Below the pieces are notes generated by a model, which was given only the letters and a program-made list of their open reading frames with translations, did not search any database and was not told where the DNA came from. A stretch of 64,000 bases of DNA from an uncultured Oleiphilaceae bacterium (GTDB taxonomy: Bacteria > Pseudomonadota > Gammaproteobacteria > Pseudomonadales > Oleiphilaceae): contig CAJXUY010000003.1 in assembly GCA_913060665.1 (NCBI GenBank), positions 186,001 through 250,000 on the forward strand. Reading direction: 5' to 3'. A program made the translations under genes and the position numbers. Shown one piece after another: positions 1-64,000 of this stretch (positions are counted from its first letter, which is position 1; every line of letters starts with the position of its first letter).

Positions 1-1556
1 TACAATTGCACTACAACATCTTTGTCATTGTCGGGGTTAGGAAATCCGGTAAAAGAGCCTGAGGTCGTTAACGCAACGCCAACATAATGAGTCCCCGACC
101 GTCTATAACTCATCCCCCCAGCAACCTCTGCTTTCGAGTCTGCAGAAGCAAGAAGTGCATCCCCCCCCGCTAAGAACTTCAAAGATGTAGAACCGTTACG
201 CTGGTTTAGAGTTACCGAAACATCACTATCTAATCCTAGACTCTGCAGCAACGTAATAACATTTCCTTCTGTATCAATCACCATATCTTTTGCAATCGAT
301 CCGCCCCCCCCGATACTTGATGTTACTGTCACATCAGTGATCCACTCATTGATTGATATTTCCAATCTATCTAAGTTATAAATACTTACTACGGGCGATG
401 TAACGATTAATGTTTCATCTAACTCTGTAAACACTAAATCATCTTTCACGGTAATTTCAAACTCACCCTTTTCAGTATTAGGTGGGAAGGTTATTACGCA
501 AGTATTATCAGCAAATATATAGCTGGCATTACAGGATACCCCCCCAATCGAAAGGTCATAATCTGCTGTCGTTATGGGTGAATTGCTTTCGTTATCAACA
601 TACACCGTCATACTAATGGGGTAATCGACTTTGTCAGACAATGTAAAACTAAACACCCTGGCATCACCCATTGTCATGGTGGTGACTTCACTATTAAATG
701 TGACAGTTGGTTCTGAGTCAGCAATATCCACACTTGAATTTTGAGAAAAAATAGCCCACCCGGTCAAAAGCTCATCAAAGGTCAAGGTAAACCGCTCCGA
801 GCCTTCTAATATGTCATCATCAAACAAGCTAATCGCGAATGCGCATTTAGTGACGCCAGCCTTCATTACAAAGAAGCCTTCTTGAACAAGGTAGTCAACA
901 TCAGGTTTAGCCAACCGTAAATTAGATGCATCCCTCTCATCGAATGAGTCGTCATACTTAGATGTCATAATATAATGGAGTGTTATATCCGTTTCCGCGG
1001 GGGCATCTAGCGTTAGTGTTACAGGAAATGGATAAACTATTTTACCGCCTTCCAAATATGGGTCCATACTCGGCAACTCACAATCATCGCTAAAGTTGGC
1101 TTGCTCTAATGCCGGTGTTGTAGCGCCCTCCAAAACATCCCATGTGTTTTCATCGAATTCAATAGTATTTTTTTCGAGCACTATCTCATACGTTTCTGAA
1201 GAACTACGTCCCCCGTCGGTCACACCCAAAACAATGTCTATATTCTCTTTAGTAAACTCATCAAATGCTGCTCTGTCACCCACCGTTGGCACACCAAAAA
1301 TTCTAAATGCAGGCTTCGCCCCATTTAAATTCTCTATCTGTAACCAGTCTGGCCCCGAAATAATAGAATAACTTAACAGTCCGTCCCCACCGTCTGCACC
1401 AAACTCATATTCATAGAGTACATCAACAATTGCAGAGTCAGAGGGGGTACCTAAAATAACGGGAGTTTCAGCACTTTTTGTTTCACTACACCCATAAAGA
1501 GTAATAACTACCAACAAAACAAAAAGCAGCTGTTTAACGCTTTGAAAGAAGTCCAT
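1..1556 (-). CDS. Calx-beta / SBBP-like propeller lipoprotein, C-terminus off the window
   Basis: The reading frame is open from an ATG at 1556 to the left edge, giving about 518 residues, so the C-terminus is missing. The N-terminus is a lipoprotein signal with lipobox LYGC and Cys23. Residues about 31-115 resemble a cadherin-like/putative Ig domain (LLSYSIISGPDWL, then IFGVPTVGD). Two stretches resembling Calx-beta domains follow. From about residue 370 there are SBBP-like propeller blades (DTEGNVITL, YVGVALTTSGSF, NDKDVVVQL). Such proteins are usually surface-exposed adhesive or structural lipoproteins; the function here is inferred. It is separated by 229 bases from the DUF6160 genes and has the same orientation. 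The domain calls are by eye. Confidence 0.8.
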   Translation of the reverse strand, partial: MDFFQSVKQLLFVLLVVITLYGCSETKSAETPVILGTPSDSAIVDVLYEYEFGADGGDGLLSYSIISGPDWLQIENLNGAKPAFRIFGVPTVGDRAAFDEFTKENIDIVLGVTDGGRSSSETYEIVLEKNTIEFDENTWDVLEGATTPALEQANFSDDCELPSMDPYLEGGKIVYPFPVTLTLDAPAETDITLHYIMTSKYDDSFDERDASNLRLAKPDVDYLVQEGFFVMKAGVTKCAFAISLFDDDILEGSERFTLTFDELLTGWAIFSQNSSVDIADSEPTVTFNSEVTTMTMGDARVFSFTLSDKVDYPISMTVYVDNESNSPITTADYDLSIGGVSCNASYIFADNTCVITFPPNTEKGEFEITVKDDLVFTELDETLIVTSPVVSIYNLDRLEISINEWITDVTVTSSIGGGGSIAKDMVIDTEGNVITLLQSLGLDSDVSVTLNQRNGSTSLKFLAGGDALLASADSKAEVAGGMSYRRSGTHYVGVALTTSGSFTGFPNPDNDKDVVVQL

Positions 1557-1746
1557 GTTTAATACCGAATACCATTCAAAATAAAGAAAGATTACATTAA
1601 TTAAAATAATATAAAATTCAGTAACGTGCGGCTACCAATAGATGATAGAAACAAAGTATGGGTCACATTAATAGGAGGAAAAGCCCCAGACCAAGAAATG
1701 AGGTAGATAGAGGATGGAAACTACACTTGGAATTTGAATCGCATAC

Positions 1747-1768
1747 AGGGCTGAGAGAACTCAGCCCT
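1747..1768 (-). terminator. Hairpin downstream of the first DUF6160 gene
   Basis: A perfect 9-bp inverted repeat (AGGGCTGAG / CTCAGCCCT, loop of 4) lies 18 bases past the stop of the leftward gene ending at 1786. There is no clear T-tract on either side, so its role as a terminator is likely but not certain. Confidence 0.5.
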
Positions 1769-1785
1769 ATCGTTAGGTATTTATA

Positions 1786-2625
1786 CTAGTGCCCATAAAT
1801 TTCCATATGGGTATTAGTAATAGCAAGGTTATCAATAAAAACTGACCCTATTGACTGACCTCCAAGCTCAATTGACCCTATGCGAACATCCATCTCGAGG
1901 GGGTTAATATCAATGGCCAAAGCCTCACCACCAGCAGAGTTCACATTAGTTGTTGAATACATTTTAAAGTCAACATCAAAAAATGCTCGCAATTGCTGGG
2001 GCGCAACAGGGTTAAATGTATTACCTGTTACCTGTACATCCCTAACACCCAAGGACAAAAAATCCGAATCAAAATCCATATCATCAATCGCGACAGATGC
2101 CACAACATTTAATGAATCATCCTGGGTATCAACTATAAATGAAGCAGCCCCCATCAAACCCACTAAATTAAAATTAGACATTAAAACGGTTGAATCAGCA
2201 GTGCCTTGCAACTCGACTGAGTCAATACCCACCGCAAAATCAATTACGCCAAATGATTGAGGCCCCATATTAACAATCGCATCACCATCAGCACCCACAT
2301 CAATGGTAACTTGAATGTTATCGAGCGTATCACTTGCAGCAACACCCCATGAACTTATACCTAGATAGTTTGTTTTATTTGCACCGCCTATAGACACGTT
2401 TTGAATGGACAGACTCCCCCCACCCAACTCTCCAGCAGCACCACTATTAACATCGGTATAAACAACTTCACCAATATCAATTTTAGTCTCTAGCTCGATT
2501 GTAATACCCGCTTGACCAGTGACTTCACTTAACGCTGAATCATCAATTGGTCGAATTTCTGCAGAAGATAATGCAGGCAGCATTATCCCCAGTGCTAGCA
2601 ATGACTTTTTATTCAGGCCACTCAT
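1786..2625 (-). CDS. DUF6160 (FilA-like) secreted protein, paralogue 1
   Basis: This 279-residue protein has an N-terminal signal peptide (cleavage near LSSAE) followed by the block characteristic of the DUF6160/FilA-like family: DDSALSEVTGQAGITIELE. The rest is repetitive beta-strand sequence rich in Asp, Gly, Ser and Val (SIGG, NIQVTIDVGADGDAIVNMG, DDMDFDSDFLSLGVRDV), ending in MEIYGH. FilA-type proteins in Acinetobacter are linked to surface filaments. That link is family knowledge; the role here is unproven. The start has a good Shine-Dalgarno sequence (AAGGAT, 7 bases upstream). The gene lies just downstream of its paralogue at 2824-3702, with which it shares the N-terminal block, the DFLSLG motif and the YGH ending, so tandem duplication is likely. 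Confidence 0.8.
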   Translation of the reverse strand: MSGLNKKSLLALGIMLPALSSAEIRPIDDSALSEVTGQAGITIELETKIDIGEVVYTDVNSGAAGELGGGSLSIQNVSIGGANKTNYLGISSWGVAASDTLDNIQVTIDVGADGDAIVNMGPQSFGVIDFAVGIDSVELQGTADSTVLMSNFNLVGLMGAASFIVDTQDDSLNVVASVAIDDMDFDSDFLSLGVRDVQVTGNTFNPVAPQQLRAFFDVDFKMYSTTNVNSAGGEALAIDINPLEMDVRIGSIELGGQSIGSVFIDNLAITNTHMEIYGH

Positions 2626-2754
2626 ATTTAAATCCTTCTTTACTATTTAATTATTATCAGATGGGGCCAGTAATTCAAGATACCCTAATATCAACCTCAC
2701 CCCACCTCAGTTTACCCCCCTAATCCAATAAAAAAGTGACGTACTCCGCACAGA

Positions 2755-2789
2755 CAAAAAAAAACCGCCCTACTGGGCGGTTTTTTTTC
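2755..2789 (-). terminator. Bidirectional Rho-independent terminator
   Basis: A 7-bp stem ACCGCCC / GGGCGGT (2764-2770 and 2775-2781, loop TACT) is flanked by an A-run on the left and a T-run on the right, so it has U-tracts for both strands. It lies 35 bases past the stop of the DUF6160 gene at 2824 and should end that transcript before the paralogue at 1786-2625. Confidence 0.9.
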
Positions 2790-2823
2790 AGGAGGTAACC
2801 TCCAGAAAACAATCTAGACGATC

Positions 2824-3702
2824 TTAGTGACCGTAAACCAACATTGAAGTCTGGCTAATTACTAGATCGTTAATAGCGATCTCACCGATAGAAGTTCCAC
2901 CAAGAGACATATCCATTGCGATGTCAGCTTCGAAGAATTCAATACCGACTGCTAGACCAGCGTTACCAGTTGCAGCACTAGTACCAGCACCAACACTCAT
3001 GATAGCAACTGCTGCATTACTGCCAGGTGCCGCAGTATTGATTGTAGTTGTAGTACCTTGAGCAGTTGCACCAGCAGTGTTACAAGCAACGTCAGCACCA
3101 CAAATTGCTGCTACGTCTGCAGACGCATCACTTCCAAGTGTTAAGTTCTGGATACCTAAAGACAAGAAGTCAACATCCATATCAAAGTCAGTCATAGTGA
3201 ACGCAGCAACTATGTTCAACGTATCAGTAGCAGTATCAACCTGGAAGTTTAACTTGTAGAGATCACCTTCAATGTTGATGTTAGAAGCAAGCAACGTTGA
3301 ATCAGCAGCAGCATCGTTACCAATCAAAGATGCTCCAGCGATAGTCACACCATAATCAATTGGAGCGCCAGATGCAGAGTGAACATCAATGATTGCATCG
3401 CCATCTTCAGCAAGATCGATATCGATCGCCAAATCATCCAACAGTGATCCACCACGACCACCGATAGAGATACCATCTACAGACAAGCTACCACCACTTA
3501 GAGCTGCGTCGCCGCCAGCTGCTAAAGTATCTGTGTAAACAATAGAACCGATATCAACCTTAGTTTCTAATTCGATAGTGATACCAGCTTGACCAGTTAA
3601 CTCACCCATTGCGCTGTCATCTAGAGACTTAAGCTCAGCGTTAACGCCAAAAGATGCAGCAGAGATAGCAGTTACTAAAGCAATTTTATTCAGGCCTTTC
3701 AT
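2824..3702 (-). CDS. DUF6160 (FilA-like) secreted protein, paralogue 2
   Basis: This 292-residue exported protein starts MKGLNKIALVTAISAASF. An upstream in-frame extension exists, but the ATG at 3702 has a strong AAGGAG six bases away and begins a normal signal peptide (cleavage near VNAE), so it is preferred. The mature part opens with SLDDSAMGELTGQAGITIEL, the same block as in the neighbour at 1786-2625. It continues with beta-rich Asp/Gly repeats, including DVDFLSLGIQNL and an extra Ala/Thr/Gly-rich insert (about residues 190-240) with two cysteines that the paralogue lacks. It ends MLVYGH. The terminator at 2755-2789 follows. A surface-filament or envelope role is inferred from the family only. 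Confidence 0.82.
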   Translation of the reverse strand: MKGLNKIALVTAISAASFGVNAELKSLDDSAMGELTGQAGITIELETKVDIGSIVYTDTLAAGGDAALSGGSLSVDGISIGGRGGSLLDDLAIDIDLAEDGDAIIDVHSASGAPIDYGVTIAGASLIGNDAAADSTLLASNINIEGDLYKLNFQVDTATDTLNIVAAFTMTDFDMDVDFLSLGIQNLTLGSDASADVAAICGADVACNTAGATAQGTTTTINTAAPGSNAAVAIMSVGAGTSAATGNAGLAVGIEFFEADIAMDMSLGGTSIGEIAINDLVISQTSMLVYGH

Positions 3703-4016
3703 TTTATTCTCCTTGAGAGATTTTTTAGTTTTGTTATTTTTGATACCTTGAAGAATACTTCTTCGATATCTTTTGTTACTGCCCAACTCGCTATTTACGC
3801 TTGGCTTATTATTTTTTGCCTTCACCCTGTTGCGAGTCAGTGAGTTCATTCTATGGCGTCGAACTTTATTATTCCGTGAACGCAGTCACATCCTGTTACG
3901 CTTTTGTTTTATTACACACAATTTTGCAATTAAGTTAACAAAAAAACACCTACCGATACTTAAAAAAATTAACCTAACATATTGTTTTTATTGTACAACC
4001 AATAAAAAAAGGTCAT
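3703..4016. other. Intergenic region upstream of DUF6160 paralogue 2
   Basis: This 314-base, very AT-rich gap holds the upstream region of the leftward DUF6160 gene and the downstream region of the leftward gene at 4017-4574. The only long open frame is an N-terminal extension of the DUF6160 gene with no ribosome-binding site. No consensus promoter, hairpin terminator or RNA gene could be identified by eye. Confidence 0.5.
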
Positions 4017-4574
4017 CTATTCATCAAGAGACTTAATGTCGTCTTCAGTCAACATAACTTGCGGCGCATGCTCTCGCTCCACACTTTCACCGAATAACAA
4101 CTTGCCATCAACCCTCTTATAAGGTGTCGCACTAATGAATGAAACACCAATAGAATGCTCTAGCTCTACCACCAATACACGATTATTACTCCCAGCTTCA
4201 TCCGTTGCTTCAACTGTATAATAAATCGCACTCGTCGCAATTTTGCGAGATCTGGCGAGGACATTTAGGCTACGTCTAAGTATTTCAATCGCAACAGAGT
4301 CGTCAAAACGCTCCTCCCCTAGTTCAACATACTTAATTTCACCGTTGGGCTTAAATACAGCCGCATAGGGTTTGAATACAATATCATTCTCAACTTTGGC
4401 TTGCGCTCTATCAATAGACTGTGCCATCAAGTACAGCAACTGCTCTTTCGCTTTCTCTTTAGAGAATGCGTCAAGGTCAGCGCCATACACTTCATCTTCG
4501 GCCAAAATCGTTTGAGTCGACATAATACCTCCAAACAATACCAGTACAATTATTAGTTTGTTTATTATTTTCAT
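4017..4574 (-). CDS. Unknown exported protein
   Basis: I do not recognise this 185-residue protein. It begins with a clear signal peptide (hydrophobic IIVLVLFGGI, cleavage near TILAE). The mature part has a helical segment (KEKAKEQLLYLMAQSIDRAQ), then alternating beta/alpha sequence with FKPYAAVFKPNGEIKYVELG, and an acidic C-terminus (EDDIKSLDE). There are no cysteines in the mature part and no transmembrane helix after the signal, so a soluble periplasmic location is likely. It is divergent from pabB (162 bases between starts) and faces the same way as the DUF6160 genes. No function is proposed. Confidence 0.7.
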   Translation of the reverse strand: MKIINKLIIVLVLFGGIMSTQTILAEDEVYGADLDAFSKEKAKEQLLYLMAQSIDRAQAKVENDIVFKPYAAVFKPNGEIKYVELGEERFDDSVAIEILRRSLNVLARSRKIATSAIYYTVEATDEAGSNNRVLVVELEHSIGVSFISATPYKRVDGKLLFGESVEREHAPQVMLTEDDIKSLDE

Positions 4575-4736
4575 CTACACATCTCACTTCATTTAACATT
4601 TATTACCGGACAGCATTTTCATTCATTTTTCAATTTACTTAAAGTAGGTAGCTAATTATTTGTGTATCTTTCGACGAGAAAAGTTACTGGCAACCAGTAT
4701 ATTTTTTAGTATTACAAACCAGCACAGTCATATAAA

Positions 4737-6191
4737 ATGCGTAACACCTCTAAACCAATCATCCAGCTAGATATGCATAACACTCAAATAATTAAACTTC
4801 CTACCTATATAGCAACCGAGATAGCAATTGAAAAAATTGCCCCGATGGGGAGCCCTGTTTGTCTTTCGGGTAGTTGGGGAAAGTCATCATGCCAAACATA
4901 CTACGATATTATTTCCTCTTGCCCTTCCGAAAAACTTAAAGAGCAGCACGGCATACTATATATAGATCAACAAAACACAGAGGGCGAACAAGAGCACCTT
5001 AACATACAACAGGTCAATGCCTTAGACTGGCTTAACAACCACCTCAGTTCGTTGAAAACCTCTTATATAATAGAAGGCGAATCTTCACAGAGTAAAAACC
5101 TACCGCTTATTTTTGGCTTTATTGGTTATATTAGCTACGACTACAGCAAAAATTTAGAATCACTCCCCTGCGACACAATCAATGACACCGACATCCCAGA
5201 CTTTTGCGGGGGGATCTACCACTGGAACTTCATTAATGATAGCCACAACCAGGCATCCTACATCGCATTCGGGCCCTACTGCTCAAATGAACTTCAAGCA
5301 AGCGTTCTAGATGCTTTAAAATTGCCCTCTCCTGACACTAGACATTTTCAGTTAATCTCAAGGTTTTCTTCAAATAGTGATAAAGCCCATTATCAACGGT
5401 CGTTTGATCAAATCAAGCAGTACATAGATGCTGGTGATTGCTATCAAATAAACTTTTCACACAGGTTTCAGGCCCAATACACAGGACCACCCCTGCAGGC
5501 CTTTTCATACTTAAGAAATAAATTAAATACGCCTTACTCAGCGTTCCTGGATCTCGACGATCACCAAATCATCAGTCTTTCTCCAGAGCGGTTTATAAAG
5601 ATAAATGGCAACGATATAGAAACCAAACCTATAAAAGGGACCATTAAAAGGGGAAACACTGTCACCGAAGACCGCAAACTAATTAAAGCACTCAAGGATA
5701 GTAAAAAAGATAAAGCTGAAAATCTGATGATTGTCGACTTACTCAGGAATGATCTCAATAGATCCTGTATACCTGGAACAGTCAAAGTACCTGAGTTATT
5801 CAAAATCGAAACATACCCGAATGTGCATCATCTAGTCAGCACTGTAATAGGCGAGAAAACAGATACGACATCTTCATTGAACGCCCTAAAACAGGCATTC
5901 CCCGGAGGTTCAATAACGGGAGCCCCAAAGATACGAGCAATGGAAATCATCGAAGAGCTAGAACCTACGAGACGAAGCATCTACTGCGGGTCAGTTTTTT
6001 ATTCAGGTTTTGATGGTAATATTGACAGTAATATATGCATACGAACGCTTTTATGTAAAAAGGGAGACATATACTGCTGGGGAGGCGGGGGTATTGTTTC
6101 AGACTCTAATTGCAAAGACGAGCATCAGGAATCAATTACCAAGGTGAAGAATTTGATGGATGAACTTGAAAAAGTGAGCAGGCTGAAATAA
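4737..6191 (+). CDS. pabB: Aminodeoxychorismate synthase component I (PabB)
   Basis: This 484-residue enzyme converts chorismate, with ammonia from PabA, to 4-amino-4-deoxychorismate for folate synthesis in the cytoplasm. It has the TrpE/PabB two-part architecture: a degenerate N-terminal domain (to about residue 190) and a C-terminal chorismate-binding domain with SPERF, DLLRNDLNR, FPGGSITGAPK and a glycine-rich C-terminal motif (GGGGIVSD). The motif PIKGT with Lys300 is the signature separating PabB, where this Lys attacks chorismate, from anthranilate synthase (PIAGT). The Shine-Dalgarno sequence is weak and the ATG at 4773 is an alternative start. It is convergent with thrH, an arrangement I recall from Pseudomonas aeruginosa. 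Confidence 0.93.
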   Translation: MRNTSKPIIQLDMHNTQIIKLPTYIATEIAIEKIAPMGSPVCLSGSWGKSSCQTYYDIISSCPSEKLKEQHGILYIDQQNTEGEQEHLNIQQVNALDWLNNHLSSLKTSYIIEGESSQSKNLPLIFGFIGYISYDYSKNLESLPCDTINDTDIPDFCGGIYHWNFINDSHNQASYIAFGPYCSNELQASVLDALKLPSPDTRHFQLISRFSSNSDKAHYQRSFDQIKQYIDAGDCYQINFSHRFQAQYTGPPLQAFSYLRNKLNTPYSAFLDLDDHQIISLSPERFIKINGNDIETKPIKGTIKRGNTVTEDRKLIKALKDSKKDKAENLMIVDLLRNDLNRSCIPGTVKVPELFKIETYPNVHHLVSTVIGEKTDTTSSLNALKQAFPGGSITGAPKIRAMEIIEELEPTRRSIYCGSVFYSGFDGNIDSNICIRTLLCKKGDIYCWGGGGIVSDSNCKDEHQESITKVKNLMDELEKVSRLK

Positions 6192-6209
6192 TCGTTACAG
6201 GTACTAGCT

Positions 6210-6243
6210 TGAGCAGGCAACACAAAAAATGGAAGCCTGCTCA
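6210..6243. terminator. Hairpin between convergent pabB and thrH
   Basis: A 9-bp perfect inverted repeat (TGAGCAGGC / GCCTGCTCA) with a 16-base loop lies between the two stop codons. It could end transcripts from both directions. The loop carries an A6 run, and there is no long T-tract after either arm. Confidence 0.55.
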
Positions 6244-6253
6244 TAAAGATATC

Positions 6254-6865
6254 TTAACTATGTACAGTACTAGCCTTAATAAACTCTTCTTTTAACTCTT
6301 CATACTCATGCACTGCGGGAAATTGTGGAAACTCATCAATTACATTTTGAGGAGACTTAAACAGGATTCCGGCCTCAGCCTGCTTCAACATAGTGGTATC
6401 ATTATATGAATCACCTGCTGCAACCACACGATAGTTAAGTAACTGAAATGCCCTAACTGATTGACGTTTAGGGTCGCGCTGTCTTAGAAGGTAATTTGTG
6501 ATTCGACCTTCTTCATTAACCTCAAGCTTGTGGCAAAGTAGTGCAGGAAAACCAAGCTTCGCCATTAACGGCATTGCAAACTCATAAAAAGTGTCAGATA
6601 AAATGACCACTTGATACTTGGTGCGCAGCCAATCTAGAAACTCTTTTGCGCCAGGAATAGGGTCTAACTCGCCAATAACCTCTTGAATGGCTGGCAAGCC
6701 GTAACCATGTTCATCAAGAATACGAAGACGTTGTTTCATCAGCACATCGTAGTCTGGGATATCACGCGTTGTTGCCTTTAACTCTTCAATACCGGTTTTT
6801 TCTGCAAAAGCGATCCAAATTTCAGGGATTAAAACCCCTTCTAAATCAAGGCAAGCCAGTTCCAC
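6254..6865 (-). CDS. thrH: ThrH, phosphoserine phosphatase / homoserine phosphotransferase
   Basis: This HAD-superfamily enzyme of 203 residues moves phosphate from phosphoserine to water or homoserine, linking serine and threonine synthesis. Motif I is ACLDLEGVLIPE, motif II is VILSDT, and motif III/IV is DPKRQ with AAGDSYNDTTML. The length and nearly the whole sequence match ThrH of Pseudomonas (about 205 residues). The start is taken as GTG at 6865 (V-E-L-A-C-L-D read as M-E-L-A-C-L-D), because a GGAG lies six bases upstream and the Pseudomonas protein begins in the same way. A TTG at 6877 is possible but has no ribosome-binding site. It is convergent with pabB and divergent from cysH. Confidence 0.93.
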   Translation of the reverse strand: MELACLDLEGVLIPEIWIAFAEKTGIEELKATTRDIPDYDVLMKQRLRILDEHGYGLPAIQEVIGELDPIPGAKEFLDWLRTKYQVVILSDTFYEFAMPLMAKLGFPALLCHKLEVNEEGRITNYLLRQRDPKRQSVRAFQLLNYRVVAAGDSYNDTTMLKQAEAGILFKSPQNVIDEFPQFPAVHEYEELKEEFIKASTVHS

Positions 6866-7133
6866 GATAGACTCCAATTCTTACTTATAAATAATTTAAG
6901 TTTGTTTCGAAGCGACAATAATATAGAAATTATAATGAGTGGCAAGCGTTGATTATCAACATAGAAGGTATAGCAATGCTATTCAGATATTAATTTATTC
7001 TTTTTTATTCTTTTTTCTACTATTCAGCTATCTGCTAAGCTTTTAATTATTCATAATAGACACAATGGCTATATAGTATGAACTATTTATATAGCACCAG
7101 CCTCATACCGAATTTACGACACCGAGAGCGAAA

Positions 7134-7862
7134 ATGACTACATTTAATCACGACATTGAAGCACTTAATGCAGAATTGAGCACTAAATCTCCTAGAGAGA
7201 TAATCAAATTCGCACTATCAAACTTCAGTAATACCGCCATCTCGTTTAGTGGGTCTGAAGATGTGGTGTTAATTGAACTCGCGCACAAACTCGCTAACCC
7301 GCTTCACGTTTTTTCACTAGATACCGGTAGATTACACCCTGAAACCTACCGCTTTATCGACAGAGTTAGAAATCATTACAACATCGATATAGAAACCATG
7401 TCGCCACAATCTGAAAATTTACAAGCACTAACGAAGGCAAAAGGTTTGTTCAGCTTCTACGAAGATGGACATTCAGAATGTTGCGGCATTAGAAAAATTG
7501 AACCATTAAGAAGAAAGCTTGCAACCGTAGATGCCTGGATCACAGGCCAACGAAAAGACCAAAGCCCAGGCACTCGTTCAAATGTTGCGGTTGTCGAAAT
7601 TGACGAGGCCTTTTCGACAGAAGAAAATCAACTTATTAAGTTCAACCCGCTCGCCAATTGGAGCTCTGAAGATGTTTGGAACTACATTAGAATGTCTGAA
7701 GTACCTTATAACGAATTACACGAAAAGGGTTATATCAGTATAGGTTGCGAACCTTGCACTCGCCCGGTATTACCAAATCAACATGAGCGGGAAGGCCGTT
7801 GGTGGTGGGAAGAAGCAACCCATAAAGAATGTGGGTTACATGTGGGGAATATACGGAAATAG
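7134..7862 (+). CDS. cysH: Assimilatory adenylyl-sulfate (APS) reductase
   Basis: This cytoplasmic enzyme of 242 residues reduces activated sulfate to sulfite with thioredoxin. It carries the PAPS-reductase fold motif [13 protein letters not shown] (residues 37-49) and the substrate segment [11 protein letters not shown]. The [4Fe-4S] cysteines are present as Cys116-Cys117 and Cys205-x-x-Cys208. The catalytic Cys233 is in KECGLH. The four cluster cysteines mark the APS-using type found in Pseudomonas rather than the PAPS-using type of E. coli. It sits between thrH and the regulator cysB, with which it is convergent. Confidence 0.95.
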
Positions 7863-7878
7863 CGATTAACATCGCGAC

Positions 7879-7904
7879 TATAGGGTGCACTTTCGCACCC
7901 TATA
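7879..7904. terminator. Bidirectional hairpin between cysH and cysB
   Basis: A perfect 10-bp stem (TATAGGGTGC / GCACCCTATA, loop of 6) sits in the 60-base gap between the convergent stop codons of cysH and cysB. It is probably a shared terminator, although T-tracts are weak on both sides. Confidence 0.7.
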
Positions 7905-7922
7905 AAGATTAATGTATTGTAT

Positions 7923-8993
<1,071 letters not shown>

Positions 8994-9052
8994 CTATAGA
9001 TTGGCTAATTCAGTTTGTTTATTACTTAATAAAGGTAGTGTAGACCAATTTT

Positions 9053-9850
9053 ATGGAAACACTGTTTGATATTCATACAATAATGTACATTTTAGCTGGT
9101 GCTGGCGTCGGGTTGGCAGTTGGCGTTACCGGCGTTGGGGGTGGTTCATTAATGACACCTCTATTATTGCTTTTTGGATTCCCGACTAACATCGCCATTG
9201 GTACAGATCTCATTTATGCAGCGATTACTAAGGGTGGCGGAGTATTTTCTCATCAACGACAGTCTACGATTCAATGGGATGTCGTGTTTAGACTTGCACG
9301 AGGAAGTATTCCGGCATCCATTGCCACTGTCATTGTCCTTAATCTTTATTTTAGTGATGCCGAGAGCTATTCCCATGTGCTAGTGACTACTTTGGGTGTC
9401 ATGCTCATATTAACGTCAATCGTATTATTGTTTAAGAAACGACTGCAAGCGCTTAGTCACTCCAGACTTGAAGGTGGCTCGTTTTTGGCTAATCATCGTA
9501 ATGCACTTACGACCACAATGGGCGTATTACTAGGTGTCTGCGTAACACTTTCATCCGTCGGTGCAGGTGCTTTCGGCGCTGCCATACTGTTAGTGTTGTA
9601 CCCCCATCTAAGCCCGATTAAAGTCATTGGTACCGATATTGCTCATGCAGTTCCTCTTACCCTTATAGCGGGCCTAGGGCACTTATCTCTCGGGAATGTA
9701 GATTTCGTTCTGCTGATTAGTCTTTTAATAGGCTCTCTTCCAGCAATACATATTGGGACCATGCTCGGTAAGCGTTTGCCTGATAAGGTATTACAACCAA
9801 CTCTAGCCAGTATTTTATTGATAATTGGTGTAAAGTACGCATTCTTCTAA
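9053..9850 (+). CDS. TauE/SafE-family sulfite/organosulfonate exporter-like permease
   Basis: This 265-residue integral membrane protein has about eight hydrophobic segments in two homologous halves. Each half opens with a glycine-rich turn (GAGVGLAVGVTGVGGGSLMTP, trimmed here; and LLGVCVTLSSVGAGAFGAA), the hallmark of the TauE/SafE (DUF81) family. Members move sulfite, sulfoacetate or related anions. The position next to cysB and cysH suggests a role in sulfite or sulfur-anion homeostasis, which is inference. The divergent arrangement with cysB leaves about 150 bases for shared control. The same neighbour occurs in Pseudomonas aeruginosa between cysB and cysH, from memory. Confidence 0.85.
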   Translation: METLFDIHTIMYILAGAGVGLAVGVTGVGGGSLMTPLLLLFGFPTNIAIGTDLIYAAITKGGGVFSHQRQSTIQWDVVFRLARGSIPASIATVIVLNLYFSDAESYSHVLVTTLGVMLILTSIVLLFKKRLQALSHSRLEGGSFLANHRNALTTTMGVLLGVCVTLSSVGAGAFGAAILLVLYPHLSPIKVIGTDIAHAVPLTLIAGLGHLSLGNVDFVLLISLLIGSLPAIHIGTMLGKRLPDKVLQPTLASILLIIGVKYAFF

Positions 9851-9953
9851 TAATCAGTGCTGGCAATAAACAATTCTCAATGTTCAACATGTGTTAGATA
9901 GCGCGGTTAGATGTTGCTTATTTGGTTTATAGACACGCTAACCATATATTGTC

Positions 9954-9982
9954 TTGACAATAGAGCTGATTATTGGAGAATT
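9954..9982 (+). promoter_or_regulatory. Possible sigma-70 promoter for the MalT-like regulator gene
   Basis: A perfect TTGACA box (9954-9959) lies 65 bases before the start codon at 10025. The -10 at the right distance is poor (GAGAAT or GAATTT around 9976-9983), so activator dependence or a false match are both possible. Confidence 0.25.
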
Positions 9983-10024
9983 TTACGATAGTCAATTCAT
10001 TTTATACGGACATAAACGCGTTTA

Positions 10025-12733
10025 ATGTTGTTAAAAACCAAATTTTTAGCGCCTGCTTACAACCCCAAAAGCATCAACAGACAGCGACTTATCAGGCGGC
10101 TAGAAAATCGTCATGGACGAAAATTAACCACCATAGTAGCACCCGCAGGTTACGGCAAAACCACACTCGTCACGCAATGGATTCATAATCAAAATATCAC
10201 CTGCTGCTGGCTGTCACTTGATGAACCTGATAACGAATCACGTCGTTTTTGGCAATACATCATTGGCGCCTTTAGTAGTGTTTCCGATTCGATAGGAAGT
10301 GAATCACTCAACCTATTGACTGACAAAGAAGCGCCAATAGAAGCCGCTGTGACCGCATTAGTCAACGAAATATGTGGAATAGTCAGTGATACACCGGTCT
10401 ACCTCATTCTTGATGACTATCATCGAATTACGAATAACGAGATACATCATTCGGTTACCTTTCTAATTGATTATTTACCGCAGAACGTACAGATCATTAT
10501 TACAAGCCGAGTGGAACCAGCCCTTCCAATTGCGCGCTGGCGTGTTCGCAATATTATTGATGAGATTCATGCCCATGACTTAGCATTTTCAATAGATGAA
10601 AGTCGGCTATTTTTCAATGACTATATGAACCTGAGCTTATCTGACGCAGATATCGCACTGGCCAGAGAGAAATCAGAGGGCTGGGTTGCGGCCATGCAAC
10701 TTGCTGCCATCTCAACTCAGGGGAACCCGACCGCAGCCTCTAGTAATGATGTATTTCGCCATTACTCCGGAGAGCATAAGCTCATCAGCGATTACGTTTT
10801 GAGCGAAATACTTGACTCCCAACCCGAAGACATTAAATCATTTTTGCTTCAAACCTCTTGTTTAATTAGACTTAATGCAGGGCTCTGCGATGCCCTTCGA
10901 GTAAGCAATGACAGCCAACGTTACCTTGAGCAACTCAATCGAATAAACTTATTCATCATCCCATTAGACACCCACAATGACTGGTTTCGTTATCACGACT
11001 TATTTCGGGAGTCGTTACTACAGCGTCTAAAGCAAAACAGCCCAAAAGACTTAGCGCTATTCCAGCAGAGGGCGATCAACTGGCTGTTAGAACAAGGACA
11101 ACTGCATGAAGCCATCAACCAACTTATTCAATTAAAAGATTGGTCATGGCTCGCCAGAGCACTAGAGGAGCATGGTAATACCCTGATTCATGAAGGACAT
11201 CATTTCCCAATTTTAGATTGGCTCTCATACATTTCCGATAACACCCTTGATGAACACCCGAGACTCATCATGTTGAAGGTTTGGGCGCTTTTTTTTGGGA
11301 ATAAGGTTGATACGACACTCCCTCTTCTTGAGCGACTGGAGGACATACTTGATAAGCGGGTTTGTGATTCGCACCCTGAAGCTCAAGACGCACTCGCATT
11401 ACACAGTGAAATTTCACTTATTCGCTCATATTTAGCCCGCTCTCAGAGTGACTTGGTAAGCGCTTCAGACCTGACGCAACAAGTACTTGATGATCTAGAT
11501 CATTCAAATATGCCATTAAAATCTGTCACTTACTACGGTCTAGGTATGGATTGCTTTGCCCAAGGTGATCTATCATCGGCTCGATCAGCACTGCAAGCAT
11601 CTATTGAATATGGTAAAAATGAAAAACGCTTCACAACCGTGTTAACAAGCACAGGCTTGCTCGGTTGGATATTATATTACCAAGGTGAACTTGACCTAGC
11701 GCGAGAGTTATGTACAAGCAATCAACTTTGGATCGATGGCTATCATGACCCTTCTCAGCCCAAGTTGATTTCTTGTTGGCAGAATTGCGCGCTCGCTCAA
11801 ATCTATAGTGCAAAAAATCAAATCACGACAGCAGAATCATATATCAACCCGCTGCTAAAACATCTGGAAGCAGGAACAGAGCCCGGGCAGCACATTCTTA
11901 TCCAATATGTAAGAGCCCATATGGCATTTACATTAGGCGATTATAAAACAGCGATCACCTGGCTTGATGATGCGCTAAATGTATATGAGCATAAGCAAGA
12001 CTCACTAATGTTTGAGCCACCCTCATTAGATGCCTTAAGAGTCAGGTGTTACCTAGCGCTAAACGAAAACTCAAAGGCCGAGCACTGGCTCAAAACATCA
12101 GAAAAAAGCGTAGGATCAATCTCAAAAGTTAATCAAGAGCAGTGCGATATCACTATTGCCAGGGTTTTAATTTCACAAGCCCATTACCAAAAGGCTATTG
12201 ATATATTGGGTATAGTTTATGATCAAGCCATCATAGACCATCACGTAAAACATTTAATTGAAGTCCGGATTCTTCAAGCAATAGCCTACTCTAGTCTCAA
12301 TAATATTGAACAATCTCGTCAGTCCATTTCAGATGCTTTGCTCCTTGCTTCAAAAGAAGGAGTAATCAGGGTTTTCTGTGACGAGGGAAGTCAGGTACGA
12401 GACTTGATAATCCTTGCAGACAGTATCAGCGTTTCAGACACATATAGGAATGAACTCAATCTAGCACTGAACATAACAAACCAAAGTAACAGCCCTAAAC
12501 CCATCACGGCTCCAGTGGTAAACGACACCCATGGTTTGCAAGAACCGCTTAGTCAGCGCGAACAAGAGGTGTTAACACTCATTAATAAGGGATTAGCAAA
12601 CAAAGTCATCGCCAGCCAGCTGTTTTTAGCGCCTGCGACAGTGAAGGCCCATATACGTAATATATATGGAAAGATAGGAGCTAAAAGCCGTACAGAAGCT
12701 CTGGCCAAAGCTAGAGAGTACGGTTTACTTTAA
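10025..12733 (+). CDS. MalT-like LuxR-family transcriptional regulator (STAND ATPase)
   Basis: This 902-residue regulator has the LAL/MalT architecture. The N-terminus (LLKTKFLAP) leads to a STAND NTPase with Walker A APAGYGKTTL (residues 39-48) and a Walker B-like LILDDYH. Central TPR-like helical repeats follow, and the C-terminal 65 residues form a LuxR helix-turn-helix (LSQREQEVLTLINKGL, then VKAHIRNIYGKI). Such proteins bind a small inducer, hydrolyse ATP and activate transcription as oligomers. The inducer and targets are unknown here. The next gene downstream is on the other strand, so it is monocistronic. A LuxR-family gene lies at the same place next to pabB in Pseudomonas aeruginosa, from memory. 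There is no obvious Shine-Dalgarno sequence. Confidence 0.88.
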   Translation: MLLKTKFLAPAYNPKSINRQRLIRRLENRHGRKLTTIVAPAGYGKTTLVTQWIHNQNITCCWLSLDEPDNESRRFWQYIIGAFSSVSDSIGSESLNLLTDKEAPIEAAVTALVNEICGIVSDTPVYLILDDYHRITNNEIHHSVTFLIDYLPQNVQIIITSRVEPALPIARWRVRNIIDEIHAHDLAFSIDESRLFFNDYMNLSLSDADIALAREKSEGWVAAMQLAAISTQGNPTAASSNDVFRHYSGEHKLISDYVLSEILDSQPEDIKSFLLQTSCLIRLNAGLCDALRVSNDSQRYLEQLNRINLFIIPLDTHNDWFRYHDLFRESLLQRLKQNSPKDLALFQQRAINWLLEQGQLHEAINQLIQLKDWSWLARALEEHGNTLIHEGHHFPILDWLSYISDNTLDEHPRLIMLKVWALFFGNKVDTTLPLLERLEDILDKRVCDSHPEAQDALALHSEISLIRSYLARSQSDLVSASDLTQQVLDDLDHSNMPLKSVTYYGLGMDCFAQGDLSSARSALQASIEYGKNEKRFTTVLTSTGLLGWILYYQGELDLARELCTSNQLWIDGYHDPSQPKLISCWQNCALAQIYSAKNQITTAESYINPLLKHLEAGTEPGQHILIQYVRAHMAFTLGDYKTAITWLDDALNVYEHKQDSLMFEPPSLDALRVRCYLALNENSKAEHWLKTSEKSVGSISKVNQEQCDITIARVLISQAHYQKAIDILGIVYDQAIIDHHVKHLIEVRILQAIAYSSLNNIEQSRQSISDALLLASKEGVIRVFCDEGSQVRDLIILADSISVSDTYRNELNLALNITNQSNSPKPITAPVVNDTHGLQEPLSQREQEVLTLINKGLANKVIASQLFLAPATVKAHIRNIYGKIGAKSRTEALAKAREYGLL

Positions 12734-12943
12734 TTACCTTAGGTATAATGTACAAATTACGCCCTTTGGACGATTACACTACGCCCCCCTACGCCTTATT
12801 ATAAAACCATGATGAATTGAGTTGAACAAAACACGAATTCAGGCCTTGTGTTTTCTATATCAGCTAAGCATTTGTACTAACCGATCTAGTATCAGTTAAG
12901 TACCAATAGATTGAGACTTGGTAAATCAGGCTCATATGACAAG

Positions 12944-12977
12944 CGGTAACAGTCGATTGATTGTTGCCGTTTTTTTT
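12944..12977 (+). terminator. Rho-independent terminator
   Basis: An 8-bp stem with one G-T pair (CGGTAACA / TGTTGCCG, loop of 10) is followed by an eight-T run (12970-12977). It is 210 bases past the stop of the MalT-like gene and points the same way, between it and the convergent dinG. Confidence 0.75.
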
Positions 12978-13018
12978 GCCCTAAATAAACTGTTTGACTG
13001 TAAAACTCTATGACTCAG

Positions 13019-15187
13019 TCATTCATATTTACGCTGAAATGGAGGCAGTGAATCCAGAATCATTTTTCCATACCGACGACTGACCAATCGGCTATCAAAC
13101 AATGTCACCTGACCATAATCACTTTCAGCCCTCAACAACCTACCGCATGCCTGTATTAGCTTTGTCGACGCTTCAGGAACGGTTATTTCCATAAATGGAT
13201 TACCACCCCTGGACTCTATCCATTCACTTAGACCTGCTTCAATGGGGTCGTTTGGAACCGCAAAAGGAATTTTTGCAATCAGCACGTTTGTCAGATAATC
13301 GCCGGGTAAATCAATCCCCTCTGCAAAGGATGCCAAACCGAAGATAATGCTTTTTTCACCTTCATCAATCTTTCGCTTGTGCTCCTTTATCACTTCTTGC
13401 TTGCTCATTTGATCTTGACTAATCGTTTGAGCTCGCAACTCTTCTGTCATGCCCGCCAACACTTCGTTCATTTGCTTTCTAGAACTAAACAGTGCGAGAG
13501 TACCTTGTTGTTCTTTCACAAATGCCGGAAAGAGTTCAATCAACTCTTCAGTGTGCGCAGCACTATTACCAGGATCTGACTTCATCTCCGGTAGTCGCAA
13601 TATTGCGACTTCTGCATAATTAAACGGGCTAATCACCGACAAATAAGCACTATTATCAGGCAAGCCAGACTTGTTAATCAGTCGATTAAAGTTACCCAAC
13701 GAAGTCAGGGTTGCAGAGGTCAACAATGCAGCATAACATTTAGACCATAAGCGTGAATAAAGCAGACTATCGGCCATTAATGGACTACCAAAAAGCTCTA
13801 TATCTTCATGATTATCGAAGACTTTTTTAATCGCCCACCGAGCGGAGGGTGGCTGCCCTTTGACATCATCAACCGAAAAGAAGCGCCACAAGTCCTGATA
13901 CGACTGCCCTCTTGATAAAGCAGAACCGATAACAGGAAACCAACGCTCACCGTCTTCTTTACTTAAACTTGCATCAGACTTTTCATCCATAGAGCGAATA
14001 ATGTCATTGTTGATTTCATCGACAAGCCTACATAATGAAATAAACAACTTGAGCAGTTCTGACGAAATGGATTTCAACTCATCGGGAACCACCCCCTCGA
14101 CAAAACGAAATACCACTTGATTATCGCGAAACTGCCCTGTCGGAGTAGCCCGTTGCCCAAAACGATTATCATTGACGTCCCAATCCAGAGATTGCTCCAT
14201 TCGTAGATAAAGCTCGTCAATTTGAGTATGGATAGGCCGTGTAATGGTACTAACTTCTTCAACGGTCGCCCTTAACCTGGAAGAAGGCTTTATATAAGGT
14301 AATAACTCAGAAAACACTTTGGTGGTTTGCTTCAGCCATGCTTGACACCCCTTTAGTGGCGAATGAACCGCAAAATGCCCAAGCGCCTTATCTGCTAGGT
14401 GATGTGCTTCATCGAACACATAAATAGAGTCTTCTGGAGCTGGAAGTACAACACCGCCCCCGAGTGACAGGTCAGCCAAAATAAGGTCATGGTTGGCCAC
14501 TACTACATCAGCATCCTCTAATAGTTTTCTCGATTCATAGTAACTACAGCTGTGAAAGTAACTACACCGACGATTAGAGCACTGCTGATTATCAGTAGTA
14601 ATGAGGCTCCAAGCCTTAGTATCAATATTATCTGGCCATTTATCCCGGTCACCATCCCATTGCTGATTAGCATAAGCTGCAAACATCGTTTGAAATAGAG
14701 GCTTATGATCAGCAGAGCCAAGCCCATTCTCAATCATAAATAACGGTAGGCTATCCTGTGCTGAACCATCATCGGCCATCTGTGTTTCAAGTTTACTTAA
14801 ACACAGGTACCTGCCTCGGCCCTTTGCCAATGCAAACTTAAACTTCAACCCACTATTTTTAGCAATATCAGGGAGGTCTTTAGAAACGATTTGCTCTTGT
14901 AATGCCGTCGTCGCAGTAGAAATAATCAGTTTTTTGTTTTGATGTAGTGCAAGTGGAATAGCCGATATACAGTAGCCTAATGTTTTACCTGTTCCAGTAC
15001 CCGCCTCTACTACACAGACTTTATGTTTAGACTTCCGAATCCCTTTTGGGTCTGCCTCAATACCACCAAGGTAGCGAGCAAATTCTGCAATCATCTGACG
15101 TTGCCCGTAACGGGACTTATAGCCCTTTTTAGATAAAAATTTTGAATATGCTGATTGTATTTCTGTCTTTACGTCATCTGTTAGCAT
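13019..15187 (-). CDS. dinG: DinG-type Fe-S DNA helicase
   Basis: This 722-residue XPD-like superfamily 2 helicase unwinds 5'-tailed duplexes, R-loops and D-loops during repair. Walker A is EAGTGTGKT (61-69) and the DEAH box is at 259-262. Four cysteines, Cys129, Cys203, Cys208 and Cys214, have the same spacing as the E. coli DinG [4Fe-4S] ligands (120, 194, 199, 205). Helicase motif VI is QACGRLLRAESDYG. The length agrees with E. coli (716). The ATG at 15187 is 61 bases past the gspB-like gene, so the three genes from 18014 leftward may share a transcript. It is convergent with the MalT-like gene. Confidence 0.93.
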   Translation of the reverse strand: MLTDDVKTEIQSAYSKFLSKKGYKSRYGQRQMIAEFARYLGGIEADPKGIRKSKHKVCVVEAGTGTGKTLGYCISAIPLALHQNKKLIISTATTALQEQIVSKDLPDIAKNSGLKFKFALAKGRGRYLCLSKLETQMADDGSAQDSLPLFMIENGLGSADHKPLFQTMFAAYANQQWDGDRDKWPDNIDTKAWSLITTDNQQCSNRRCSYFHSCSYYESRKLLEDADVVVANHDLILADLSLGGGVVLPAPEDSIYVFDEAHHLADKALGHFAVHSPLKGCQAWLKQTTKVFSELLPYIKPSSRLRATVEEVSTITRPIHTQIDELYLRMEQSLDWDVNDNRFGQRATPTGQFRDNQVVFRFVEGVVPDELKSISSELLKLFISLCRLVDEINNDIIRSMDEKSDASLSKEDGERWFPVIGSALSRGQSYQDLWRFFSVDDVKGQPPSARWAIKKVFDNHEDIELFGSPLMADSLLYSRLWSKCYAALLTSATLTSLGNFNRLINKSGLPDNSAYLSVISPFNYAEVAILRLPEMKSDPGNSAAHTEELIELFPAFVKEQQGTLALFSSRKQMNEVLAGMTEELRAQTISQDQMSKQEVIKEHKRKIDEGEKSIIFGLASFAEGIDLPGDYLTNVLIAKIPFAVPNDPIEAGLSEWIESRGGNPFMEITVPEASTKLIQACGRLLRAESDYGQVTLFDSRLVSRRYGKMILDSLPPFQRKYE

Positions 15188-15248
15188 TTATACGTCTACG
15201 GAGTATGGAGCAGGTTATTAATTCAGTGGTGATAAACGGTTAACTCCG

Positions 15249-16208
15249 TTACCTAGGGGAGTACCAGTCTCTTAGAACACCCATTTTGAATAGCTCATTG
15301 TTAAGCGAGAGAATTATGCCTTCCTCAGTAATTTGTTCGACTTTCATACCTGAAAATGTCTGCCCTTCCCTTAAATAGATATTGTTAATCATGACCCTTC
15401 TGGAGCTTGCCGTATCAGTATAGATGTGACTGTTAAATGCCATATCAGGAATTTTAATCTGAAATGAATGTGGTTTGTCTGTTAGCCGTAATATTGCGGC
15501 TGTATCGTCTATCGCAGGCCGGGCCGACTTTGGATCCCCCACTCGTTGTGGGTCAAGCTCAGTAACGTCTCTTGTATTTTCAGACTCTACAGCTTGCGGT
15601 ATATAAGCGGGCCCGGTATATGGTCTCGATTTTCCTTTTGGCGTAATTAGGAGCGGCGCTTCGATTTCGGTTTCAACAACCTCCGCTTCAGCGACCATTT
15701 TTGACGGATAACCGCCTCCCGGGACAACGAGCTCGGGCTCAGAGCCCTGTTGGATAACGACCTTATTATTCGACAAGGCCGCCTTTGACTCATATAAAGC
15801 GTCACCTATGGGCTCTGAAACCGTCGGTAACTCATAAGTAGTCGTAGAGTGAGCAGCCACCAAACGATGATCTTCCTGTTTGTTTACTATAACAGCTTCG
15901 GTAATGGGTTGTTTTGACGTTAGTTTTGCTACAACAGGTTGCTCACTATCCACCTGTTCCGCTTCCTGCTGGGTAAAATGAATGGTAGCAGGGGATTGAA
16001 TGTGCAAATAACTATCTGAAGGTTCTTTTAAAACCCAAAAAACCAAAAAAAGGATATTTAGAATTAACAAGAATGCAATAACCCAAGGCCAAAAAGAGGA
16101 CTTCGTTTTTGCGTTATGAATCAGCGTAGAGTTACTTCCCAAATTTGGAAGTTGGCCCTGGTGTCTTTCTTCTTCAGACTTTTTGAGCGCGTCTAGTATA
16201 TATGACAT
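15249..16208 (-). CDS. GspB/ExeB-type general secretion protein
   Basis: This 319-residue bitopic inner-membrane protein starts with the conserved MSYILDALKKSEEERHQGQ. It has one transmembrane helix (about residues 40-60), a long Pro/Glu/Thr-rich periplasmic linker, and a C-terminal T2SSB domain (VMINNIYLREGQTFSGMKV, then GIILSLNNELFKM). In Aeromonas and Vibrio, ExeB works with the ATPase ExeA to insert the secretin through peptidoglycan for type II secretion. The exeA-like gene is 18 bases upstream, so the two are almost surely co-expressed. No other gsp genes occur in the window. Confidence 0.88.
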   Translation of the reverse strand: MSYILDALKKSEEERHQGQLPNLGSNSTLIHNAKTKSSFWPWVIAFLLILNILFLVFWVLKEPSDSYLHIQSPATIHFTQQEAEQVDSEQPVVAKLTSKQPITEAVIVNKQEDHRLVAAHSTTTYELPTVSEPIGDALYESKAALSNNKVVIQQGSEPELVVPGGGYPSKMVAEAEVVETEIEAPLLITPKGKSRPYTGPAYIPQAVESENTRDVTELDPQRVGDPKSARPAIDDTAAILRLTDKPHSFQIKIPDMAFNSHIYTDTASSRRVMINNIYLREGQTFSGMKVEQITEEGIILSLNNELFKMGVLRDWYSPR

Positions 16209-16226
16209 TAAATAAACTCGTTCCTG

Positions 16227-18014
16227 TTAAGACTTAGGTAACTCTATTTGAGCGGGTTCACTTATCAGTGTAGGAATACCAGGATTAATATAGTTATTCA
16301 GGTGTATGAGCGTTAAGGCCCCTGCAATTCCGTCAGGTGTCAGTCCTACTGATTGCTGAAACCACTGAACCTTTTCTTTTAACGATGATTGATCACCTAG
16401 CTGTAGAGTCTCGTTATTACTTGAAGAGCTTTGTTGAGAGGCTTTGACTGTTTGTATTTGCCCACTTAACCATTTTTCTGGATCATTAATCGTTCCAGGT
16501 TTGATAACTCTTGACTTGTAAGGCGGCAGTCTCCAAACAACAGAATAATCGCCATACCACTGTTGATCTATCGAATCTAAAGACGTCCATAGTGTTTTTT
16601 GCCCAACTGATACTTTCGCAAAGTCCCCCTCTACTTCTAGCAAACCCACAAAAAACTCCTGCCCTTTATGGTTCGTTAAGCGCATTACCGCGGGCCTATT
16701 TATTTGTAACAACCCTCTCCAGTTACCTTGTTTGTGCAAACACCCAAGGCCCTGTGATTCGGCGAAGTCACAGACTAGTTTGTTTTTATTAGGCATATAT
16801 CTGACGCCCCACTTCAAAAGCACCGCTTCGTAAGCTGATAATTTATTATTAAAAGGAGGCGCAGTATACCGAAGACTTGCCATATACTGACTACCATATC
16901 GTTGTTTGGGGTCAACGTCTGGCTTTTTAACAAGTCTGGTTGGAGCTGCTCCTAGTTGCCCCTCAGGCATACAGCCAGCAGGCTCATCGGCACAACTATC
17001 ATTACGGTCTCCGTCGCCATCAGACTGCTGAGCACTCGCATCATCCGCCACCGCAGTCTCTTCAGAGGCTGCCATATGTTGTAACGCCGTAGTGGAGTGC
17101 CCTCCATTGATAGTTGATAACAACAGAATTAACGCAGCACCAAAAACAGTACCAAACGCCGTGCCCACAACGGCCCAGCGAGGCACTGAAGAGAGCCACG
17201 ATACGTTGTTACCTGCACCAATCTCCTTGAACGCCTGCTTAATATTGATGGCAGTTACTGAGGTTGCATTTTCGGAGTACGCGCCTAGTAACGCCCGGTC
17301 ACAAACAAGGTTTATTAATCGAGGAATACCGCCACTTTTTCTATAAATAGTTTTGATTGCCCCAGGCTGAAATATATCTTGTTTCTGGCCTGCAACGGCT
17401 AATCTATAGCGGATATACGCTGTTACTTCTTCTCGGTTAAGCGCTTTAAGGTGGTATCGAGCCGTAACCCGCTGCGCGAGTTGCCGTAACTCTTGCTGTG
17501 CGAGCATATCTTGTAGTTCAGGCTGGCCCAGCAATATAATCTGAAGAAGCTTTTTTTCAGAGGTTTCGAGGTTGGTTAACAAGCGAAGCTGCTCTAGCAC
17601 ATCAATTCGTAGATTTTGCGCTTCATCTATTACGAGAACGGTATGTCTCCCTTCTGAATGTGCTTGCAATAAATACTGACTAATTAGGTCATTATATATT
17701 TTTATTGACGCACCATTCGGGTGTTTAATGCCGAACTCGTCACAAATATTGGCGAGCAGCTCTCTTGCTGATAATTTAGGGTTAACTATAAATGCTACAT
17801 CTGTATTGTCAGGCACTTGCTGTAAGAAGCAACGACAAATCGTTGTTTTACCTGTGCCCACCTCACCGGTAAGCACCACAAACCCACCCTGCCCTGATAC
17901 GCCGTATAACAAATGAGCTAACGCTTCTTTATGGCGTTCACTCATATAAAGATATCGAGGGTCAGGGGCTATTGAGAAAGGTAGCTCTTTCAGACCAAAA
18001 TAGTCGCGGTACAT
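16227..18014 (-). CDS. ExeA/GspA-type AAA ATPase with peptidoglycan-binding domain
   Basis: This 595-residue protein begins MYRDYFGLKELPFSIAPDP, typical of ExeA. The cytoplasmic AAA domain has Walker A GEVGTGKT (50-57) and Walker B VLVIDEAQNL (Asp130, Glu131), with sensor-like GQPELQ. A transmembrane segment follows at about 277-300 (VVGTAFGTVFGAALILLL). The periplasmic part ends in a peptidoglycan-binding fold (KVQWFQQSVGLTPDGIAGAL). It should drive secretin assembly with the downstream GspB-like protein. It also contains a papain-like-inhibitor-sized middle region (about 380-500) that I cannot assign. It is the first gene of a probable exeA-gspB-dinG unit. Confidence 0.9.
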   Translation of the reverse strand: MYRDYFGLKELPFSIAPDPRYLYMSERHKEALAHLLYGVSGQGGFVVLTGEVGTGKTTICRCFLQQVPDNTDVAFIVNPKLSARELLANICDEFGIKHPNGASIKIYNDLISQYLLQAHSEGRHTVLVIDEAQNLRIDVLEQLRLLTNLETSEKKLLQIILLGQPELQDMLAQQELRQLAQRVTARYHLKALNREEVTAYIRYRLAVAGQKQDIFQPGAIKTIYRKSGGIPRLINLVCDRALLGAYSENATSVTAINIKQAFKEIGAGNNVSWLSSVPRWAVVGTAFGTVFGAALILLLSTINGGHSTTALQHMAASEETAVADDASAQQSDGDGDRNDSCADEPAGCMPEGQLGAAPTRLVKKPDVDPKQRYGSQYMASLRYTAPPFNNKLSAYEAVLLKWGVRYMPNKNKLVCDFAESQGLGCLHKQGNWRGLLQINRPAVMRLTNHKGQEFFVGLLEVEGDFAKVSVGQKTLWTSLDSIDQQWYGDYSVVWRLPPYKSRVIKPGTINDPEKWLSGQIQTVKASQQSSSSNNETLQLGDQSSLKEKVQWFQQSVGLTPDGIAGALTLIHLNNYINPGIPTLISEPAQIELPKS

Positions 18015-18300
18015 AAGGTATCTAAAGTGCCATTTGATTAGAGTGGATTATGTTATAACTGCGCTTGCAAACCAGGTGTTGGTAGGAAATATCCACTAGA
18101 GTGTCGATAGAGCAGTCTTTAAATTTATGGGGATTCATAATAACGGGGTCAAGGAACAAAGAAAACTCTCTTTTTCAATAGATTAAACAAATACTCTACT
18201 TTGAGGTCGTTAAAGAAATCGAAGACTATAGACTTGTAGACCGAAAGACCTGCAAGCCGTGGGTTCCGTCAAAGACAAAAGCGGATGACCGAAAAGGTGG

Positions 18301-19767
18301 CTAGCTCGCTATAATTCTTAGTTCTGCTTTTGAACGAGTCGCTTTAACTTTTAATCTCGAAATACAGTTTTCAAGCGTTTGGCTGATCTTGGCATGCGTT
18401 CTAATCATCGCTAGTTTCTGCCATGTAGCTTTTTCGCCTTGAAGTATGAGTTCTTTCACCATGTCAGGAGAGGGGTTTCTTAAAATGTTCATGTAATGTC
18501 TTAATGTGTAATGAGGGGCAACCGTTACATCGCCATTATAACTCTGTGCCATAATCGAATACATATGCCCTGAGACTTGCCTGAACAGCTCATTATCGAC
18601 GCTGTTTCGAAGATAATCAAAGGTCGCCTTGCCATGAAATTGAACTTCGGATTTTAAAATTCTAGCGGGTAACGAAAGAGGCCCACGTTTCTTACGTTTG
18701 TTGTTCATTTCCATAAACGGCACGATGTGAGGGTTGGTCTGGCTAACAATCGAAAAATTAACATCATATAGATGCATCAAACGTTCAACCGGCAAATCAC
18801 TCACAACCGAACCATCAACCCATCGTAACTTCGACATATATGGCACTAAGTTCCCATCACTATCTTTTTTCATGAGCTTTACTGGCGGGAATATTCCAGG
18901 CACAGAACAAGAGGCCAAACTTGCGCTCCACACTGATAAGTAAGGTGATGTAAACCCACTCAAAAGGCGTTCTTTCTGATGCTCGTGCACAGGCGAGACC
19001 GTAATATTAATACTGCGGCCCGTTCTTTCATAAGCTTCCTGAAAGGAGTACTCACCGATATTGGATCGTAAACAGTTCTCAAGCTGCTTTTGGTCCATAA
19101 ACCCCTTACCCTTTAAGCCACTCATAATGCCGAGCCATTTCCAGGCTTTTAGATTGTGGCGATTGGGGTCCAACATTTCAGGCAGTTCAGCGTCAGTATG
19201 CGTCCCTAACATGGCAGCCATGATCGAGCCCACACTTGACCCAGCAACTACCTGAGGAAGCAAGTTTCGCTCCCATAATGCTTTGATCACACCAATATGA
19301 AACATACCCAATGATGCACCACCACTCAATAACAACGCAGGACGACCATAACTAAGCAAGGTATCTTTAAAAAAATCCAGTTTTTGCTTGTCCGTAAGCT
19401 CAGGTATATCATGATCACAAATATAATTTAGCGAGCTACAAACCTGATTAACATACTCTTCAATTAAATGCTTGGTACCGATGTTGCTCCGATTATAAAG
19501 CTCGCTATTTCCCATATTACCTAAATCATGATGCAACCCTTCTCTCAAACAACGTAACATCAAGTCATGATCTTTAATCCGACTGCACTCTCTCAGCTGG
19601 CTAAGGCGGTCATAAATCAGTTCATAATTGTACAAGTTAGAGGCAAAGGCCTCTTTCCACTCAACATTACGCTCAAGATAATCCAGTTCTAGCGCTGCGT
19701 CTTTCCAAGACTCATAGTCTCGAGCGTCTGCCATCAATTTTCTATGTTTTTTAACTTTATTAATCAT
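18301..19767 (-). CDS. Patatin-like phospholipase with DUF3336-type N-terminus
   Basis: This 488-residue serine acyl hydrolase has an N-terminal helical DUF3336-type region (residues 1-140, WKDAALELDYL, NLYNYELIYDRL). A patatin domain follows, with oxyanion loop SGGASLGMFHIG, nucleophile elbow GSSVG (Ser178) and catalytic Asp318 in VDGS. The architecture is that of bacterial relatives of yeast Tgl3/Tgl5 triacylglycerol lipases, which suggests neutral-lipid or phospholipid turnover; the substrate is unknown. No signal peptide is seen, so it is likely cytoplasmic or membrane-associated. It lies downstream of mlaA and a KAS III-like gene on the same strand (gap about 165 bases). Confidence 0.87.
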   Translation of the reverse strand: MINKVKKHRKLMADARDYESWKDAALELDYLERNVEWKEAFASNLYNYELIYDRLSQLRECSRIKDHDLMLRCLREGLHHDLGNMGNSELYNRSNIGTKHLIEEYVNQVCSSLNYICDHDIPELTDKQKLDFFKDTLLSYGRPALLLSGGASLGMFHIGVIKALWERNLLPQVVAGSSVGSIMAAMLGTHTDAELPEMLDPNRHNLKAWKWLGIMSGLKGKGFMDQKQLENCLRSNIGEYSFQEAYERTGRSINITVSPVHEHQKERLLSGFTSPYLSVWSASLASCSVPGIFPPVKLMKKDSDGNLVPYMSKLRWVDGSVVSDLPVERLMHLYDVNFSIVSQTNPHIVPFMEMNNKRKKRGPLSLPARILKSEVQFHGKATFDYLRNSVDNELFRQVSGHMYSIMAQSYNGDVTVAPHYTLRHYMNILRNPSPDMVKELILQGEKATWQKLAMIRTHAKISQTLENCISRLKVKATRSKAELRIIAS

Positions 19768-19933
19768 CAGAACTCAAGCAAGTTAACAGAGGGTTAATTG
19801 AAGATCATGCAAGGTTAACTATAGGCAGAAATGTTGATTTTTACTGTGAACAAATGTAACGAGGAGAATTGATAACTAGAGAGTGGGGGGTTACAGATGC
19901 AAATGATAGCAGGAGCATCAAACCCCCAAGCAA

Positions 19934-20677
19934 TCAAAAATCATCAAAATCTTCGAAGCTTTCATCTGCAAATGGGTCATCCACCACACCATCATTGATC
20001 ATGAAATCTCGATGCTGCAGGTAGGCATTTCTGATAAACGTATACTTGTCACCCATAATGAGATTCTCTGAGGCTAATAAATCTGCTCGAAAATCTATGA
20101 ACCAAATAGTTTTCTTCGCAACAAAAACACCTAATGAATCGGATTGGTAAAACTGAGGGTCTAGAAAAACGTCAACAACTATGCCACTAGTATCCCTGAT
20201 CGTAGAAGGGCCAAGAAAAGGTAATACCATATAAGGGCCTGAATCCACTCCCCATACTGCAAGCGTTTGACCGAAGTCTTCTTTTTTCTTTTGTAATCCA
20301 AAACTTGTGGACACGTCAAAAAAACCGAAAACTCCAAACGTTGTATTGAACATCACTCGAGTGGTTAGCTCAATCGCCTGACCACCCTTTGCCTGGAATA
20401 GCGAGTTACTAATACTAACAACATCGGCAATATTACCAAAAAAGTTAGTCACTCCTTTATCTACGATAGATGGCATAACGGCTTTGTAGCCCACTGCAAC
20501 GGGGCGAAAAATATACTGATCTAGCGTTTCGTTGAAAGAGAAGACGGATCGATTAAAGCTCTCCCAAGGGTCAGCTTCTTCTTGCCCATACGCTATGACA
20601 TCTACGTTAGTTGAGGCGTTACTGAGAAAGGGGCAGAGTAAACAAACAAAAAGAAATCTTATGGTTATTTTGAGCAT
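19934..20677 (-). CDS. mlaA: MlaA (VacJ) outer-membrane phospholipid-removal protein
   Basis: This protein extracts misplaced phospholipids from the outer leaflet and passes them to MlaC. The family core is clear: DPWESFNRSVFSFNETLDQY, then VTNFFGNIADVVSISN, FGFFDVSTSFGL, EDFGQTLAVWGVDSGPYMVLP and a C-terminal LQHRD. The start is put at the ATG at 20677, which has an AGGA upstream and begins directly at the signal peptide (MLKITIRFLFVCLLC); an in-frame ATG at 20701 lacks a ribosome-binding site. Most MlaA proteins are lipoproteins. Here no proper lipobox is seen (Cys is preceded by Leu-Leu), and cleavage after SNA looks likelier. The C-terminus is acidic. Confidence 0.9.
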   Translation of the reverse strand: MLKITIRFLFVCLLCPFLSNASTNVDVIAYGQEEADPWESFNRSVFSFNETLDQYIFRPVAVGYKAVMPSIVDKGVTNFFGNIADVVSISNSLFQAKGGQAIELTTRVMFNTTFGVFGFFDVSTSFGLQKKKEDFGQTLAVWGVDSGPYMVLPFLGPSTIRDTSGIVVDVFLDPQFYQSDSLGVFVAKKTIWFIDFRADLLASENLIMGDKYTFIRNAYLQHRDFMINDGVVDDPFADESFEDFDDF

Positions 20678-20810
20678 TAGTGTTTGGTTCCTAAGTTTCA
20701 TAAGATTTTTTACAACTTCCCTGTTTAACCCATCTCACCCTAAAAAATATTTTTGTACCGAAAAGATACTAAAGCAACCCCATTTTAGCCACACAATTTA
20801 TGGGTTGGGA

Positions 20811-21932
20811 CTAGCATTTTCGTAACAGAACACTACCGACCGAATAGCCTGCACCAAAAGAACATATAACCCCAATATCACCTTGTTTAATATCATCTCT
20901 ATACTTATGAAAGGCAATAATTGAGCCTGCAGAGCTGGTATTCGCATATTCATCAAGAATAACCGGTGCTTCTAGGCTACTAGGATCCCGGCCAAGTACC
21001 TTTTTAGATATCAGCTTATTCATGCTCAAATTGGCTTGATGTAACCACATTCTTTTAAGGTTTTCAGGTGATAACGTGTTTTCTTTCAAATGATCACTTA
21101 TCATGGCTGCAACCATCGGCACAACGTCTTTAAATACCTTGCGGCCGTGCTGTACAAATAACTTGTCTGGTTTACCCTGCCCTGACTCATCACAACGGTT
21201 TAAAAAGCCAAAATTATTCCTGATATTGTTGGAAAAGACCGTTTTAAGCTTGGTGCTCACGACTTCATAGACATGCTGACTAGTCACAGTTTCCATTTGC
21301 TCTACAACGATTGCAGTACAGGCGTCGCCAAAAATGAAGTGGCTGTCACGATCTTTAAAATTTAAATGCGCAGTGCAAATTTCGGGACTTATTACCAATA
21401 CCGCGCGTGCGGTTCCGTTTTCGACGGCATTTACTGCTGCCTGTATACCAAAAGTAGCCGATGAACAAGCCACATTCATATCATAAGCAAACCCATCAAT
21501 TCCTAAGCGGCTTTGCACTTCGACTGATAACGCTGGATAGGCCCTCGGCAAGTTAGAGCACGCGATAATCACTGCATCAATGTCAGCTACAGTTTTACCC
21601 GCTTGCTCAAGCGCCTCATTAGCGGCATGAACAGCCATATCACATTGAATGCTAGGCTCATCATTACTTCTTTCCGCAATATACGGTGCCATTCTGGTAG
21701 GATCTAGAACCCCTGACTTATTGATAACCCGACGATTTTTAATACCTGAGGCTTTTTCAATAAATGCCGCAGATGACTCGTCTAATGGCTGTACAGTTCC
21801 GTCTGTAATATCGGACGCATGCAGTTCATTAAAATTAACGACATACTGGTTAAACGCTTCAACCAACTCTTCATTAGAAATAACATCTGGAGGGGTGTAG
21901 AGCCCTGTACCACTGATTGCTGCTTTAATCAC
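20811..21932 (-). CDS. 3-oxoacyl-ACP synthase III-like enzyme
   Basis: This 373-residue thiolase-fold condensing enzyme has the KAS III catalytic triad: Cys156 (NVACSSATFG), His298 (WLHQANLSMN) and Asn331 (EYANTSSAGS), plus the C-terminal CSFGAGYSVGSVLL. It is longer than housekeeping FabH (about 317) and has an N-terminal insert (residues 25-60). In length it recalls the Pseudomonas PA3286 enzyme, which condenses octanoyl-CoA from beta-oxidation with malonyl-ACP; this comparison is from memory. The start is GTG at 21932 with AGGG upstream. The neighbouring lipid genes fit a role in feeding degraded fatty acids back into synthesis. Confidence 0.85.
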   Translation of the reverse strand: MIKAAISGTGLYTPPDVISNEELVEAFNQYVVNFNELHASDITDGTVQPLDESSAAFIEKASGIKNRRVINKSGVLDPTRMAPYIAERSNDEPSIQCDMAVHAANEALEQAGKTVADIDAVIIACSNLPRAYPALSVEVQSRLGIDGFAYDMNVACSSATFGIQAAVNAVENGTARAVLVISPEICTAHLNFKDRDSHFIFGDACTAIVVEQMETVTSQHVYEVVSTKLKTVFSNNIRNNFGFLNRCDESGQGKPDKLFVQHGRKVFKDVVPMVAAMISDHLKENTLSPENLKRMWLHQANLSMNKLISKKVLGRDPSSLEAPVILDEYANTSSAGSIIAFHKYRDDIKQGDIGVICSFGAGYSVGSVLLRKC

Positions 21933-22090
21933 CTTTTTACCCTATAATGTAAATATATAAAATTCTGTTTTTTGTAAAGAACGCGAAATATTAACACAAT
22001 ATCATTGATGTTCGAGCATAAACCGTAGCATAAAATATATTGTGTATTTACTATTAGTAAAGGCAACGTTTACAAACGCTCTCGACACCC

Positions 22091-25000
22091 CTATTTTCTT
22101 ACCAAACTCCATTGTTTATTGAGCCGCTTTTCAGATATTGTCATAGCGGTCCCCAGTTTTTGAGCAAACCAAGACACCCGAAGCTCTTCTATCATCCAGC
22201 GATAGTTTTGTAACTCAAGATCAAAGATCCCTTGTTGCTCATGTTGAGCCTTCAAGCCTTCGAACTGTTCCCAACAACCATCTATAGCGGCTAAAAACGT
22301 TCGCTCGTTCCCCATTTCTCGGGCCATTTTTTCAAAACGATCGCTCGCGGCCTGCAAATATCGGGGAAAATGCTGCAACCACTCTTTAGGCGTTTGTGAG
22401 ATAAACCCATTATAGACCAAATGATTCAACTGGAATTTCAAATCTGTCATTGAATGGGCTAGTGCTAGATTAATCTTACCCTTGAGCTGTTTCATGAGGT
22501 TGTGGTGCTGGAGGGCAATTTCATTGATTAATAGGGCCAGCTCGCAGGTGTGATCATATAGCTCGGCACGGCATTCTGTTATCCAAGATGAAAACTGCTC
22601 GGCACTTCTTGGCATTACACGAGTTGAAAGCAACTGAGTCAAACTCCCCATTAACAAGTCATCCGCAAGATCATTCGCCTTAACATAAGGAGCAAAGAGT
22701 AAGTTTGTCTGCTGCAATTTAGGGAGTTTACCTAGAATGAATTTTTGCTGGTCAGGTAGTGCCAATAATGTAAGTCGCGCGATTGCCCTAAGCGTATTTT
22801 TGTCGGCAGACAAGCGATCATTCGACAAGGCAAGCTTCACGAATCGACCGTGATCTTCGAGTGTAGGCATCAGGCTTAGCTTAATTCCGCCTTGGTCAAC
22901 CACTTTATTTAACGATAACTCACCAAACCTCCAGTCCGTGTACTCTGCCTGATATTGCTCCTGCTCTTGGCTACTCCCCACCGACATATCGAACTCTACG
23001 TCTTTGAACTTTTCCATCAAGCTCAATACATCTCGACTCTCTTCGTCAACCTTTCCCTTTTCGTCAACGACTTGAATATTAAATTTTAAATGTTCATCAA
23101 CGGCTTCACTGTTCCAGCTTTCCTCCGGAATTTTAACCCCAGTTATCCGTGTGAGCTGTTGCCCTAGCACCCGTGCAACTGGGTCATTGCTCGGTTTTAT
23201 ATTCTTTAACGCTTGATCCACATAATCAGGGACCGGAACAAATTGCTTACGAATCGCTCTTGGTAAGGATTTAACCAGCTGGATACACTTCTCGCGCAAC
23301 AGACCGGGGACCATCCACTCCAGCCGATTTAAAGGCAACTGCCGAACAGCCCCTTTTGGAACAAGTATTGACACCCCATCCCCATCCTGTCCTGGAGCGA
23401 AATTATAGTTGAGCTTAAAGTTAATATTATTTAGAGCAATGGTGTCTGGGTAGCTCGACGCATTCACTTCAGCGGCTTCTCGTTTCATCACAAAATCTTT
23501 AGTTAACAACAGTGATGTTAAGCCATGCTGTTCAAGCTTCTTCCACCATGATTCAAAGTAACGGCCACTAACGATCTCTTTGGGTATGCGCTCAGAATAA
23601 AAATCAAATAGCGTATCATCGTCTATTAAAATATCCTTTTTTCGAATACGGGTTTCAAGCTCATCAACCTGATCAATAAGTTTGCTGTTTTCGCGTAAAA
23701 ACGGCGCTTTTGAACGAAACTCACCTTGCACGAGTGCATGCCGGATAAAGAGTTCTCTGGCGATAATAGGGTCGATAGTTCCATAATGAATCTTCCTCTT
23801 AGGCACAATATCCAAACCGTACAAAGAGATCCGTTCATAGGCAACCACCTGGCCTCGCTTCTGTTCCCAATGAGGTTCAAAATGAGAACACTTTGCAATA
23901 TGGGTCGATAGCGGTTCTACCCACTGAGCCTCTATTTTTGCATTAATACGTGCAAATACTTGAGATGTTTCAACCAACTCTGCACTGACTACCCATTTTG
24001 GCGGTTTCTTGTAACATACGGAGCCCGGAAACATCTGAAAATGTCGATTCCGCGCGCCTTTATACTCTTTTTTATCTTCTTTCACGCCAATATTATTAAG
24101 CAAACCTGATAACAAAGAGCGGTGTATGGACTCATAGCTCGATCCAGCTAAATTCTCCGTAAACCTGAGTTCTTTACAAATCAAATGCAGTTGACGATGA
24201 ACCTCACGCCACTCTCGCATGCGCATAAATGACAAATAGCTTTTGATACAGTGTTTTTTAAGCTGGTTACTCGATAATGCTTGCCGCTGATCCTCGAAAT
24301 TATTCCACAAATTAACAAACGAAACAAAATCTGAGTCGGGGTCTTTATACACTGCGTGTGCTTGATCAGCCGCCTGTTTTTTTTCTGCAGGTCGTTCTCT
24401 AGGGTCTTGAATGCTTAGAGCACTGGTAATAATAAGCGTTTCTGAGAGGCTTCCTTGTTTGTTAGCTTCTATTAACATTCGCCCTATTCTAGGGTCTACC
24501 GGAATTTTGGCGAGCATTTTTCCTTGCTCGGTCATCTGGCGTTTTGAGTCCACGGCACCGAGTTCAAACAAGAGTTTAAAGCCATCATTAATTAATCGTT
24601 TATCAGGGCTATCCACAAAGGGAAACTCATCTATCTGACCAAACCCCAAATCAATCATTTTCAAAATAACAGAGGCTAGGTTAGTCCTTAGAATTTCCGC
24701 ATCCGTAAACTCAGGGCGAGTATTAAAATCTTCTTCGCTATAGAGGCGATAACAGACCCCTTCTGCGACCCGCCCACAACGCCCTTTGCGCTGATTAGCG
24801 CTTGCCTGAGATATGGCCTCTATAGGTAAGCGCTGTATTTTGGAGCGATAACTGTACCGACTGACTCGCGCAGTGCCGGGGTCGATGACGTAACGAATAC
24901 CGGGCACAGTAATAGAGGTTTCAGCTACATTAGTAGACAAAACGATTCTACGGCCTCGGTGGGGCTTAAAGACTCTTAACTGGTCAGCAGCCCCTAATCG

Positions 25001-25987
25001 AGCATACAAAGGCAATACTTCAGTATCTTTGATGTCGTAATCACGTAGATGCTTAGCCAGATCGCGAATTTCTCTTTCACCGGGGAGGAAAACCAAAATA
25101 TCGCCAAAAGGAGTCTTAGAGGTTTTTTCCTCATCGATAATTTCTAAGACAGATTGGACAACCGCTTCATTTAGGGTTCTCTCGTCATCACCCTCTTCAC
25201 TTTGGTATACTGGCCGGTAACGTGTTTCAACACTAAACGCCCTGCCACTTACTTCGATAACCGGCGCATTATTGAAGTGCTTAGAAAATCGCTCTACATC
25301 AATAGTCGCCGATGTAATAATAACCTTTAAGTCTGGACGTTTAGGTAGTAAACGTTTTAGATAACCCAGTAGAAAGTCGATATTTAGACTTCGCTCATGA
25401 GCTTCATCTATAATAATCGTATCATAGGCATTGAGGAAGCGATCACGTTGAACCTCCGCCAGCAATATCCCGTCAGTCATCAACTTAACCAAGGTGTTAT
25501 CAGAGACCTGATCGTTAAATCTGACTTGATAACCGACCACGCCCCCTAATTCACTGCCAACTTCTTCAGCTATTCTCATTGATACTGACCGAGCAGCTAA
25601 ACGACGAGGTTGGGTGTGGCCAATTTGGCCTTTGACTCCTCGCCCCAATTGCATACAAATCTTAGGTATTTGGGTCGTCTTACCAGACCCGGTTTCCCCT
25701 GCTATCACCACTACTTGGTTATGTCTAATAGCCGCTGCTATTTCATCACTCTTTTGGCTAACCGGTAACTCCGCTGGAAAGCGTATTTCGGGGGTGGCTT
25801 CGGCACGCGCTTGAACCCGCTCCTTTGAGCGCTCAACCTTAGATTTTAGCTCTTCAGTTGCTTTAAGTTGCTTTTCTAGGTCTTTAATCTGACCGATATT
25901 ACGTAAGCGTCGCCGAATAAATACCTGATCTTTAATTAGACAGTCATTAAGTTGCGCTTTTATTTCTTTTTGGATTTCTACAGTCAT
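22091..25987 (-). CDS. hrpA: HrpA-type DEAH-box RNA helicase
   Basis: This DEAH helicase has 1298 residues from the ATG at 25987, close to E. coli HrpA (1300). Walker A is GETGSGKT (97-104), the DEAH box is at 194-197, motif VI is QRKGRCGRVAEGVCYRLYS, and helicase-associated and OB-fold domains follow with the long C-terminal DUF3418 region. HrpA acts on stalled ribosomes and mRNA. A longer frame begins with TTG at 26017 but has no ribosome-binding site. It lies 96 bases past fadD, beyond a terminator, so it probably has its own promoter. The hrpA-fadD proximity also occurs in Pseudomonas aeruginosa, from memory. Confidence 0.94.
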   Translation of the reverse strand: MTVEIQKEIKAQLNDCLIKDQVFIRRRLRNIGQIKDLEKQLKATEELKSKVERSKERVQARAEATPEIRFPAELPVSQKSDEIAAAIRHNQVVVIAGETGSGKTTQIPKICMQLGRGVKGQIGHTQPRRLAARSVSMRIAEEVGSELGGVVGYQVRFNDQVSDNTLVKLMTDGILLAEVQRDRFLNAYDTIIIDEAHERSLNIDFLLGYLKRLLPKRPDLKVIITSATIDVERFSKHFNNAPVIEVSGRAFSVETRYRPVYQSEEGDDERTLNEAVVQSVLEIIDEEKTSKTPFGDILVFLPGEREIRDLAKHLRDYDIKDTEVLPLYARLGAADQLRVFKPHRGRRIVLSTNVAETSITVPGIRYVIDPGTARVSRYSYRSKIQRLPIEAISQASANQRKGRCGRVAEGVCYRLYSEEDFNTRPEFTDAEILRTNLASVILKMIDLGFGQIDEFPFVDSPDKRLINDGFKLLFELGAVDSKRQMTEQGKMLAKIPVDPRIGRMLIEANKQGSLSETLIITSALSIQDPRERPAEKKQAADQAHAVYKDPDSDFVSFVNLWNNFEDQRQALSSNQLKKHCIKSYLSFMRMREWREVHRQLHLICKELRFTENLAGSSYESIHRSLLSGLLNNIGVKEDKKEYKGARNRHFQMFPGSVCYKKPPKWVVSAELVETSQVFARINAKIEAQWVEPLSTHIAKCSHFEPHWEQKRGQVVAYERISLYGLDIVPKRKIHYGTIDPIIARELFIRHALVQGEFRSKAPFLRENSKLIDQVDELETRIRKKDILIDDDTLFDFYSERIPKEIVSGRYFESWWKKLEQHGLTSLLLTKDFVMKREAAEVNASSYPDTIALNNINFKLNYNFAPGQDGDGVSILVPKGAVRQLPLNRLEWMVPGLLREKCIQLVKSLPRAIRKQFVPVPDYVDQALKNIKPSNDPVARVLGQQLTRITGVKIPEESWNSEAVDEHLKFNIQVVDEKGKVDEESRDVLSLMEKFKDVEFDMSVGSSQEQEQYQAEYTDWRFGELSLNKVVDQGGIKLSLMPTLEDHGRFVKLALSNDRLSADKNTLRAIARLTLLALPDQQKFILGKLPKLQQTNLLFAPYVKANDLADDLLMGSLTQLLSTRVMPRSAEQFSSWITECRAELYDHTCELALLINEIALQHHNLMKQLKGKINLALAHSMTDLKFQLNHLVYNGFISQTPKEWLQHFPRYLQAASDRFEKMAREMGNERTFLAAIDGCWEQFEGLKAQHEQQGIFDLELQNYRWMIEELRVSWFAQKLGTAMTISEKRLNKQWSLVRK

Positions 25988-26023
25988 ATCAACAAAATCT
26001 GGAATGAATGTGAACAATTAAGC

Positions 26024-26052
26024 AAAAAAACCCCACTGTTACCAGCGAGGTT
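26024..26052 (-). terminator. Rho-independent terminator after fadD
   Basis: On the minus strand a 10-bp stem (AACCTCGCTG / CAGTGGGGTT with two G-T pairs, loop GTAA) is followed by a T7 run. It begins 31 bases past the fadD stop and overlaps the possible TTG-start leader of hrpA, another reason to prefer the ATG at 25987 for hrpA. Confidence 0.85.
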
Positions 26053-26083
26053 TCAATCGATTAATTATTAGCAATAGCGATGG

Positions 26084-27766
26084 TTATGCTTGCTGATTAA
26101 CCTCTTCATCACGCAACTCACGGCGAAGCACTTTACCAACGTTGCTTTTGGGTAGCTCATCCCTAAACTCAATAATCTTAGGCACTTTATAAGCCGTCAA
26201 GCGTTCACGACAAAACTCTTTAAGTTCACTCTCTTTTAAATTTGGATTTGACGTAACCGCAAAAACTTTAACGGCTTCACCCGCTTTAAGATCGGGGATG
26301 CCCACTGCTGCACACTCTATAATATCGAGGTGGCTAACTAACACGTCTTCTACTTCATTTGGGTAAACGTTAAAACCGGAAACCAAAATCATATCTTTTT
26401 TACGGTCAACAATTTTAATATAGCCATCATCTTGAACCAGACCTATATCACCGGTCATTATCCAGCCATCTTGAGTGATCGTTTTGGCCGTTTCATCAGG
26501 GCGCTGCCAGTACCCTTTCATTACTTGAGGTCCCTTAGCGCAAAGTTCTCCAACCTCGCCGATCGGTAGGTCGTTCCCTTCTTCATCAATCGTTTTAACC
26601 AATGTAGACGGAACCGGCATACCAATGCTACCAATTTGAATGTTGGTCAGTGGGTTGATTGTCACGACCGGAGACGTTTCGGTCATACCGTATCCCTCTG
26701 CCACCTCACATCCAGTAACGGTCTTCCACATTTTGGCCGCATCTTTGGTCAGCGCCATGCCACCTGAAGCCGTTACTTTTAAACTGCTAAAATCTAAGCC
26801 TTGAAATTCTTCATTATTACAAAGTGATACGAATAATGTGTTGAGCCCCATAAAGCATGAAAACTTCCAGTTTTTTAATTCTTTTACAAAACCGGGAATA
26901 TCGCGGGGGTTTGGAATGAGTACACTGTGATTACCTGTAATCACCATTATTCCGCAATTCAGAGTAAACGAATATATATGGTAAAGTGGAAGCGGAGCAA
27001 TAATAGTCTCCTGACCCTCTCCCAACTTGGCCGTAAGTAACGGCTTAAGCTGCAGCATATTACAAACTAGATTATGATGCGTTAGCATTGCACCCTTCGC
27101 CACCCCCGTCGTCCCACCCGTATATTGCAGAACAGCTATATCTTCGCGCTCAACTTCAACAGGCTTAAACGTATACTTTGAACCCGTTGTTAATGCCTTA
27201 TTAAACGAAATAGCGCCTGGTATGTTGTAAGGAGGCACCATCTTCTTGAGATATTTCACCGCTGCATTCATCACTGTTCGCTTAATCGGCGAGTGCATAT
27301 CAGCTATCTCGGTAACAATCACATGCTCAATGCTCGTATGAGGGATAACCTCTTGTGCCAAACCCGCCATATTAGCAAGTACAACAAGCGCTTTGGCCCC
27401 TGAGTCATTGAACTGGTGTTCAAGTTCCCGTTCGGTGTAGAGAGGATTGGTATTGACCACAACCAAACCCGCACGCATTGCACCAAAAACGACAATAGGA
27501 TACTGAGTAAGATTCGGTAATTGGATCGCTATCCGGTCACCTTTTTTAAGGCCGGTTTTGTTTTGAAGAAATGATGCAAAGTCTTTCGTCAGTTTGTCTA
27601 GCTCACCATAGGTGAGTGTCACACCAATTGCTGAAAATGCAGGCTTACCCGAAAACTTCTTACAGGATTGCTCAAAAACATCCACTACACTGCTGTACTG
27701 ATTAGGGTCTATTTCTGCAGGTACCCCAGCAGGGTACTTATCCTTAAAGAAATTTTCCAACTCCAT
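26084..27766 (-). CDS. fadD: Long-chain fatty acid--CoA ligase
   Basis: This ANL-superfamily enzyme of 560 residues (E. coli FadD 561) activates fatty acids with ATP and CoA at the inner membrane. The P-loop/AMP-binding motif is YTGGTTGVAKGAMLTHHN. It also has YGMTETSP, the hinge GWIMTGDIG with DRKKDMILVSGFNVYPNEVE, and the C-terminal catalytic lysine in KSNVGKVLRREL. The ATG at 27766 has AGGAG nine bases upstream; an upstream in-frame extension is not supported. It is divergent from an alpha/beta hydrolase and a PhaJ-type hydratase gene, forming a fatty-acid degradation neighbourhood that I recall from Pseudomonas fadD1/fadD2. Confidence 0.94.
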   Translation of the reverse strand: MELENFFKDKYPAGVPAEIDPNQYSSVVDVFEQSCKKFSGKPAFSAIGVTLTYGELDKLTKDFASFLQNKTGLKKGDRIAIQLPNLTQYPIVVFGAMRAGLVVVNTNPLYTERELEHQFNDSGAKALVVLANMAGLAQEVIPHTSIEHVIVTEIADMHSPIKRTVMNAAVKYLKKMVPPYNIPGAISFNKALTTGSKYTFKPVEVEREDIAVLQYTGGTTGVAKGAMLTHHNLVCNMLQLKPLLTAKLGEGQETIIAPLPLYHIYSFTLNCGIMVITGNHSVLIPNPRDIPGFVKELKNWKFSCFMGLNTLFVSLCNNEEFQGLDFSSLKVTASGGMALTKDAAKMWKTVTGCEVAEGYGMTETSPVVTINPLTNIQIGSIGMPVPSTLVKTIDEEGNDLPIGEVGELCAKGPQVMKGYWQRPDETAKTITQDGWIMTGDIGLVQDDGYIKIVDRKKDMILVSGFNVYPNEVEDVLVSHLDIIECAAVGIPDLKAGEAVKVFAVTSNPNLKESELKEFCRERLTAYKVPKIIEFRDELPKSNVGKVLRRELRDEEVNQQA

Positions 27767-28126
27767 CACACATCTCCTATCCAAACAATTCAAAGGTTGT
27801 TCTTAAGCTCTGACTACACCGAACGTTAGATACTCTGCGTATCATAATTTCATGCCAGCATTACCAGCCAAACGAGTACAAAAAAATCGGATTTAGAATA
27901 CCAGCTTTAGACTTTGGTATATAGAAAAAAATATATGTCCCCATTCCACACCCTTAATAATTGGGATCGTTTAAATAATCTTAACTGCATCCAGCATCAC
28001 ATACAGATCAAACCTCATAAAAATATGCACATTCGCTCACAAGCGCACATTAAATTTCTATTTCGAACCCCAATACTTCATTACAATCAAACATACACTT
28101 AAGTCGATCGCCTCGAACAATCAAAC
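27767..28126. other. Divergent intergenic region between fadD and the hydrolase gene
   Basis: This 360-base AT-rich spacer must hold the promoters of both divergent genes. I searched by eye for a palindromic FadR/PsrA-type operator (CAAAC-GTTTG spacing) and found only imperfect half-sites, for example near 27780. No RNA gene or convincing -35/-10 pair was recognised. Confidence 0.4.
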
Positions 28127-29068
28127 ATGGTGACAGTTATGAAGATGGATGAATTCATCCTTTCAGCAACAGATGGGCATAATATCTTCGTCAGAAGCTG
28201 GAAGCCTTCTCGAAAAAAACCACAAGGCATCGTACAAATATCCCATGGAATGGCAGAACACTCAGCCCGCTATAGCGCTACAGCAAAACAACTCTGTGCG
28301 GCTGGCTTTATTGTGTTCGCTCATGATCACAGAGGACATGGTCAGTCAATGAATGGCTCTCCTTCAGGGCACTATGCAAACGAAGACGGGTGGAATCTTG
28401 TTAAGAGTGACTTGAACCTTGTGCAGACTCACATTTCAACAGAGCATCCAGAGCTTTCGTTGTTTCTACTCGGTCACAGTATGGGTTCATTTATCTCGAT
28501 GTCTTATTTGATTGACTTTAATCCTAAATTGGCAGGCGTCATTCTATCGGGCTCTAACTATGACCACCCTATTCGTTACCGAGCTTTAAAACCTGTAATA
28601 AAAGCCGAAAAGCTTAGAAACGGCGCTACGGGTAAAAGCCCTCTAATTGAATTTCTAACATTTGGCAGCTTTAACAAAGAGGTCGCTAGTCCAACAACCT
28701 CCTTTGATTGGCTATCTCGGGACCAAACTGAGGTCGATAAGTATATCAACGATGAGGCCTGTGGTTTTTTATGCACTAATCAACTCTGGGATGACCTGAC
28801 CAGTGGTCTGATTAGCATATCCTCAAAAACACGACTAAGGGACATAGAATCGGCATTACCGATCTATCTTTTTGCTGGATGTAAAGACCCAGTGGGTGAA
28901 AGCAGCAAGGGTGTCAGACGTCTGACCCATAAACTAATCAGCAGCGGTCATACGGATGTAACCTGCAAACTCTATCCTGATGGCCGTCATGAAATGTTAA
29001 ATGAAACTAACAAGGCGGAGGTCGTAGATGACCTAATTGCATGGATGACGACAAAAAATCGTCATTAA
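28127..29068 (+). CDS. Monoacylglycerol lipase / lysophospholipase-like alpha/beta hydrolase
   Basis: This 313-residue serine hydrolase of the lysophospholipase L2/monoglyceride lipase family has the oxyanion-hole motif HGMAEHSARY, the cap-preceding HDHRGHGQS, and the nucleophile elbow GHSMGSF. A late Asp (GCKDPVG) and His (DGRHEML) complete the triad. There is no signal peptide, so it is cytoplasmic. In context with FadD and PhaJ it probably releases fatty acids from monoacylglycerols or lysophospholipids. The first ATG is used, but ATGs at 28139 and 28145 are also possible and the ribosome-binding site is weak. The same gene order (fadD, hydrolase, phaJ) is recalled from Pseudomonas. Confidence 0.85.
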   Translation: MVTVMKMDEFILSATDGHNIFVRSWKPSRKKPQGIVQISHGMAEHSARYSATAKQLCAAGFIVFAHDHRGHGQSMNGSPSGHYANEDGWNLVKSDLNLVQTHISTEHPELSLFLLGHSMGSFISMSYLIDFNPKLAGVILSGSNYDHPIRYRALKPVIKAEKLRNGATGKSPLIEFLTFGSFNKEVASPTTSFDWLSRDQTEVDKYINDEACGFLCTNQLWDDLTSGLISISSKTRLRDIESALPIYLFAGCKDPVGESSKGVRRLTHKLISSGHTDVTCKLYPDGRHEMLNETNKAEVVDDLIAWMTTKNRH

Positions 29069-29238
29069 ACCAGTGTAAAGAGGGATAGAATCTACGTTTA
29101 TACAATACGTTACATAAATCGCCTTGTCTGGTCTAAACTAATACTTATCCTGTTAAAGTATTAGTAACACAGTAAAAGATTAGCTCTTCCTTCAGCTTCA
29201 GTGCACTTAAGTGCATATAGAGTATTATCGGAGAGTAA

Positions 29239-29346
29239 ATGAGTGAGGCATTATTTGATTTTCTGGGCGGCTCAAAGCAGTCCAGCCTAGTCAAGCAATG
29301 CTGTAATTGTAGCGATTATAAATTGGCGAGTTTATGGAAGCGTTAG
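29239..29346 (+). CDS. Small 35-residue ORF overlapping the PhaJ-type gene
   Basis: A short frame starts with ATG and a good GGAG five bases upstream. It reads MSEALFDFLGGSKQ, then a CCNC cysteine cluster, and ends WKR. Its stop lies 13 bases inside the next gene, in another frame. The PhaJ-type start at 29334 has only a weak ribosome-binding site, so this small ORF may couple or control its translation. I do not recognise the peptide. A chance ORF cannot be ruled out. Confidence 0.4.
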   Translation: MSEALFDFLGGSKQSSLVKQCCNCSDYKLASLWKR

Positions 29347-29819
29347 AAAATATTACCTATAACGAACTAAACATTGGGGATTCAGCAAGCTATACCCGAA
29401 CATTAACAGAAGAAGAGCTGGTTCTGTTCGCAGCGGTATCCGGAGATGTAAACCCTGTTCATTTGGATAAGGAGTATGCAAGTAAGTCACTATTTAAAGA
29501 ACGCATTGCACATGGAATGTGGTCTGGAGCGCTTATTTCTGCCACCCTAGCAACCGTAATACCAGGCCCTGGTACTGTTTACCTTGAGCAAAGCCTTAAC
29601 TTTAAACGGCCTGTTAAACTGGAAGATACATTAACGATTAAACTGACAGTATTACGAAAAGAAGAGCGCAATCGCGTAGTTTTTGAATGTGAAGTAATTA
29701 ATCAAGATGCAAACGTTGTCGTGACCGGCGAAGCTAAAGTGATCGCCCCGTCTGAAAAAATATCACTTGAGCGCCCTATTCTGCCTAAGATCACCATAGG
29801 TGAACTTCCAGAAGCCTAA
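29334..29819 (+). CDS. MaoC-like (R)-specific enoyl-CoA hydratase (PhaJ-type)
   Basis: This 161-residue hot-dog-fold protein carries the hydratase 2 motif FAAVSGDVNPVHLDKEYA with catalytic Asp38 and His43, followed by RIAHGMWSGALIS. It should hydrate trans-2-enoyl-CoA to (R)-3-hydroxyacyl-CoA, linking beta-oxidation to polyhydroxyalkanoate or lipid-A precursors. It resembles Pseudomonas PhaJ1 (PA3302) in sequence style and in neighbourhood, from memory. No PHA synthase is in the window. It lies 265 bases after the alpha/beta hydrolase, overlaps the small ORF at 29239-29346, and is followed by a good terminator. Confidence 0.88.
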   Translation: MEALENITYNELNIGDSASYTRTLTEEELVLFAAVSGDVNPVHLDKEYASKSLFKERIAHGMWSGALISATLATVIPGPGTVYLEQSLNFKRPVKLEDTLTIKLTVLRKEERNRVVFECEVINQDANVVVTGEAKVIAPSEKISLERPILPKITIGELPEA

Positions 29820-29857
29820 CACTCTATTTTGGTAGCGAAAAGAAACTACCAATTAAT

Positions 29858-29883
29858 AAGCCTTCACTTTAGAAGGCTTTTTT
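29858..29883 (+). terminator. Rho-independent terminator after the PhaJ-type gene
   Basis: An 8-bp stem AAGCCTTC / GAAGGCTT (loop of 6) is followed by Ts. It ends at the stop codon of the leftward motor operon (29882) and may serve both strands. Confidence 0.85.
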
Positions 29884-30823
29884 ATGACTGAAAGAAATCG
29901 ATGGGATACGTTATTGTTTTTGCAGTAACGGACTGAGCGCCAAAATTAAACAACCTAACACGGGAGACTATTTTCTTCTCTAGAGTAGGTGAGTTTAGAT
30001 CAGATGAAACAACCTCACAAGACGAGACAGCACCACTAGCCTCTATCGTAAGTTTTAAGACCAACTTTCCTTCAATAGAAGGATCTTTTCTCAACTCTCG
30101 ATGGTAAAGCGTAAATAGCGATGATTTGTTTTGATCAAATACACGCCGAATATTGCCACTGCTTCTTGCGCTGCCTTTCTTCTTGGCCTCAGCAGTCAAT
30201 TTCTCTGCTTCACTCTCTTCAAGAACGGTACTTTGTCGCTGAGCTAATGCAACGGATTCTGCGGGAACAGCCATTCCGGAAGTATCAACACCTCCACTGC
30301 CCCGCAATGCCCGACCTTCATCAATAGCGGTTGCACTTGCCGCAATGGTTTTTGCTACCATATTCGGTGTTTCTGTTAGTGCACTCGTATCTAACGTTGC
30401 ACGCATATCAGCCAAGTCATCTTGCAACGCTAATAATCCACTGGACTTTGCGACTTTTCTGGCTTCTTCAACTTCCACTTTTAGGGGGGGCTTTTTTATT
30501 TCTGGCTTGAGTTTCGGTTTTGGCTCAGGCTTCACCTCTTTTTTTACCTCTTCAGGTTTTTTTTCAGGTTCTTCCTTTTTCGGTGAAGCAGGCTCTTCTT
30601 TAGGCTTAACCTCTGCCTTTTTCTTTTTGATGATAACTTTCGCCAACTGAGGCGGTAATGCCTCTAGCTGTGACCTGTCTTTTTCAGGCAGGTCAATATT
30701 CGGAATAATAAACGCTAAAGGTGAAACCAACACGAATAGTAATAGAACGATTCCCCAATAGCGTTTGGACTCATTTGAAACCTTACTCCAAGGCAGTACA
30801 AGGTTATCGGCATAGGGCTTCAT
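29882..30823 (-). CDS. AgmX/PglI C-terminal-domain (TonB-like) transducer
   Basis: This 313-residue protein has a short cytoplasmic N-terminus and a single transmembrane helix (about 24-44, GIVLLLFVLVSPLAFIIP). A Lys/Pro/Glu-rich periplasmic stretch follows (residues 60-120, many KPEEVKK-like units). The C-terminal domain of about 90 residues (LFTLYHRELRKDPSIEGKLV, then GAVSSCEVVSSDL, ITYPIDFFQS) is of the AgmX/PglI type known from Myxococcus gliding (GltG/GltJ). The layout is that of TonB/TolA: energised by a channel complex, reaching across the periplasm. It is the last gene of the nine-gene operon, one base after an ExbD gene. The partner in the outer envelope is unknown. Confidence 0.83.
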   Translation of the reverse strand: MKPYADNLVLPWSKVSNESKRYWGIVLLLFVLVSPLAFIIPNIDLPEKDRSQLEALPPQLAKVIIKKKKAEVKPKEEPASPKKEEPEKKPEEVKKEVKPEPKPKLKPEIKKPPLKVEVEEARKVAKSSGLLALQDDLADMRATLDTSALTETPNMVAKTIAASATAIDEGRALRGSGGVDTSGMAVPAESVALAQRQSTVLEESEAEKLTAEAKKKGSARSSGNIRRVFDQNKSSLFTLYHRELRKDPSIEGKLVLKLTIEASGAVSSCEVVSSDLNSPTLEKKIVSRVRLFNFGAQSVTAKTITYPIDFFQS

Positions 30824-30824
30824 A

Positions 30825-31334
30825 CTATCCCTTCTCCTTGCGCGCCGCTTTGGATACCGCTAATGAAATATTAGTATAGTTAGCGGAGACACAGCTTTCC
30901 ATAATCTTTTTTAACGAATGGTAAGGGATGTTTTTATCCCCCATTATCGTTATTGGTAAACCACCAACATTAGTATCACCCGCCAACAAGCGCTTATTGC
31001 GTGAAGCCTGATATTCAAGTTCGTTCTTGATGCCAACAATTATCTCGTCTTCACCTGACAACGTATTTAGGCTGGCTACCTTTCGTCCCTGTATGAGAAT
31101 ATCACTCCCAACAACTGTAAGAATCAGCGTTTCTTTGGTATCGACGCTTGCGGTGGACTCTGGGAGTTTAATGGACGGATTCTGCTGAAGTACTTTCACA
31201 TCGGACGAGTTCACCATCAAGAAAAACACCAAGATAGTAAATATATCCATCAACGATACTAGGTTAAGTCCACCTGTCTTGTGCATTCGACCATAATGCC
31301 GCCGCTTACGGTTAGCTCTTCGTGATACTTTCAT
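30825..31334 (-). CDS. ExbD/TolR-family stator protein 2
   Basis: This 169-residue protein has one N-terminal transmembrane helix containing the critical Asp (NLVSLMDIFTILVFFLMVNS) and a periplasmic ExbD/TolR domain (TLILTVVGSDILIQGRKV, PITIMGDKNIPYHSLKKIM). ExbD-type subunits pair with an ExbB/TolQ channel and carry protons through that Asp. The start overlaps the previous ExbD gene by four bases. Two different ExbD proteins with a single channel gene is the arrangement of AglQ/AglS in Myxococcus motors. Confidence 0.9.
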   Translation of the reverse strand: MKVSRRANRKRRHYGRMHKTGGLNLVSLMDIFTILVFFLMVNSSDVKVLQQNPSIKLPESTASVDTKETLILTVVGSDILIQGRKVASLNTLSGEDEIIVGIKNELEYQASRNKRLLAGDTNVGGLPITIMGDKNIPYHSLKKIMESCVSANYTNISLAVSKAARKEKG

Positions 31335-31897
31335 TGAGCGCCCCCTACTTTGCTATCATTCAAATCTGTATTGGATTTATCGCCCTCAGCCTCTGCGCCA
31401 GCATTAACACTTGATAAATCGGGTGCATCGCCAATAGAAATATCAGGGAACAGCTCTGCGTCAACCAAACTTACAGCTACGACAGCAGGATATGACCGCA
31501 CAGTATCCATTGCAGTGACCAATGTCTGGTACGAGGTATCTTTTTCTGCCAATAACGATATATCTTTTTTATCTGGCAAACGGGCTTTTAATTGCTTTAA
31601 CAGCTCTCTTAAGTCGGCAAACTGATATTGTGAGTCTATATTTTCAATACGTTTGATCAAGCCGTTTTTAGAATCCGCAACCACCAGTGCATCAGTCCTA
31701 ATAACCACTTGTAATTGAAGGTTTTCATCACTGAGGTTTAGTTCAGACGGGCCAGCAGGGAAGTTCAGATCTAAGATACTGGTATGCGCAAACACCATGC
31801 TAAGTAGCAATACCGGCACGAGTACGATCATCAAATTCATAAACGCAGTAATGTCTAGCTCAGGCTCAACGTGTAGTTTTCTATGTTTCCTTCTCAT
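31331..31897 (-). CDS. ExbD/TolR-family stator protein 1
   Basis: This 188-residue protein has a basic N-terminus (MRRKHRKLH), a transmembrane helix with the conserved Asp (LDITAFMNLMIVLVPVLLL) and a periplasmic domain (ISLLAEKDTSYQTLVTAMDTV). It ends with an acidic/Gly tail (about residues 160-188) that its operon partner lacks. It is probably the first of a heteromeric ExbD pair. It overlaps the next ExbD gene by four bases and follows the TolQ/ExbB gene by about 100 bases. Confidence 0.9.
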   Translation of the reverse strand: MRRKHRKLHVEPELDITAFMNLMIVLVPVLLLSMVFAHTSILDLNFPAGPSELNLSDENLQLQVVIRTDALVVADSKNGLIKRIENIDSQYQFADLRELLKQLKARLPDKKDISLLAEKDTSYQTLVTAMDTVRSYPAVVAVSLVDAELFPDISIGDAPDLSSVNAGAEAEGDKSNTDLNDSKVGGAQ

Positions 31898-31998
31898 ACA
31901 ACCTTTCTTTTAGACTGTTCCTTTTGATGCAACTATCGAGTATTAAAAAAACAAAACTCATTAAAGTTGCCCACAGGTATCCTTCGAATCCGAGTGCG

Positions 31999-32643
31999 TT
32001 AGTCTCTACTAAGTGAAGGTTGCTCAGAAATTATGTTGAGTAGCTTAACCCCGGCCATTTCAAAACTATCTACGATTTCATTCGTCTTAGTTTGAAGAAC
32101 TGCATGGCAGAGCAAAAGTGGAATAGCGGACATCAAGCCAAACGCTGTAGTATTCATTGCAACCGAAATACTTTGCGAAAGCAGAGATGCTTTTTCAGCA
32201 GGGTCCGCATTGGCAACCGCTGTAAAGGCAGCGATAAGACCAATAATAGTGCCTAATAGACCTAGCAATGTAGAAACATTTGCTAATGTCGCTAGATACT
32301 GAGTACGCTTTTCTAACCGAGGCAGTGTTTCCATTAAACCTTCCTCCATCGCATATTCAATATCTTCTCGCTTTTGTTTATTAATGAGTCGGCTCAAACC
32401 AGCCCCCATAATTGATGCAATCGCAGTTGCTGAATCATTTGAAAATTCTAGCGCACCTTTATAGTCACGTTTTTTCAAGAGCGGTAATATCGCTTTATCA
32501 AAGGCGCTACGGTTGGCGTTTTTTGCCAAACTAAGATAGACAAACCTTTCAATAGCAATAGCGACGCCTAATACAAGAACGATAGCAATCGGGTACATAA
32601 ACAACCCGCCTTCCTGAAAAAAACGAACGACCGTATCAGTCAT
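31999..32643 (-). CDS. MotA/TolQ/ExbB-family proton channel protein
   Basis: This 214-residue inner-membrane protein is predicted to have three transmembrane helices: one near the start (GGLFMYPIAIVLVLGVAIAI) and two in the MotA/TolQ domain (LANVSTLLGLLGTIIGLIAAF and SVAMNTTAFGLMSAIPLLLC, each trimmed). The GTIIG and AxxTTxxGL elements are typical of proton-conducting stators. The start is taken as ATG at 32643 with GGAG upstream; a GTG at 32655 is less likely. In this operon it supplies energy to two ExbD partners and the AgmX/PglI-type protein. Confidence 0.92.
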   Translation of the reverse strand: MTDTVVRFFQEGGLFMYPIAIVLVLGVAIAIERFVYLSLAKNANRSAFDKAILPLLKKRDYKGALEFSNDSATAIASIMGAGLSRLINKQKREDIEYAMEEGLMETLPRLEKRTQYLATLANVSTLLGLLGTIIGLIAAFTAVANADPAEKASLLSQSISVAMNTTAFGLMSAIPLLLCHAVLQTKTNEIVDSFEMAGVKLLNIISEQPSLSRD

Positions 32644-32710
32644 ATCCTTTAACACTCCGTGATTTGTACATTGAAATATTGATTTCTATTATGCTGTTTG
32701 GCTCTGTTAT

Positions 32711-33052
32711 TTATTTTCGACCATTTAGCGCTTGAACTCTAACCTGAAGTTTATTTCTAAAATGGTAATCCTCGTTGTGAAACGCGGGTTCTATGGGGTT
32801 TATAATGCCACTTAACTCAATATTAGGTGGATGTTGAGCCCTTTTCTGATAGGCAGGAGGCTGCCAGGGAATAATATACAAGACCTCTGGCTGCTCATTG
32901 CTACCTGTAACACTAATTCCTTCAAATTCTGTTGACTGTGTAGTCGTATCAGCATAAGTACTCAATGAAAAAACCATCATCAAAATCAGTATAATAACCT
33001 GTACGGGAGCTACAAAGTTAATTCCCGTAAATGAATCGCCCAGCCATCTCAT
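32711..33052 (-). CDS. Unknown small exported protein of the motor operon
   Basis: This 113-residue protein has a signal peptide or membrane anchor (VIILILMMVFSLSTYA) and a short periplasmic part. The notable motif is EGISVTGSNEQPEVLYIIPW followed by QPP. The C-terminus is basic (VRVQALNGRK). I do not recognise a named family. The start overlaps the stop of the upstream TPR gene by four bases (ATGA), so it is translationally coupled and a real member of the operon. A structural or assembly part of the envelope complex is a guess from context. Confidence 0.72.
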   Translation of the reverse strand: MRWLGDSFTGINFVAPVQVIILILMMVFSLSTYADTTTQSTEFEGISVTGSNEQPEVLYIIPWQPPAYQKRAQHPPNIELSGIINPIEPAFHNEDYHFRNKLQVRVQALNGRK

Positions 33053-33756
33053 CGGCTACGCCTTTTGAGGTCTTTAATCCAGCTAACTACATTCTTGTCA
33101 GGGCTATCTGCGCCATTTTCATTTACTGTCGCTAAATAGCGTTCATAATGATCAATAGCTTTTTTATAATCATGCAGGTAAAGCTCGTTCAAGACCGCCA
33201 TATTATAATGTAACTCAGGGTTATCAGGTGCAATACTTAGTCCGTTACGATAATAATTCAGTGCTTGGTCGAACTCTCCCTGGCTACGTGCAATAACACC
33301 AAGGTTGTTATACGCGAGGTAGTACCGCTTATCCACTTCAATTGCTCTATTATAAAACCCAATTGCGCCATTCAAGTCTTTCTGACTCTCAGAAATAACA
33401 CCAAGGTTGTACAAAGGCGCAGCAAGGTCCGGGTATTTATCAACGACCTTGATCAATAAACTGTCAGCTTCTGCAAACTGCCCGTTATCAATCAACGTAA
33501 TCGCTCGGTGATATTCCTTTAACGAAACTGCATCCACAATTTTAGGGGCAATAGATTGCGGCACAATAACTTGGATATTCTCAGCAGGCTTTGTGGCTAC
33601 ACCAGAGCAAGCGGACATTAAAAAGGCCGCTATTAAAACGAACCAGTGCTTCAACACAAATAACTGGTTAACGATACGAGTAAACAACGTAATATGTACC
33701 GAACTCATTCGAACCCGCAGGAGGCTAATACTATTGAATATTGCGATCATGGCCAA
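33049..33756 (-). CDS. TPR lipoprotein of the motor operon
   Basis: This protein has a lipoprotein-type signal (LIAAFLMSAC, Cys50 from the TTG start) and about four TPRs (PLYNLGVISESQKDLNGAI, LAYNNLGVIARSQGEFDQAL, LHYNMAVLNELYLHDYKKAI). It ends in a basic WIKDLKRRSR. It should be anchored to the outer membrane and act as a scaffold. The TTG at 33756 has GGGGAG seven bases upstream; ATGs at 33750 and 33708 are alternatives, the latter giving a more usual signal length. It overlaps the upstream TPR gene by about 26 bases. It compares with AglT/GltE-like TPR lipoproteins; this is inference. Confidence 0.82.
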   Translation of the reverse strand: MAMIAIFNSISLLRVRMSSVHITLFTRIVNQLFVLKHWFVLIAAFLMSACSGVATKPAENIQVIVPQSIAPKIVDAVSLKEYHRAITLIDNGQFAEADSLLIKVVDKYPDLAAPLYNLGVISESQKDLNGAIGFYNRAIEVDKRYYLAYNNLGVIARSQGEFDQALNYYRNGLSIAPDNPELHYNMAVLNELYLHDYKKAIDHYERYLATVNENGADSPDKNVVSWIKDLKRRSR

Positions 33757-36616
33757 TTGACTTCTCCCCTCTTAGATAACGCGCAGGAACAATGGTACCT
33801 AATACCTGGTAACTTTCTTTTACCCAATTATCATAAATGCCATTTTTTGTACGACTTATGTTAATTTCGTGAACCTCGATCGCTTTTTCTTCAAATGGGT
33901 AGGCCTGCTCTTCAAGTAATATTTCATATTGCTCCAACTGAAGCTCATTAAGTGATTCAGGGCGTTCAGATATTATGATGTCGCTTCCCAGTTGGCGATA
34001 GACTTCGGCAAGCTTATAGGTTGCCTCTGTTGTAAGTTGAGCGACACCATAACTAGGAATTTTCTGCAGCTGATCGACCGAAGATTTGAGCAATGCGCTT
34101 TTCTTCTTAAGTGACTTTTTAAGCGGTAAGGTTAATTTCGAATCAGCAAATCTATCTAAACCCTCCTGGGCTAGAACCATACTCGCAGTCGCTGCCAAAA
34201 ACTTTGATCGCCCATTTCTGTTCTGACCGGCTGCAGCATCCGCTTTTATTAGTTTGTTTAACCAAACATCCCTTCTTTTAGTATCACCCACTTCAGCATA
34301 GTGCTGAGCGATCGTTTGATGCCCTTCGATATACAGATCGAAAGGTTCCGGGTATTCAGATACATACTGAGTCAGTAGCATCACAGACTGATCTTTAACC
34401 CCGGCCGACGCATAAAGGCTGGACGCTTGATATAGCGCAGCCCGAGATTTATCTGAGCCGGGGTACTTTTGACTCAATAAAACCAACTGATCAGCGGCAT
34501 CAAGCTTATTTCCACTTTCAAGGTGGGCATATATCAGCTTTTCAGGAACTGTCTCCGCTAACTCGGAGCCAGGATACTCTTTTATAAAGCGGTTCAACAC
34601 GACAATGGCTTCTCGCCACTGTTTTAGCTCAAGCATTTGCACAGCGGCATCATACTGGGCGTTTACCCGCAACCCCGAGGAAGGCACGACACGACTTAAT
34701 CTCAAGAATTGATCAACGCCGCCTTGACGGTCGCCTGAAGCAATTAATACCTCGCCCTGCCGGTAAATAGACACGGCCCTGCGCTCATTAATCACATTAA
34801 GGGATTCCCGCTGATCTCCTAATAGGTCAATTGCCATTGTGTAAGCATGCTCTGACGACTCATAGTCTTGTAATTCAAAATTAGAATGCCCATTCACTAA
34901 CCAGCTTGATCGCTTTAACGCATTCGTCGCTAGCGGATGCTCTATCACTGTACGCGAACTATCCCTCGCATCTATAAACCGGCCAGACTTTAAGTGTTCA
35001 TTTGCTAAATCATTCAGCACTGCTGGCACACGTTTATCTTCAGGAAAGTGTGTAGTAAATAACGCAATACTCTCATATCGGTGACTCTCACTTTCAACCG
35101 TTTGCTGATAGTCGCGTTGTTTCAATTCATTATGAGTGAGTATTGCCGCATATCCCGCTTCAAGCGCAAAAGAATGAGTGCCGGCTTTGTACGCTGAGTA
35201 TTCATAATCTACAACAGCCATATGTAGGTTATTAGATTTATAGAACGATTCAGCTGCCAAAAAGCTATATTCGCCTACATTTTCGTCCGCAGGGAAAGCC
35301 GATACCAATAACCGATAAAACCCGCCTGCGTTATGGTAAAGCGCTTCCTCTTCGTCACTGCTGATTGCTTTCGGAGCAGTGGATTTTTTCTGCGCGGACA
35401 CATAATAAAAATGGGAAAGTTCTTGCAGGTATTGCCTTAACCACTGTGCAACCTCAACCCTATTACCCTCTGTTACCGCTCCGGAAACAGATGACGGCAT
35501 GTTTTGTGCTGGAGCCAAATAGGCGGGGCTATAGCTCTCTACAAAAATTTCCTTCTCTTCCCATACCTTTATCGGAAAGCCCCCTTTAGCGTAAGCGTTA
35601 ATGATTGAACGCTGCATAATTGGGGATTGGCTATCATCGCCAAAGCGACTGATGTAAGCTCTTGCTGCACTGGCACTATCTTCGTAACGCTGTTGAGATA
35701 AATAAAGGTAGGCCAATTGAAGGTACAAGAGATGACTATAAGGTCTGTTACCTATCTCATCTAGCAAGTCATCAATGGCTACAGCTCCGTTTTCGTAAGA
35801 AAACATCAGGCTCATTGCGCGAAGTGTATCCCGAACCGTTTCCCCTTCGATTCCTTTCAATTCAAGCAGTGTAGATTGTTGCGCTTTTGTTTGCGTATTA
35901 AGGTGATCTAACACGCTAATAAAAGTCTTGCCAGACTGATTATATTGGCCCTGCTTAAACTGAGACCACCCCATCATAAACAGCGCACTATCATGAAACT
36001 TCGACTCTTTGCTACTAGCCAATGACTTTTTATAGGCTTTCTCAGCCTTTTTATACTGACCCAGCGAGAAGTGCGCTTCCCCGATTCTAAACTGTGCTTC
36101 TACTGCCAAGTAAGAGTTGGGATATAGCCCTACCAAACTCTTTAGACTTTTAAGCGATTTTTCATACTGACCCGTAAAGTCATACGCCTTAGCCGTTTGA
36201 TATAGAAGCTCGTCGATTCGATTGTAGTAAACCCCTGTACCGACGATCATTTCATAACTATCAAGTGCTTTCTTATATAGTGCTCGCTCTTCTTCTATTG
36301 AACGCTCTTTTTGGTCGCCGTAAATGGCTTCAAGATTAGTCAACCGATGTAGAACATCAATTCTTACCTCTGGTACTGAGGTATCATCGAATAATTGACG
36401 GTATCGGCGAATGATTTCTTTAATTGGTACAGAGGGAAGCGGCTCTTGATCAAAATTAAGAAAGGCAGGTTTAATATCACCAATCACCTCCGGCTCTGCA
36501 TCAAAATCTATTTTGAATGAGTTTTTCACTGCAGCGGAGGCATTTATTGATATAAATAGTAGTGACAACAACAATAGAGATGCAGTAAATACGAGGCGTA
36601 CTAGTGAACCAATCAC
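33731..36616 (-). CDS. Large periplasmic TPR protein of the motor operon
   Basis: This 961-residue protein has a signal peptide (LLLLSLLFISINASA) and then TPR-like helical repeats over most of its length. Examples are LLYQTAKAYDFTGQYEKSL, AQFRIGEAHFSLGQYKKAE and ALFMMGWSQFKQGQYNQSG near the N-terminus, and more around residues 560-760. Outer-membrane anchoring is not evident. Such long solenoids usually hold multiprotein envelope machines together. The GTG start overlaps the upstream gene by four bases (GTGA) with AGGGGGT in front, so it is coupled. Sequence similarity to Myxococcus Glt TPR proteins is a hypothesis from operon context. Confidence 0.82.
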   Translation of the reverse strand: MIGSLVRLVFTASLLLLSLLFISINASAAVKNSFKIDFDAEPEVIGDIKPAFLNFDQEPLPSVPIKEIIRRYRQLFDDTSVPEVRIDVLHRLTNLEAIYGDQKERSIEEERALYKKALDSYEMIVGTGVYYNRIDELLYQTAKAYDFTGQYEKSLKSLKSLVGLYPNSYLAVEAQFRIGEAHFSLGQYKKAEKAYKKSLASSKESKFHDSALFMMGWSQFKQGQYNQSGKTFISVLDHLNTQTKAQQSTLLELKGIEGETVRDTLRAMSLMFSYENGAVAIDDLLDEIGNRPYSHLLYLQLAYLYLSQQRYEDSASAARAYISRFGDDSQSPIMQRSIINAYAKGGFPIKVWEEKEIFVESYSPAYLAPAQNMPSSVSGAVTEGNRVEVAQWLRQYLQELSHFYYVSAQKKSTAPKAISSDEEEALYHNAGGFYRLLVSAFPADENVGEYSFLAAESFYKSNNLHMAVVDYEYSAYKAGTHSFALEAGYAAILTHNELKQRDYQQTVESESHRYESIALFTTHFPEDKRVPAVLNDLANEHLKSGRFIDARDSSRTVIEHPLATNALKRSSWLVNGHSNFELQDYESSEHAYTMAIDLLGDQRESLNVINERRAVSIYRQGEVLIASGDRQGGVDQFLRLSRVVPSSGLRVNAQYDAAVQMLELKQWREAIVVLNRFIKEYPGSELAETVPEKLIYAHLESGNKLDAADQLVLLSQKYPGSDKSRAALYQASSLYASAGVKDQSVMLLTQYVSEYPEPFDLYIEGHQTIAQHYAEVGDTKRRDVWLNKLIKADAAAGQNRNGRSKFLAATASMVLAQEGLDRFADSKLTLPLKKSLKKKSALLKSSVDQLQKIPSYGVAQLTTEATYKLAEVYRQLGSDIIISERPESLNELQLEQYEILLEEQAYPFEEKAIEVHEINISRTKNGIYDNWVKESYQVLGTIVPARYLRGEKSIGHDRNIQ

Positions 36617-38508
36617 TTTCCACCCCCTTTAGACGCCTTATTTTTAATCGAATACTGTGTCATCGCGACAAACTCATACAAATGAGCGAGACGTTGCTGA
36701 GCTGTTTCATGATGCGCAACGAATTCGGATTTTTTGTTGGATAACAACTCAATAACTTGCTCAGTCAGCATTTTATTTTGCTCAGCTCTAATACGATGAA
36801 CATCCGACTTCCGTTTTTTAACCGTTGCTTTAAAACTGGATACTCGTGACTTTAACGTTTCTAACTTTTTAGGACCCCTAGATATCAACAACTCGAATTT
36901 TTTTAAACCTTGTTCATATCGTTCTATCTCTTTATTTAACGAGACAAGTGTTTCTTTGCTCAAGCGTACGTTGCGCTCATACTGCTCTTTAGCCTCCCAC
37001 TTCACCAACCCTTGAAGGCGGGTGAGGCGCACATTTAGGTCTTGAAACTGTCGCGGAGTTAACGTTGTTCTGAGCCCCTCGAGACGCTTAGTCAACGCGT
37101 CAACCGATTCGAAACGCCTCAACGTTCTGCCGGCTGATACCGCAAGTAAATTTTGACCATTCCCTGCTTCGCTCAACTCGTGCTCAAGACGCTTTGTCTC
37201 GACGGAAATATGAGCAATTTGTTTTTTCCGTTTAGCTGTATTAATTTTCTTGGTTCGTTGTTTATAACCTCTAATACGATCCCTTAACATATCATCGTAA
37301 ATCGATAAGTTGTATTCCCAAAGCAATAGGTTTTGATATAACATTTCTAGCTCGATTGACTGCTTTGCTAGCGCATGTAACCGGCTATCGGACATAATCA
37401 GTTTAAAATAGGCAACCTTTGGCGTATTAGTTGCGATACTATCTGAAAGAAACCACTCAATATCATCAAGCGAACTACTTTCAAAAAAAACATGACTAGC
37501 CCCTTTTTCCGTTACTGCTTGAATAACCTTATCAATATTTCGGGTTTCCTTATCAAATACCGAAATCGCTTCTAAATAGGTTGATATCGCCTTACTACTA
37601 TACCCCTCTTTATCATACGCATATGGAATCGCTAAAAATGCGTCCGCAACACCTTGATCGATCAGTGGATATTTTTTTACGCGATACCAGGATTGAATTG
37701 CTGCACGATACTGTTCCTTGCCTGCATTTGCTACCCCGTGCATATAGAGCGCTTTAGGAGCAAGATCACTATCAACACGAACCTGATTCAAAAAACTAAG
37801 TGCTTTATCATAATCTTCTACTTGTACCGCTAAATAGCCAGCAGAAAGTGAAGTTTGATCTTTAAGTTCAACTAACGGGGCAGTGTCTTTTGGGTTAAGG
37901 GCCTCCGCTACTCGAAGTGAAATAATTGACCTTGTGGGCTCGCTATCCATCGCGGCATATGACATTGCAAGATTATAATAAGCATACGCGGCCCAAGACC
38001 CAGGATTCATTTGGCCTAGGATTTGAGCTGCCGTACTTTGTTTGTCTAAATGAATATAAACATTGGCTTTATAGTAAAGTAATTCTGGAAGCTGTTTTTT
38101 ATCTATATTCTTTTCAGCTTTTTTAAACCATTGCAGCGCTGAACCCCAATCTGATTGCTGATAAGCCATCACACCAAGTTGAAAATAAGAGGCCGCCTTC
38201 GTTTTGCTATTACTAGTTTGACTAAGTTTCTTGTACCTTATTTTTGCTTGCTCGGTGAGACCGAAGCTGAATTCAGAGTGAGCAAGGTCAAATACCACCA
38301 GATCAGATGATAAATTAGGTGATCGAACAATGGCATCAAAGAAGTTGTCCTGATGAAGTTCGAACAGCATCATCCCTTTTGCAAGGCGTTCGGGTAACGG
38401 TGAAGTGGCTGTGTTGTTTACTAGAACAGTGTCTTTTGCAACGCTAGCAAAAGAAATAAGGACAGCAAACACTCCCGCCATATAATGAGGCGACAATAGT
38501 TTAGTCAT
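36613..38508 (-). CDS. TPR plus coiled-coil periplasmic protein of the motor operon
   Basis: From the ATG at 38508 (AAGGTAAG upstream) the protein has 631 residues and a signal peptide (MAGVFAVLISFASVAKD). The first part holds TPR-like repeats (AASYFQLGVMAYQQSDWGSAL, trimmed; AYYNLAMSYAAM). From about residue 410 to the end it is a long highly charged coiled coil (VRLSKETLVSLNKEIERYEQ and similar), long enough to bridge much of the periplasm. The gap to the first operon gene is 10 bases, and its stop overlaps the next GTG. An in-frame extension upstream of 38508 lies within the preceding gene and is not supported. Confidence 0.82.
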   Translation of the reverse strand: MTKLLSPHYMAGVFAVLISFASVAKDTVLVNNTATSPLPERLAKGMMLFELHQDNFFDAIVRSPNLSSDLVVFDLAHSEFSFGLTEQAKIRYKKLSQTSNSKTKAASYFQLGVMAYQQSDWGSALQWFKKAEKNIDKKQLPELLYYKANVYIHLDKQSTAAQILGQMNPGSWAAYAYYNLAMSYAAMDSEPTRSIISLRVAEALNPKDTAPLVELKDQTSLSAGYLAVQVEDYDKALSFLNQVRVDSDLAPKALYMHGVANAGKEQYRAAIQSWYRVKKYPLIDQGVADAFLAIPYAYDKEGYSSKAISTYLEAISVFDKETRNIDKVIQAVTEKGASHVFFESSSLDDIEWFLSDSIATNTPKVAYFKLIMSDSRLHALAKQSIELEMLYQNLLLWEYNLSIYDDMLRDRIRGYKQRTKKINTAKRKKQIAHISVETKRLEHELSEAGNGQNLLAVSAGRTLRRFESVDALTKRLEGLRTTLTPRQFQDLNVRLTRLQGLVKWEAKEQYERNVRLSKETLVSLNKEIERYEQGLKKFELLISRGPKKLETLKSRVSSFKATVKKRKSDVHRIRAEQNKMLTEQVIELLSNKKSEFVAHHETAQQRLAHLYEFVAMTQYSIKNKASKGGGK

Positions 38509-38518
38509 TGAACTTACC

Positions 38519-39079
38519 TTAATGCCATTCTGTAAACTTGAATTCGGGCTCAACGCCCGTCGAGTCGGAGAGACCAATTTCTATAAATTTTGAACGATTA
38601 GACTTCTCGAAGTTGAATGTTTTGTCTTTTCTAAAATAGTGGTCATTGGCTCCTTGACCATTAAATACTGCTGTCAGTTTATGAGGCCCAGAGGAAATAT
38701 TACCCATATAGAGGCGCTGAATCCCCCCTTGCTCTAACGCCTTTATTTCTGACTCAGTATACAGGTATGTGGTGGCTATTTTACCGTCTATCTTAATCTC
38801 TACTGAATCGAGTAAAAATTTGTTTTTCGTTTTAACTGATAAGAATAGAGCCACTTGCGTATCAGCGGGATAGAGTAGCTCTTCTTCTAATTCAAAAAGT
38901 GCTCTATTAAGTTCGACCACGTCAGCTTTTAGTTTTTGAGCTTTTGACTGAATAGATTGCTCCGCAGCATAAGCAGACGAGAGTCCTGTGCCGAAAACCA
39001 AAAGGCAAACAGTTAGCAATGATAGAATTATGATCTGTGTTTGTGGTATTTTTTGTTTTTGTTCAAGAAGCAACGTCAT
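38519..39079 (-). CDS. Unknown exported protein, first gene of the motor operon
   Basis: This 186-residue protein has a signal peptide (IIILSLLTVCLLVFGTGLSSAYA), then a short helical stretch (SKAQKLKADVVELNRALFEL). A beta-rich domain follows (TQVALFLSVKTKNKFLLDSV, IDGKIATTYLYTESEIKAL, GIQRLYMGNISSGPHKLTAV), ending EFKFTEWH. The domain reads like an immunoglobulin-like or carboxypeptidase-regulatory-like fold, but I cannot name the family. It opens a leftward run of nine closely packed genes down to 29882. Expected location is the periplasm. Confidence 0.75.
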   Translation of the reverse strand: MTLLLEQKQKIPQTQIIILSLLTVCLLVFGTGLSSAYAAEQSIQSKAQKLKADVVELNRALFELEEELLYPADTQVALFLSVKTKNKFLLDSVEIKIDGKIATTYLYTESEIKALEQGGIQRLYMGNISSGPHKLTAVFNGQGANDHYFRKDKTFNFEKSNRSKFIEIGLSDSTGVEPEFKFTEWH

Positions 39080-39439
39080 GCACCCTTACTCATTATAGTC
39101 GTACAAATCTTTACAAATATTACCATCAATACTTAAGCTATTTACGGTACCTATTTCACCTATTTGGTAATTACCGAAGAAAATAAATTGCTGTATACGC
39201 TTATTACTTACTTCAGAGGGTAAAAGAGCAACAAAAAGGCCTATTTCGTAGATATTTACTTAAAAGTTAGTGTTTGGTGAACCTAAAGTACTTCGCAACT
39301 CTAATTAATTGTTTTTAGTGGTAGATAAGATGGTTTAGCAGCGTGAATCCCCAGTGATGATTGATGAAGAGAACTGCAGGGTTCGCCGCTGAACCTCAGC
39401 GGCTTTAAAAAATACATAGGGACAATACCAATGATAGGG
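39080..39439. other. Intergenic region upstream of the motor operon
   Basis: This 360-base spacer separates the CoxE-like gene from the motor operon, both read leftward. A perfect minus-strand TATAAT (39092-39097) sits just before the operon start but would give an almost leaderless transcript and has no good -35. A perfect 8-bp hairpin (GCCGCTGA / TCAGCGGC, 39385-39403) lies 37 bases after the CoxE-like stop and may be its terminator, although it lacks a T-tract on the minus strand. Confidence 0.45.
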
Positions 39440-40618
39440 CTATTTAGTGAGCTCTTTCATCCCCTTCTCGAGTCCCTGAATCGTTAGGGGGTACATTTTG
39501 CCCTCTACTAACTGCTGAGTCATACCCAGAGACCCGCCCGAACCCCAGTATGATTCAGGCATAGGGTTCAACCAAATAACCTTATCGAAATGCTCAACAA
39601 CCCTTTGCATCCAAACAGCGCCAGCTTCGTCATTCCAGTGTTCAATACTGCCACCTGGCTGTGTAATTTCATAAGGCGCCATTGATGCATCACCAACAAA
39701 AATTACTTTGTAGTCAGACGTATATTTATGCACTAAATCCCAGGTATGGGTTGTTTCATTCATTCTTCTAACGTTGTTTTTCCATATACTTTCATAGATA
39801 AAGTTATGGAAGTAGAAGTATTCGAGATGCTTAAACTCCGTTCGACAGGCTGAAAATAGCTCTTCACAGACTCGAATATGAGGGTCCATCGACCCACCGA
39901 CATCGAGAAATAGTAATACTTTAACGGTGTTATGTCTTTCTGGCACCATTTTGATATCAAGATATCCAGCGTTACGAGCAGTCGATCTGATAGTATCATC
40001 TAAATCTAACTCCTCTTCCGCACCTTGCCTAGCAAATTTACGCAACCGCCGTAACGCCATTTTGATATTTCTAATACCAATAGTGACGCTATCATCTAGA
40101 TCTTTATAACCTCGTTTCTCCCATACCTTTACAGCACGGCCATGTCTCGATTTATTTTGGCCAATCCGAAACCCTTCTGGGTTATATCCATTGGCACCAA
40201 ACGGGGAAGTTCCGCCCGTGCCAATCATTTTATTTCCACCTTGATGTTTTTTCTTTTGCTCTTCTAAGCGTTTTTTGAACGCATCAATAAGCTCTTCTAA
40301 GCCACCCATTCCTTCGATTTTTGCTTTGTCTTCTTCCGATAACTGTTTTTCGAATTCAGCCCTCAACCATTCATCAGGAATCGCTTGCGCCATCAAGTCA
40401 TCAAGGTGTTCAATCCCTTTGAAGTAGCTGGAAAACGCTCTGTCGAACTTGTCGAAGTGTCGTTCATCTTTAACGAGACATAAACGACTTAAGAAGTAGA
40501 AATCGTCCATGTCGGCGAATGCCAAATGCTCCTGAAGCGCCTCCAACAAGTCCAAAAACTCTCGGAGAGTCGCAGGAACTTTAGCTTTCCGGACTTCTAG
40601 AAAAAAACCTATTAACAT
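39440..40618 (-). CDS. CoxE-like VWA-domain protein
   Basis: This 392-residue cytoplasmic protein has a C-terminal von Willebrand A domain of the CoxE type with MIDAS motif LFLDVGGSMD (Asp239, Gly241, Ser243), preceded by a helical N-terminal half with Glu/Lys-rich segments. Proteins of this family work with MoxR AAA ATPases as chaperone-like or cofactor-insertion pairs. The MoxR gene is directly upstream (gap 60 bases). The client is not known, and no carbon monoxide dehydrogenase genes are nearby. Confidence 0.88.
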   Translation of the reverse strand: MLIGFFLEVRKAKVPATLREFLDLLEALQEHLAFADMDDFYFLSRLCLVKDERHFDKFDRAFSSYFKGIEHLDDLMAQAIPDEWLRAEFEKQLSEEDKAKIEGMGGLEELIDAFKKRLEEQKKKHQGGNKMIGTGGTSPFGANGYNPEGFRIGQNKSRHGRAVKVWEKRGYKDLDDSVTIGIRNIKMALRRLRKFARQGAEEELDLDDTIRSTARNAGYLDIKMVPERHNTVKVLLFLDVGGSMDPHIRVCEELFSACRTEFKHLEYFYFHNFIYESIWKNNVRRMNETTHTWDLVHKYTSDYKVIFVGDASMAPYEITQPGGSIEHWNDEAGAVWMQRVVEHFDKVIWLNPMPESYWGSGGSLGMTQQLVEGKMYPLTIQGLEKGMKELTK

Positions 40619-40678
40619 GAAATATACCCAAACTGAGTTTTAGTTTCACACTCTGCGACCGCAAAACAAGTGCGACAC

Positions 40679-41521
40679 CTAACCTTTACGACGACTCATA
40701 AATGCAAGCCTTTGCAGCAAATGTACATCCTGCTCATTTTTAACGAGAGCGCCATATAAAGGCGGTATCGCTTGTGCGGGATCATGTTCTTGAAGTAATG
40801 CATTACCGAGTTCATCAGCCATCAGTAGTTTTAACCAATCAATTAACTCAGATGTTGATGGTTTCTTTTTCAACCCCGGTACTTTACGTACATCAAAAAA
40901 GATATCCAGCGCTTCCTTTACCATATCTCTCTTAATGTCTGGAAAATGAACATCAACAATCTTGTTCATTGTAGCTTCATCAGGAAAGCTAATGTAGTGG
41001 AAGAAACAGCGGCGTAAGAATGCATCAGGAAGTTCTTTTTCATTATTACTGGTAATGATAACAATCGGTCGATTAGTCGCCTTTACGATTTCTTGAGTTT
41101 CATAAACAAAAAACTCCATTTTATCGAGCTCTTGCAGTAGATCATTCGGAAATTCAATATCCGCTTTATCGATTTCATCGATTAACAAGATAACTCTCTC
41201 TTCCGCCTTAAAAGCCTCCCACAATTTACCCTTCACTATGTAGTTACCAATATCTTTAACGCGCGTATCACCTAGCTGAGAATCTCGAAGGCGAGATACA
41301 GCATCATACTCATAAAGCCCCTGCTGAGCCTTACTTGTAGATTTTATATGCCATGGAATCAACTTTGCATCAAGTGACTTGGCTAACTCTTCAGCAAGCA
41401 TGGTTTTACCTGTACCTGGTTCACCCTTAATCAATAGAGGCCGCTGTAGCGTAATCGCCGCATTAACCGCCATCTGTAAATCATCTGTAGCAACGTATTG
41501 ATCAGTACCTTTAAATTTCAT
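40679..41521 (-). CDS. MoxR-family AAA+ ATPase
   Basis: This 280-residue MoxR-type ATPase has Walker A GEPGTGKT (33-40), Walker B VILLIDEIDKAD (Asp115, Glu116), sensor 1 IITSNNEKELPDAFLRRC with an Arg finger region, and a C-terminal helical lid. MoxR proteins pair with VWA proteins to remodel or activate client complexes. The CoxE-like partner follows immediately. It is divergent from cysK, with about 204 bases between starts. Confidence 0.92.
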   Translation of the reverse strand: MKFKGTDQYVATDDLQMAVNAAITLQRPLLIKGEPGTGKTMLAEELAKSLDAKLIPWHIKSTSKAQQGLYEYDAVSRLRDSQLGDTRVKDIGNYIVKGKLWEAFKAEERVILLIDEIDKADIEFPNDLLQELDKMEFFVYETQEIVKATNRPIVIITSNNEKELPDAFLRRCFFHYISFPDEATMNKIVDVHFPDIKRDMVKEALDIFFDVRKVPGLKKKPSTSELIDWLKLLMADELGNALLQEHDPAQAIPPLYGALVKNEQDVHLLQRLAFMSRRKG

Positions 41522-41725
41522 TAAGCGCCTCTAATAAATTAGAACTATATTCTAGTAGTGAGTATATTATTTTAAATTCCTCATAACAATTCTGAGCTTG
41601 AGTTATTTCTCAGACCCACAAATCGCTCATAACGCTATTCAATCCCCGTTCTACTATTGTTATTTTTAGGGGAACGCTCTACGCTTTGACCATAAAACTA
41701 ACTAACACCAAGGAGATAACCGCTC

Positions 41726-42688
41726 ATGGCACGAATCTACAATGACAATACGCTTTCAATTGGCAACACCCCTCTTGTAAAGCTTAATCGCGTTACCAAG
41801 GGCAATGTGTTTGCTAAAATAGAAGGAAGAAATCCCGCATATTCGGTTAAGTGCCGGATAGGTGCAAGCATGGTCTGGGATGCGGAGCAATCAGGAAAAC
41901 TAAAGCCAGGCATGACGCTGGTTGAGCCAACGAGTGGTAATACTGGCATCGCACTTGCGTTTGTTGCAGCTTCGAGAGGTTATAACCTCATTCTAACCAT
42001 GCCCTCCTCAATGAGCCTTGAACGCAGAAAAGTCGTTAAAGCACTTGGTGCAGAGGTAGTGTTAACAGAGGCCACTAAGGGTATGAATGGCGCCATCGCC
42101 AAAGCAACAGAAATAGCTGCAAACAACCCTGAAAACCACCTAATGTTACAACAGTTTGAAAATCCGGCAAACCCAAGAATCCATGAGGAAACCACCGGAC
42201 CTGAAATTTGGAATGATACTGATGGGGAAATTGATATTCTGGTAGCTGGCGTAGGAACTGGCGGTACGATCAGCGGAATATCTCGGTACATTAAGAAAAC
42301 CAAAGGTAAGCAAATCACCTCCATCGCGGTTGAACCCGAGTCCTCTCCCATTATTTCCCAGACATTAAATAATCAGGAGCTAACACACGCCCCCCATAAA
42401 ATTCAGGGTATCGGTGCTGGCTTTATTCCTGCAAACCTTGACCTAGAAATGGTAGATGCTGCCGAGCAAGCCAGTAATGAAGAAGCTATGACCTATGCTC
42501 ACAGGCTAATGAAAGAAGAAGGTATTCTCGCCGGCATATCATCGGGCGCTGCGGTAGCCGTTGCCTGCAGAATTGCTGAGCAACACCCAGAAAAAAATAT
42601 AGTCGTTATTATTCCAGATTCAGCTGAGCGGTATTTATCCAGCCCACTGTTTGAAGATTATTTTACTGATAACGAGTCAGTACAATAA
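41726..42688 (+). CDS. cysK: Cysteine synthase A (O-acetylserine sulfhydrylase)
   Basis: This 320-residue PLP enzyme makes cysteine from O-acetylserine and sulfide. The PLP lysine is Lys42 in SVKCRIGAS. The substrate loop [10 protein letters not shown], the phosphate-binding loop [10 protein letters not shown] and the signature [16 protein letters not shown] all match CysK rather than CysM (about 300 residues). The start has AAGGAG nine bases upstream. It completes the sulfate-assimilation set with cysH and is a likely CysB target, although I could not identify a binding site. It is followed by a strong terminator. Confidence 0.95.
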
Positions 42689-42739
42689 CCGACTCGCAGT
42701 AAAGGGCTTTGTAGCAGAATCAAACAGCTACGGCATTAA

Positions 42740-42783
42740 TCGACAGTAAGACTTGATTTAGTGAGCCTTACTGTCGAGTTTTT
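42740..42783 (+). terminator. Rho-independent terminator after cysK
   Basis: A perfect 11-bp stem (TCGACAGTAAG / CTTACTGTCGA, loop of 16) is followed by a T5 run. It starts 52 bases past cysK and its end overlaps the stop codon of the decayed amidotransferase gene on the other strand. Confidence 0.88.
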
Positions 42784-43349
42784 ACTCCTCGCTTGAACAA
42801 AGGTCTCCTTTCTCAAACACCCCCAACTCCCCTGGCTTCATTTTTACCCAAGACTCATTGGTCGTTAATGGTTCAGTCGCAACGACGGTTACCACATCAC
42901 TAATCGATGGTTCTTCACCAAAGGGAGCCCTTCTCGTAACCCAGTATAATTTGGTACTGCAATACACATATAAACGATCACCATCAGAGAGCAGCATATT
43001 GAATACGCCTAATTGAGCTAATTGATCGGCACACGAATTTATCAACTTCTGGCGCTCTTCTAACGATTGCCCAGCACCCTGAGCTAACACCCCCATTAAC
43101 CCAGCCTCACTATCCGTGTCGCCCACTCGCGCAAGCCTTTTTTGGTCAACCGTTCGCGTCAGCCGTTCAAGACCTTTTAATTGCCCGTTATGGGCATAAC
43201 ACCAATAACGCCCTTCAAGTTCTCTGATAAAAGGCTATTCCCGAGCCATCACAGTGAGGGCCTGTTTCACCTCATCTTTTTATGAGGCCCGAAAACGAAA
43301 AGCAGATATCCATAGGGACATTTGCACTCATCCCTAATAATTCACACAT
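42782..43349 (-). pseudogene. Decayed class II glutamine amidotransferase (YafJ-type)
   Basis: The minus strand from the ATG at 43349 reads MCELLGMSANVPMDICFSF, the typical N-terminus with the catalytic Cys2. Codon 26 (43272-43274) is a TGA stop where the family has Gly. After it the same frame continues ETGPHCDGSGIAFY (family: GPHKDGWGIAFY, so Trp to Ser as well). At about 43226-43236 it jumps frame to PFIRELEGRYWCYAHNGQLK and runs to the end at 42782. The intervening 50-60 codons of the family, including the VISHIRQANRG region, are missing. The junction sits in a repeated CCTTTTAT, which suggests a microhomology deletion. The C-terminal 114-residue open frame is therefore only a remnant. 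Confidence 0.88.
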
Positions 43350-43381
43350 TAGGCAACAGCTTCAGTAGAAAAAACAACCAT

Positions 43382-45907
<2,526 letters not shown>

Positions 45908-46080
45908 GAGGAACCTGCTATAAACTATTGATAAGGTATTAATAAGTATTTATAGCAGGTTTAACAATAACAACAACGTGGTTTTAAATAAAAAGGCTGA
46001 ATAAAAGTATATTAGTCTTTGTATTTTATAGATTTATAACAAATATCTAGTTATAGAAAGAGGACTGATTCAATACCGGC

Positions 46081-46332
46081 TTATTCAGTTACTCTTGCAA
46101 ACCGAGGCAACACCCGATCATCTCTAACAATGGATTCGGTAAACATAATTAGAGGCCTCACCCATAGTTTTCCCTCGCCATATAGTGGACGGTAGACTAC
46201 CAGCGTTTCTAAAGTCTCGCTATGAGTTGCTGTGCCATACACTTGGTAAAGATTGCCTTTGTAGTGGCGATACGTTCCTGGCATCAACTCACTCATGGAT
46301 GATGACAATTCCGAAATTTCTATATCGTTCAT
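46081..46332 (-). CDS. DUF1653-domain protein
   Basis: This 83-residue protein matches DUF1653 across nearly its whole length: PGTYRHYKGNLYQVYGTATH, SETLETLVVYRPLYGEGKLW and VRPLIMF. The family is common in bacteria and has no settled function. The predicted fold is a small beta barrel, soluble. It lies 14 bases downstream of the small membrane-protein gene, probably in one transcript. Confidence 0.88.
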   Translation of the reverse strand: MNDIEISELSSSMSELMPGTYRHYKGNLYQVYGTATHSETLETLVVYRPLYGEGKLWVRPLIMFTESIVRDDRVLPRFARVTE

Positions 46333-46346
46333 ATAACAAAACTCGC

Positions 46347-46691
46347 TTAAGCATCCTGCAAGTGAAGTAACTTTTTAATGACGTATTCCAACGTTAATAA
46401 CGCGGTCAATAACGTAAGGGCCCCCAATAGGTGAATCCCAGCTTTGATAGCCAAATGGCTATTTCCGATCACCCATTCATACCCTCCGACCAAGTAAGCC
46501 GGAGCAAACCATTTTTCATCAAGGCCAATATCAACAGGGGTCAACAGCAACACTATAAACGCTAACCTAAATATTTTGGTTAAGTCTTTGTAGGGTATCG
46601 GGCGGGTCATCCGCCAGAACACAATAATCAACCCAATAGCAGAGAGCAAATATACACCCCACGCCATCAAGTAACTTTGACTAACAATCAC
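46347..46691 (-). CDS. Small integral membrane protein, unknown
   Basis: This protein of 114 residues has three or four hydrophobic helices (MAWGVYLLSAIGLIIVFW, IFRLAFIVLLLTPVDIGL, HLLGALTLLTALLTLEYV). The start is taken as GTG at 46691, which has AAGGAG ten bases upstream; a longer frame starting with TTG at 46730 has no ribosome-binding site. I do not recognise the family. It precedes the DUF1653 gene with a 14-base gap. Confidence 0.7.
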   Translation of the reverse strand: MIVSQSYLMAWGVYLLSAIGLIIVFWRMTRPIPYKDLTKIFRLAFIVLLLTPVDIGLDEKWFAPAYLVGGYEWVIGNSHLAIKAGIHLLGALTLLTALLTLEYVIKKLLHLQDA

Positions 46692-47281
46692 AAATATATA
46701 ACTCCTTAATAATAAGAGCCCTTCATACAAAGCCTTTTTAACGGGTCAGCACCCAAGGTAAGATTACGTTAAAGATTGTTTCTACTATTCATAAAACAAC
46801 CAAGATCGAGCTCTAGCAAGTCAAGAACATCAATGGTTAGTTTCAACGCCAATATCCTTACCTATTTTAAATCATTAGCTCGATAATTACTTCAAAAAAC
46901 ACATCCAATTCTACTACCCCCCTCTAAGCAATAGAAACGCCCCGTCGGCTTATCCCTCCCATACAAACGAAACCATTCCCGTTGGTTGGTTTTTTCATGA
47001 AGCCTCAGTTATTAAGCCGCACTTAAATAGGGCGAGCTTGGGTAATAGCAACATCAAATCAACGATATAACGTCATATAACAGTGCAGATTAAAAATACT
47101 TTAGCAGCCTATATATAAGCATTTTCCCTTACCATGCAGATTCGAATACGATAGGAGCTACCACTCTCTCATTACCCCTCTCTTTATCGACCGATAATGT
47201 TAAATTTGCTCCACTGAACAACCGTATCTATGGCATAATCTTTCGTATGCGTCTAAATTTCGCCTGTATAAGGGAGCAACA
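46692..47281. other. Intergenic region upstream of the exopolysaccharide locus
   Basis: This stretch of about 590 bases separates divergent genes. It has no supported ORF, no tRNA and no JUMPstart/ops-like element. Apart from the promoter candidate near 47234 I see no clear structure. Its length before an exopolysaccharide locus suggests regulatory sites that I cannot recognise by eye. Confidence 0.45.
47231..47239 (+). promoter_or_regulatory. Possible extended -10 promoter of the WcaJ-like gene
   Basis: TGGCATAAT is an extended -10 element (TG-n-CATAAT) placed 42 bases before the start codon, giving a leader of about 35 bases with GGGAG before the ATG. The -35 region is poor, as is common with extended -10 promoters. 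Confidence 0.35.
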
Positions 47282-48679
47282 ATGCACAAAGGATTAATTA
47301 GACCTCATAGTAATACACTGGCACTTCTATACCGCGCTATAGACGCACTTCAATTACTTATTATTTTGTATTTTTGTGTCATAGCCAGTGGGGCGACGTT
47401 CTCGGTTACATGGTCTCTGGCGGGTCTTACGTCTATTGTTCTCTTTTGGGCTTATGCGGAGGTATTCACACTTTACCGATCATGGCGCTCCGCTAATTAT
47501 GCTGAAGTTGTATTCTCGACATTAAGTACTTGGACTCTTACCGTTACTTCGTTGATTGTAATAGGGTACCTATTCAATTTTAGCGATCAGTTAGACAAAT
47601 ATATTCTCCTCAAGTGGATGGTTATTTCGTTTATCACCCTCAATAGCTGGCGTTGGATGTTTAGACGTGTTCTTTTTTGGTTGCGCCGTAATGATTTCAA
47701 TAGCCGCTCGGCCATTATTGTTGGAATGACTGAAAGTGGCGCTCAATTATTCGAAGAGATAAATAAAAACCCTCAAATAGGTTTAAGATTTATGGGCTTT
47801 TATGACGACCGACCGCCAGAGAGAGCCGACTTCAAATGCCAGGACTATCAAGGAAGTGTTAAGCAGGCTGTTGACCTTGCAAAAAGTGGAGAAGTTGACC
47901 GAATATACATCGCACTTCCTCTATACGCTACAGAGAGAACAGACCACATATTGAGTTTATTTTCAGACAGTACAGCAACGGTTTATATCATCCCTAATTT
48001 ATTCGAATACCAACTACTTCATGCTCAATGGGACAATATAGGTAACGTTACAACACTTAGCGTGCACGATAGCCCTATATACGGCATGGGTGGCTGGCTT
48101 AAGCGAGTAGAGGACATAGCCTTAGCGACACTATTCCTTTCTATACTTGCAATACCAATGCTCATAATTGGGTTAATGGTAAAACTCACTTCAAAGGGCC
48201 CAGCCCTATTCATACAAAAGCGCTATGGGTTAGATGGGCAAAATATTAATGTCTATAAGTTTAGAAGCATGAAAACAATGGATAACGGCAGCGTAGTAAA
48301 ACAAGCCACTCGAAACGACAGCCGACTAACGCCAATTGGTGCTTTTTTGCGATCAAGCTCAATAGATGAATTACCTCAACTCCTAAATGTTCTTCAAGGA
48401 AGTATGTCAATAGTCGGCCCTAGACCTCATGCGGTTGCGCATAATGAAGAGTATAGAAAGATGATCAGAGGTTATATGTTGCGGCACAAGGTTAAGCCTG
48501 GAATAACGGGGTGGGCACAAGTTAATGGCTGGAGGGGAGAAACAGAAACATTAGACAAAATGGAATATCGAGTAAGGTATGACCTGGAGTATATTAATAG
48601 CTGGTCTCTATTTTTTGATATAAAAATCATTATCTTAACGGTCTTTAATGGCACACTTGTTAATCGCAACAACTATTAA
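47282..48679 (+). CDS. WcaJ-type undecaprenyl-phosphate glycosyl-1-phosphate transferase
   Basis: This 465-residue enzyme starts exopolysaccharide repeat-unit synthesis by moving a sugar-1-phosphate, usually glucose, onto undecaprenyl phosphate. It has four to five N-terminal transmembrane helices, a CoA-binding-like Rossmann domain (SAIIVGMTESGAQLFEEI), and the C-terminal catalytic domain with YKFRSMKTMD, SIDELPQLLNVLQGSMSIVG, PRPHAVAHNEEY and KPGITGWAQVNGWRGETETL. The last two motifs point to the WcaJ/glucose subgroup. It is read rightward while the flippase and polymerase genes are read leftward toward it, so it is transcribed on its own. Strong GGGAG Shine-Dalgarno. Confidence 0.92.
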   Translation: MHKGLIRPHSNTLALLYRAIDALQLLIILYFCVIASGATFSVTWSLAGLTSIVLFWAYAEVFTLYRSWRSANYAEVVFSTLSTWTLTVTSLIVIGYLFNFSDQLDKYILLKWMVISFITLNSWRWMFRRVLFWLRRNDFNSRSAIIVGMTESGAQLFEEINKNPQIGLRFMGFYDDRPPERADFKCQDYQGSVKQAVDLAKSGEVDRIYIALPLYATERTDHILSLFSDSTATVYIIPNLFEYQLLHAQWDNIGNVTTLSVHDSPIYGMGGWLKRVEDIALATLFLSILAIPMLIIGLMVKLTSKGPALFIQKRYGLDGQNINVYKFRSMKTMDNGSVVKQATRNDSRLTPIGAFLRSSSIDELPQLLNVLQGSMSIVGPRPHAVAHNEEYRKMIRGYMLRHKVKPGITGWAQVNGWRGETETLDKMEYRVRYDLEYINSWSLFFDIKIIILTVFNGTLVNRNNY

Positions 48680-48762
48680 CATGCTTAATTTAGATGAATT
48701 TTAAGCAGCAAGCGAAGGTATTATAACGATAACCCAAACTCAATTCGTGGCCCTAACTTTAA

Positions 48763-50202
48763 CTAAGAATCAGCATCTCTATTGTTACTTACAAAGACAG
48801 TTTGTAATTGTCTTAGATCCGACTTTGTAACGCCTTTAAGCACTAACAACACCAACAAATATGTCAATAAACCTAAGCAAATAGACCACGCTATATTTGG
48901 AGATAACCAGTACATAACTAAACTCATTGCCGCGCCACTCGCAAGTAGAGGGTGAACCTTCAATGAAGCCAAACTAACGCCCACAATGCTACTTGCATAG
49001 TAATACCTGACAAGAACCTTCATGATCAACGCCATTAGCGTCCCTATTGCAGCGCCTAAACTTCCAAAGAGGGGAATAAAGAAAAGTAAAGAAATAACGT
49101 AGACAATAAATGTCGACGCCAATACTCTTAGTTCCAACTTTTCTTGCTTCGCGGATAGTAATGCAATTGATAACAGTTGATCTATAGCGGTACAAAATAT
49201 TGCACCAGATAATAGCTGAAAAAGAAACACTGATTCTTCGTATTGACGCCCAAATATCATAGGCAAAATATCACCAGCCAGGGCGCAAACGACTATTGTA
49301 CAGGGTAGGCCTATCCCGCTAACCAAACGTGTAATAACGCTAAACTGTAGGGCAAACTCTTTACGGTTGTGAATAAAGAGTCGGGAAAACACTGGAAATA
49401 ACACTACGGAGATCATTGCGGGCACCATAATGCCCATCTCGTATAATTTGAAAGCTGCAGAGTAAATGCCTGCTTCGCGCATCCCGTCTTCTGTTAACGA
49501 GAGAAAAATCAAATCTAATTTACCAATACTGGCAGAAAACAACAGTATGCCAAAGAAAAGAGGAACTTTTTTCAACAAATGCTTTAGTAACGTTAAGTCA
49601 ATCAACCGACTTGCAACACGTATCGATGCTCTAATTTCTACTAAATAAAAAGCAAGTGAAATAAAGCGGCCAAGCAACAATACAATAACCAGCGCAATCA
49701 AGGGGGCGCCGAAAACCACCAATAAAGCACTTAATACTGACCTAATGATACTTTCAATTATATTGACCTTAGAAATAACGGTCATCTTTTCTCGGCCGAT
49801 CAACGCAGATTCTATACTAACGATGATAGCGGTAGGGAAACAGGTTAATGCTAATACAAAAAACACCCAGTGCATCGACTCATCATAACCAACCCACCCT
49901 ACCGTACAAACGACGATAGCCAACACAATGGAACTACAGAGCGACAACATACAGCTGGCAGTAATGTAACGTGCCATGTCATCGTGTTGCGCAGCAACAT
50001 CTCGAGCTACAATAATATGTAACCCTAGTAACGGAAACTGCATTAACAAAATAAAATAGGTAAATATAGTACTGTATTCACCTAACCCGTCCGGGCCCCA
50101 TACTCGAGCAATAAAACCGAATAACGCAAAAGAAATAAATGCGGTGAGAATTCGCATCAATGATAATGAAAAAAGATTTTTTAGAGCTAGTCGAAAATTC
50201 AC
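48763..50202 (-). CDS. Wzx-type polysaccharide flippase
   Basis: This 479-residue polytopic protein with about 12-14 helices has the oligosaccharide-flippase N-terminus (FISFALFGFIARVWGPDGLG, then EYSTIFTYF). It should flip undecaprenyl-linked repeat units across the inner membrane. The GTG start overlaps the stop of the polymerase/ligase gene by four bases (GTGA), so the two are translationally coupled. It is the last gene of the leftward wza-wzx run. Confidence 0.88.
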   Translation of the reverse strand: MNFRLALKNLFSLSLMRILTAFISFALFGFIARVWGPDGLGEYSTIFTYFILLMQFPLLGLHIIVARDVAAQHDDMARYITASCMLSLCSSIVLAIVVCTVGWVGYDESMHWVFFVLALTCFPTAIIVSIESALIGREKMTVISKVNIIESIIRSVLSALLVVFGAPLIALVIVLLLGRFISLAFYLVEIRASIRVASRLIDLTLLKHLLKKVPLFFGILLFSASIGKLDLIFLSLTEDGMREAGIYSAAFKLYEMGIMVPAMISVVLFPVFSRLFIHNRKEFALQFSVITRLVSGIGLPCTIVVCALAGDILPMIFGRQYEESVFLFQLLSGAIFCTAIDQLLSIALLSAKQEKLELRVLASTFIVYVISLLFFIPLFGSLGAAIGTLMALIMKVLVRYYYASSIVGVSLASLKVHPLLASGAAMSLVMYWLSPNIAWSICLGLLTYLLVLLVLKGVTKSDLRQLQTVFVSNNRDADS

Positions 50203-51695
50203 AAGCTAGCCTGAGCAGCCGGTTGTTTTATCTGCATTGATTGTAACTTAATCGTCGCGACAACAAGCCCAAAAAATACAAACAACAATGTTTTACGGGC
50301 GTCACCATAGAAGTGATCGAACATATAAAAGATCACCTGACCGAATATACCTGCCGATAGCCCAAGCCCTACGGAGAAATATACAGGATCACGCCAATAA
50401 TCAAACCGAACTACCGCAGTTGTAAGCCTCCAAAGCATTAGTATAAAAATGACGAATCCTATTACACCTGTCTCAGCCATTGTTAATAGGTACTTGTTGT
50501 GAACAACCCCTTTTAATAACTCCTGTTGGTACCATTCAGACAACTGAGCAAAGGATTTCGGTATATTATTTTTGGCAGCCTCCCGATACCCCCCCATTCC
50601 AACGCCCATTAATAGATTTCGCTCTATTACCAATGACGCATGATCCATCATAACAAAGCGTGACTCAGTAGAACGCTGATCACTCTCTGTTATTCGCAAC
50701 AATGCAGCAGGAAATGCAATCACAACACAAATCATCCCAACAATTCCAAGAACTGCTAGACGGGAAATTAATTGAGCGGTAACGATCCCTCTCAAATAAC
50801 CAAAACCCAAAACGAAAAATATAGCGAATGCAAACGATATCCAACCACCGCGAGAAAGTGTCAACACAATCGTTCCGACGCCCAACACAAAGAGTACTAT
50901 AACCGACAACCAAACGAAGCGACCAACACGCTTAATGCCCATAAGCGTTAAAGAAAATAAGAGGGGGAGTACAAATACCAAGTAATCAGCAAGCATATTG
51001 GGGTGACCCATAAATCCCGAGGGACGGAAAACATGCATCCCACCGGCATTTTCAAAAACTAACTTGGTGCCGGCTGTTGCCGTTTTAGCACCTTGAATTT
51101 GAAATGCTCCTCCTGTTCCTATTTGTAAAACAACAAATACGAGATGTAGGATGATAGCCCCCCCCAACCCGAATAGTGCTAGCCGTAAATGCCTAGGATG
51201 ATTAATAAAATCAGCGATCAAAATAAAAATGAGGAAGTAGCGAGTATAATTAATACACAAAAGGATTGAAGGTAGTTTATCCGCTGAGTTCACGACTGAA
51301 ATCCAGCACCATAAAACATACACTAAGGGCAGAAGGTATAGTTTATTCCAGCGCAAGCGTTGGCGGTTAACGATCAGTTTCTCAAATAACCAAATAGCCA
51401 ACAACGGCAAAAAGAAAACATCCATCAGCGTTATGGATAAGCCGGGTACATATACTCCCCCTTTAGCTATCAACGCCTTATTTATGTCTATAGAGCTCGC
51501 AAGCATCATACCCACAAACAAGAAGTCTTTAACGTTACCTGACCATAGGAGCACCGCCAAAAAACCCAAACCTAAAAAAAGAAGAATCAACCAAGTAACA
51601 CTAAGCTCTGAAAGTACCACAATCATTAAAGACATGAAAAATGCAAAAAACAATTGCCACAAGCCAACCGGATTTTTCTGATGTAGCTTATGCAT
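50199..51695 (-). CDS. Wzy/O-antigen-ligase-family polymerase
   Basis: This 498-residue membrane protein has about 12 helices and the Wzy_C domain in a large periplasmic loop (LRITESDQRSTESRFVMMDH, then GVGMGGYREAA and VVHNKYLLTMAETGVIGF). The His in VHNKYL and the Arg residues of the loop are typical of this family. In an exopolysaccharide locus it is most likely the polymerase joining repeat units rather than the lipid A ligase; that is inference. It lies between the kinase-like gene and the flippase. Confidence 0.85.
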   Translation of the reverse strand: MHKLHQKNPVGLWQLFFAFFMSLMIVVLSELSVTWLILLFLGLGFLAVLLWSGNVKDFLFVGMMLASSIDINKALIAKGGVYVPGLSITLMDVFFLPLLAIWLFEKLIVNRQRLRWNKLYLLPLVYVLWCWISVVNSADKLPSILLCINYTRYFLIFILIADFINHPRHLRLALFGLGGAIILHLVFVVLQIGTGGAFQIQGAKTATAGTKLVFENAGGMHVFRPSGFMGHPNMLADYLVFVLPLLFSLTLMGIKRVGRFVWLSVIVLFVLGVGTIVLTLSRGGWISFAFAIFFVLGFGYLRGIVTAQLISRLAVLGIVGMICVVIAFPAALLRITESDQRSTESRFVMMDHASLVIERNLLMGVGMGGYREAAKNNIPKSFAQLSEWYQQELLKGVVHNKYLLTMAETGVIGFVIFILMLWRLTTAVVRFDYWRDPVYFSVGLGLSAGIFGQVIFYMFDHFYGDARKTLLFVFFGLVVATIKLQSMQIKQPAAQASL

Positions 51696-51701
51696 AAGGG
51701 T

Positions 51702-52361
51702 CTAACCTAATTTTTTATAAAAAAAGTCAGGTATATACTTTGGGCGTTGATTAAGAATAGCGCCCAAATATTTTTCCTTATCAATGTTGAACTCAGCCAT
51801 ACCTTCCTTAATGAGGTCTTTGCTTGTCTTATCACCTTTAATTACGAGAACAACGCCATCTGCACTATGTGCAAGAGAGTTGGCACCAGACTTCAGCAAT
51901 GACGCACCATCTATAACCACGATATCGTAATAACCAGATAAGTCTTGGAATAAGCTTTCTACCCTTTCTCGAAGATACAATAGACCGGGTTTACACACTG
52001 TACCTGATGGTAAAAAATCAAACCCATACCCGTCTAATTTAACCACAGATTCCAGAACATTCTCGGTCTGATCTGAGAAATAATTTGAAAGCCCGCGACC
52101 TTTCCCCTCCGATAGAGATGATGGAGCATCCATATTACCATCGATCAACAAAACTCGATGTACAGACGAACTAACCAATGACTTTGATATGGCTTGAGAT
52201 ACAAACGACTTACCCTCACCCGCAATCGCACTAGTAACATAAACAACCTTAGGTACAGGGCTTGACCCGTCCGATGAAGGCAATGCGTCCGATTGACGAG
52301 CCTCTAGGCGAGATAATATTTTTAAAGCAATACGAAGAAACTTATCCATTAAACTATTCAT
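51702..52361 (-). CDS. CpsD/BY-kinase-like P-loop protein, degenerate motifs
   Basis: This 219-residue P-loop protein corresponds to the cytoplasmic half of Wzc. Walker A is SAIAGEGKSFVSQ. The Walker A' region reads LLIDGNMDAPS where active kinases have a DADLR-like sequence, and Walker B reads VVIDGASLL instead of VIIDTPP. The C-terminus (YIPDFFYKKLG) has no tyrosine cluster. It may bind ATP and regulate chain length without being a normal tyrosine kinase. It is 6 bases from the polymerase gene and 19 bases from the Wzz-like gene, which supplies the membrane half. Confidence 0.83.
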   Translation of the reverse strand: MNSLMDKFLRIALKILSRLEARQSDALPSSDGSSPVPKVVYVTSAIAGEGKSFVSQAISKSLVSSSVHRVLLIDGNMDAPSSLSEGKGRGLSNYFSDQTENVLESVVKLDGYGFDFLPSGTVCKPGLLYLRERVESLFQDLSGYYDIVVIDGASLLKSGANSLAHSADGVVLVIKGDKTSKDLIKEGMAEFNIDKEKYLGAILNQRPKYIPDFFYKKLG

Positions 52362-52380
52362 AAAACGAAACTCTTATTTA

Positions 52381-53715
52381 TCAATGCTTGAAAAAATATT
52401 CCATCGTACTTTGCTTTTCTTCAGGAATTTTACCAATTAACTCAATACCCAAATACTTTGATACATCACTATCGTCACGAATGCTGCTGTCGAGGAATTC
52501 ACGGACTCCCGCAAGGACCACACCAAAAACCAACCCAAAAATCGAAGCGAATATTCCAAGCACTATATCTTTTTTCCAGCTTGACTCTCGGGGGGCAATA
52601 GGCGGCTCTAGAATTTCACGTGCACTGATATTATGCTCATTCATATCAATGAATAATTCAATTTCAGAAAGTCGTGTTTTCAGTTCTAAATACAACACTT
52701 CAGAAAGCTCCAAATCCCTCTCTAACACTGTTTGTTCCGAATTGTTACTTGCATATAGCTCTAATTCTGACTGCAAGCGAACATGGAGTTTTTCAATAGA
52801 TGCTTTGATCCTAGAAGTCTTGTCATCGCCAGGCTGAAAGGTATCGCTAAGCGCAGACAACTCAAACTCGAGCTCAATTATTTGTTCCTTGAGCAGTTGA
52901 ATAGTGGAAATGTCATTAGGAGTCGTTAATAATCCAGGGCTTTTTGAACCAGGGTCTAGCTCATTATTTGTGTTAGATAGAAAAAGTTCTAACGCTGCCT
53001 CTGCAGCGGTTAAATCGGCATACGTTTTTAAAACTTTTTCATTTACTATACTGTAGGCCAGTTCAGCCTCCTGCTTTCTCATTTTTATATCGTAACTACG
53101 ATAATACTCCAACGTTTTTTGAAGGATATCTCGAGCAATAATCGGATCAGGGGACTTGAGTGATATGAAAATAATGTTTGAATTAGTGTCAGCTGATTTA
53201 CTTAGTACAGGTGCGACCATGATGCTTTTAACAAGCTCTTTTACCGTATCATCAAAGCCGTTTTTTTCAGGGTCGGGATGAAATCCAAGCGCTCGCATAA
53301 TGGGGTCAGTAACATAGGTTCCAACGGGCTCCAAAAGATGCACCAAAGGTTTATGGTAGACCTGCTCCCACTTAATACCCAGATCACGAACTACTTCTTC
53401 AGCAACCAACCGCCCTTCAATCATCTGCATTTCAGTTTCAATGATTCGTTTAACCGGATCATTGGTAATTCTTTCTTTTACGGGCGCTACTCCGGCGAAA
53501 AACGAAGGTGTTCTAGCTTTTTCGGTATTAATTAACACCTTTGCGTTAGCTTCATATACTGAGGGGATAATAAAAAGCATCACGTTTGCCAATACCGAAA
53601 TTATCAAAAATACAGTAATGATAAGTGCTTTATGTTTAAAGCAGAGCGCCGCAATATCCTTAGCGGAATAGGACTTAAACTGATCTTGTTGATCTACTTC
53701 AAAGATAGGAGTCAT
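52381..53715 (-). CDS. Wzz/Wzc-N-type chain-length determinant (PCP) protein
   Basis: This 444-residue protein has an N-terminal helix (ALIITVFLIISVLANVMLFI), a long periplasmic coiled coil (about 220-360, with SELELYASNNSEQTVLERDL) and a second transmembrane helix after the proline-rich EPPIAPRE motif (VLGIFASIFGLVFGVVLAGV). It ends in a short cytoplasmic tail with no kinase domain. It should form the periplasmic ring that sets polymer length, with the separate CpsD-like protein below it. The ATG at 53715 is used; a TTG at 53727 overlaps the wza-like stop. Confidence 0.88.
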   Translation of the reverse strand: MTPIFEVDQQDQFKSYSAKDIAALCFKHKALIITVFLIISVLANVMLFIIPSVYEANAKVLINTEKARTPSFFAGVAPVKERITNDPVKRIIETEMQMIEGRLVAEEVVRDLGIKWEQVYHKPLVHLLEPVGTYVTDPIMRALGFHPDPEKNGFDDTVKELVKSIMVAPVLSKSADTNSNIIFISLKSPDPIIARDILQKTLEYYRSYDIKMRKQEAELAYSIVNEKVLKTYADLTAAEAALELFLSNTNNELDPGSKSPGLLTTPNDISTIQLLKEQIIELEFELSALSDTFQPGDDKTSRIKASIEKLHVRLQSELELYASNNSEQTVLERDLELSEVLYLELKTRLSEIELFIDMNEHNISAREILEPPIAPRESSWKKDIVLGIFASIFGLVFGVVLAGVREFLDSSIRDDSDVSKYLGIELIGKIPEEKQSTMEYFFKH

Positions 53716-53723
53716 AAACCTAC

Positions 53724-54824
53724 TCAATTTCCATTAATGATAGTGCTTGTTTGAGGCTGTGTCTTCAACTCATATACAAAACTTAGTGAGCTGTTACGCA
53801 GTGCAGGTACTAGATCATATAGGTACTGATCCAGGTAATCTTTAACATGTGCAATGGTGCTCTTCGGCACAATAACAACATCGTACGGGTGCAATTGAAA
53901 ATCCCCCGCAAACGAGGTCATAATACCCCCGCTATCGATGGTCTCATCACCATCCACCCAATCTGTTGTGAGATCTCGTATAATCAACCGAGGCTCTTGG
54001 TTAGGCTCTCGACGCAATATCGCCACCTGCTCAGTTTCTCCGCTTAGCTTAGCTCCACCTGCCTTAATGATGGCCTGTATCGCAGTAACTGGGCCGGTAT
54101 AATCAAAGAATGTTGGTGACACAACCTCTCCTCCAACAAAGATTTGCATCGGCGTTGTGCGCCTCATAATCACAACGGCATCGTCTAGATCCTTAAACGC
54201 AGGTCGTTGCTTACTTCCATTAACGTAATAATAATTTGCGGTGTATTTCCTGACAATGACGACCAATTTTGGTTTGTTTAGCTTATTTTCATATAGTCTG
54301 GTTAACTCTTTTTCGAGCGCTAACGGTGTTTTATTTTCGACATCAACCTCACCAATTAGTGGCAAAGACAATCGACCATCAGGCCTTACTATCGCTAATT
54401 CGTCTAGGTCTTTATGGTTGGAAAAGCGTATTTCTAACTCATCTCCTACATTAAGCCGGTACTCCTTTTTAACAGGGTTCCCAGTTTTAGGTGAGTTTGA
54501 CAACTCGAGATATCGGCTTCGAATTTCTTCCTGCAAACTATCGGGCGTTTTACCTGCGGCCCTAATGGTTCCAATGATTGCCAACGACATATTGCCATCT
54601 GGGCGAATGGTATACTGATCATTCAAAATCGGCTTATAAGGAAATTGCACTTCCAGCTGATCACCTGGCGATAGGTAATAATTGCTTTGGACAACTGCAG
54701 TAGAGGCCTCCTTCTGTGAAACCATTTTAGGAGCATCTATTGTCATTTCCCTATTCTCAACGTGCGCGCAAGATACTAATACAAACGGCAAGAGAAAAAT
54801 CATCCACTTTTTCATATTTTTCAT
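53724..54824 (-). CDS. Wza-like polysaccharide export lipoprotein with two export domains
   Basis: This protein of 366 residues has a lipoprotein signal (LPFVLVSCAH). Unusually it has two consecutive Poly_export-type domains: YYLSPGDQLEVQFPYKP with YTIRPDGNMSLAIIGTI, and YRLNVGDELEIRFSNHK with AIVRPDGRLSLPLIGEV. An SLBB domain follows (QIFVGGEVVSPTFFDYTGP), with a C-terminal helix for the outer-membrane pore. It forms the exit channel for the polymer. The start at 54824 (ATG) is preferred to a TTG at 54836. It is the first gene of the leftward wza-wzz-cpsD-wzy-wzx run. Confidence 0.88.
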   Translation of the reverse strand: MKNMKKWMIFLLPFVLVSCAHVENREMTIDAPKMVSQKEASTAVVQSNYYLSPGDQLEVQFPYKPILNDQYTIRPDGNMSLAIIGTIRAAGKTPDSLQEEIRSRYLELSNSPKTGNPVKKEYRLNVGDELEIRFSNHKDLDELAIVRPDGRLSLPLIGEVDVENKTPLALEKELTRLYENKLNKPKLVVIVRKYTANYYYVNGSKQRPAFKDLDDAVVIMRRTTPMQIFVGGEVVSPTFFDYTGPVTAIQAIIKAGGAKLSGETEQVAILRREPNQEPRLIIRDLTTDWVDGDETIDSGGIMTSFAGDFQLHPYDVVIVPKSTIAHVKDYLDQYLYDLVPALRNSSLSFVYELKTQPQTSTIINGN

Positions 54825-55072
54825 AAGGTGACTCAAAGTAACAAATCCAAATTAAACTAATGTACGTTAATGGTGTCTTAATTCTATATCGCCGCTAGGT
54901 AAACTGCCTTAGCTGCATTTTATTAAACCTAAGAAAAAAGCCAATAGTGTTATCAGAAACTTTTTTGATCAAATTCAATGAACTCAATTACCGCCCATTA
55001 TAGGCCTACCTCCAACATCGTTAGACAGCTTCACAAGCATAAGCGATACCTTTACAACAAAGCTTATTAAAG

Positions 55073-55645
55073 TCAATCAGTTGGCATTTTTTTGATGCTA
55101 ATTTTAGCAGGATTTCCGTGTACGGTAGCACCTTTAGGAACTGACTCGTATAAATAAGTAGACGGAGCAACCTTAACAAATTCTTCTATTACAACAGGCC
55201 CTAGAATCATAGCTCCCGCGCCAATTTGAACGTTGTCCTTAATATATGGCATACCTGGCCCTGCGCCTACATCTTTAGACAGGTCACCGACACCACTGCC
55301 TATTCCTACTTTCGCAAAACACGTAACATTATCCCCTAACCTGCCCGTGATAATATTACCAACTGAGTGCCCAAGAAAAAACCCCTTTCCGATAACTGAA
55401 GACGGGTGTATATCTGTTCCAGTCAGCGTAATATTCAGCCCCCAAATTGGCCAGGACAAAAAACGAAGATTATTGACATAAAAGAAATGAGATATTCGAT
55501 AGAGAATAATAGCGATCATTGTGGGCAAAACGACCATCTTAAGACCACAAAGGAATGTCAACTCCTTACCCCAAAAATCAGCTAGGCGTACAAAATCTGA
55601 TTTAATCAATGTCAGCAACTCACGTACTTTCAATTTACACCCCAT
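55073..55645 (-). CDS. LbH acyltransferase (serine-acetyltransferase-like) A
   Basis: This 190-residue protein has an N-terminal helical region with a hydrophobic stretch (IIAILLYRISHFFYV-like) and a left-handed beta-helix of hexapeptide repeats (DIHPSSVIGKGFFLGHSVGN, GAGPGMPYIKDNVQIGAGAM, LGPVVIEEFVKVAPSTYL), ending GNPAKI. The LbH domain is the serine-acetyltransferase kind used by many exopolysaccharide O-acetyltransferases. It is divergent from a paralogue at 55695, with only 49 bases between starts. Acetylation of the exopolysaccharide is inferred from location. Confidence 0.82.
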   Translation of the reverse strand: MGCKLKVRELLTLIKSDFVRLADFWGKELTFLCGLKMVVLPTMIAIILYRISHFFYVNNLRFLSWPIWGLNITLTGTDIHPSSVIGKGFFLGHSVGNIITGRLGDNVTCFAKVGIGSGVGDLSKDVGAGPGMPYIKDNVQIGAGAMILGPVVIEEFVKVAPSTYLYESVPKGATVHGNPAKISIKKMPTD

Positions 55646-55650
55646 TTCAA

Positions 55651-55680
55651 TACAATTACTTACAATTAATTACAATTACA
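55651..55680. repeat. Three tandem decamer repeats in the divergent acyltransferase promoter
   Basis: Three consecutive ten-base units, each starting TACAATTA, fill more than half of the 49 bases between the two start codons. A ten-base period places each copy on the same face of the helix, as in operators bound by a repeating regulator. It may also simply be AT-rich promoter DNA. Confidence 0.75.
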
Positions 55681-55694
55681 GCGACGGCTTATAT

Positions 55695-56252
55695 ATGAAA
55701 CTAAAAGATGCTCGCCATCTCATACATACGGATATGCTTCGGTACGCGCAAGAGATTGGAACCACTCTATCTGCTAGTAAAAAGATAAGTTTTTTCTTTT
55801 TACCCTGTGTCTTTTCGTTGATTTTATATCGTTTATCCCACTATTTTTTTCTGAACAAACATTACTTGTTATCAAGATTGTTTTATACCATCAATCTAAT
55901 GCTATTTGGCCTTGATATTGCGCCTTCATCCCGAATTGGATCCCATGCATACATACCTCACCCTGTCGGGGTAATACTCGTTGGTAACACCGGAAACCAC
56001 TGTACGTTTTTCACCAATGCTACCATCGGTGGCGGCGTCAAGGAGGTCGATATTGGCGCTGGTATTGGCCTTCCCATACTAGGGAATTACGTCACTATTT
56101 CGTCCGGTGCAAAAGTGCTAGGGCCCATTTTTATTGGCGACAATGTCGATATTGGCGCCCTATCTCTTGCTATTAACGATGTACCCGATAATAGTGTCTT
56201 AATTGGTATACCCGGCAAAGTACTCAAAACAAAACCTCCCCGCTCTCTTTAA
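55695..56252 (+). CDS. LbH acyltransferase (serine-acetyltransferase-like) B
   Basis: This protein of 185 residues (ATG at 55695; an upstream frame runs through the divergent gene and is not supported) is similar in layout to the divergent paralogue at 55073. It has a helical N-terminus with membrane-like segments, then hexapeptide repeats (DIAPSSRIGSHAYIPHPVGV, GAGIGLPILGNYVTISSGAK, LGPIFIGDNVDIGALSLA) and IGIPGKVL at the end. It is probably an O-acetyltransferase for the polysaccharide. It is the only rightward gene between 48.8 and 63.8 kb and is convergent with the glycosyltransferase at 56258. Confidence 0.82.
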   Translation: MKLKDARHLIHTDMLRYAQEIGTTLSASKKISFFFLPCVFSLILYRLSHYFFLNKHYLLSRLFYTINLMLFGLDIAPSSRIGSHAYIPHPVGVILVGNTGNHCTFFTNATIGGGVKEVDIGAGIGLPILGNYVTISSGAKVLGPIFIGDNVDIGALSLAINDVPDNSVLIGIPGKVLKTKPPRSL

Positions 56253-56257
56253 TCCGT

Positions 56258-57454
56258 TTAGCTTTCGGCATTCACATTGGGTAATGAATCTTGTTCGTTA
56301 ACAACAGGTAAGTTTTCTGCATGAGGTACCAGCAACGCCTGAAAGTGGGATAGATATTCTGAAAGTACTTTATCCCACGTGAATTCAGACTTAAACCTCT
56401 CTTTACTTACAACACGTAACTCCTCACGTAACGGCTTATTGTCTATGAGTTCCTGTATTTTGTTTGAGCACTCATCTATTGTCGAGAAATAGAGCATCTC
56501 GTCATTCGTAACCCAGCGATTAAATGCATTGTCATGGGCTATAACGGCAGATCCAGTCCCCAATGATTCAACCAACGATGGATTAGTTCCACCCACTCGA
56601 TGACCATGTATATAACCGATTGAATGATACCTCAAAGCAGCAACATTCCCTTGCTCATAGATAGCGCCAGGAAATATGACTTCATCTGAAGCTATAGCGC
56701 GAATTTTGTTGTGATAAGGGCTGTTATCAAAGTCAAACACACCTAGTACCACCAACTTTTTGCCTCTCTTTTCCTTAGAAAAAGCCGCCACAATTTCATA
56801 GATTGAGTTTTCACTTACAGGCCGGGCGATTACCACAAAATAACTATTTGGCTCCAAATTCAATGTCTCAATAAACGCATTGTCAGCATCTAGGAGGTTG
56901 TTGCCGCCAATATCATCAGCCCCATAAGCAATCGTCGTGATTTTAGATTTACTTACCCGAGTAGCTAGATGGCGGGCTATTTCTGGGTGATCGGCAATAA
57001 GATCATTACCCAATTTGCAGGCCAAAATTTCATTTAAATAAAACCAAATTTTTACTGGCCATGGCCATTTATCCCGCTTCCATTCTAAACCATCCATATT
57101 TATAGAGGTATGGTGCCCGGAAAGTCGGAAAAATGCGTTTAAAAACCCTGTGTTATACCCTAGGTTCAAGATAAAAAAATCTTGTTTTGTTGCATGCTTC
57201 ACACACTTGTAGTCATAGGAAATAGTATGAAAAGGAGTGTCACCTGAAACATAGACGTCGATTAAATTAACCCCACACCATTTACGCTCTTCGATACCAG
57301 AACTACCTTCTTTTTGGCAGTAAACTGTCACGTCCCAACCATGCTCGACCAAATACAAAGCGAAGCGCTCAGCAAACGTTTCAAAGCCACCGTGGCAGGC
57401 AGGTACTCCTCTAGTTCCTAATATAGCTACATGCTTTTTGGTGTTCATGAACAC
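56258..57454 (-). CDS. DUF1972-type GT4 glycosyltransferase
   Basis: This 398-residue retaining glycosyltransferase of family GT4 has the DUF1972 N-terminal signature GTRGVPACHGGFETFAERFA, a C-terminal GT-B half with VIARPVSENSIYEIVAAFSK, and a donor site around GGTNPSLVESLGTGSAVIAH. Rhamnosyl- and glucosyltransferases of this kind build polysaccharide repeats; the sugar is not predictable. The GTG at 57454 has GAGGTG five bases upstream; the ATG at 57448 is an alternative. The methyltransferase gene is 36 bases upstream. Confidence 0.86.
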   Translation of the reverse strand: MFMNTKKHVAILGTRGVPACHGGFETFAERFALYLVEHGWDVTVYCQKEGSSGIEERKWCGVNLIDVYVSGDTPFHTISYDYKCVKHATKQDFFILNLGYNTGFLNAFFRLSGHHTSINMDGLEWKRDKWPWPVKIWFYLNEILACKLGNDLIADHPEIARHLATRVSKSKITTIAYGADDIGGNNLLDADNAFIETLNLEPNSYFVVIARPVSENSIYEIVAAFSKEKRGKKLVVLGVFDFDNSPYHNKIRAIASDEVIFPGAIYEQGNVAALRYHSIGYIHGHRVGGTNPSLVESLGTGSAVIAHDNAFNRWVTNDEMLYFSTIDECSNKIQELIDNKPLREELRVVSKERFKSEFTWDKVLSEYLSHFQALLVPHAENLPVVNEQDSLPNVNAES

Positions 57455-57490
57455 TATTTCACCTCTATAATGAGACGCTGATGATCGAGC

Positions 57491-58192
57491 CTAAGGCCGC
57501 TGAAGAATAATCATATAATCTGAATGAGTTAGGTCACGATTTTTCCCTAAGATCGTTCGAGACACAGCGCCAATAAAACCAAACAGTATATCTACCAATT
57601 TATGTTTTTCTCGAAGGTGAGCTGGAACAGGCCCTTCATACTTATTCATATAAGGAACTATCAGTCCTTTTTCCAATGCAGCCTTTTTAACTTGATCAGG
57701 CCACATAGCCTTTCTTAAATAGGTTTTGAAAGGACCTTGATCATCAATTCCAGCCCTTTTATCACCAATCACATAACGATAAAATGCCACCTGCATCGAG
57801 TGAGACAATAGTTTAGTAACCACCCCCTTAATCGATACAATATTAGGCGCTGCTAAAACAATAATCCCTTTGTCGGCAACTGATTCAAATAAGTTATTTA
57901 GTGCGTCTTTGGGGTTATCCAAATGTTCTAATACATCCCATGAGACAATAACGTCATATTGATTTTTACCAAGTGGGTAGGTCTGTAAGTCGCCCACAAT
58001 TTTTTCAGATAGTTTTTCATTTCTCTGCAACTGTTTCTCGGAAATATCTATCCCAACTAACTCTCCCGAATTTGGAATCTTAATATGGCTTACTGAACCA
58101 CACCCAGCTTCTAATACCCTGAGATTCTCTCGACCGTTGAGTAATTGATTAATTTCTTCTTGCAATAACTGATTGGCAGCACTCATTGTCAC
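57491..58192 (-). CDS. Class I SAM-dependent methyltransferase A
   Basis: This 233-residue methyltransferase of the UbiE/MT11 type has motif I VLEAGCGSVSHIKIPNSGEL, motif II (IVSWDVLEHLDNPKDALNNL) and motif III GIIVLAAPN. It probably methylates a sugar or lipid-linked intermediate, or helps cap the chain. Its GTG start overlaps the upstream glycosidase stop by four bases; the ATG at 58186, with GGTGAG nine bases upstream, is also possible. Confidence 0.8.
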   Translation of the reverse strand: MTMSAANQLLQEEINQLLNGRENLRVLEAGCGSVSHIKIPNSGELVGIDISEKQLQRNEKLSEKIVGDLQTYPLGKNQYDVIVSWDVLEHLDNPKDALNNLFESVADKGIIVLAAPNIVSIKGVVTKLLSHSMQVAFYRYVIGDKRAGIDDQGPFKTYLRKAMWPDQVKKAALEKGLIVPYMNKYEGPVPAHLREKHKLVDILFGFIGAVSRTILGKNRDLTHSDYMIILQRP

Positions 58193-59808
58193 ATTCTCAC
58201 CGTAATTAAGTTGATCGAATGAGGCTCAAGCACCACAGGCTCATCGTTCTCTTGAACCACCTTGTTTGTCCAGTTCATTGCCTTAGCTTGCGCCACAGAA
58301 AAGTATTTTTTGGCAGTTAATGTTTCTTTAGTGATACTTTTGACAAGTTTATTCTTACCCATAGAAAGGGATAGATTTGCCGCTCTTAAAGGATGTTTAT
58401 TAACTATCCATAAGTTCACTAACTTTCCGTCTACCCCCCCATCGACTATTGAGCCGAGCACAGAAAGGTAACTCACACCTTGCTGCTCTGTTAGAATTCC
58501 CGTTTGCACAATATCGAATGATGGGCCTGTAATCACAGTATTGACATGGGAGCCATCAAGCATTTCATGGAATTTTTTTAACACTTTATATGGCGCTCGT
58601 TCACGCCCTGATTGATCAATTGCGCCAAATTGCCAATTTCCGGTTAACGACCAGAAATTAGCCATCAAAATATCAGGCTCTTTAGATAACAGGCTTAACA
58701 AGTCAGCGATATACATAGCCCCCGTTAAAGATTGGATATACTCATCAGACTTCCCCTGCCCTATTGAAAACATCGAATTCATTTCAGTAATTGCAATTGG
58801 GATATTTTTTTCTTCCCGAAACTGTTTTAACTGTTGGCGGGTTCGTTCAAGATCCTTGCTGACGACATTGGATGCAGCCATCGTTGCCAAGTACATTTGC
58901 TCTTCATTAGATGGCAAATCAGCCCAAATAAATGGAAAATAGGTATTATGTAACGCCACAAAATCAATTTGTTCAGAATACCCTTCAAGTACCTCTTTAT
59001 TGAAGCCGGGCAAAGGGGTAACAGGCATGCCATCAAAGTCATCACTGCGTAAAGGAATCCCGACTTTTACCGTAGGATCTAGCTTTCTTAACTTAGCAAC
59101 CAAAGAACTCGCTCTTTTAGCATATTCTTTTGCCGTTATCGCCAATTCCTTTTTATTATCATCAATTAGATATGGTTCATTACCGACTTCCAAAAATTCT
59201 ACCTTAGGAAGAGGTTCGCCTTTATAGGTAACGCGTTCGAAATTTATTTTCTTTATCCAGTCAAGTGTTTCCTCCGGAGGCGCCGTAATGACGTTAGCCG
59301 TGAGCAGTGGTTCAGCCCCCGTCAACTGGCATAACCTTAAGAACTCTTGCGTGCCAAACATGATGGTGTCATCACCATTACCGTGAAAACGACTGGATTT
59401 TTTACGCTTTTCAGCTCGCCCCATCCCGTGCTTCCAACGATATAAATCGGATAATGACCCACCAGGGTATCGTAATACAGTAGGCTGCAGCTCAAGGACC
59501 TTATCCAGCATGAGAGGTGAAAACTCAGTAGATCCTTTTTTTAATAGTTCATCACCTCGATCAACCCATTGTATATTATTTCCCAATAACCGCTTGTTGG
59601 TCGGAAACGTCTCAGCGAGGTCAATCGAAACCGTCGCTTGATATGGAGATGCATCTTTCGGCAACGCGGTATACGCCGATGCGGCGTGAAGTCCGCCCTC
59701 TTTACATGCCGATGTGGTTACCATCACCAAAACAAGCACTGAACGCCAAAAGACCAGATTAAAAACATCTACTATTTTCATCAAATCACTTTTTGTAAAC
59801 AAAATCAT
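58189..59808 (-). CDS. Lipoprotein glycoside hydrolase (clan GH-A, arabinofuranosidase-like)
   Basis: This 539-residue protein has a lipoprotein-type signal (VMVTTSAC, Cys35). A TIM-barrel glycosidase core follows, with LRYPGGSLSDLYRWKHG, putative acid/base Glu211 in EVGNEPY and nucleophile Glu342 in ITEMNSM. The Asn-Glu and late Glu layout matches clan GH-A, with resemblance to GH51/GH39/GH79-type families; I cannot fix the family. It is anchored in the envelope and could trim or release the exopolysaccharide. It overlaps both neighbours by four bases, so it belongs to the operon. An ATG at 59781 would give a more usual signal length. Confidence 0.78.
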   Translation of the reverse strand: MILFTKSDLMKIVDVFNLVFWRSVLVLVMVTTSACKEGGLHAASAYTALPKDASPYQATVSIDLAETFPTNKRLLGNNIQWVDRGDELLKKGSTEFSPLMLDKVLELQPTVLRYPGGSLSDLYRWKHGMGRAEKRKKSSRFHGNGDDTIMFGTQEFLRLCQLTGAEPLLTANVITAPPEETLDWIKKINFERVTYKGEPLPKVEFLEVGNEPYLIDDNKKELAITAKEYAKRASSLVAKLRKLDPTVKVGIPLRSDDFDGMPVTPLPGFNKEVLEGYSEQIDFVALHNTYFPFIWADLPSNEEQMYLATMAASNVVSKDLERTRQQLKQFREEKNIPIAITEMNSMFSIGQGKSDEYIQSLTGAMYIADLLSLLSKEPDILMANFWSLTGNWQFGAIDQSGRERAPYKVLKKFHEMLDGSHVNTVITGPSFDIVQTGILTEQQGVSYLSVLGSIVDGGVDGKLVNLWIVNKHPLRAANLSLSMGKNKLVKSITKETLTAKKYFSVAQAKAMNWTNKVVQENDEPVVLEPHSINLITVRM

Positions 59809-60638
59809 TTATGTTTCTCAACCAACGCCATCATCCAAGGATTAAACCCAGTAGCCAGAAGACCTTTGGGTAGATGTTTTACATACAGCTCCGCTAGCTT
59901 TCTGAATGGACCAGGTACACGAGAGAAGTGAACCAAACCTTCAACACTCTGACCTTGCATTGAATAAAGCAAACCCTCTAAGTACCGATGAATATCGGGG
60001 TATCCCCACAGAAAGTTGTCTCCCCAGGTTTTGTGGACTGTCGCACCCACTCTATCTGTCAACCTCTGCTCAAGAGCTGAACAGCGAGTATCAGGCCCAT
60101 GGGCGGTATCAATTGGGAAGTTGCGGTTTGGGCCACCAATTAACATGCGGCCGCCAGGTTTGACGATACGAAACACCTCTCGCAACCACTCCTTACGAAT
60201 TTCATGATAATTTGGCAAGCGGTCGGAATGACCATTTGAAGTACCGACGTGTTCAATTACGCCCAGCGTGAAAACAAAATCAATACTATCGTTTTCAAAA
60301 GGAAGCTCAAAGCGATAAGGGTCAGCTAAGAAAAACCGCCCCCTATCAAGGTCTAACTTTTCCCAATACCGGCTCAGCGTAACAAGGTCAACGCCATACG
60401 ACTCATAACCTTCCTTTGCTATTGTGTCTACCATCGTGCCAACACCACAACCTATATCAACCACTTTGTTCGCCTTATATTTTTTTAAATAAGGTACGAT
60501 ATAGTCATGTGTCTTACCTACATTCACTTCGGATTGATCATTTGCGTACTCATCAGTTGTAGAGTTAAACAGCTCCTCAACTTGACCGTCCATCATCGTA
60601 CCAAAGCCTGACACCCTCTGCTTTATCGGTTTTAACAT
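59805..60638 (-). CDS. Class I SAM-dependent methyltransferase B
   Basis: This 277-residue methyltransferase has motif I VVDIGCGVGTMVDTIAKEGY, acidic motif YGVDLVTLSRYWEKL, and motif II FVFTLGVIEHVGTSNGHSD with GGRMLIGGPNRNF. No other sequence feature identifies its substrate. The stop overlaps the downstream glycosidase ATG, and the ATG shares one base with the stop of the upstream glycosyltransferase (TAATG), so it sits within one translational chain. Confidence 0.8.
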   Translation of the reverse strand: MLKPIKQRVSGFGTMMDGQVEELFNSTTDEYANDQSEVNVGKTHDYIVPYLKKYKANKVVDIGCGVGTMVDTIAKEGYESYGVDLVTLSRYWEKLDLDRGRFFLADPYRFELPFENDSIDFVFTLGVIEHVGTSNGHSDRLPNYHEIRKEWLREVFRIVKPGGRMLIGGPNRNFPIDTAHGPDTRCSALEQRLTDRVGATVHKTWGDNFLWGYPDIHRYLEGLLYSMQGQSVEGLVHFSRVPGPFRKLAELYVKHLPKGLLATGFNPWMMALVEKHK

Positions 60639-61741
60639 TACGCAACAACCTCTTCAAACACTCTCAACGTTTTTTCAGCCGTGCTTTTCCAGTTAAAATC
60701 GGAGGCACGCTCAAATCCTTTCTGTATCAATTGCTCCCGCACACTCGCACTATTAGCAACTAGCTCTAGGGCATCCATCATCCCCCCCTCACTATATGGG
60801 TCTATATAATGTGCTGCGCTGCCACCCACCTCTGGCATGCAAGATGCGTTGGAGCTTATTACCGGTGTACCGCAAGCCATCGCTTCTATTAGAGGAAGAC
60901 CAAACCCTTCATATAATGAAGGGTAAGCAAATAGAGTTGCCTTATTATAAAGCGCTACCAACTCTTCATCTGAAACATACCCCGTTATGTGGATGTTGTT
61001 TTTGACCCCCAACGACTCAACCTCATCAAATATTGCTTTACCACCCCATCTGACCTGCCCCACCAACACAAGATCCAAATCTATCTTGCCGGAAGATCGC
61101 AGTTTTGAATAAGCACGAATAAGTCGCTCTATGTTTTTCCTAGGCTGAAGGTTTCCGACAGCTAAAATAAATGGCTTTTTAAAGCCAAACCGAGATAGAC
61201 GGCGATACGTTTCAGTACCATCAGGTAATACGCGAAACGACTCACTGACTCCGTTATAAGTAACCGTTATTTTATCATCAGGAATATTGTATCTTTGCAT
61301 TATCTGCTGTTTTGAATATTCAGACACGGTCAAAATATGTTTACTCTTATGGGCAGAAAACGGGATCAACATCTTCATCCGCTTACATTCAAGTGGATTA
61401 AAATACTCTGGATGATATTCATAAGAGATATCATGAATCATCACAACTGCAGGGCACTTCATAACGGGTGGTATAACATATTGGAAGTGTGCCACATCGA
61501 CTTTTTGTTTACGCAATTGGTACGGAAAAACAAATGGAATTCTAAACACTGATTGATGAGGACAAATACGAGTCTGTGGAACTTGTCCATTAACATCCAT
61601 TTGATCGTCGTGGGTATAAAACAAATGATAATCAGCGTTATCGCCGCCTAGGCCGATTAAGTTACTCACTAAATTGCGAATATATGTTTCATTCCCTGTC
61701 TGTTGTTTCCCTACAGAGTGAATGTCTATCCCTACTTTCAT
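60638..61741 (-). CDS. GT4 glycosyltransferase (mannosyltransferase-like)
   Basis: This 367-residue GT-B glycosyltransferase of family GT4 has acceptor-side [20 protein letters not shown], then [20 protein letters not shown], and the donor-site EX7E motif in [20 protein letters not shown]. It resembles mannosyltransferases of the WbaZ/MtfB type. It is in the leftward chain of polysaccharide genes; the donor sugar is not known. Confidence 0.88.
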
Positions 61742-61767
61742 ATTGATCTACACTATTTAGTCATTAT

Positions 61768-62733
61768 TCATAGGTTATTTAATTGCCGATCTTGCCGAAC
61801 TATCTTTTGCGTAATTCGAATATAACTCAAACTTGACGCAGCTTTTTCGGCGAAATGTGGTTTACGGGTCAACAACCCAAGTACACTATATAACAACCAG
61901 CGAATTCCAAAGCCCAAAATAGTAATAAAGTCTACTAACCAAACCCGATTCTTTCCGTGAAGTAGCGTATAAAAAGAACGCAAACCTTTAAGAGAACTTA
62001 ATAAAATATCGCCCTCTTGGCTTTTCATGCTGGCACCCTGAACATGCACAACGGATGCCATTGGCGTATAAACAACTCTCCATGCATTGTTTTTTACACG
62101 ATGACACAACTCCATATCTTCACCGTACATGAAGAAGTCGTCGTTAAATAACTTGTTATCCAATGCCTCTTTTCGCAGCAGCATGCAGGCGCCCGAAACC
62201 CAATCGACATCTACATCGGTTTCTACATCAGTCTCAAGGTATAATGATTGAGTCTTACCAAAATATGACAGTAAGCGAGTAATAAACAAATAATGGCCTG
62301 CAATATTTTTAATATTAGGGAAAGCACCTCCCGTCCACCGCTGCAGAGAGTGGTCAATATTGAGGAGCCTCGCCCCCCAAATTGCTACATCTTGGTGCAT
62401 ATCAGCATGAGTCAGCAAACGATCAATCCCATCATCAATCAGCATTGCATCTGGGTTAAAGAGCAGAATATATTCACCCTTACAACGATCTAATACTTGG
62501 TTATTGGCTCTCCCAAACCCTACATTTTCTTTATTTGCAACAAGGTGAACACGTGGAAAGCTCTCTCTAACCATCTCAACACTGCCATCAGAGGAGTCAT
62601 TATCAACTACAAATATCTCAAACTGTTCTAAAGGCAAAGAGGTTTCGCGGTAGAGGCTTTCCAGGCACGCATGCAATAAGTCTTTTACATTCCAATTCAC
62701 TACTATCACAGAAAGGCGCATATTGGCATTCAT
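61768..62733 (-). CDS. GT2 glycosyltransferase
   Basis: This 321-residue inverting GT-A enzyme of family GT2 starts MRLSVIVVNWNVKDLLHACL. It has the acidic metal site in FVVDNDSSDGSVEM with EYILLFNPDAM, and later DVDWVSGACMLLRKEAL and MYGEDMELCHRVK. The style is that of rhamnosyltransferase-like WbbL proteins. A C-terminal hydrophobic stretch (FITILGFGIRWLLYSVLGLL) may anchor it to the membrane. It overlaps the upstream glycosyltransferase by four bases. Confidence 0.88.
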   Translation of the reverse strand: MNANMRLSVIVVNWNVKDLLHACLESLYRETSLPLEQFEIFVVDNDSSDGSVEMVRESFPRVHLVANKENVGFGRANNQVLDRCKGEYILLFNPDAMLIDDGIDRLLTHADMHQDVAIWGARLLNIDHSLQRWTGGAFPNIKNIAGHYLFITRLLSYFGKTQSLYLETDVETDVDVDWVSGACMLLRKEALDNKLFNDDFFMYGEDMELCHRVKNNAWRVVYTPMASVVHVQGASMKSQEGDILLSSLKGLRSFYTLLHGKNRVWLVDFITILGFGIRWLLYSVLGLLTRKPHFAEKAASSLSYIRITQKIVRQDRQLNNL

Positions 62734-63833
62734 ACGATATAATCCTTCTTAACCACAGACTCGTAATATTTATCTTGCTGAACGGCAATCTCATCCCAGC
62801 GATATTGACTGGCCCACAACTTATTAATTTTCGAATCGTCTAAAAGATCGTTATGACTTCGTTCAAGCAACTGAAGCATGCCATTAGAGTATTGTTCAAC
62901 ATCAAAAGGCGGGACTTTTACACACCGACTGGAGGCCACTTCATTCATAGGCGCTTTATCAAACAGCACCACATTCTTACCCGCTGCGCAGGCTTCAGTA
63001 ATCACCATACCAAAGGTTTCTTCCCTAGAAGGAACGCATACAAATCTACACGACTGCACAAGAGAGTAAAGCGCCCCACCCCCGACTTTACCAGGCATTG
63101 ATAGATCGTTATCAATGCCTAGTGTACGCGCTAATTCGTTTATTTGTGACGTTTGAAAGCTGTGTCCGGCTAGAACCAGTGGAATTCGCTGGTCTTTTGG
63201 GATCTTGGCATAAGCATGAAGGAGTAAATCAACCCCCTTCTGATTTACATCGACTCTACCCACATACAGTATATAGCTGCCAAAATGCGCATCACACTCA
63301 AAAAAGTGATTATCAACACCATTTGGGATAACAACCGAGTCAGCCCGCTGGTTCCGTTGCTTGATGGTATTTTTCATAGAATCAGTGAGCACAATAAAAT
63401 GCTTATATAGCTTCACACCATAGCGCTCGCCTATAAAAAACGGCAGTTTATATTGTTTGGATAGCGCCTCTGCAAAAAACCACTGAACAGACGCTATAGT
63501 GGGTGCCTTTGAAAAAAGAGGGTTTAAAGTCGCCGATGCTGGCGGCATAAAGTCCTCAACTAACAAATCATAATCAAACTGGCGGATAGCCCTAGGCAAA
63601 CTAAAAAAAAACGTAATATGGTGAGAGGAGCCGTGGTTCCGCACCTTTCGCCCTAAGCGTATATAACGCACATTATCACGAACCAATTCTTGAGTAGAAC
63701 CTTCAAAAGTGGGCGTCAGCACTGTTATTTCATGCTTATGAGATAAACGCCGATAAATTTCAAAGTTGCGCCGAGGCCCACCTCCACTCATCGGGTTATC
63801 GATATCATCGGGATCGATATGAAGAATTTTAAT
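62730..63833 (-). CDS. GT4 glycosyltransferase with apparent ATT start codon
   Basis: This GT4 enzyme has about 367 residues. Known relatives begin MKILHI-DPDD-like. Here the minus strand reads ATT AAA ATT CTT CAT ATC GAT CCC, giving (M)KILHIDPDDIDNPMSGGGPR, with an in-frame stop 15 bases upstream and GGGAG seven bases before the ATT. The first ATG (63791) lies 14 codons inside and has no Shine-Dalgarno sequence. Donor-side motifs are YILYVGRVDVNQKGVDLLLH and PSREETFGMVITEACAAGK (EX7E). An ATT start is rare (infC), so a truncated start at 63791 or an assembly error are alternatives. Confidence 0.82.
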   Translation of the reverse strand: MKILHIDPDDIDNPMSGGGPRRNFEIYRRLSHKHEITVLTPTFEGSTQELVRDNVRYIRLGRKVRNHGSSHHITFFFSLPRAIRQFDYDLLVEDFMPPASATLNPLFSKAPTIASVQWFFAEALSKQYKLPFFIGERYGVKLYKHFIVLTDSMKNTIKQRNQRADSVVIPNGVDNHFFECDAHFGSYILYVGRVDVNQKGVDLLLHAYAKIPKDQRIPLVLAGHSFQTSQINELARTLGIDNDLSMPGKVGGGALYSLVQSCRFVCVPSREETFGMVITEACAAGKNVVLFDKAPMNEVASSRCVKVPPFDVEQYSNGMLQLLERSHNDLLDDSKINKLWASQYRWDEIAVQQDKYYESVVKKDYIV

Positions 63834-64000
63834 CCTGCGTCTCCCATCCTAGAGTGAAATTGAGTTCGTGATCCTTACGCCTTACTTTGAAAAGCAATTA
63901 TTAGGCCAGCAGATAACTTCAACGTCACCATAACACAACTTAACATTATGTTACATTACGTAACCTTAAATTAGTAGCCCTATTGCCCTCCTAGACACAT

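Follow-up and report, generated by a model that had tools for sequence, protein, structure and literature searches.

A nine-gene operon of an uncultured Oleiphilaceae bacterium as a probable Agl-Glt core complex with an Asp/Asn pair of ExbD proteins

Results

The nine-gene operon at positions 29882-39079 of the window (the whole stretch of 64,000 nucleotides analysed, to which all coordinates refer) quite likely encodes a complete Agl-Glt core complex, that is, an envelope-spanning, proton-gradient-driven machine with a heterodimeric shaft and a variable surface client, and is a probable non-gliding cousin of the Myxococcus gliding machine. Counterparts of aglR, aglQ, aglS, gltC, gltD, gltE and gltG all lie in this one cluster, with kinship in sequence to the corresponding proteins (weak for GltC) and in gene order as well. 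In the available text of Luciano et al. 2011 (PMC3169522), these seven genes, clustered together with an extra gene, are the Agl-Glt 'core complex' of Gammaproteobacteria (Group B; aglRQS, gltCDEG), with function unknown, so the system itself has already been described. What is new relative to the literature examined is the Asn/Asp motor, the output modules that lack a motor, and the linkage to clients; the available text of PMC3169522 mentions neither an Asp/Asn pair nor motorless gammaproteobacterial modules nor a linkage to type VI secretion system (T6SS) or redox genes.

Gene content of the operon

An earlier note, made from the sequence alone, had described nine packed genes here, and all nine open reading frames are indeed present on the minus strand in a tight array. 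Neighbouring genes overlap by 4 bases at three junctions and are separated by 1, 55 and 101 bases at three others; two bigger overlaps (59 and 26 bases) depend on mechanical TTG starts, and in-frame ATG codons lie further in at 38508 (GltC) and at 33750 and 33708 (GltE). In the direction of transcription, the array begins with P9 (38519-39079, 186 aa), an exported protein with a long N-terminal helix followed by a transthyretin/Ig-like beta-sandwich, and continues with the GltC counterpart (36613-38577, 654 aa as listed; exported, weak TPR, long helical C-terminal part), the GltD counterpart (33731-36616, 961 aa; a large TPR protein with a signal peptide), the GltE counterpart (33049-33756, 235 aa as listed; a TPR lipoprotein with a lipobox-like LMSAC) and P5 (32711-33052, 113 aa), a small exported protein with the family motif G-x-x-E-x-P-x6-P-W after its signal peptide. 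These are followed by the AglR counterpart (31999-32655, 218 aa), a ring subunit of the MotA/TolQ/ExbB family, by two ExbD proteins, ExbDb (AglQ counterpart, 31331-31897, 188 aa) and ExbDa (AglS counterpart, 30825-31334, 169 aa), and by the GltG counterpart (29882-30823, 313 aa), with one predicted N-terminal helix, a Pro/Lys-rich linker and an AgmX/PglI C-terminal domain of TonB-like fold.

Model searches agree with most of what the note had recognised. Its single TolQ/ExbB protein and two ExbD proteins match Pfam MotA_ExbB (104.6 bits) and ExbD (63.8 and 47.6 bits), its AgmX/PglI transducer matches NCBIfam myxo_SS_tail (67.5 bits, cut-off 40), and the two exported proteins that it had left unrecognised, P5 and P9, have no family above cut-off in Pfam or NCBIfam. 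Two of its three TPR proteins, GltE and GltD, score above the Pfam cut-offs, whereas GltC remains below them (top TPR match TPR_16, 26.9 bits vs. 32.7).

Kinship of the motor and transducer

The AglR tree comprises 50 rows, of which 45 fall into an Agl clade and five are of TolQ/ExbB type, two of these from the same genome as the operon. AglR groups with the AglR of Myxococcota and apart from TolQ/ExbB, as expected if the operon is of the Agl-Glt kind that the note had proposed; support is 100/99 for the Agl clade and 99/95 for the gammaproteobacterial core clade, with long branches flagged for the outgroup rows and for L192, L198 and L213. The 'AglR' of one locus, L050, groups with TolQ and was left out of the counts. 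T136, T169 and T170 of AglR are invariant across 21 aligned sequences. In PDB sequence searches, AglR matched only TolQ and ExbB entries, and GltG had one unrelated match only (E 0.32); PADLOC ZorA models of the Zorya system matched the ring protein at only 13.7 to 16.7 bits.

With clean profiles, Myxococcus proteins are recovered as the operon's counterparts: the GltD profile reaches 313.6 bits at a locus of Myxococcus, the ExbDb profile gives 81.9 vs. 16.7 bits for a 162-aa AglQ-type protein of Myxococcus, and the ExbDa profile 109.1 vs. 34.1 bits for the AglS-type protein. GltC is the weakest link, at 34.5 (L199), 55.4 (L201) and 22.2 bits (L192).

ExbBD-TonB and TolQRA-Pal belong to the same motor superfamily, and a housekeeping system of either type, serving nutrient uptake or envelope stability, would account for the membership of AglR in the MotA/TolQ/ExbB family and for the TonB fold of the GltG C-terminal domain (Z 8.8, 83 aligned, 2.6 A). 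We nevertheless consider such a system very improbable: AglR lies in the Agl clade, outside the TolQ/ExbB-type rows, the two ExbD proteins here are different, and no Pal, TolB or receptor gene was found among the nine genes by NCBIfam and Pfam, in line with the note's view that the locus is neither TonB nor Tol-Pal. AglR scores 67.4 bits on the tolQ model against a cut-off of 221, where a separate TolQ of the same genome reaches 305; tolR (32 vs. 127.3), exbB (41.5 vs. 206.2) and the ExbD models likewise remain below cut-off, and tonB_Cterm is a near miss (26.5 vs. 27.1). Since the transducer thus fits AgmX/PglI better than TonB, and since TPR genes are present in most of 46 homologous loci (clean profiles), neither of the two observations that the note had named as fatal to Agl-Glt kinship was made.

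An Asn in one of the two ExbD proteins

The note had found both ExbD proteins and had overlooked that one of them lacks the proton-carrying Asp. In ExbDb, this site is occupied by Asn21 (codon AAT, 31835-31837), whereas ExbDa retains Asp30 (codon GAT, 31245-31247). The same Asn replaces the Asp of ExbDb in 40 of 41 motors (37 of a first 38 and all three of the additional, T6SS-linked ones), and the Asp of ExbDa is kept in all 41. The one exception (L085, genome G017) is a gammaproteobacterial motor that has Asp in both ExbD proteins yet lies inside the gammaproteobacterial core clade, so two Asp residues are tolerated.

Under the accepted mechanism, a dimer with Asn only is unable to carry protons, and the constant Asn/Asp pairing therefore argues for a heterodimer. 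As far as can be judged from sequence, the core motor probably uses an Asp/Asn heterodimer, and it seems to have only a single proton-binding site where two are usual. Whether AglQ and AglS each pair with themselves or with one another is not known, according to the available part of a review (PMC9389320); the available part of a TolR paper (PMC4646322) adds nothing on the Asp/Asn pair.

Alternatively, the AglR motor might be an ordinary one with two copies of ExbDa; ExbDb would then be a paralogue with a regulatory or peptidoglycan-anchoring role that, carrying no protons, lost its Asp. An accessory subunit would be expected to lose such a catalytic residue; however, the residue now at this site does not vary but is Asn in 40 of 41 motors, which points to a constrained role of ExbDb inside the ring, the ExbDb gene adjoins the ExbDa gene in the motors read, and one lineage again has Asp. 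We regard this alternative as unlikely and favour the heterodimer.

Comparison with the gliding and spore-coat machines

The AglRQS-Glt gliding machine of M. xanthus shares with the operon a related ring, two ExbD subunits, a GltG transducer and GltC/D/E, and this kinship would also fit a motor for gliding or surface motility in the present bacterium. Such a role is highly unlikely: the only NCBIfam gliding models that match any of the nine genes do so far below their cut-offs (GltG, 46.4 vs. 650 bits; GltE, 39.3 vs. 225; GltJ, 20.4 vs. 450), Pfam finds no FHA domain in GltG here, and the ExbD pair is Asp/Asn, whereas motors with gliding-length AglR and AglQ have Asp in both ExbD proteins (L194, Myxococcus sp. 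CA023; L196, Hyalangium). The available text of the 2011 paper (PMC3169522) likewise considers it unlikely that the core by itself could drive motility. The same text treats the set as an ancestral core onto which gliding modules were added later, and the note's description of the operon as a 'reduced' relative is thus not supported.

The Agl-Nfs spore-coat machine of M. xanthus (Wartel 2013, PMC3858216) is, in the available text, a case of one motor common to more than one output module; as a difference from Agl-Nfs, no context of sporulation or Exo-polymer genes was found in the window.

Distribution of the core set and its two small exported proteins

GltD was found in 35 of 143 genomes of the class and AglR in 33, all of them among the 35. 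AglR scores are bimodal: 38 places reach at least 257 bits, and the next one has 131. Around GltD in other genomes we fetched 46 loci, in which GltC, GltE and P9, like the Myxococcus scores, were assessed by clean profiles or direct phmmer. By clean profiles, GltC occurs in 40 of these loci, GltE in 39, P5 in 41, GltG in 32 and P9, as best family, in 37 (38 by phmmer); the motor was found in 32. Since the parts recur in most of these loci, the nine-gene grouping is not due to chance. In some genomes an output module lies apart from any motor, and the motor is encoded elsewhere, which suggests that one motor may serve several output modules.

The MoxR/VWA genes at 39440-41521 occur in none of the 46 loci and were rejected as members. 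Four of these loci (L053, L072, L080 and L081) contain open reading frames of 1353 to 1518 aa that start well upstream of GltD; those of L072 and L081 look like GltC-GltD fusions, by a GltC profile that was contaminated with GltD. Geobacter is reported to have the core (PMC3169522, available text); in two Geobacteraceae genomes, searched together with the Myxococcota, we found no AglR-level match (best 59 bits in one, G147, and none in the other, G148) and only weak TPR matches.

P9 and P5 are about as constant as the core set. PMC3169522, in its available text, names one extra gene, without homologue in Myxococcales, whereas two constant extras occur here; P9 is possibly that 'additional gene'. 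P9-like genes lie next to GltC in Myxococcus and Hyalangium. An AlphaFold2 model of P9 (mean pLDDT 88) has a best fold match with Z 9.9 (96 aligned, 2.5 A), and the fold searches return common transthyretin/Ig-like sandwiches, from which no function and no known domain could be assigned. P5 may correspond to GltF: its place (that of GltF in Myxococcus), size and signal peptide would fit, but its hhalign match to GltF-like proteins is weak (probability 8.7%, E 0.0038).

Candidate clients

The note had overlooked recurrent partner gene clusters elsewhere. Linkage to a type VI secretion cluster was found, with two gaps, in each of the seven genomes that make up one ClpV identity group. Of 46 loci, 17 have linked flavin/haem surface-redox genes; the majority (26 of 46) have neither set. 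Within the window, the operon has no linked client, so that the transport role proposed for it derives from loci elsewhere. One locus (L213, genome G006), taken as T6SS-linked from a nearby phosphatase-like open reading frame, was dropped; it lies apart from the other three T6SS-linked rows in the tree. The genome of the present bacterium has one DUF3570 copy, on another contig, and neither it nor any control genome has a match to HZS_alpha.

We know of no earlier client candidates for this gene set. In the literature searched (preprints and most subscription journals aside), no T6SS- or DUF3570-linked Agl-Glt complex and no Asp/Asn pair appeared in the titles and first lines of abstracts among the matches listed, and a 2025 paper on periplasmic force transducers (PMC12204202) mentions AglRQS once in its available text, and GltG, AgmX and 'type VI' not at all.

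Discussion

The function of the operon is inferred from its sequence. Five AglR subunits would surround one ExbDa-ExbDb heterodimer, with the Asp of ExbDa as its sole proton carrier. The strokes of the motor would be passed to GltG, whose TonB-like end would span the periplasm and reach an assembly of P9, GltC, GltD, GltE and P5, transferring force to the outer membrane; there, this assembly may move, assemble or energise a surface client that would vary by species, such as a type VI secretion apparatus or flavin/haem surface-redox proteins. More tentatively, and with some doubt, the core complex could be a plug-in energiser, a half-site 5:1:1 AglR-ExbDa-ExbDb rotor or piston with one permanently neutral shaft helix, wired into different surface machines that include a T6SS subtype.

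If the motor is of the half-site kind, protons per turn would be halved or strokes would be one-sided, and the existence of a motor whose dimer has a single proton site would limit how 5:2 motors of every kind can be modelled. The conserved Asn/Asp pair amounts to a natural experiment on the AglQ/AglS dimer question, which two point mutations could test. If the complex is a plug-in energiser, the T6SS subtype would need the proton gradient as well as ATP. The T6SS and redox linkages provide concrete client candidates for a gene set that was of 'function unknown' in 2011.

The operon belongs to the core complex family

The nine-gene array at 29882-39079 (minus strand) that the earlier note had described is borne out by the sequence: the ORFs are present, and family scans agree, backing the ring protein, ExbDa, ExbDb and the AgmX/PglI C-terminal domain, with no match over a cut-off for P9 and P5. 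In order of transcription, the products are P9 (186 aa), GltC-like (654), GltD-like (961), GltE-like (235), P5 (113), AglR-like (218), ExbDb (188; the AglQ counterpart), ExbDa (169; the AglS counterpart) and the GltG-like transducer (313). Adjacent genes overlap by 4 bases in three cases and are otherwise spaced by 1, 55 and 101 bases; two bigger overlaps, of 59 and 26 bases, depend on mechanical TTG starts. According to the available text of Luciano et al. 2011 (PMC3169522), gltD, gltE, gltG and gltC with aglR, aglQ and aglS and an additional gene form a one-cluster 'core complex', its function given as unknown, in several Gammaproteobacteria as well as in one betaproteobacterium, Geobacter and Fibrobacter; Wartel et al. 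2013 restate this complex and, in the part of their text available, propose a basal transport machine (PMC3858216). The window operon fits the core complex and is a member of this known, functionally uncharacterised family, with an Asp/Asn motor variant. Among the matches listed in the literature search, no description of this variant or of the linkages reported below was found.

Distribution and constancy

We surveyed 143 genomes spread over the class, the window's own included, and found strong GltD-like matches in 35 (best E below 1e-50), and any TPR match to the GltD-like query at E 0.001 in 84. At a score of 257 bits or more, the AglR profile had 38 matches, spread over 33 genomes; the next match scored 131 bits. 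All 33 fall among the 35 GltD genomes; the two without AglR (G067 and G076) are assemblies of about 500 and 780 contigs. Besides the window, 46 GltD loci were fetched, some of which end at contig edges. In the survey of gene order across gammaproteobacteria that the earlier note had proposed as a check, order and strand match the window wherever the genes are present at the 46 loci. With clean profiles, P9 was present at 37 of the 46 loci, GltC at 40, GltE at 39, P5 at 41 and GltG at 32; in a separate count, the motor (AglR, ExbDb and ExbDa) was present at 32. P9 and P5 are thus about as constant as the named core genes. The complete nine-gene set was found at 23/46 loci, a count from the first profile set in which some loci end at contig edges.

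Upstream of P9, 360 bases away on the same strand, lie genes (39440-41521, minus strand) for what we take from the sequence to be a VWA-type protein and a MoxR-type AAA ATPase; as core-complex neighbours they were set aside, being found at 0 of the 46 loci elsewhere. The window GltD (33731-36616, minus strand) has Ile near its N-terminus, vs. a lipobox-like Cys in at least 90% of 21 aligned sequences, so that it may here be a soluble periplasmic protein.

Kinship with Myxococcota machines

Genomes of Myxococcus, Hyalangium, Sorangium and Nannocystis were found via MglA and then searched. In Myxococcus sp. CA023 (locus L194), the clean ExbDb profile scored 81.9 bits with an AglQ-type 162-aa protein, against 16.7, and that of ExbDa scored 109.1 bits with an AglS-type protein, against 34.1. 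The L194 proteins share the lengths, 245 aa for AglR and 162 aa for AglQ, that appear in Table 1 of PMC3169522. A Hyalangium locus (L201) contains P9-like, GltC, GltD, GltE, P5-like and GltG genes in the order of the window, with the motor absent there, and a Nannocystis locus (L192) contains GltC (22.2 bits only), GltD, GltE, AglR, ExbDb, ExbDa and GltG. The P9-like matches (27.8 bits, E 7.7e-8, in Myxococcus L199; 24.6 bits, E 7e-7, in L201) contradict the statement in the available text of PMC3169522 that the additional core gene is without a Myxococcales homologue, provided that P9 is the gene meant. The likeness of P5 to GltF is confined to its place, its size and a short motif (11.2 bits; hhalign probability 8.7%). 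In a tree of 50 AglR rows, for which the tool gave a long-branch warning, the gamma core clade that contains the window AglR (99/95, 38 rows) is nested in the Agl clade (100/99, 45 rows), and five TolQ/ExbB-type rows fall outside the latter.

A probable single proton site in the core motor

At the position that in ExbD, TolR and MotB is occupied by the essential Asp, the window has Asn21 in ExbDb and Asp30 in ExbDa. The comparison covered 38 gamma motors: those of the window, of 32 among the 46 loci, and of L206, L207, L210, L212 and L213, with the first ExbD of L053 and L074 taken from a separate reading. Their first ExbD carries Asn in 37 cases and their second Asp in all 38. The motors of G207, G352 and G185 are likewise Asn/Asp, bringing the first-ExbD Asn to 40/41; the Nannocystis core motor is Asn/Asp too. 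The lone exception, L085 (Asp/Asp), is placed within the gamma clade, where its exact position is weakly supported, and so looks like a reversion. The Myxococcus, Hyalangium and Sorangium motors (two each) have Asp at every readable helix, one Sorangium ExbD being unreadable. Asp is also present in those TolR and ExbD proteins from the window's own genome that were displayed for comparison. By its sequence, the core motor, having Asn in ExbDb, is without a proton site reported to be essential for gliding. According to the available text of PMC9389320, AglQ and AglS are both predicted to hold Asp, and their homo- or heterodimeric state is given as unknown; in the core motor, ExbDa and ExbDb would form a heterodimer.

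Linkage to type VI secretion

In four genomes (G128, G077, G137 and G352), Agl-Glt genes accompany a T6SS cluster (TssA, B, C, E, F, G, J, K, L, M, ClpV, TagF, PppA, PpkA and TagH): AglR-ExbDb-ExbDa-GltG adjoins PpkA at one end, and GltC-GltD-GltE-P5 lies at the other, downstream of ClpV, at a distance of several kb from ClpV to GltC in G137 and G352. In G207, read from TssM onward, the motor lies within the cluster on a single strand (PpkA-motor-TssA). In G128, Pfam matches back TssB, C, E, F, G, K, M, TagF, a PP2C phosphatase and a kinase, and an AAA+ ATPase for ClpV; its TssA, J, L and TagH are presumed from characteristic features and position, and T6SS genes of other genomes were labelled via similarity to G128. 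ClpV at least 75% identical to that of G128 was found in 7/369 genomes, G128 included (with G077, G137, G352, G207, G245 and G185), with one partial ClpV just under the threshold at 73% (G367). In G245 the contig of ClpV also carries GltD and a truncated AglR; the G185 motor adjoins PpkA-PppA-TagF-TssM on another contig, and the search found no T6SS-linked GltD there. At 4 of 30 ClpV loci, all in the 75% group, GltC and ClpV are no more than 1.5 kb apart, and two other ClpV loci have weak TPR matches (40.8 and 44.5 bits). In the AglR tree, three T6SS-linked sequences group in one clade (100/96).

A T6SS subtype with a built-in Agl-Glt motor is seen on a single contig in five families (G128, G077, G137/G352, G207 and G245; L205-L211, L244-L248). 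The window's own genome has just a single AglR and a single strong GltD match; its T6SS-type ClpV (G000:C11:110287-112959), 64% identical to that of G128, lies on another contig than the window.

Motorless modules and redox neighbours

Ten of the 46 loci (L042, L043, L045, L050, L051, L054, L057, L058, L064 and L079) are without adjoining motor genes although their downstream sequence runs to over 7 kb; L050 and L051 also are without GltE and P5, and L064 is a GltD remnant. All seven host genomes (G128, G081, G056, G075, G077, G137 and G064) have AglR elsewhere: some 30 kb off, past a T6SS cluster, for L054, L057 and L058, and in a free-standing AglR-ExbDb-ExbDa-GltG unit (L212) in G056. This parallels Myxococcus AglRQS, common to Glt and Nfs in the available text of PMC3858216.

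At 12/46 loci we found at least three of five redox neighbour families, each named from one representative (an HZS_alpha-domain haem protein, an SH3/beta-barrel protein, a beta-barrel, a TlpA-like thioredoxin and a DUF3570 barrel); the motor is present at 8 of these and absent at 4 (L043, L045, L051 and L079), and the set is on the opposite strand in L085. At five more loci (L042, L068, L069, L076 and L077), a LamG/haem protein is accompanied by a partner lacking any Pfam match, on the opposite strand in L068 and L076, with ApbE also present in 3/5; DUF3570 is an ApbE flavinylation substrate according to the available text of PMC8238504. Multihaem genes are also found downstream in L045, where the protein downstream of the motorless module (963-4436) has 45 CxxCH haem motifs, and in L082, where a related ORF with 21 motifs, in the first 2662 bases of the locus and cut by the contig end, directly follows GltG. 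Downstream of GltG in L039, L044 and L046, complete operons are followed by ORFs of at least 1296, 1375 and 1392 aa, those of L039 and L044 being related; these very large ORFs may encode surface clients. The T6SS clusters and the redox genes are candidate clients of the complex at those loci. In the window, T6SS-type and redox-type neighbours are absent, and the single DUF3570 gene of its genome is on another contig.

Proposed mechanism

MotA/ExbB-type rings with ExbD-type dimers turn proton flow into motion. The parts, their order, kinship and residues, and the linkages are observed; the mechanism is proposed. In the predicted GltG structure, a single N-terminal helix is followed by a low-confidence linker and a TonB-fold C-terminal domain (mean pLDDT 69; above 90 in the C-terminal domain). 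GltG would pull or twist the periplasmic and outer-membrane module, which would then act on a client, that is, a surface machine or protein.
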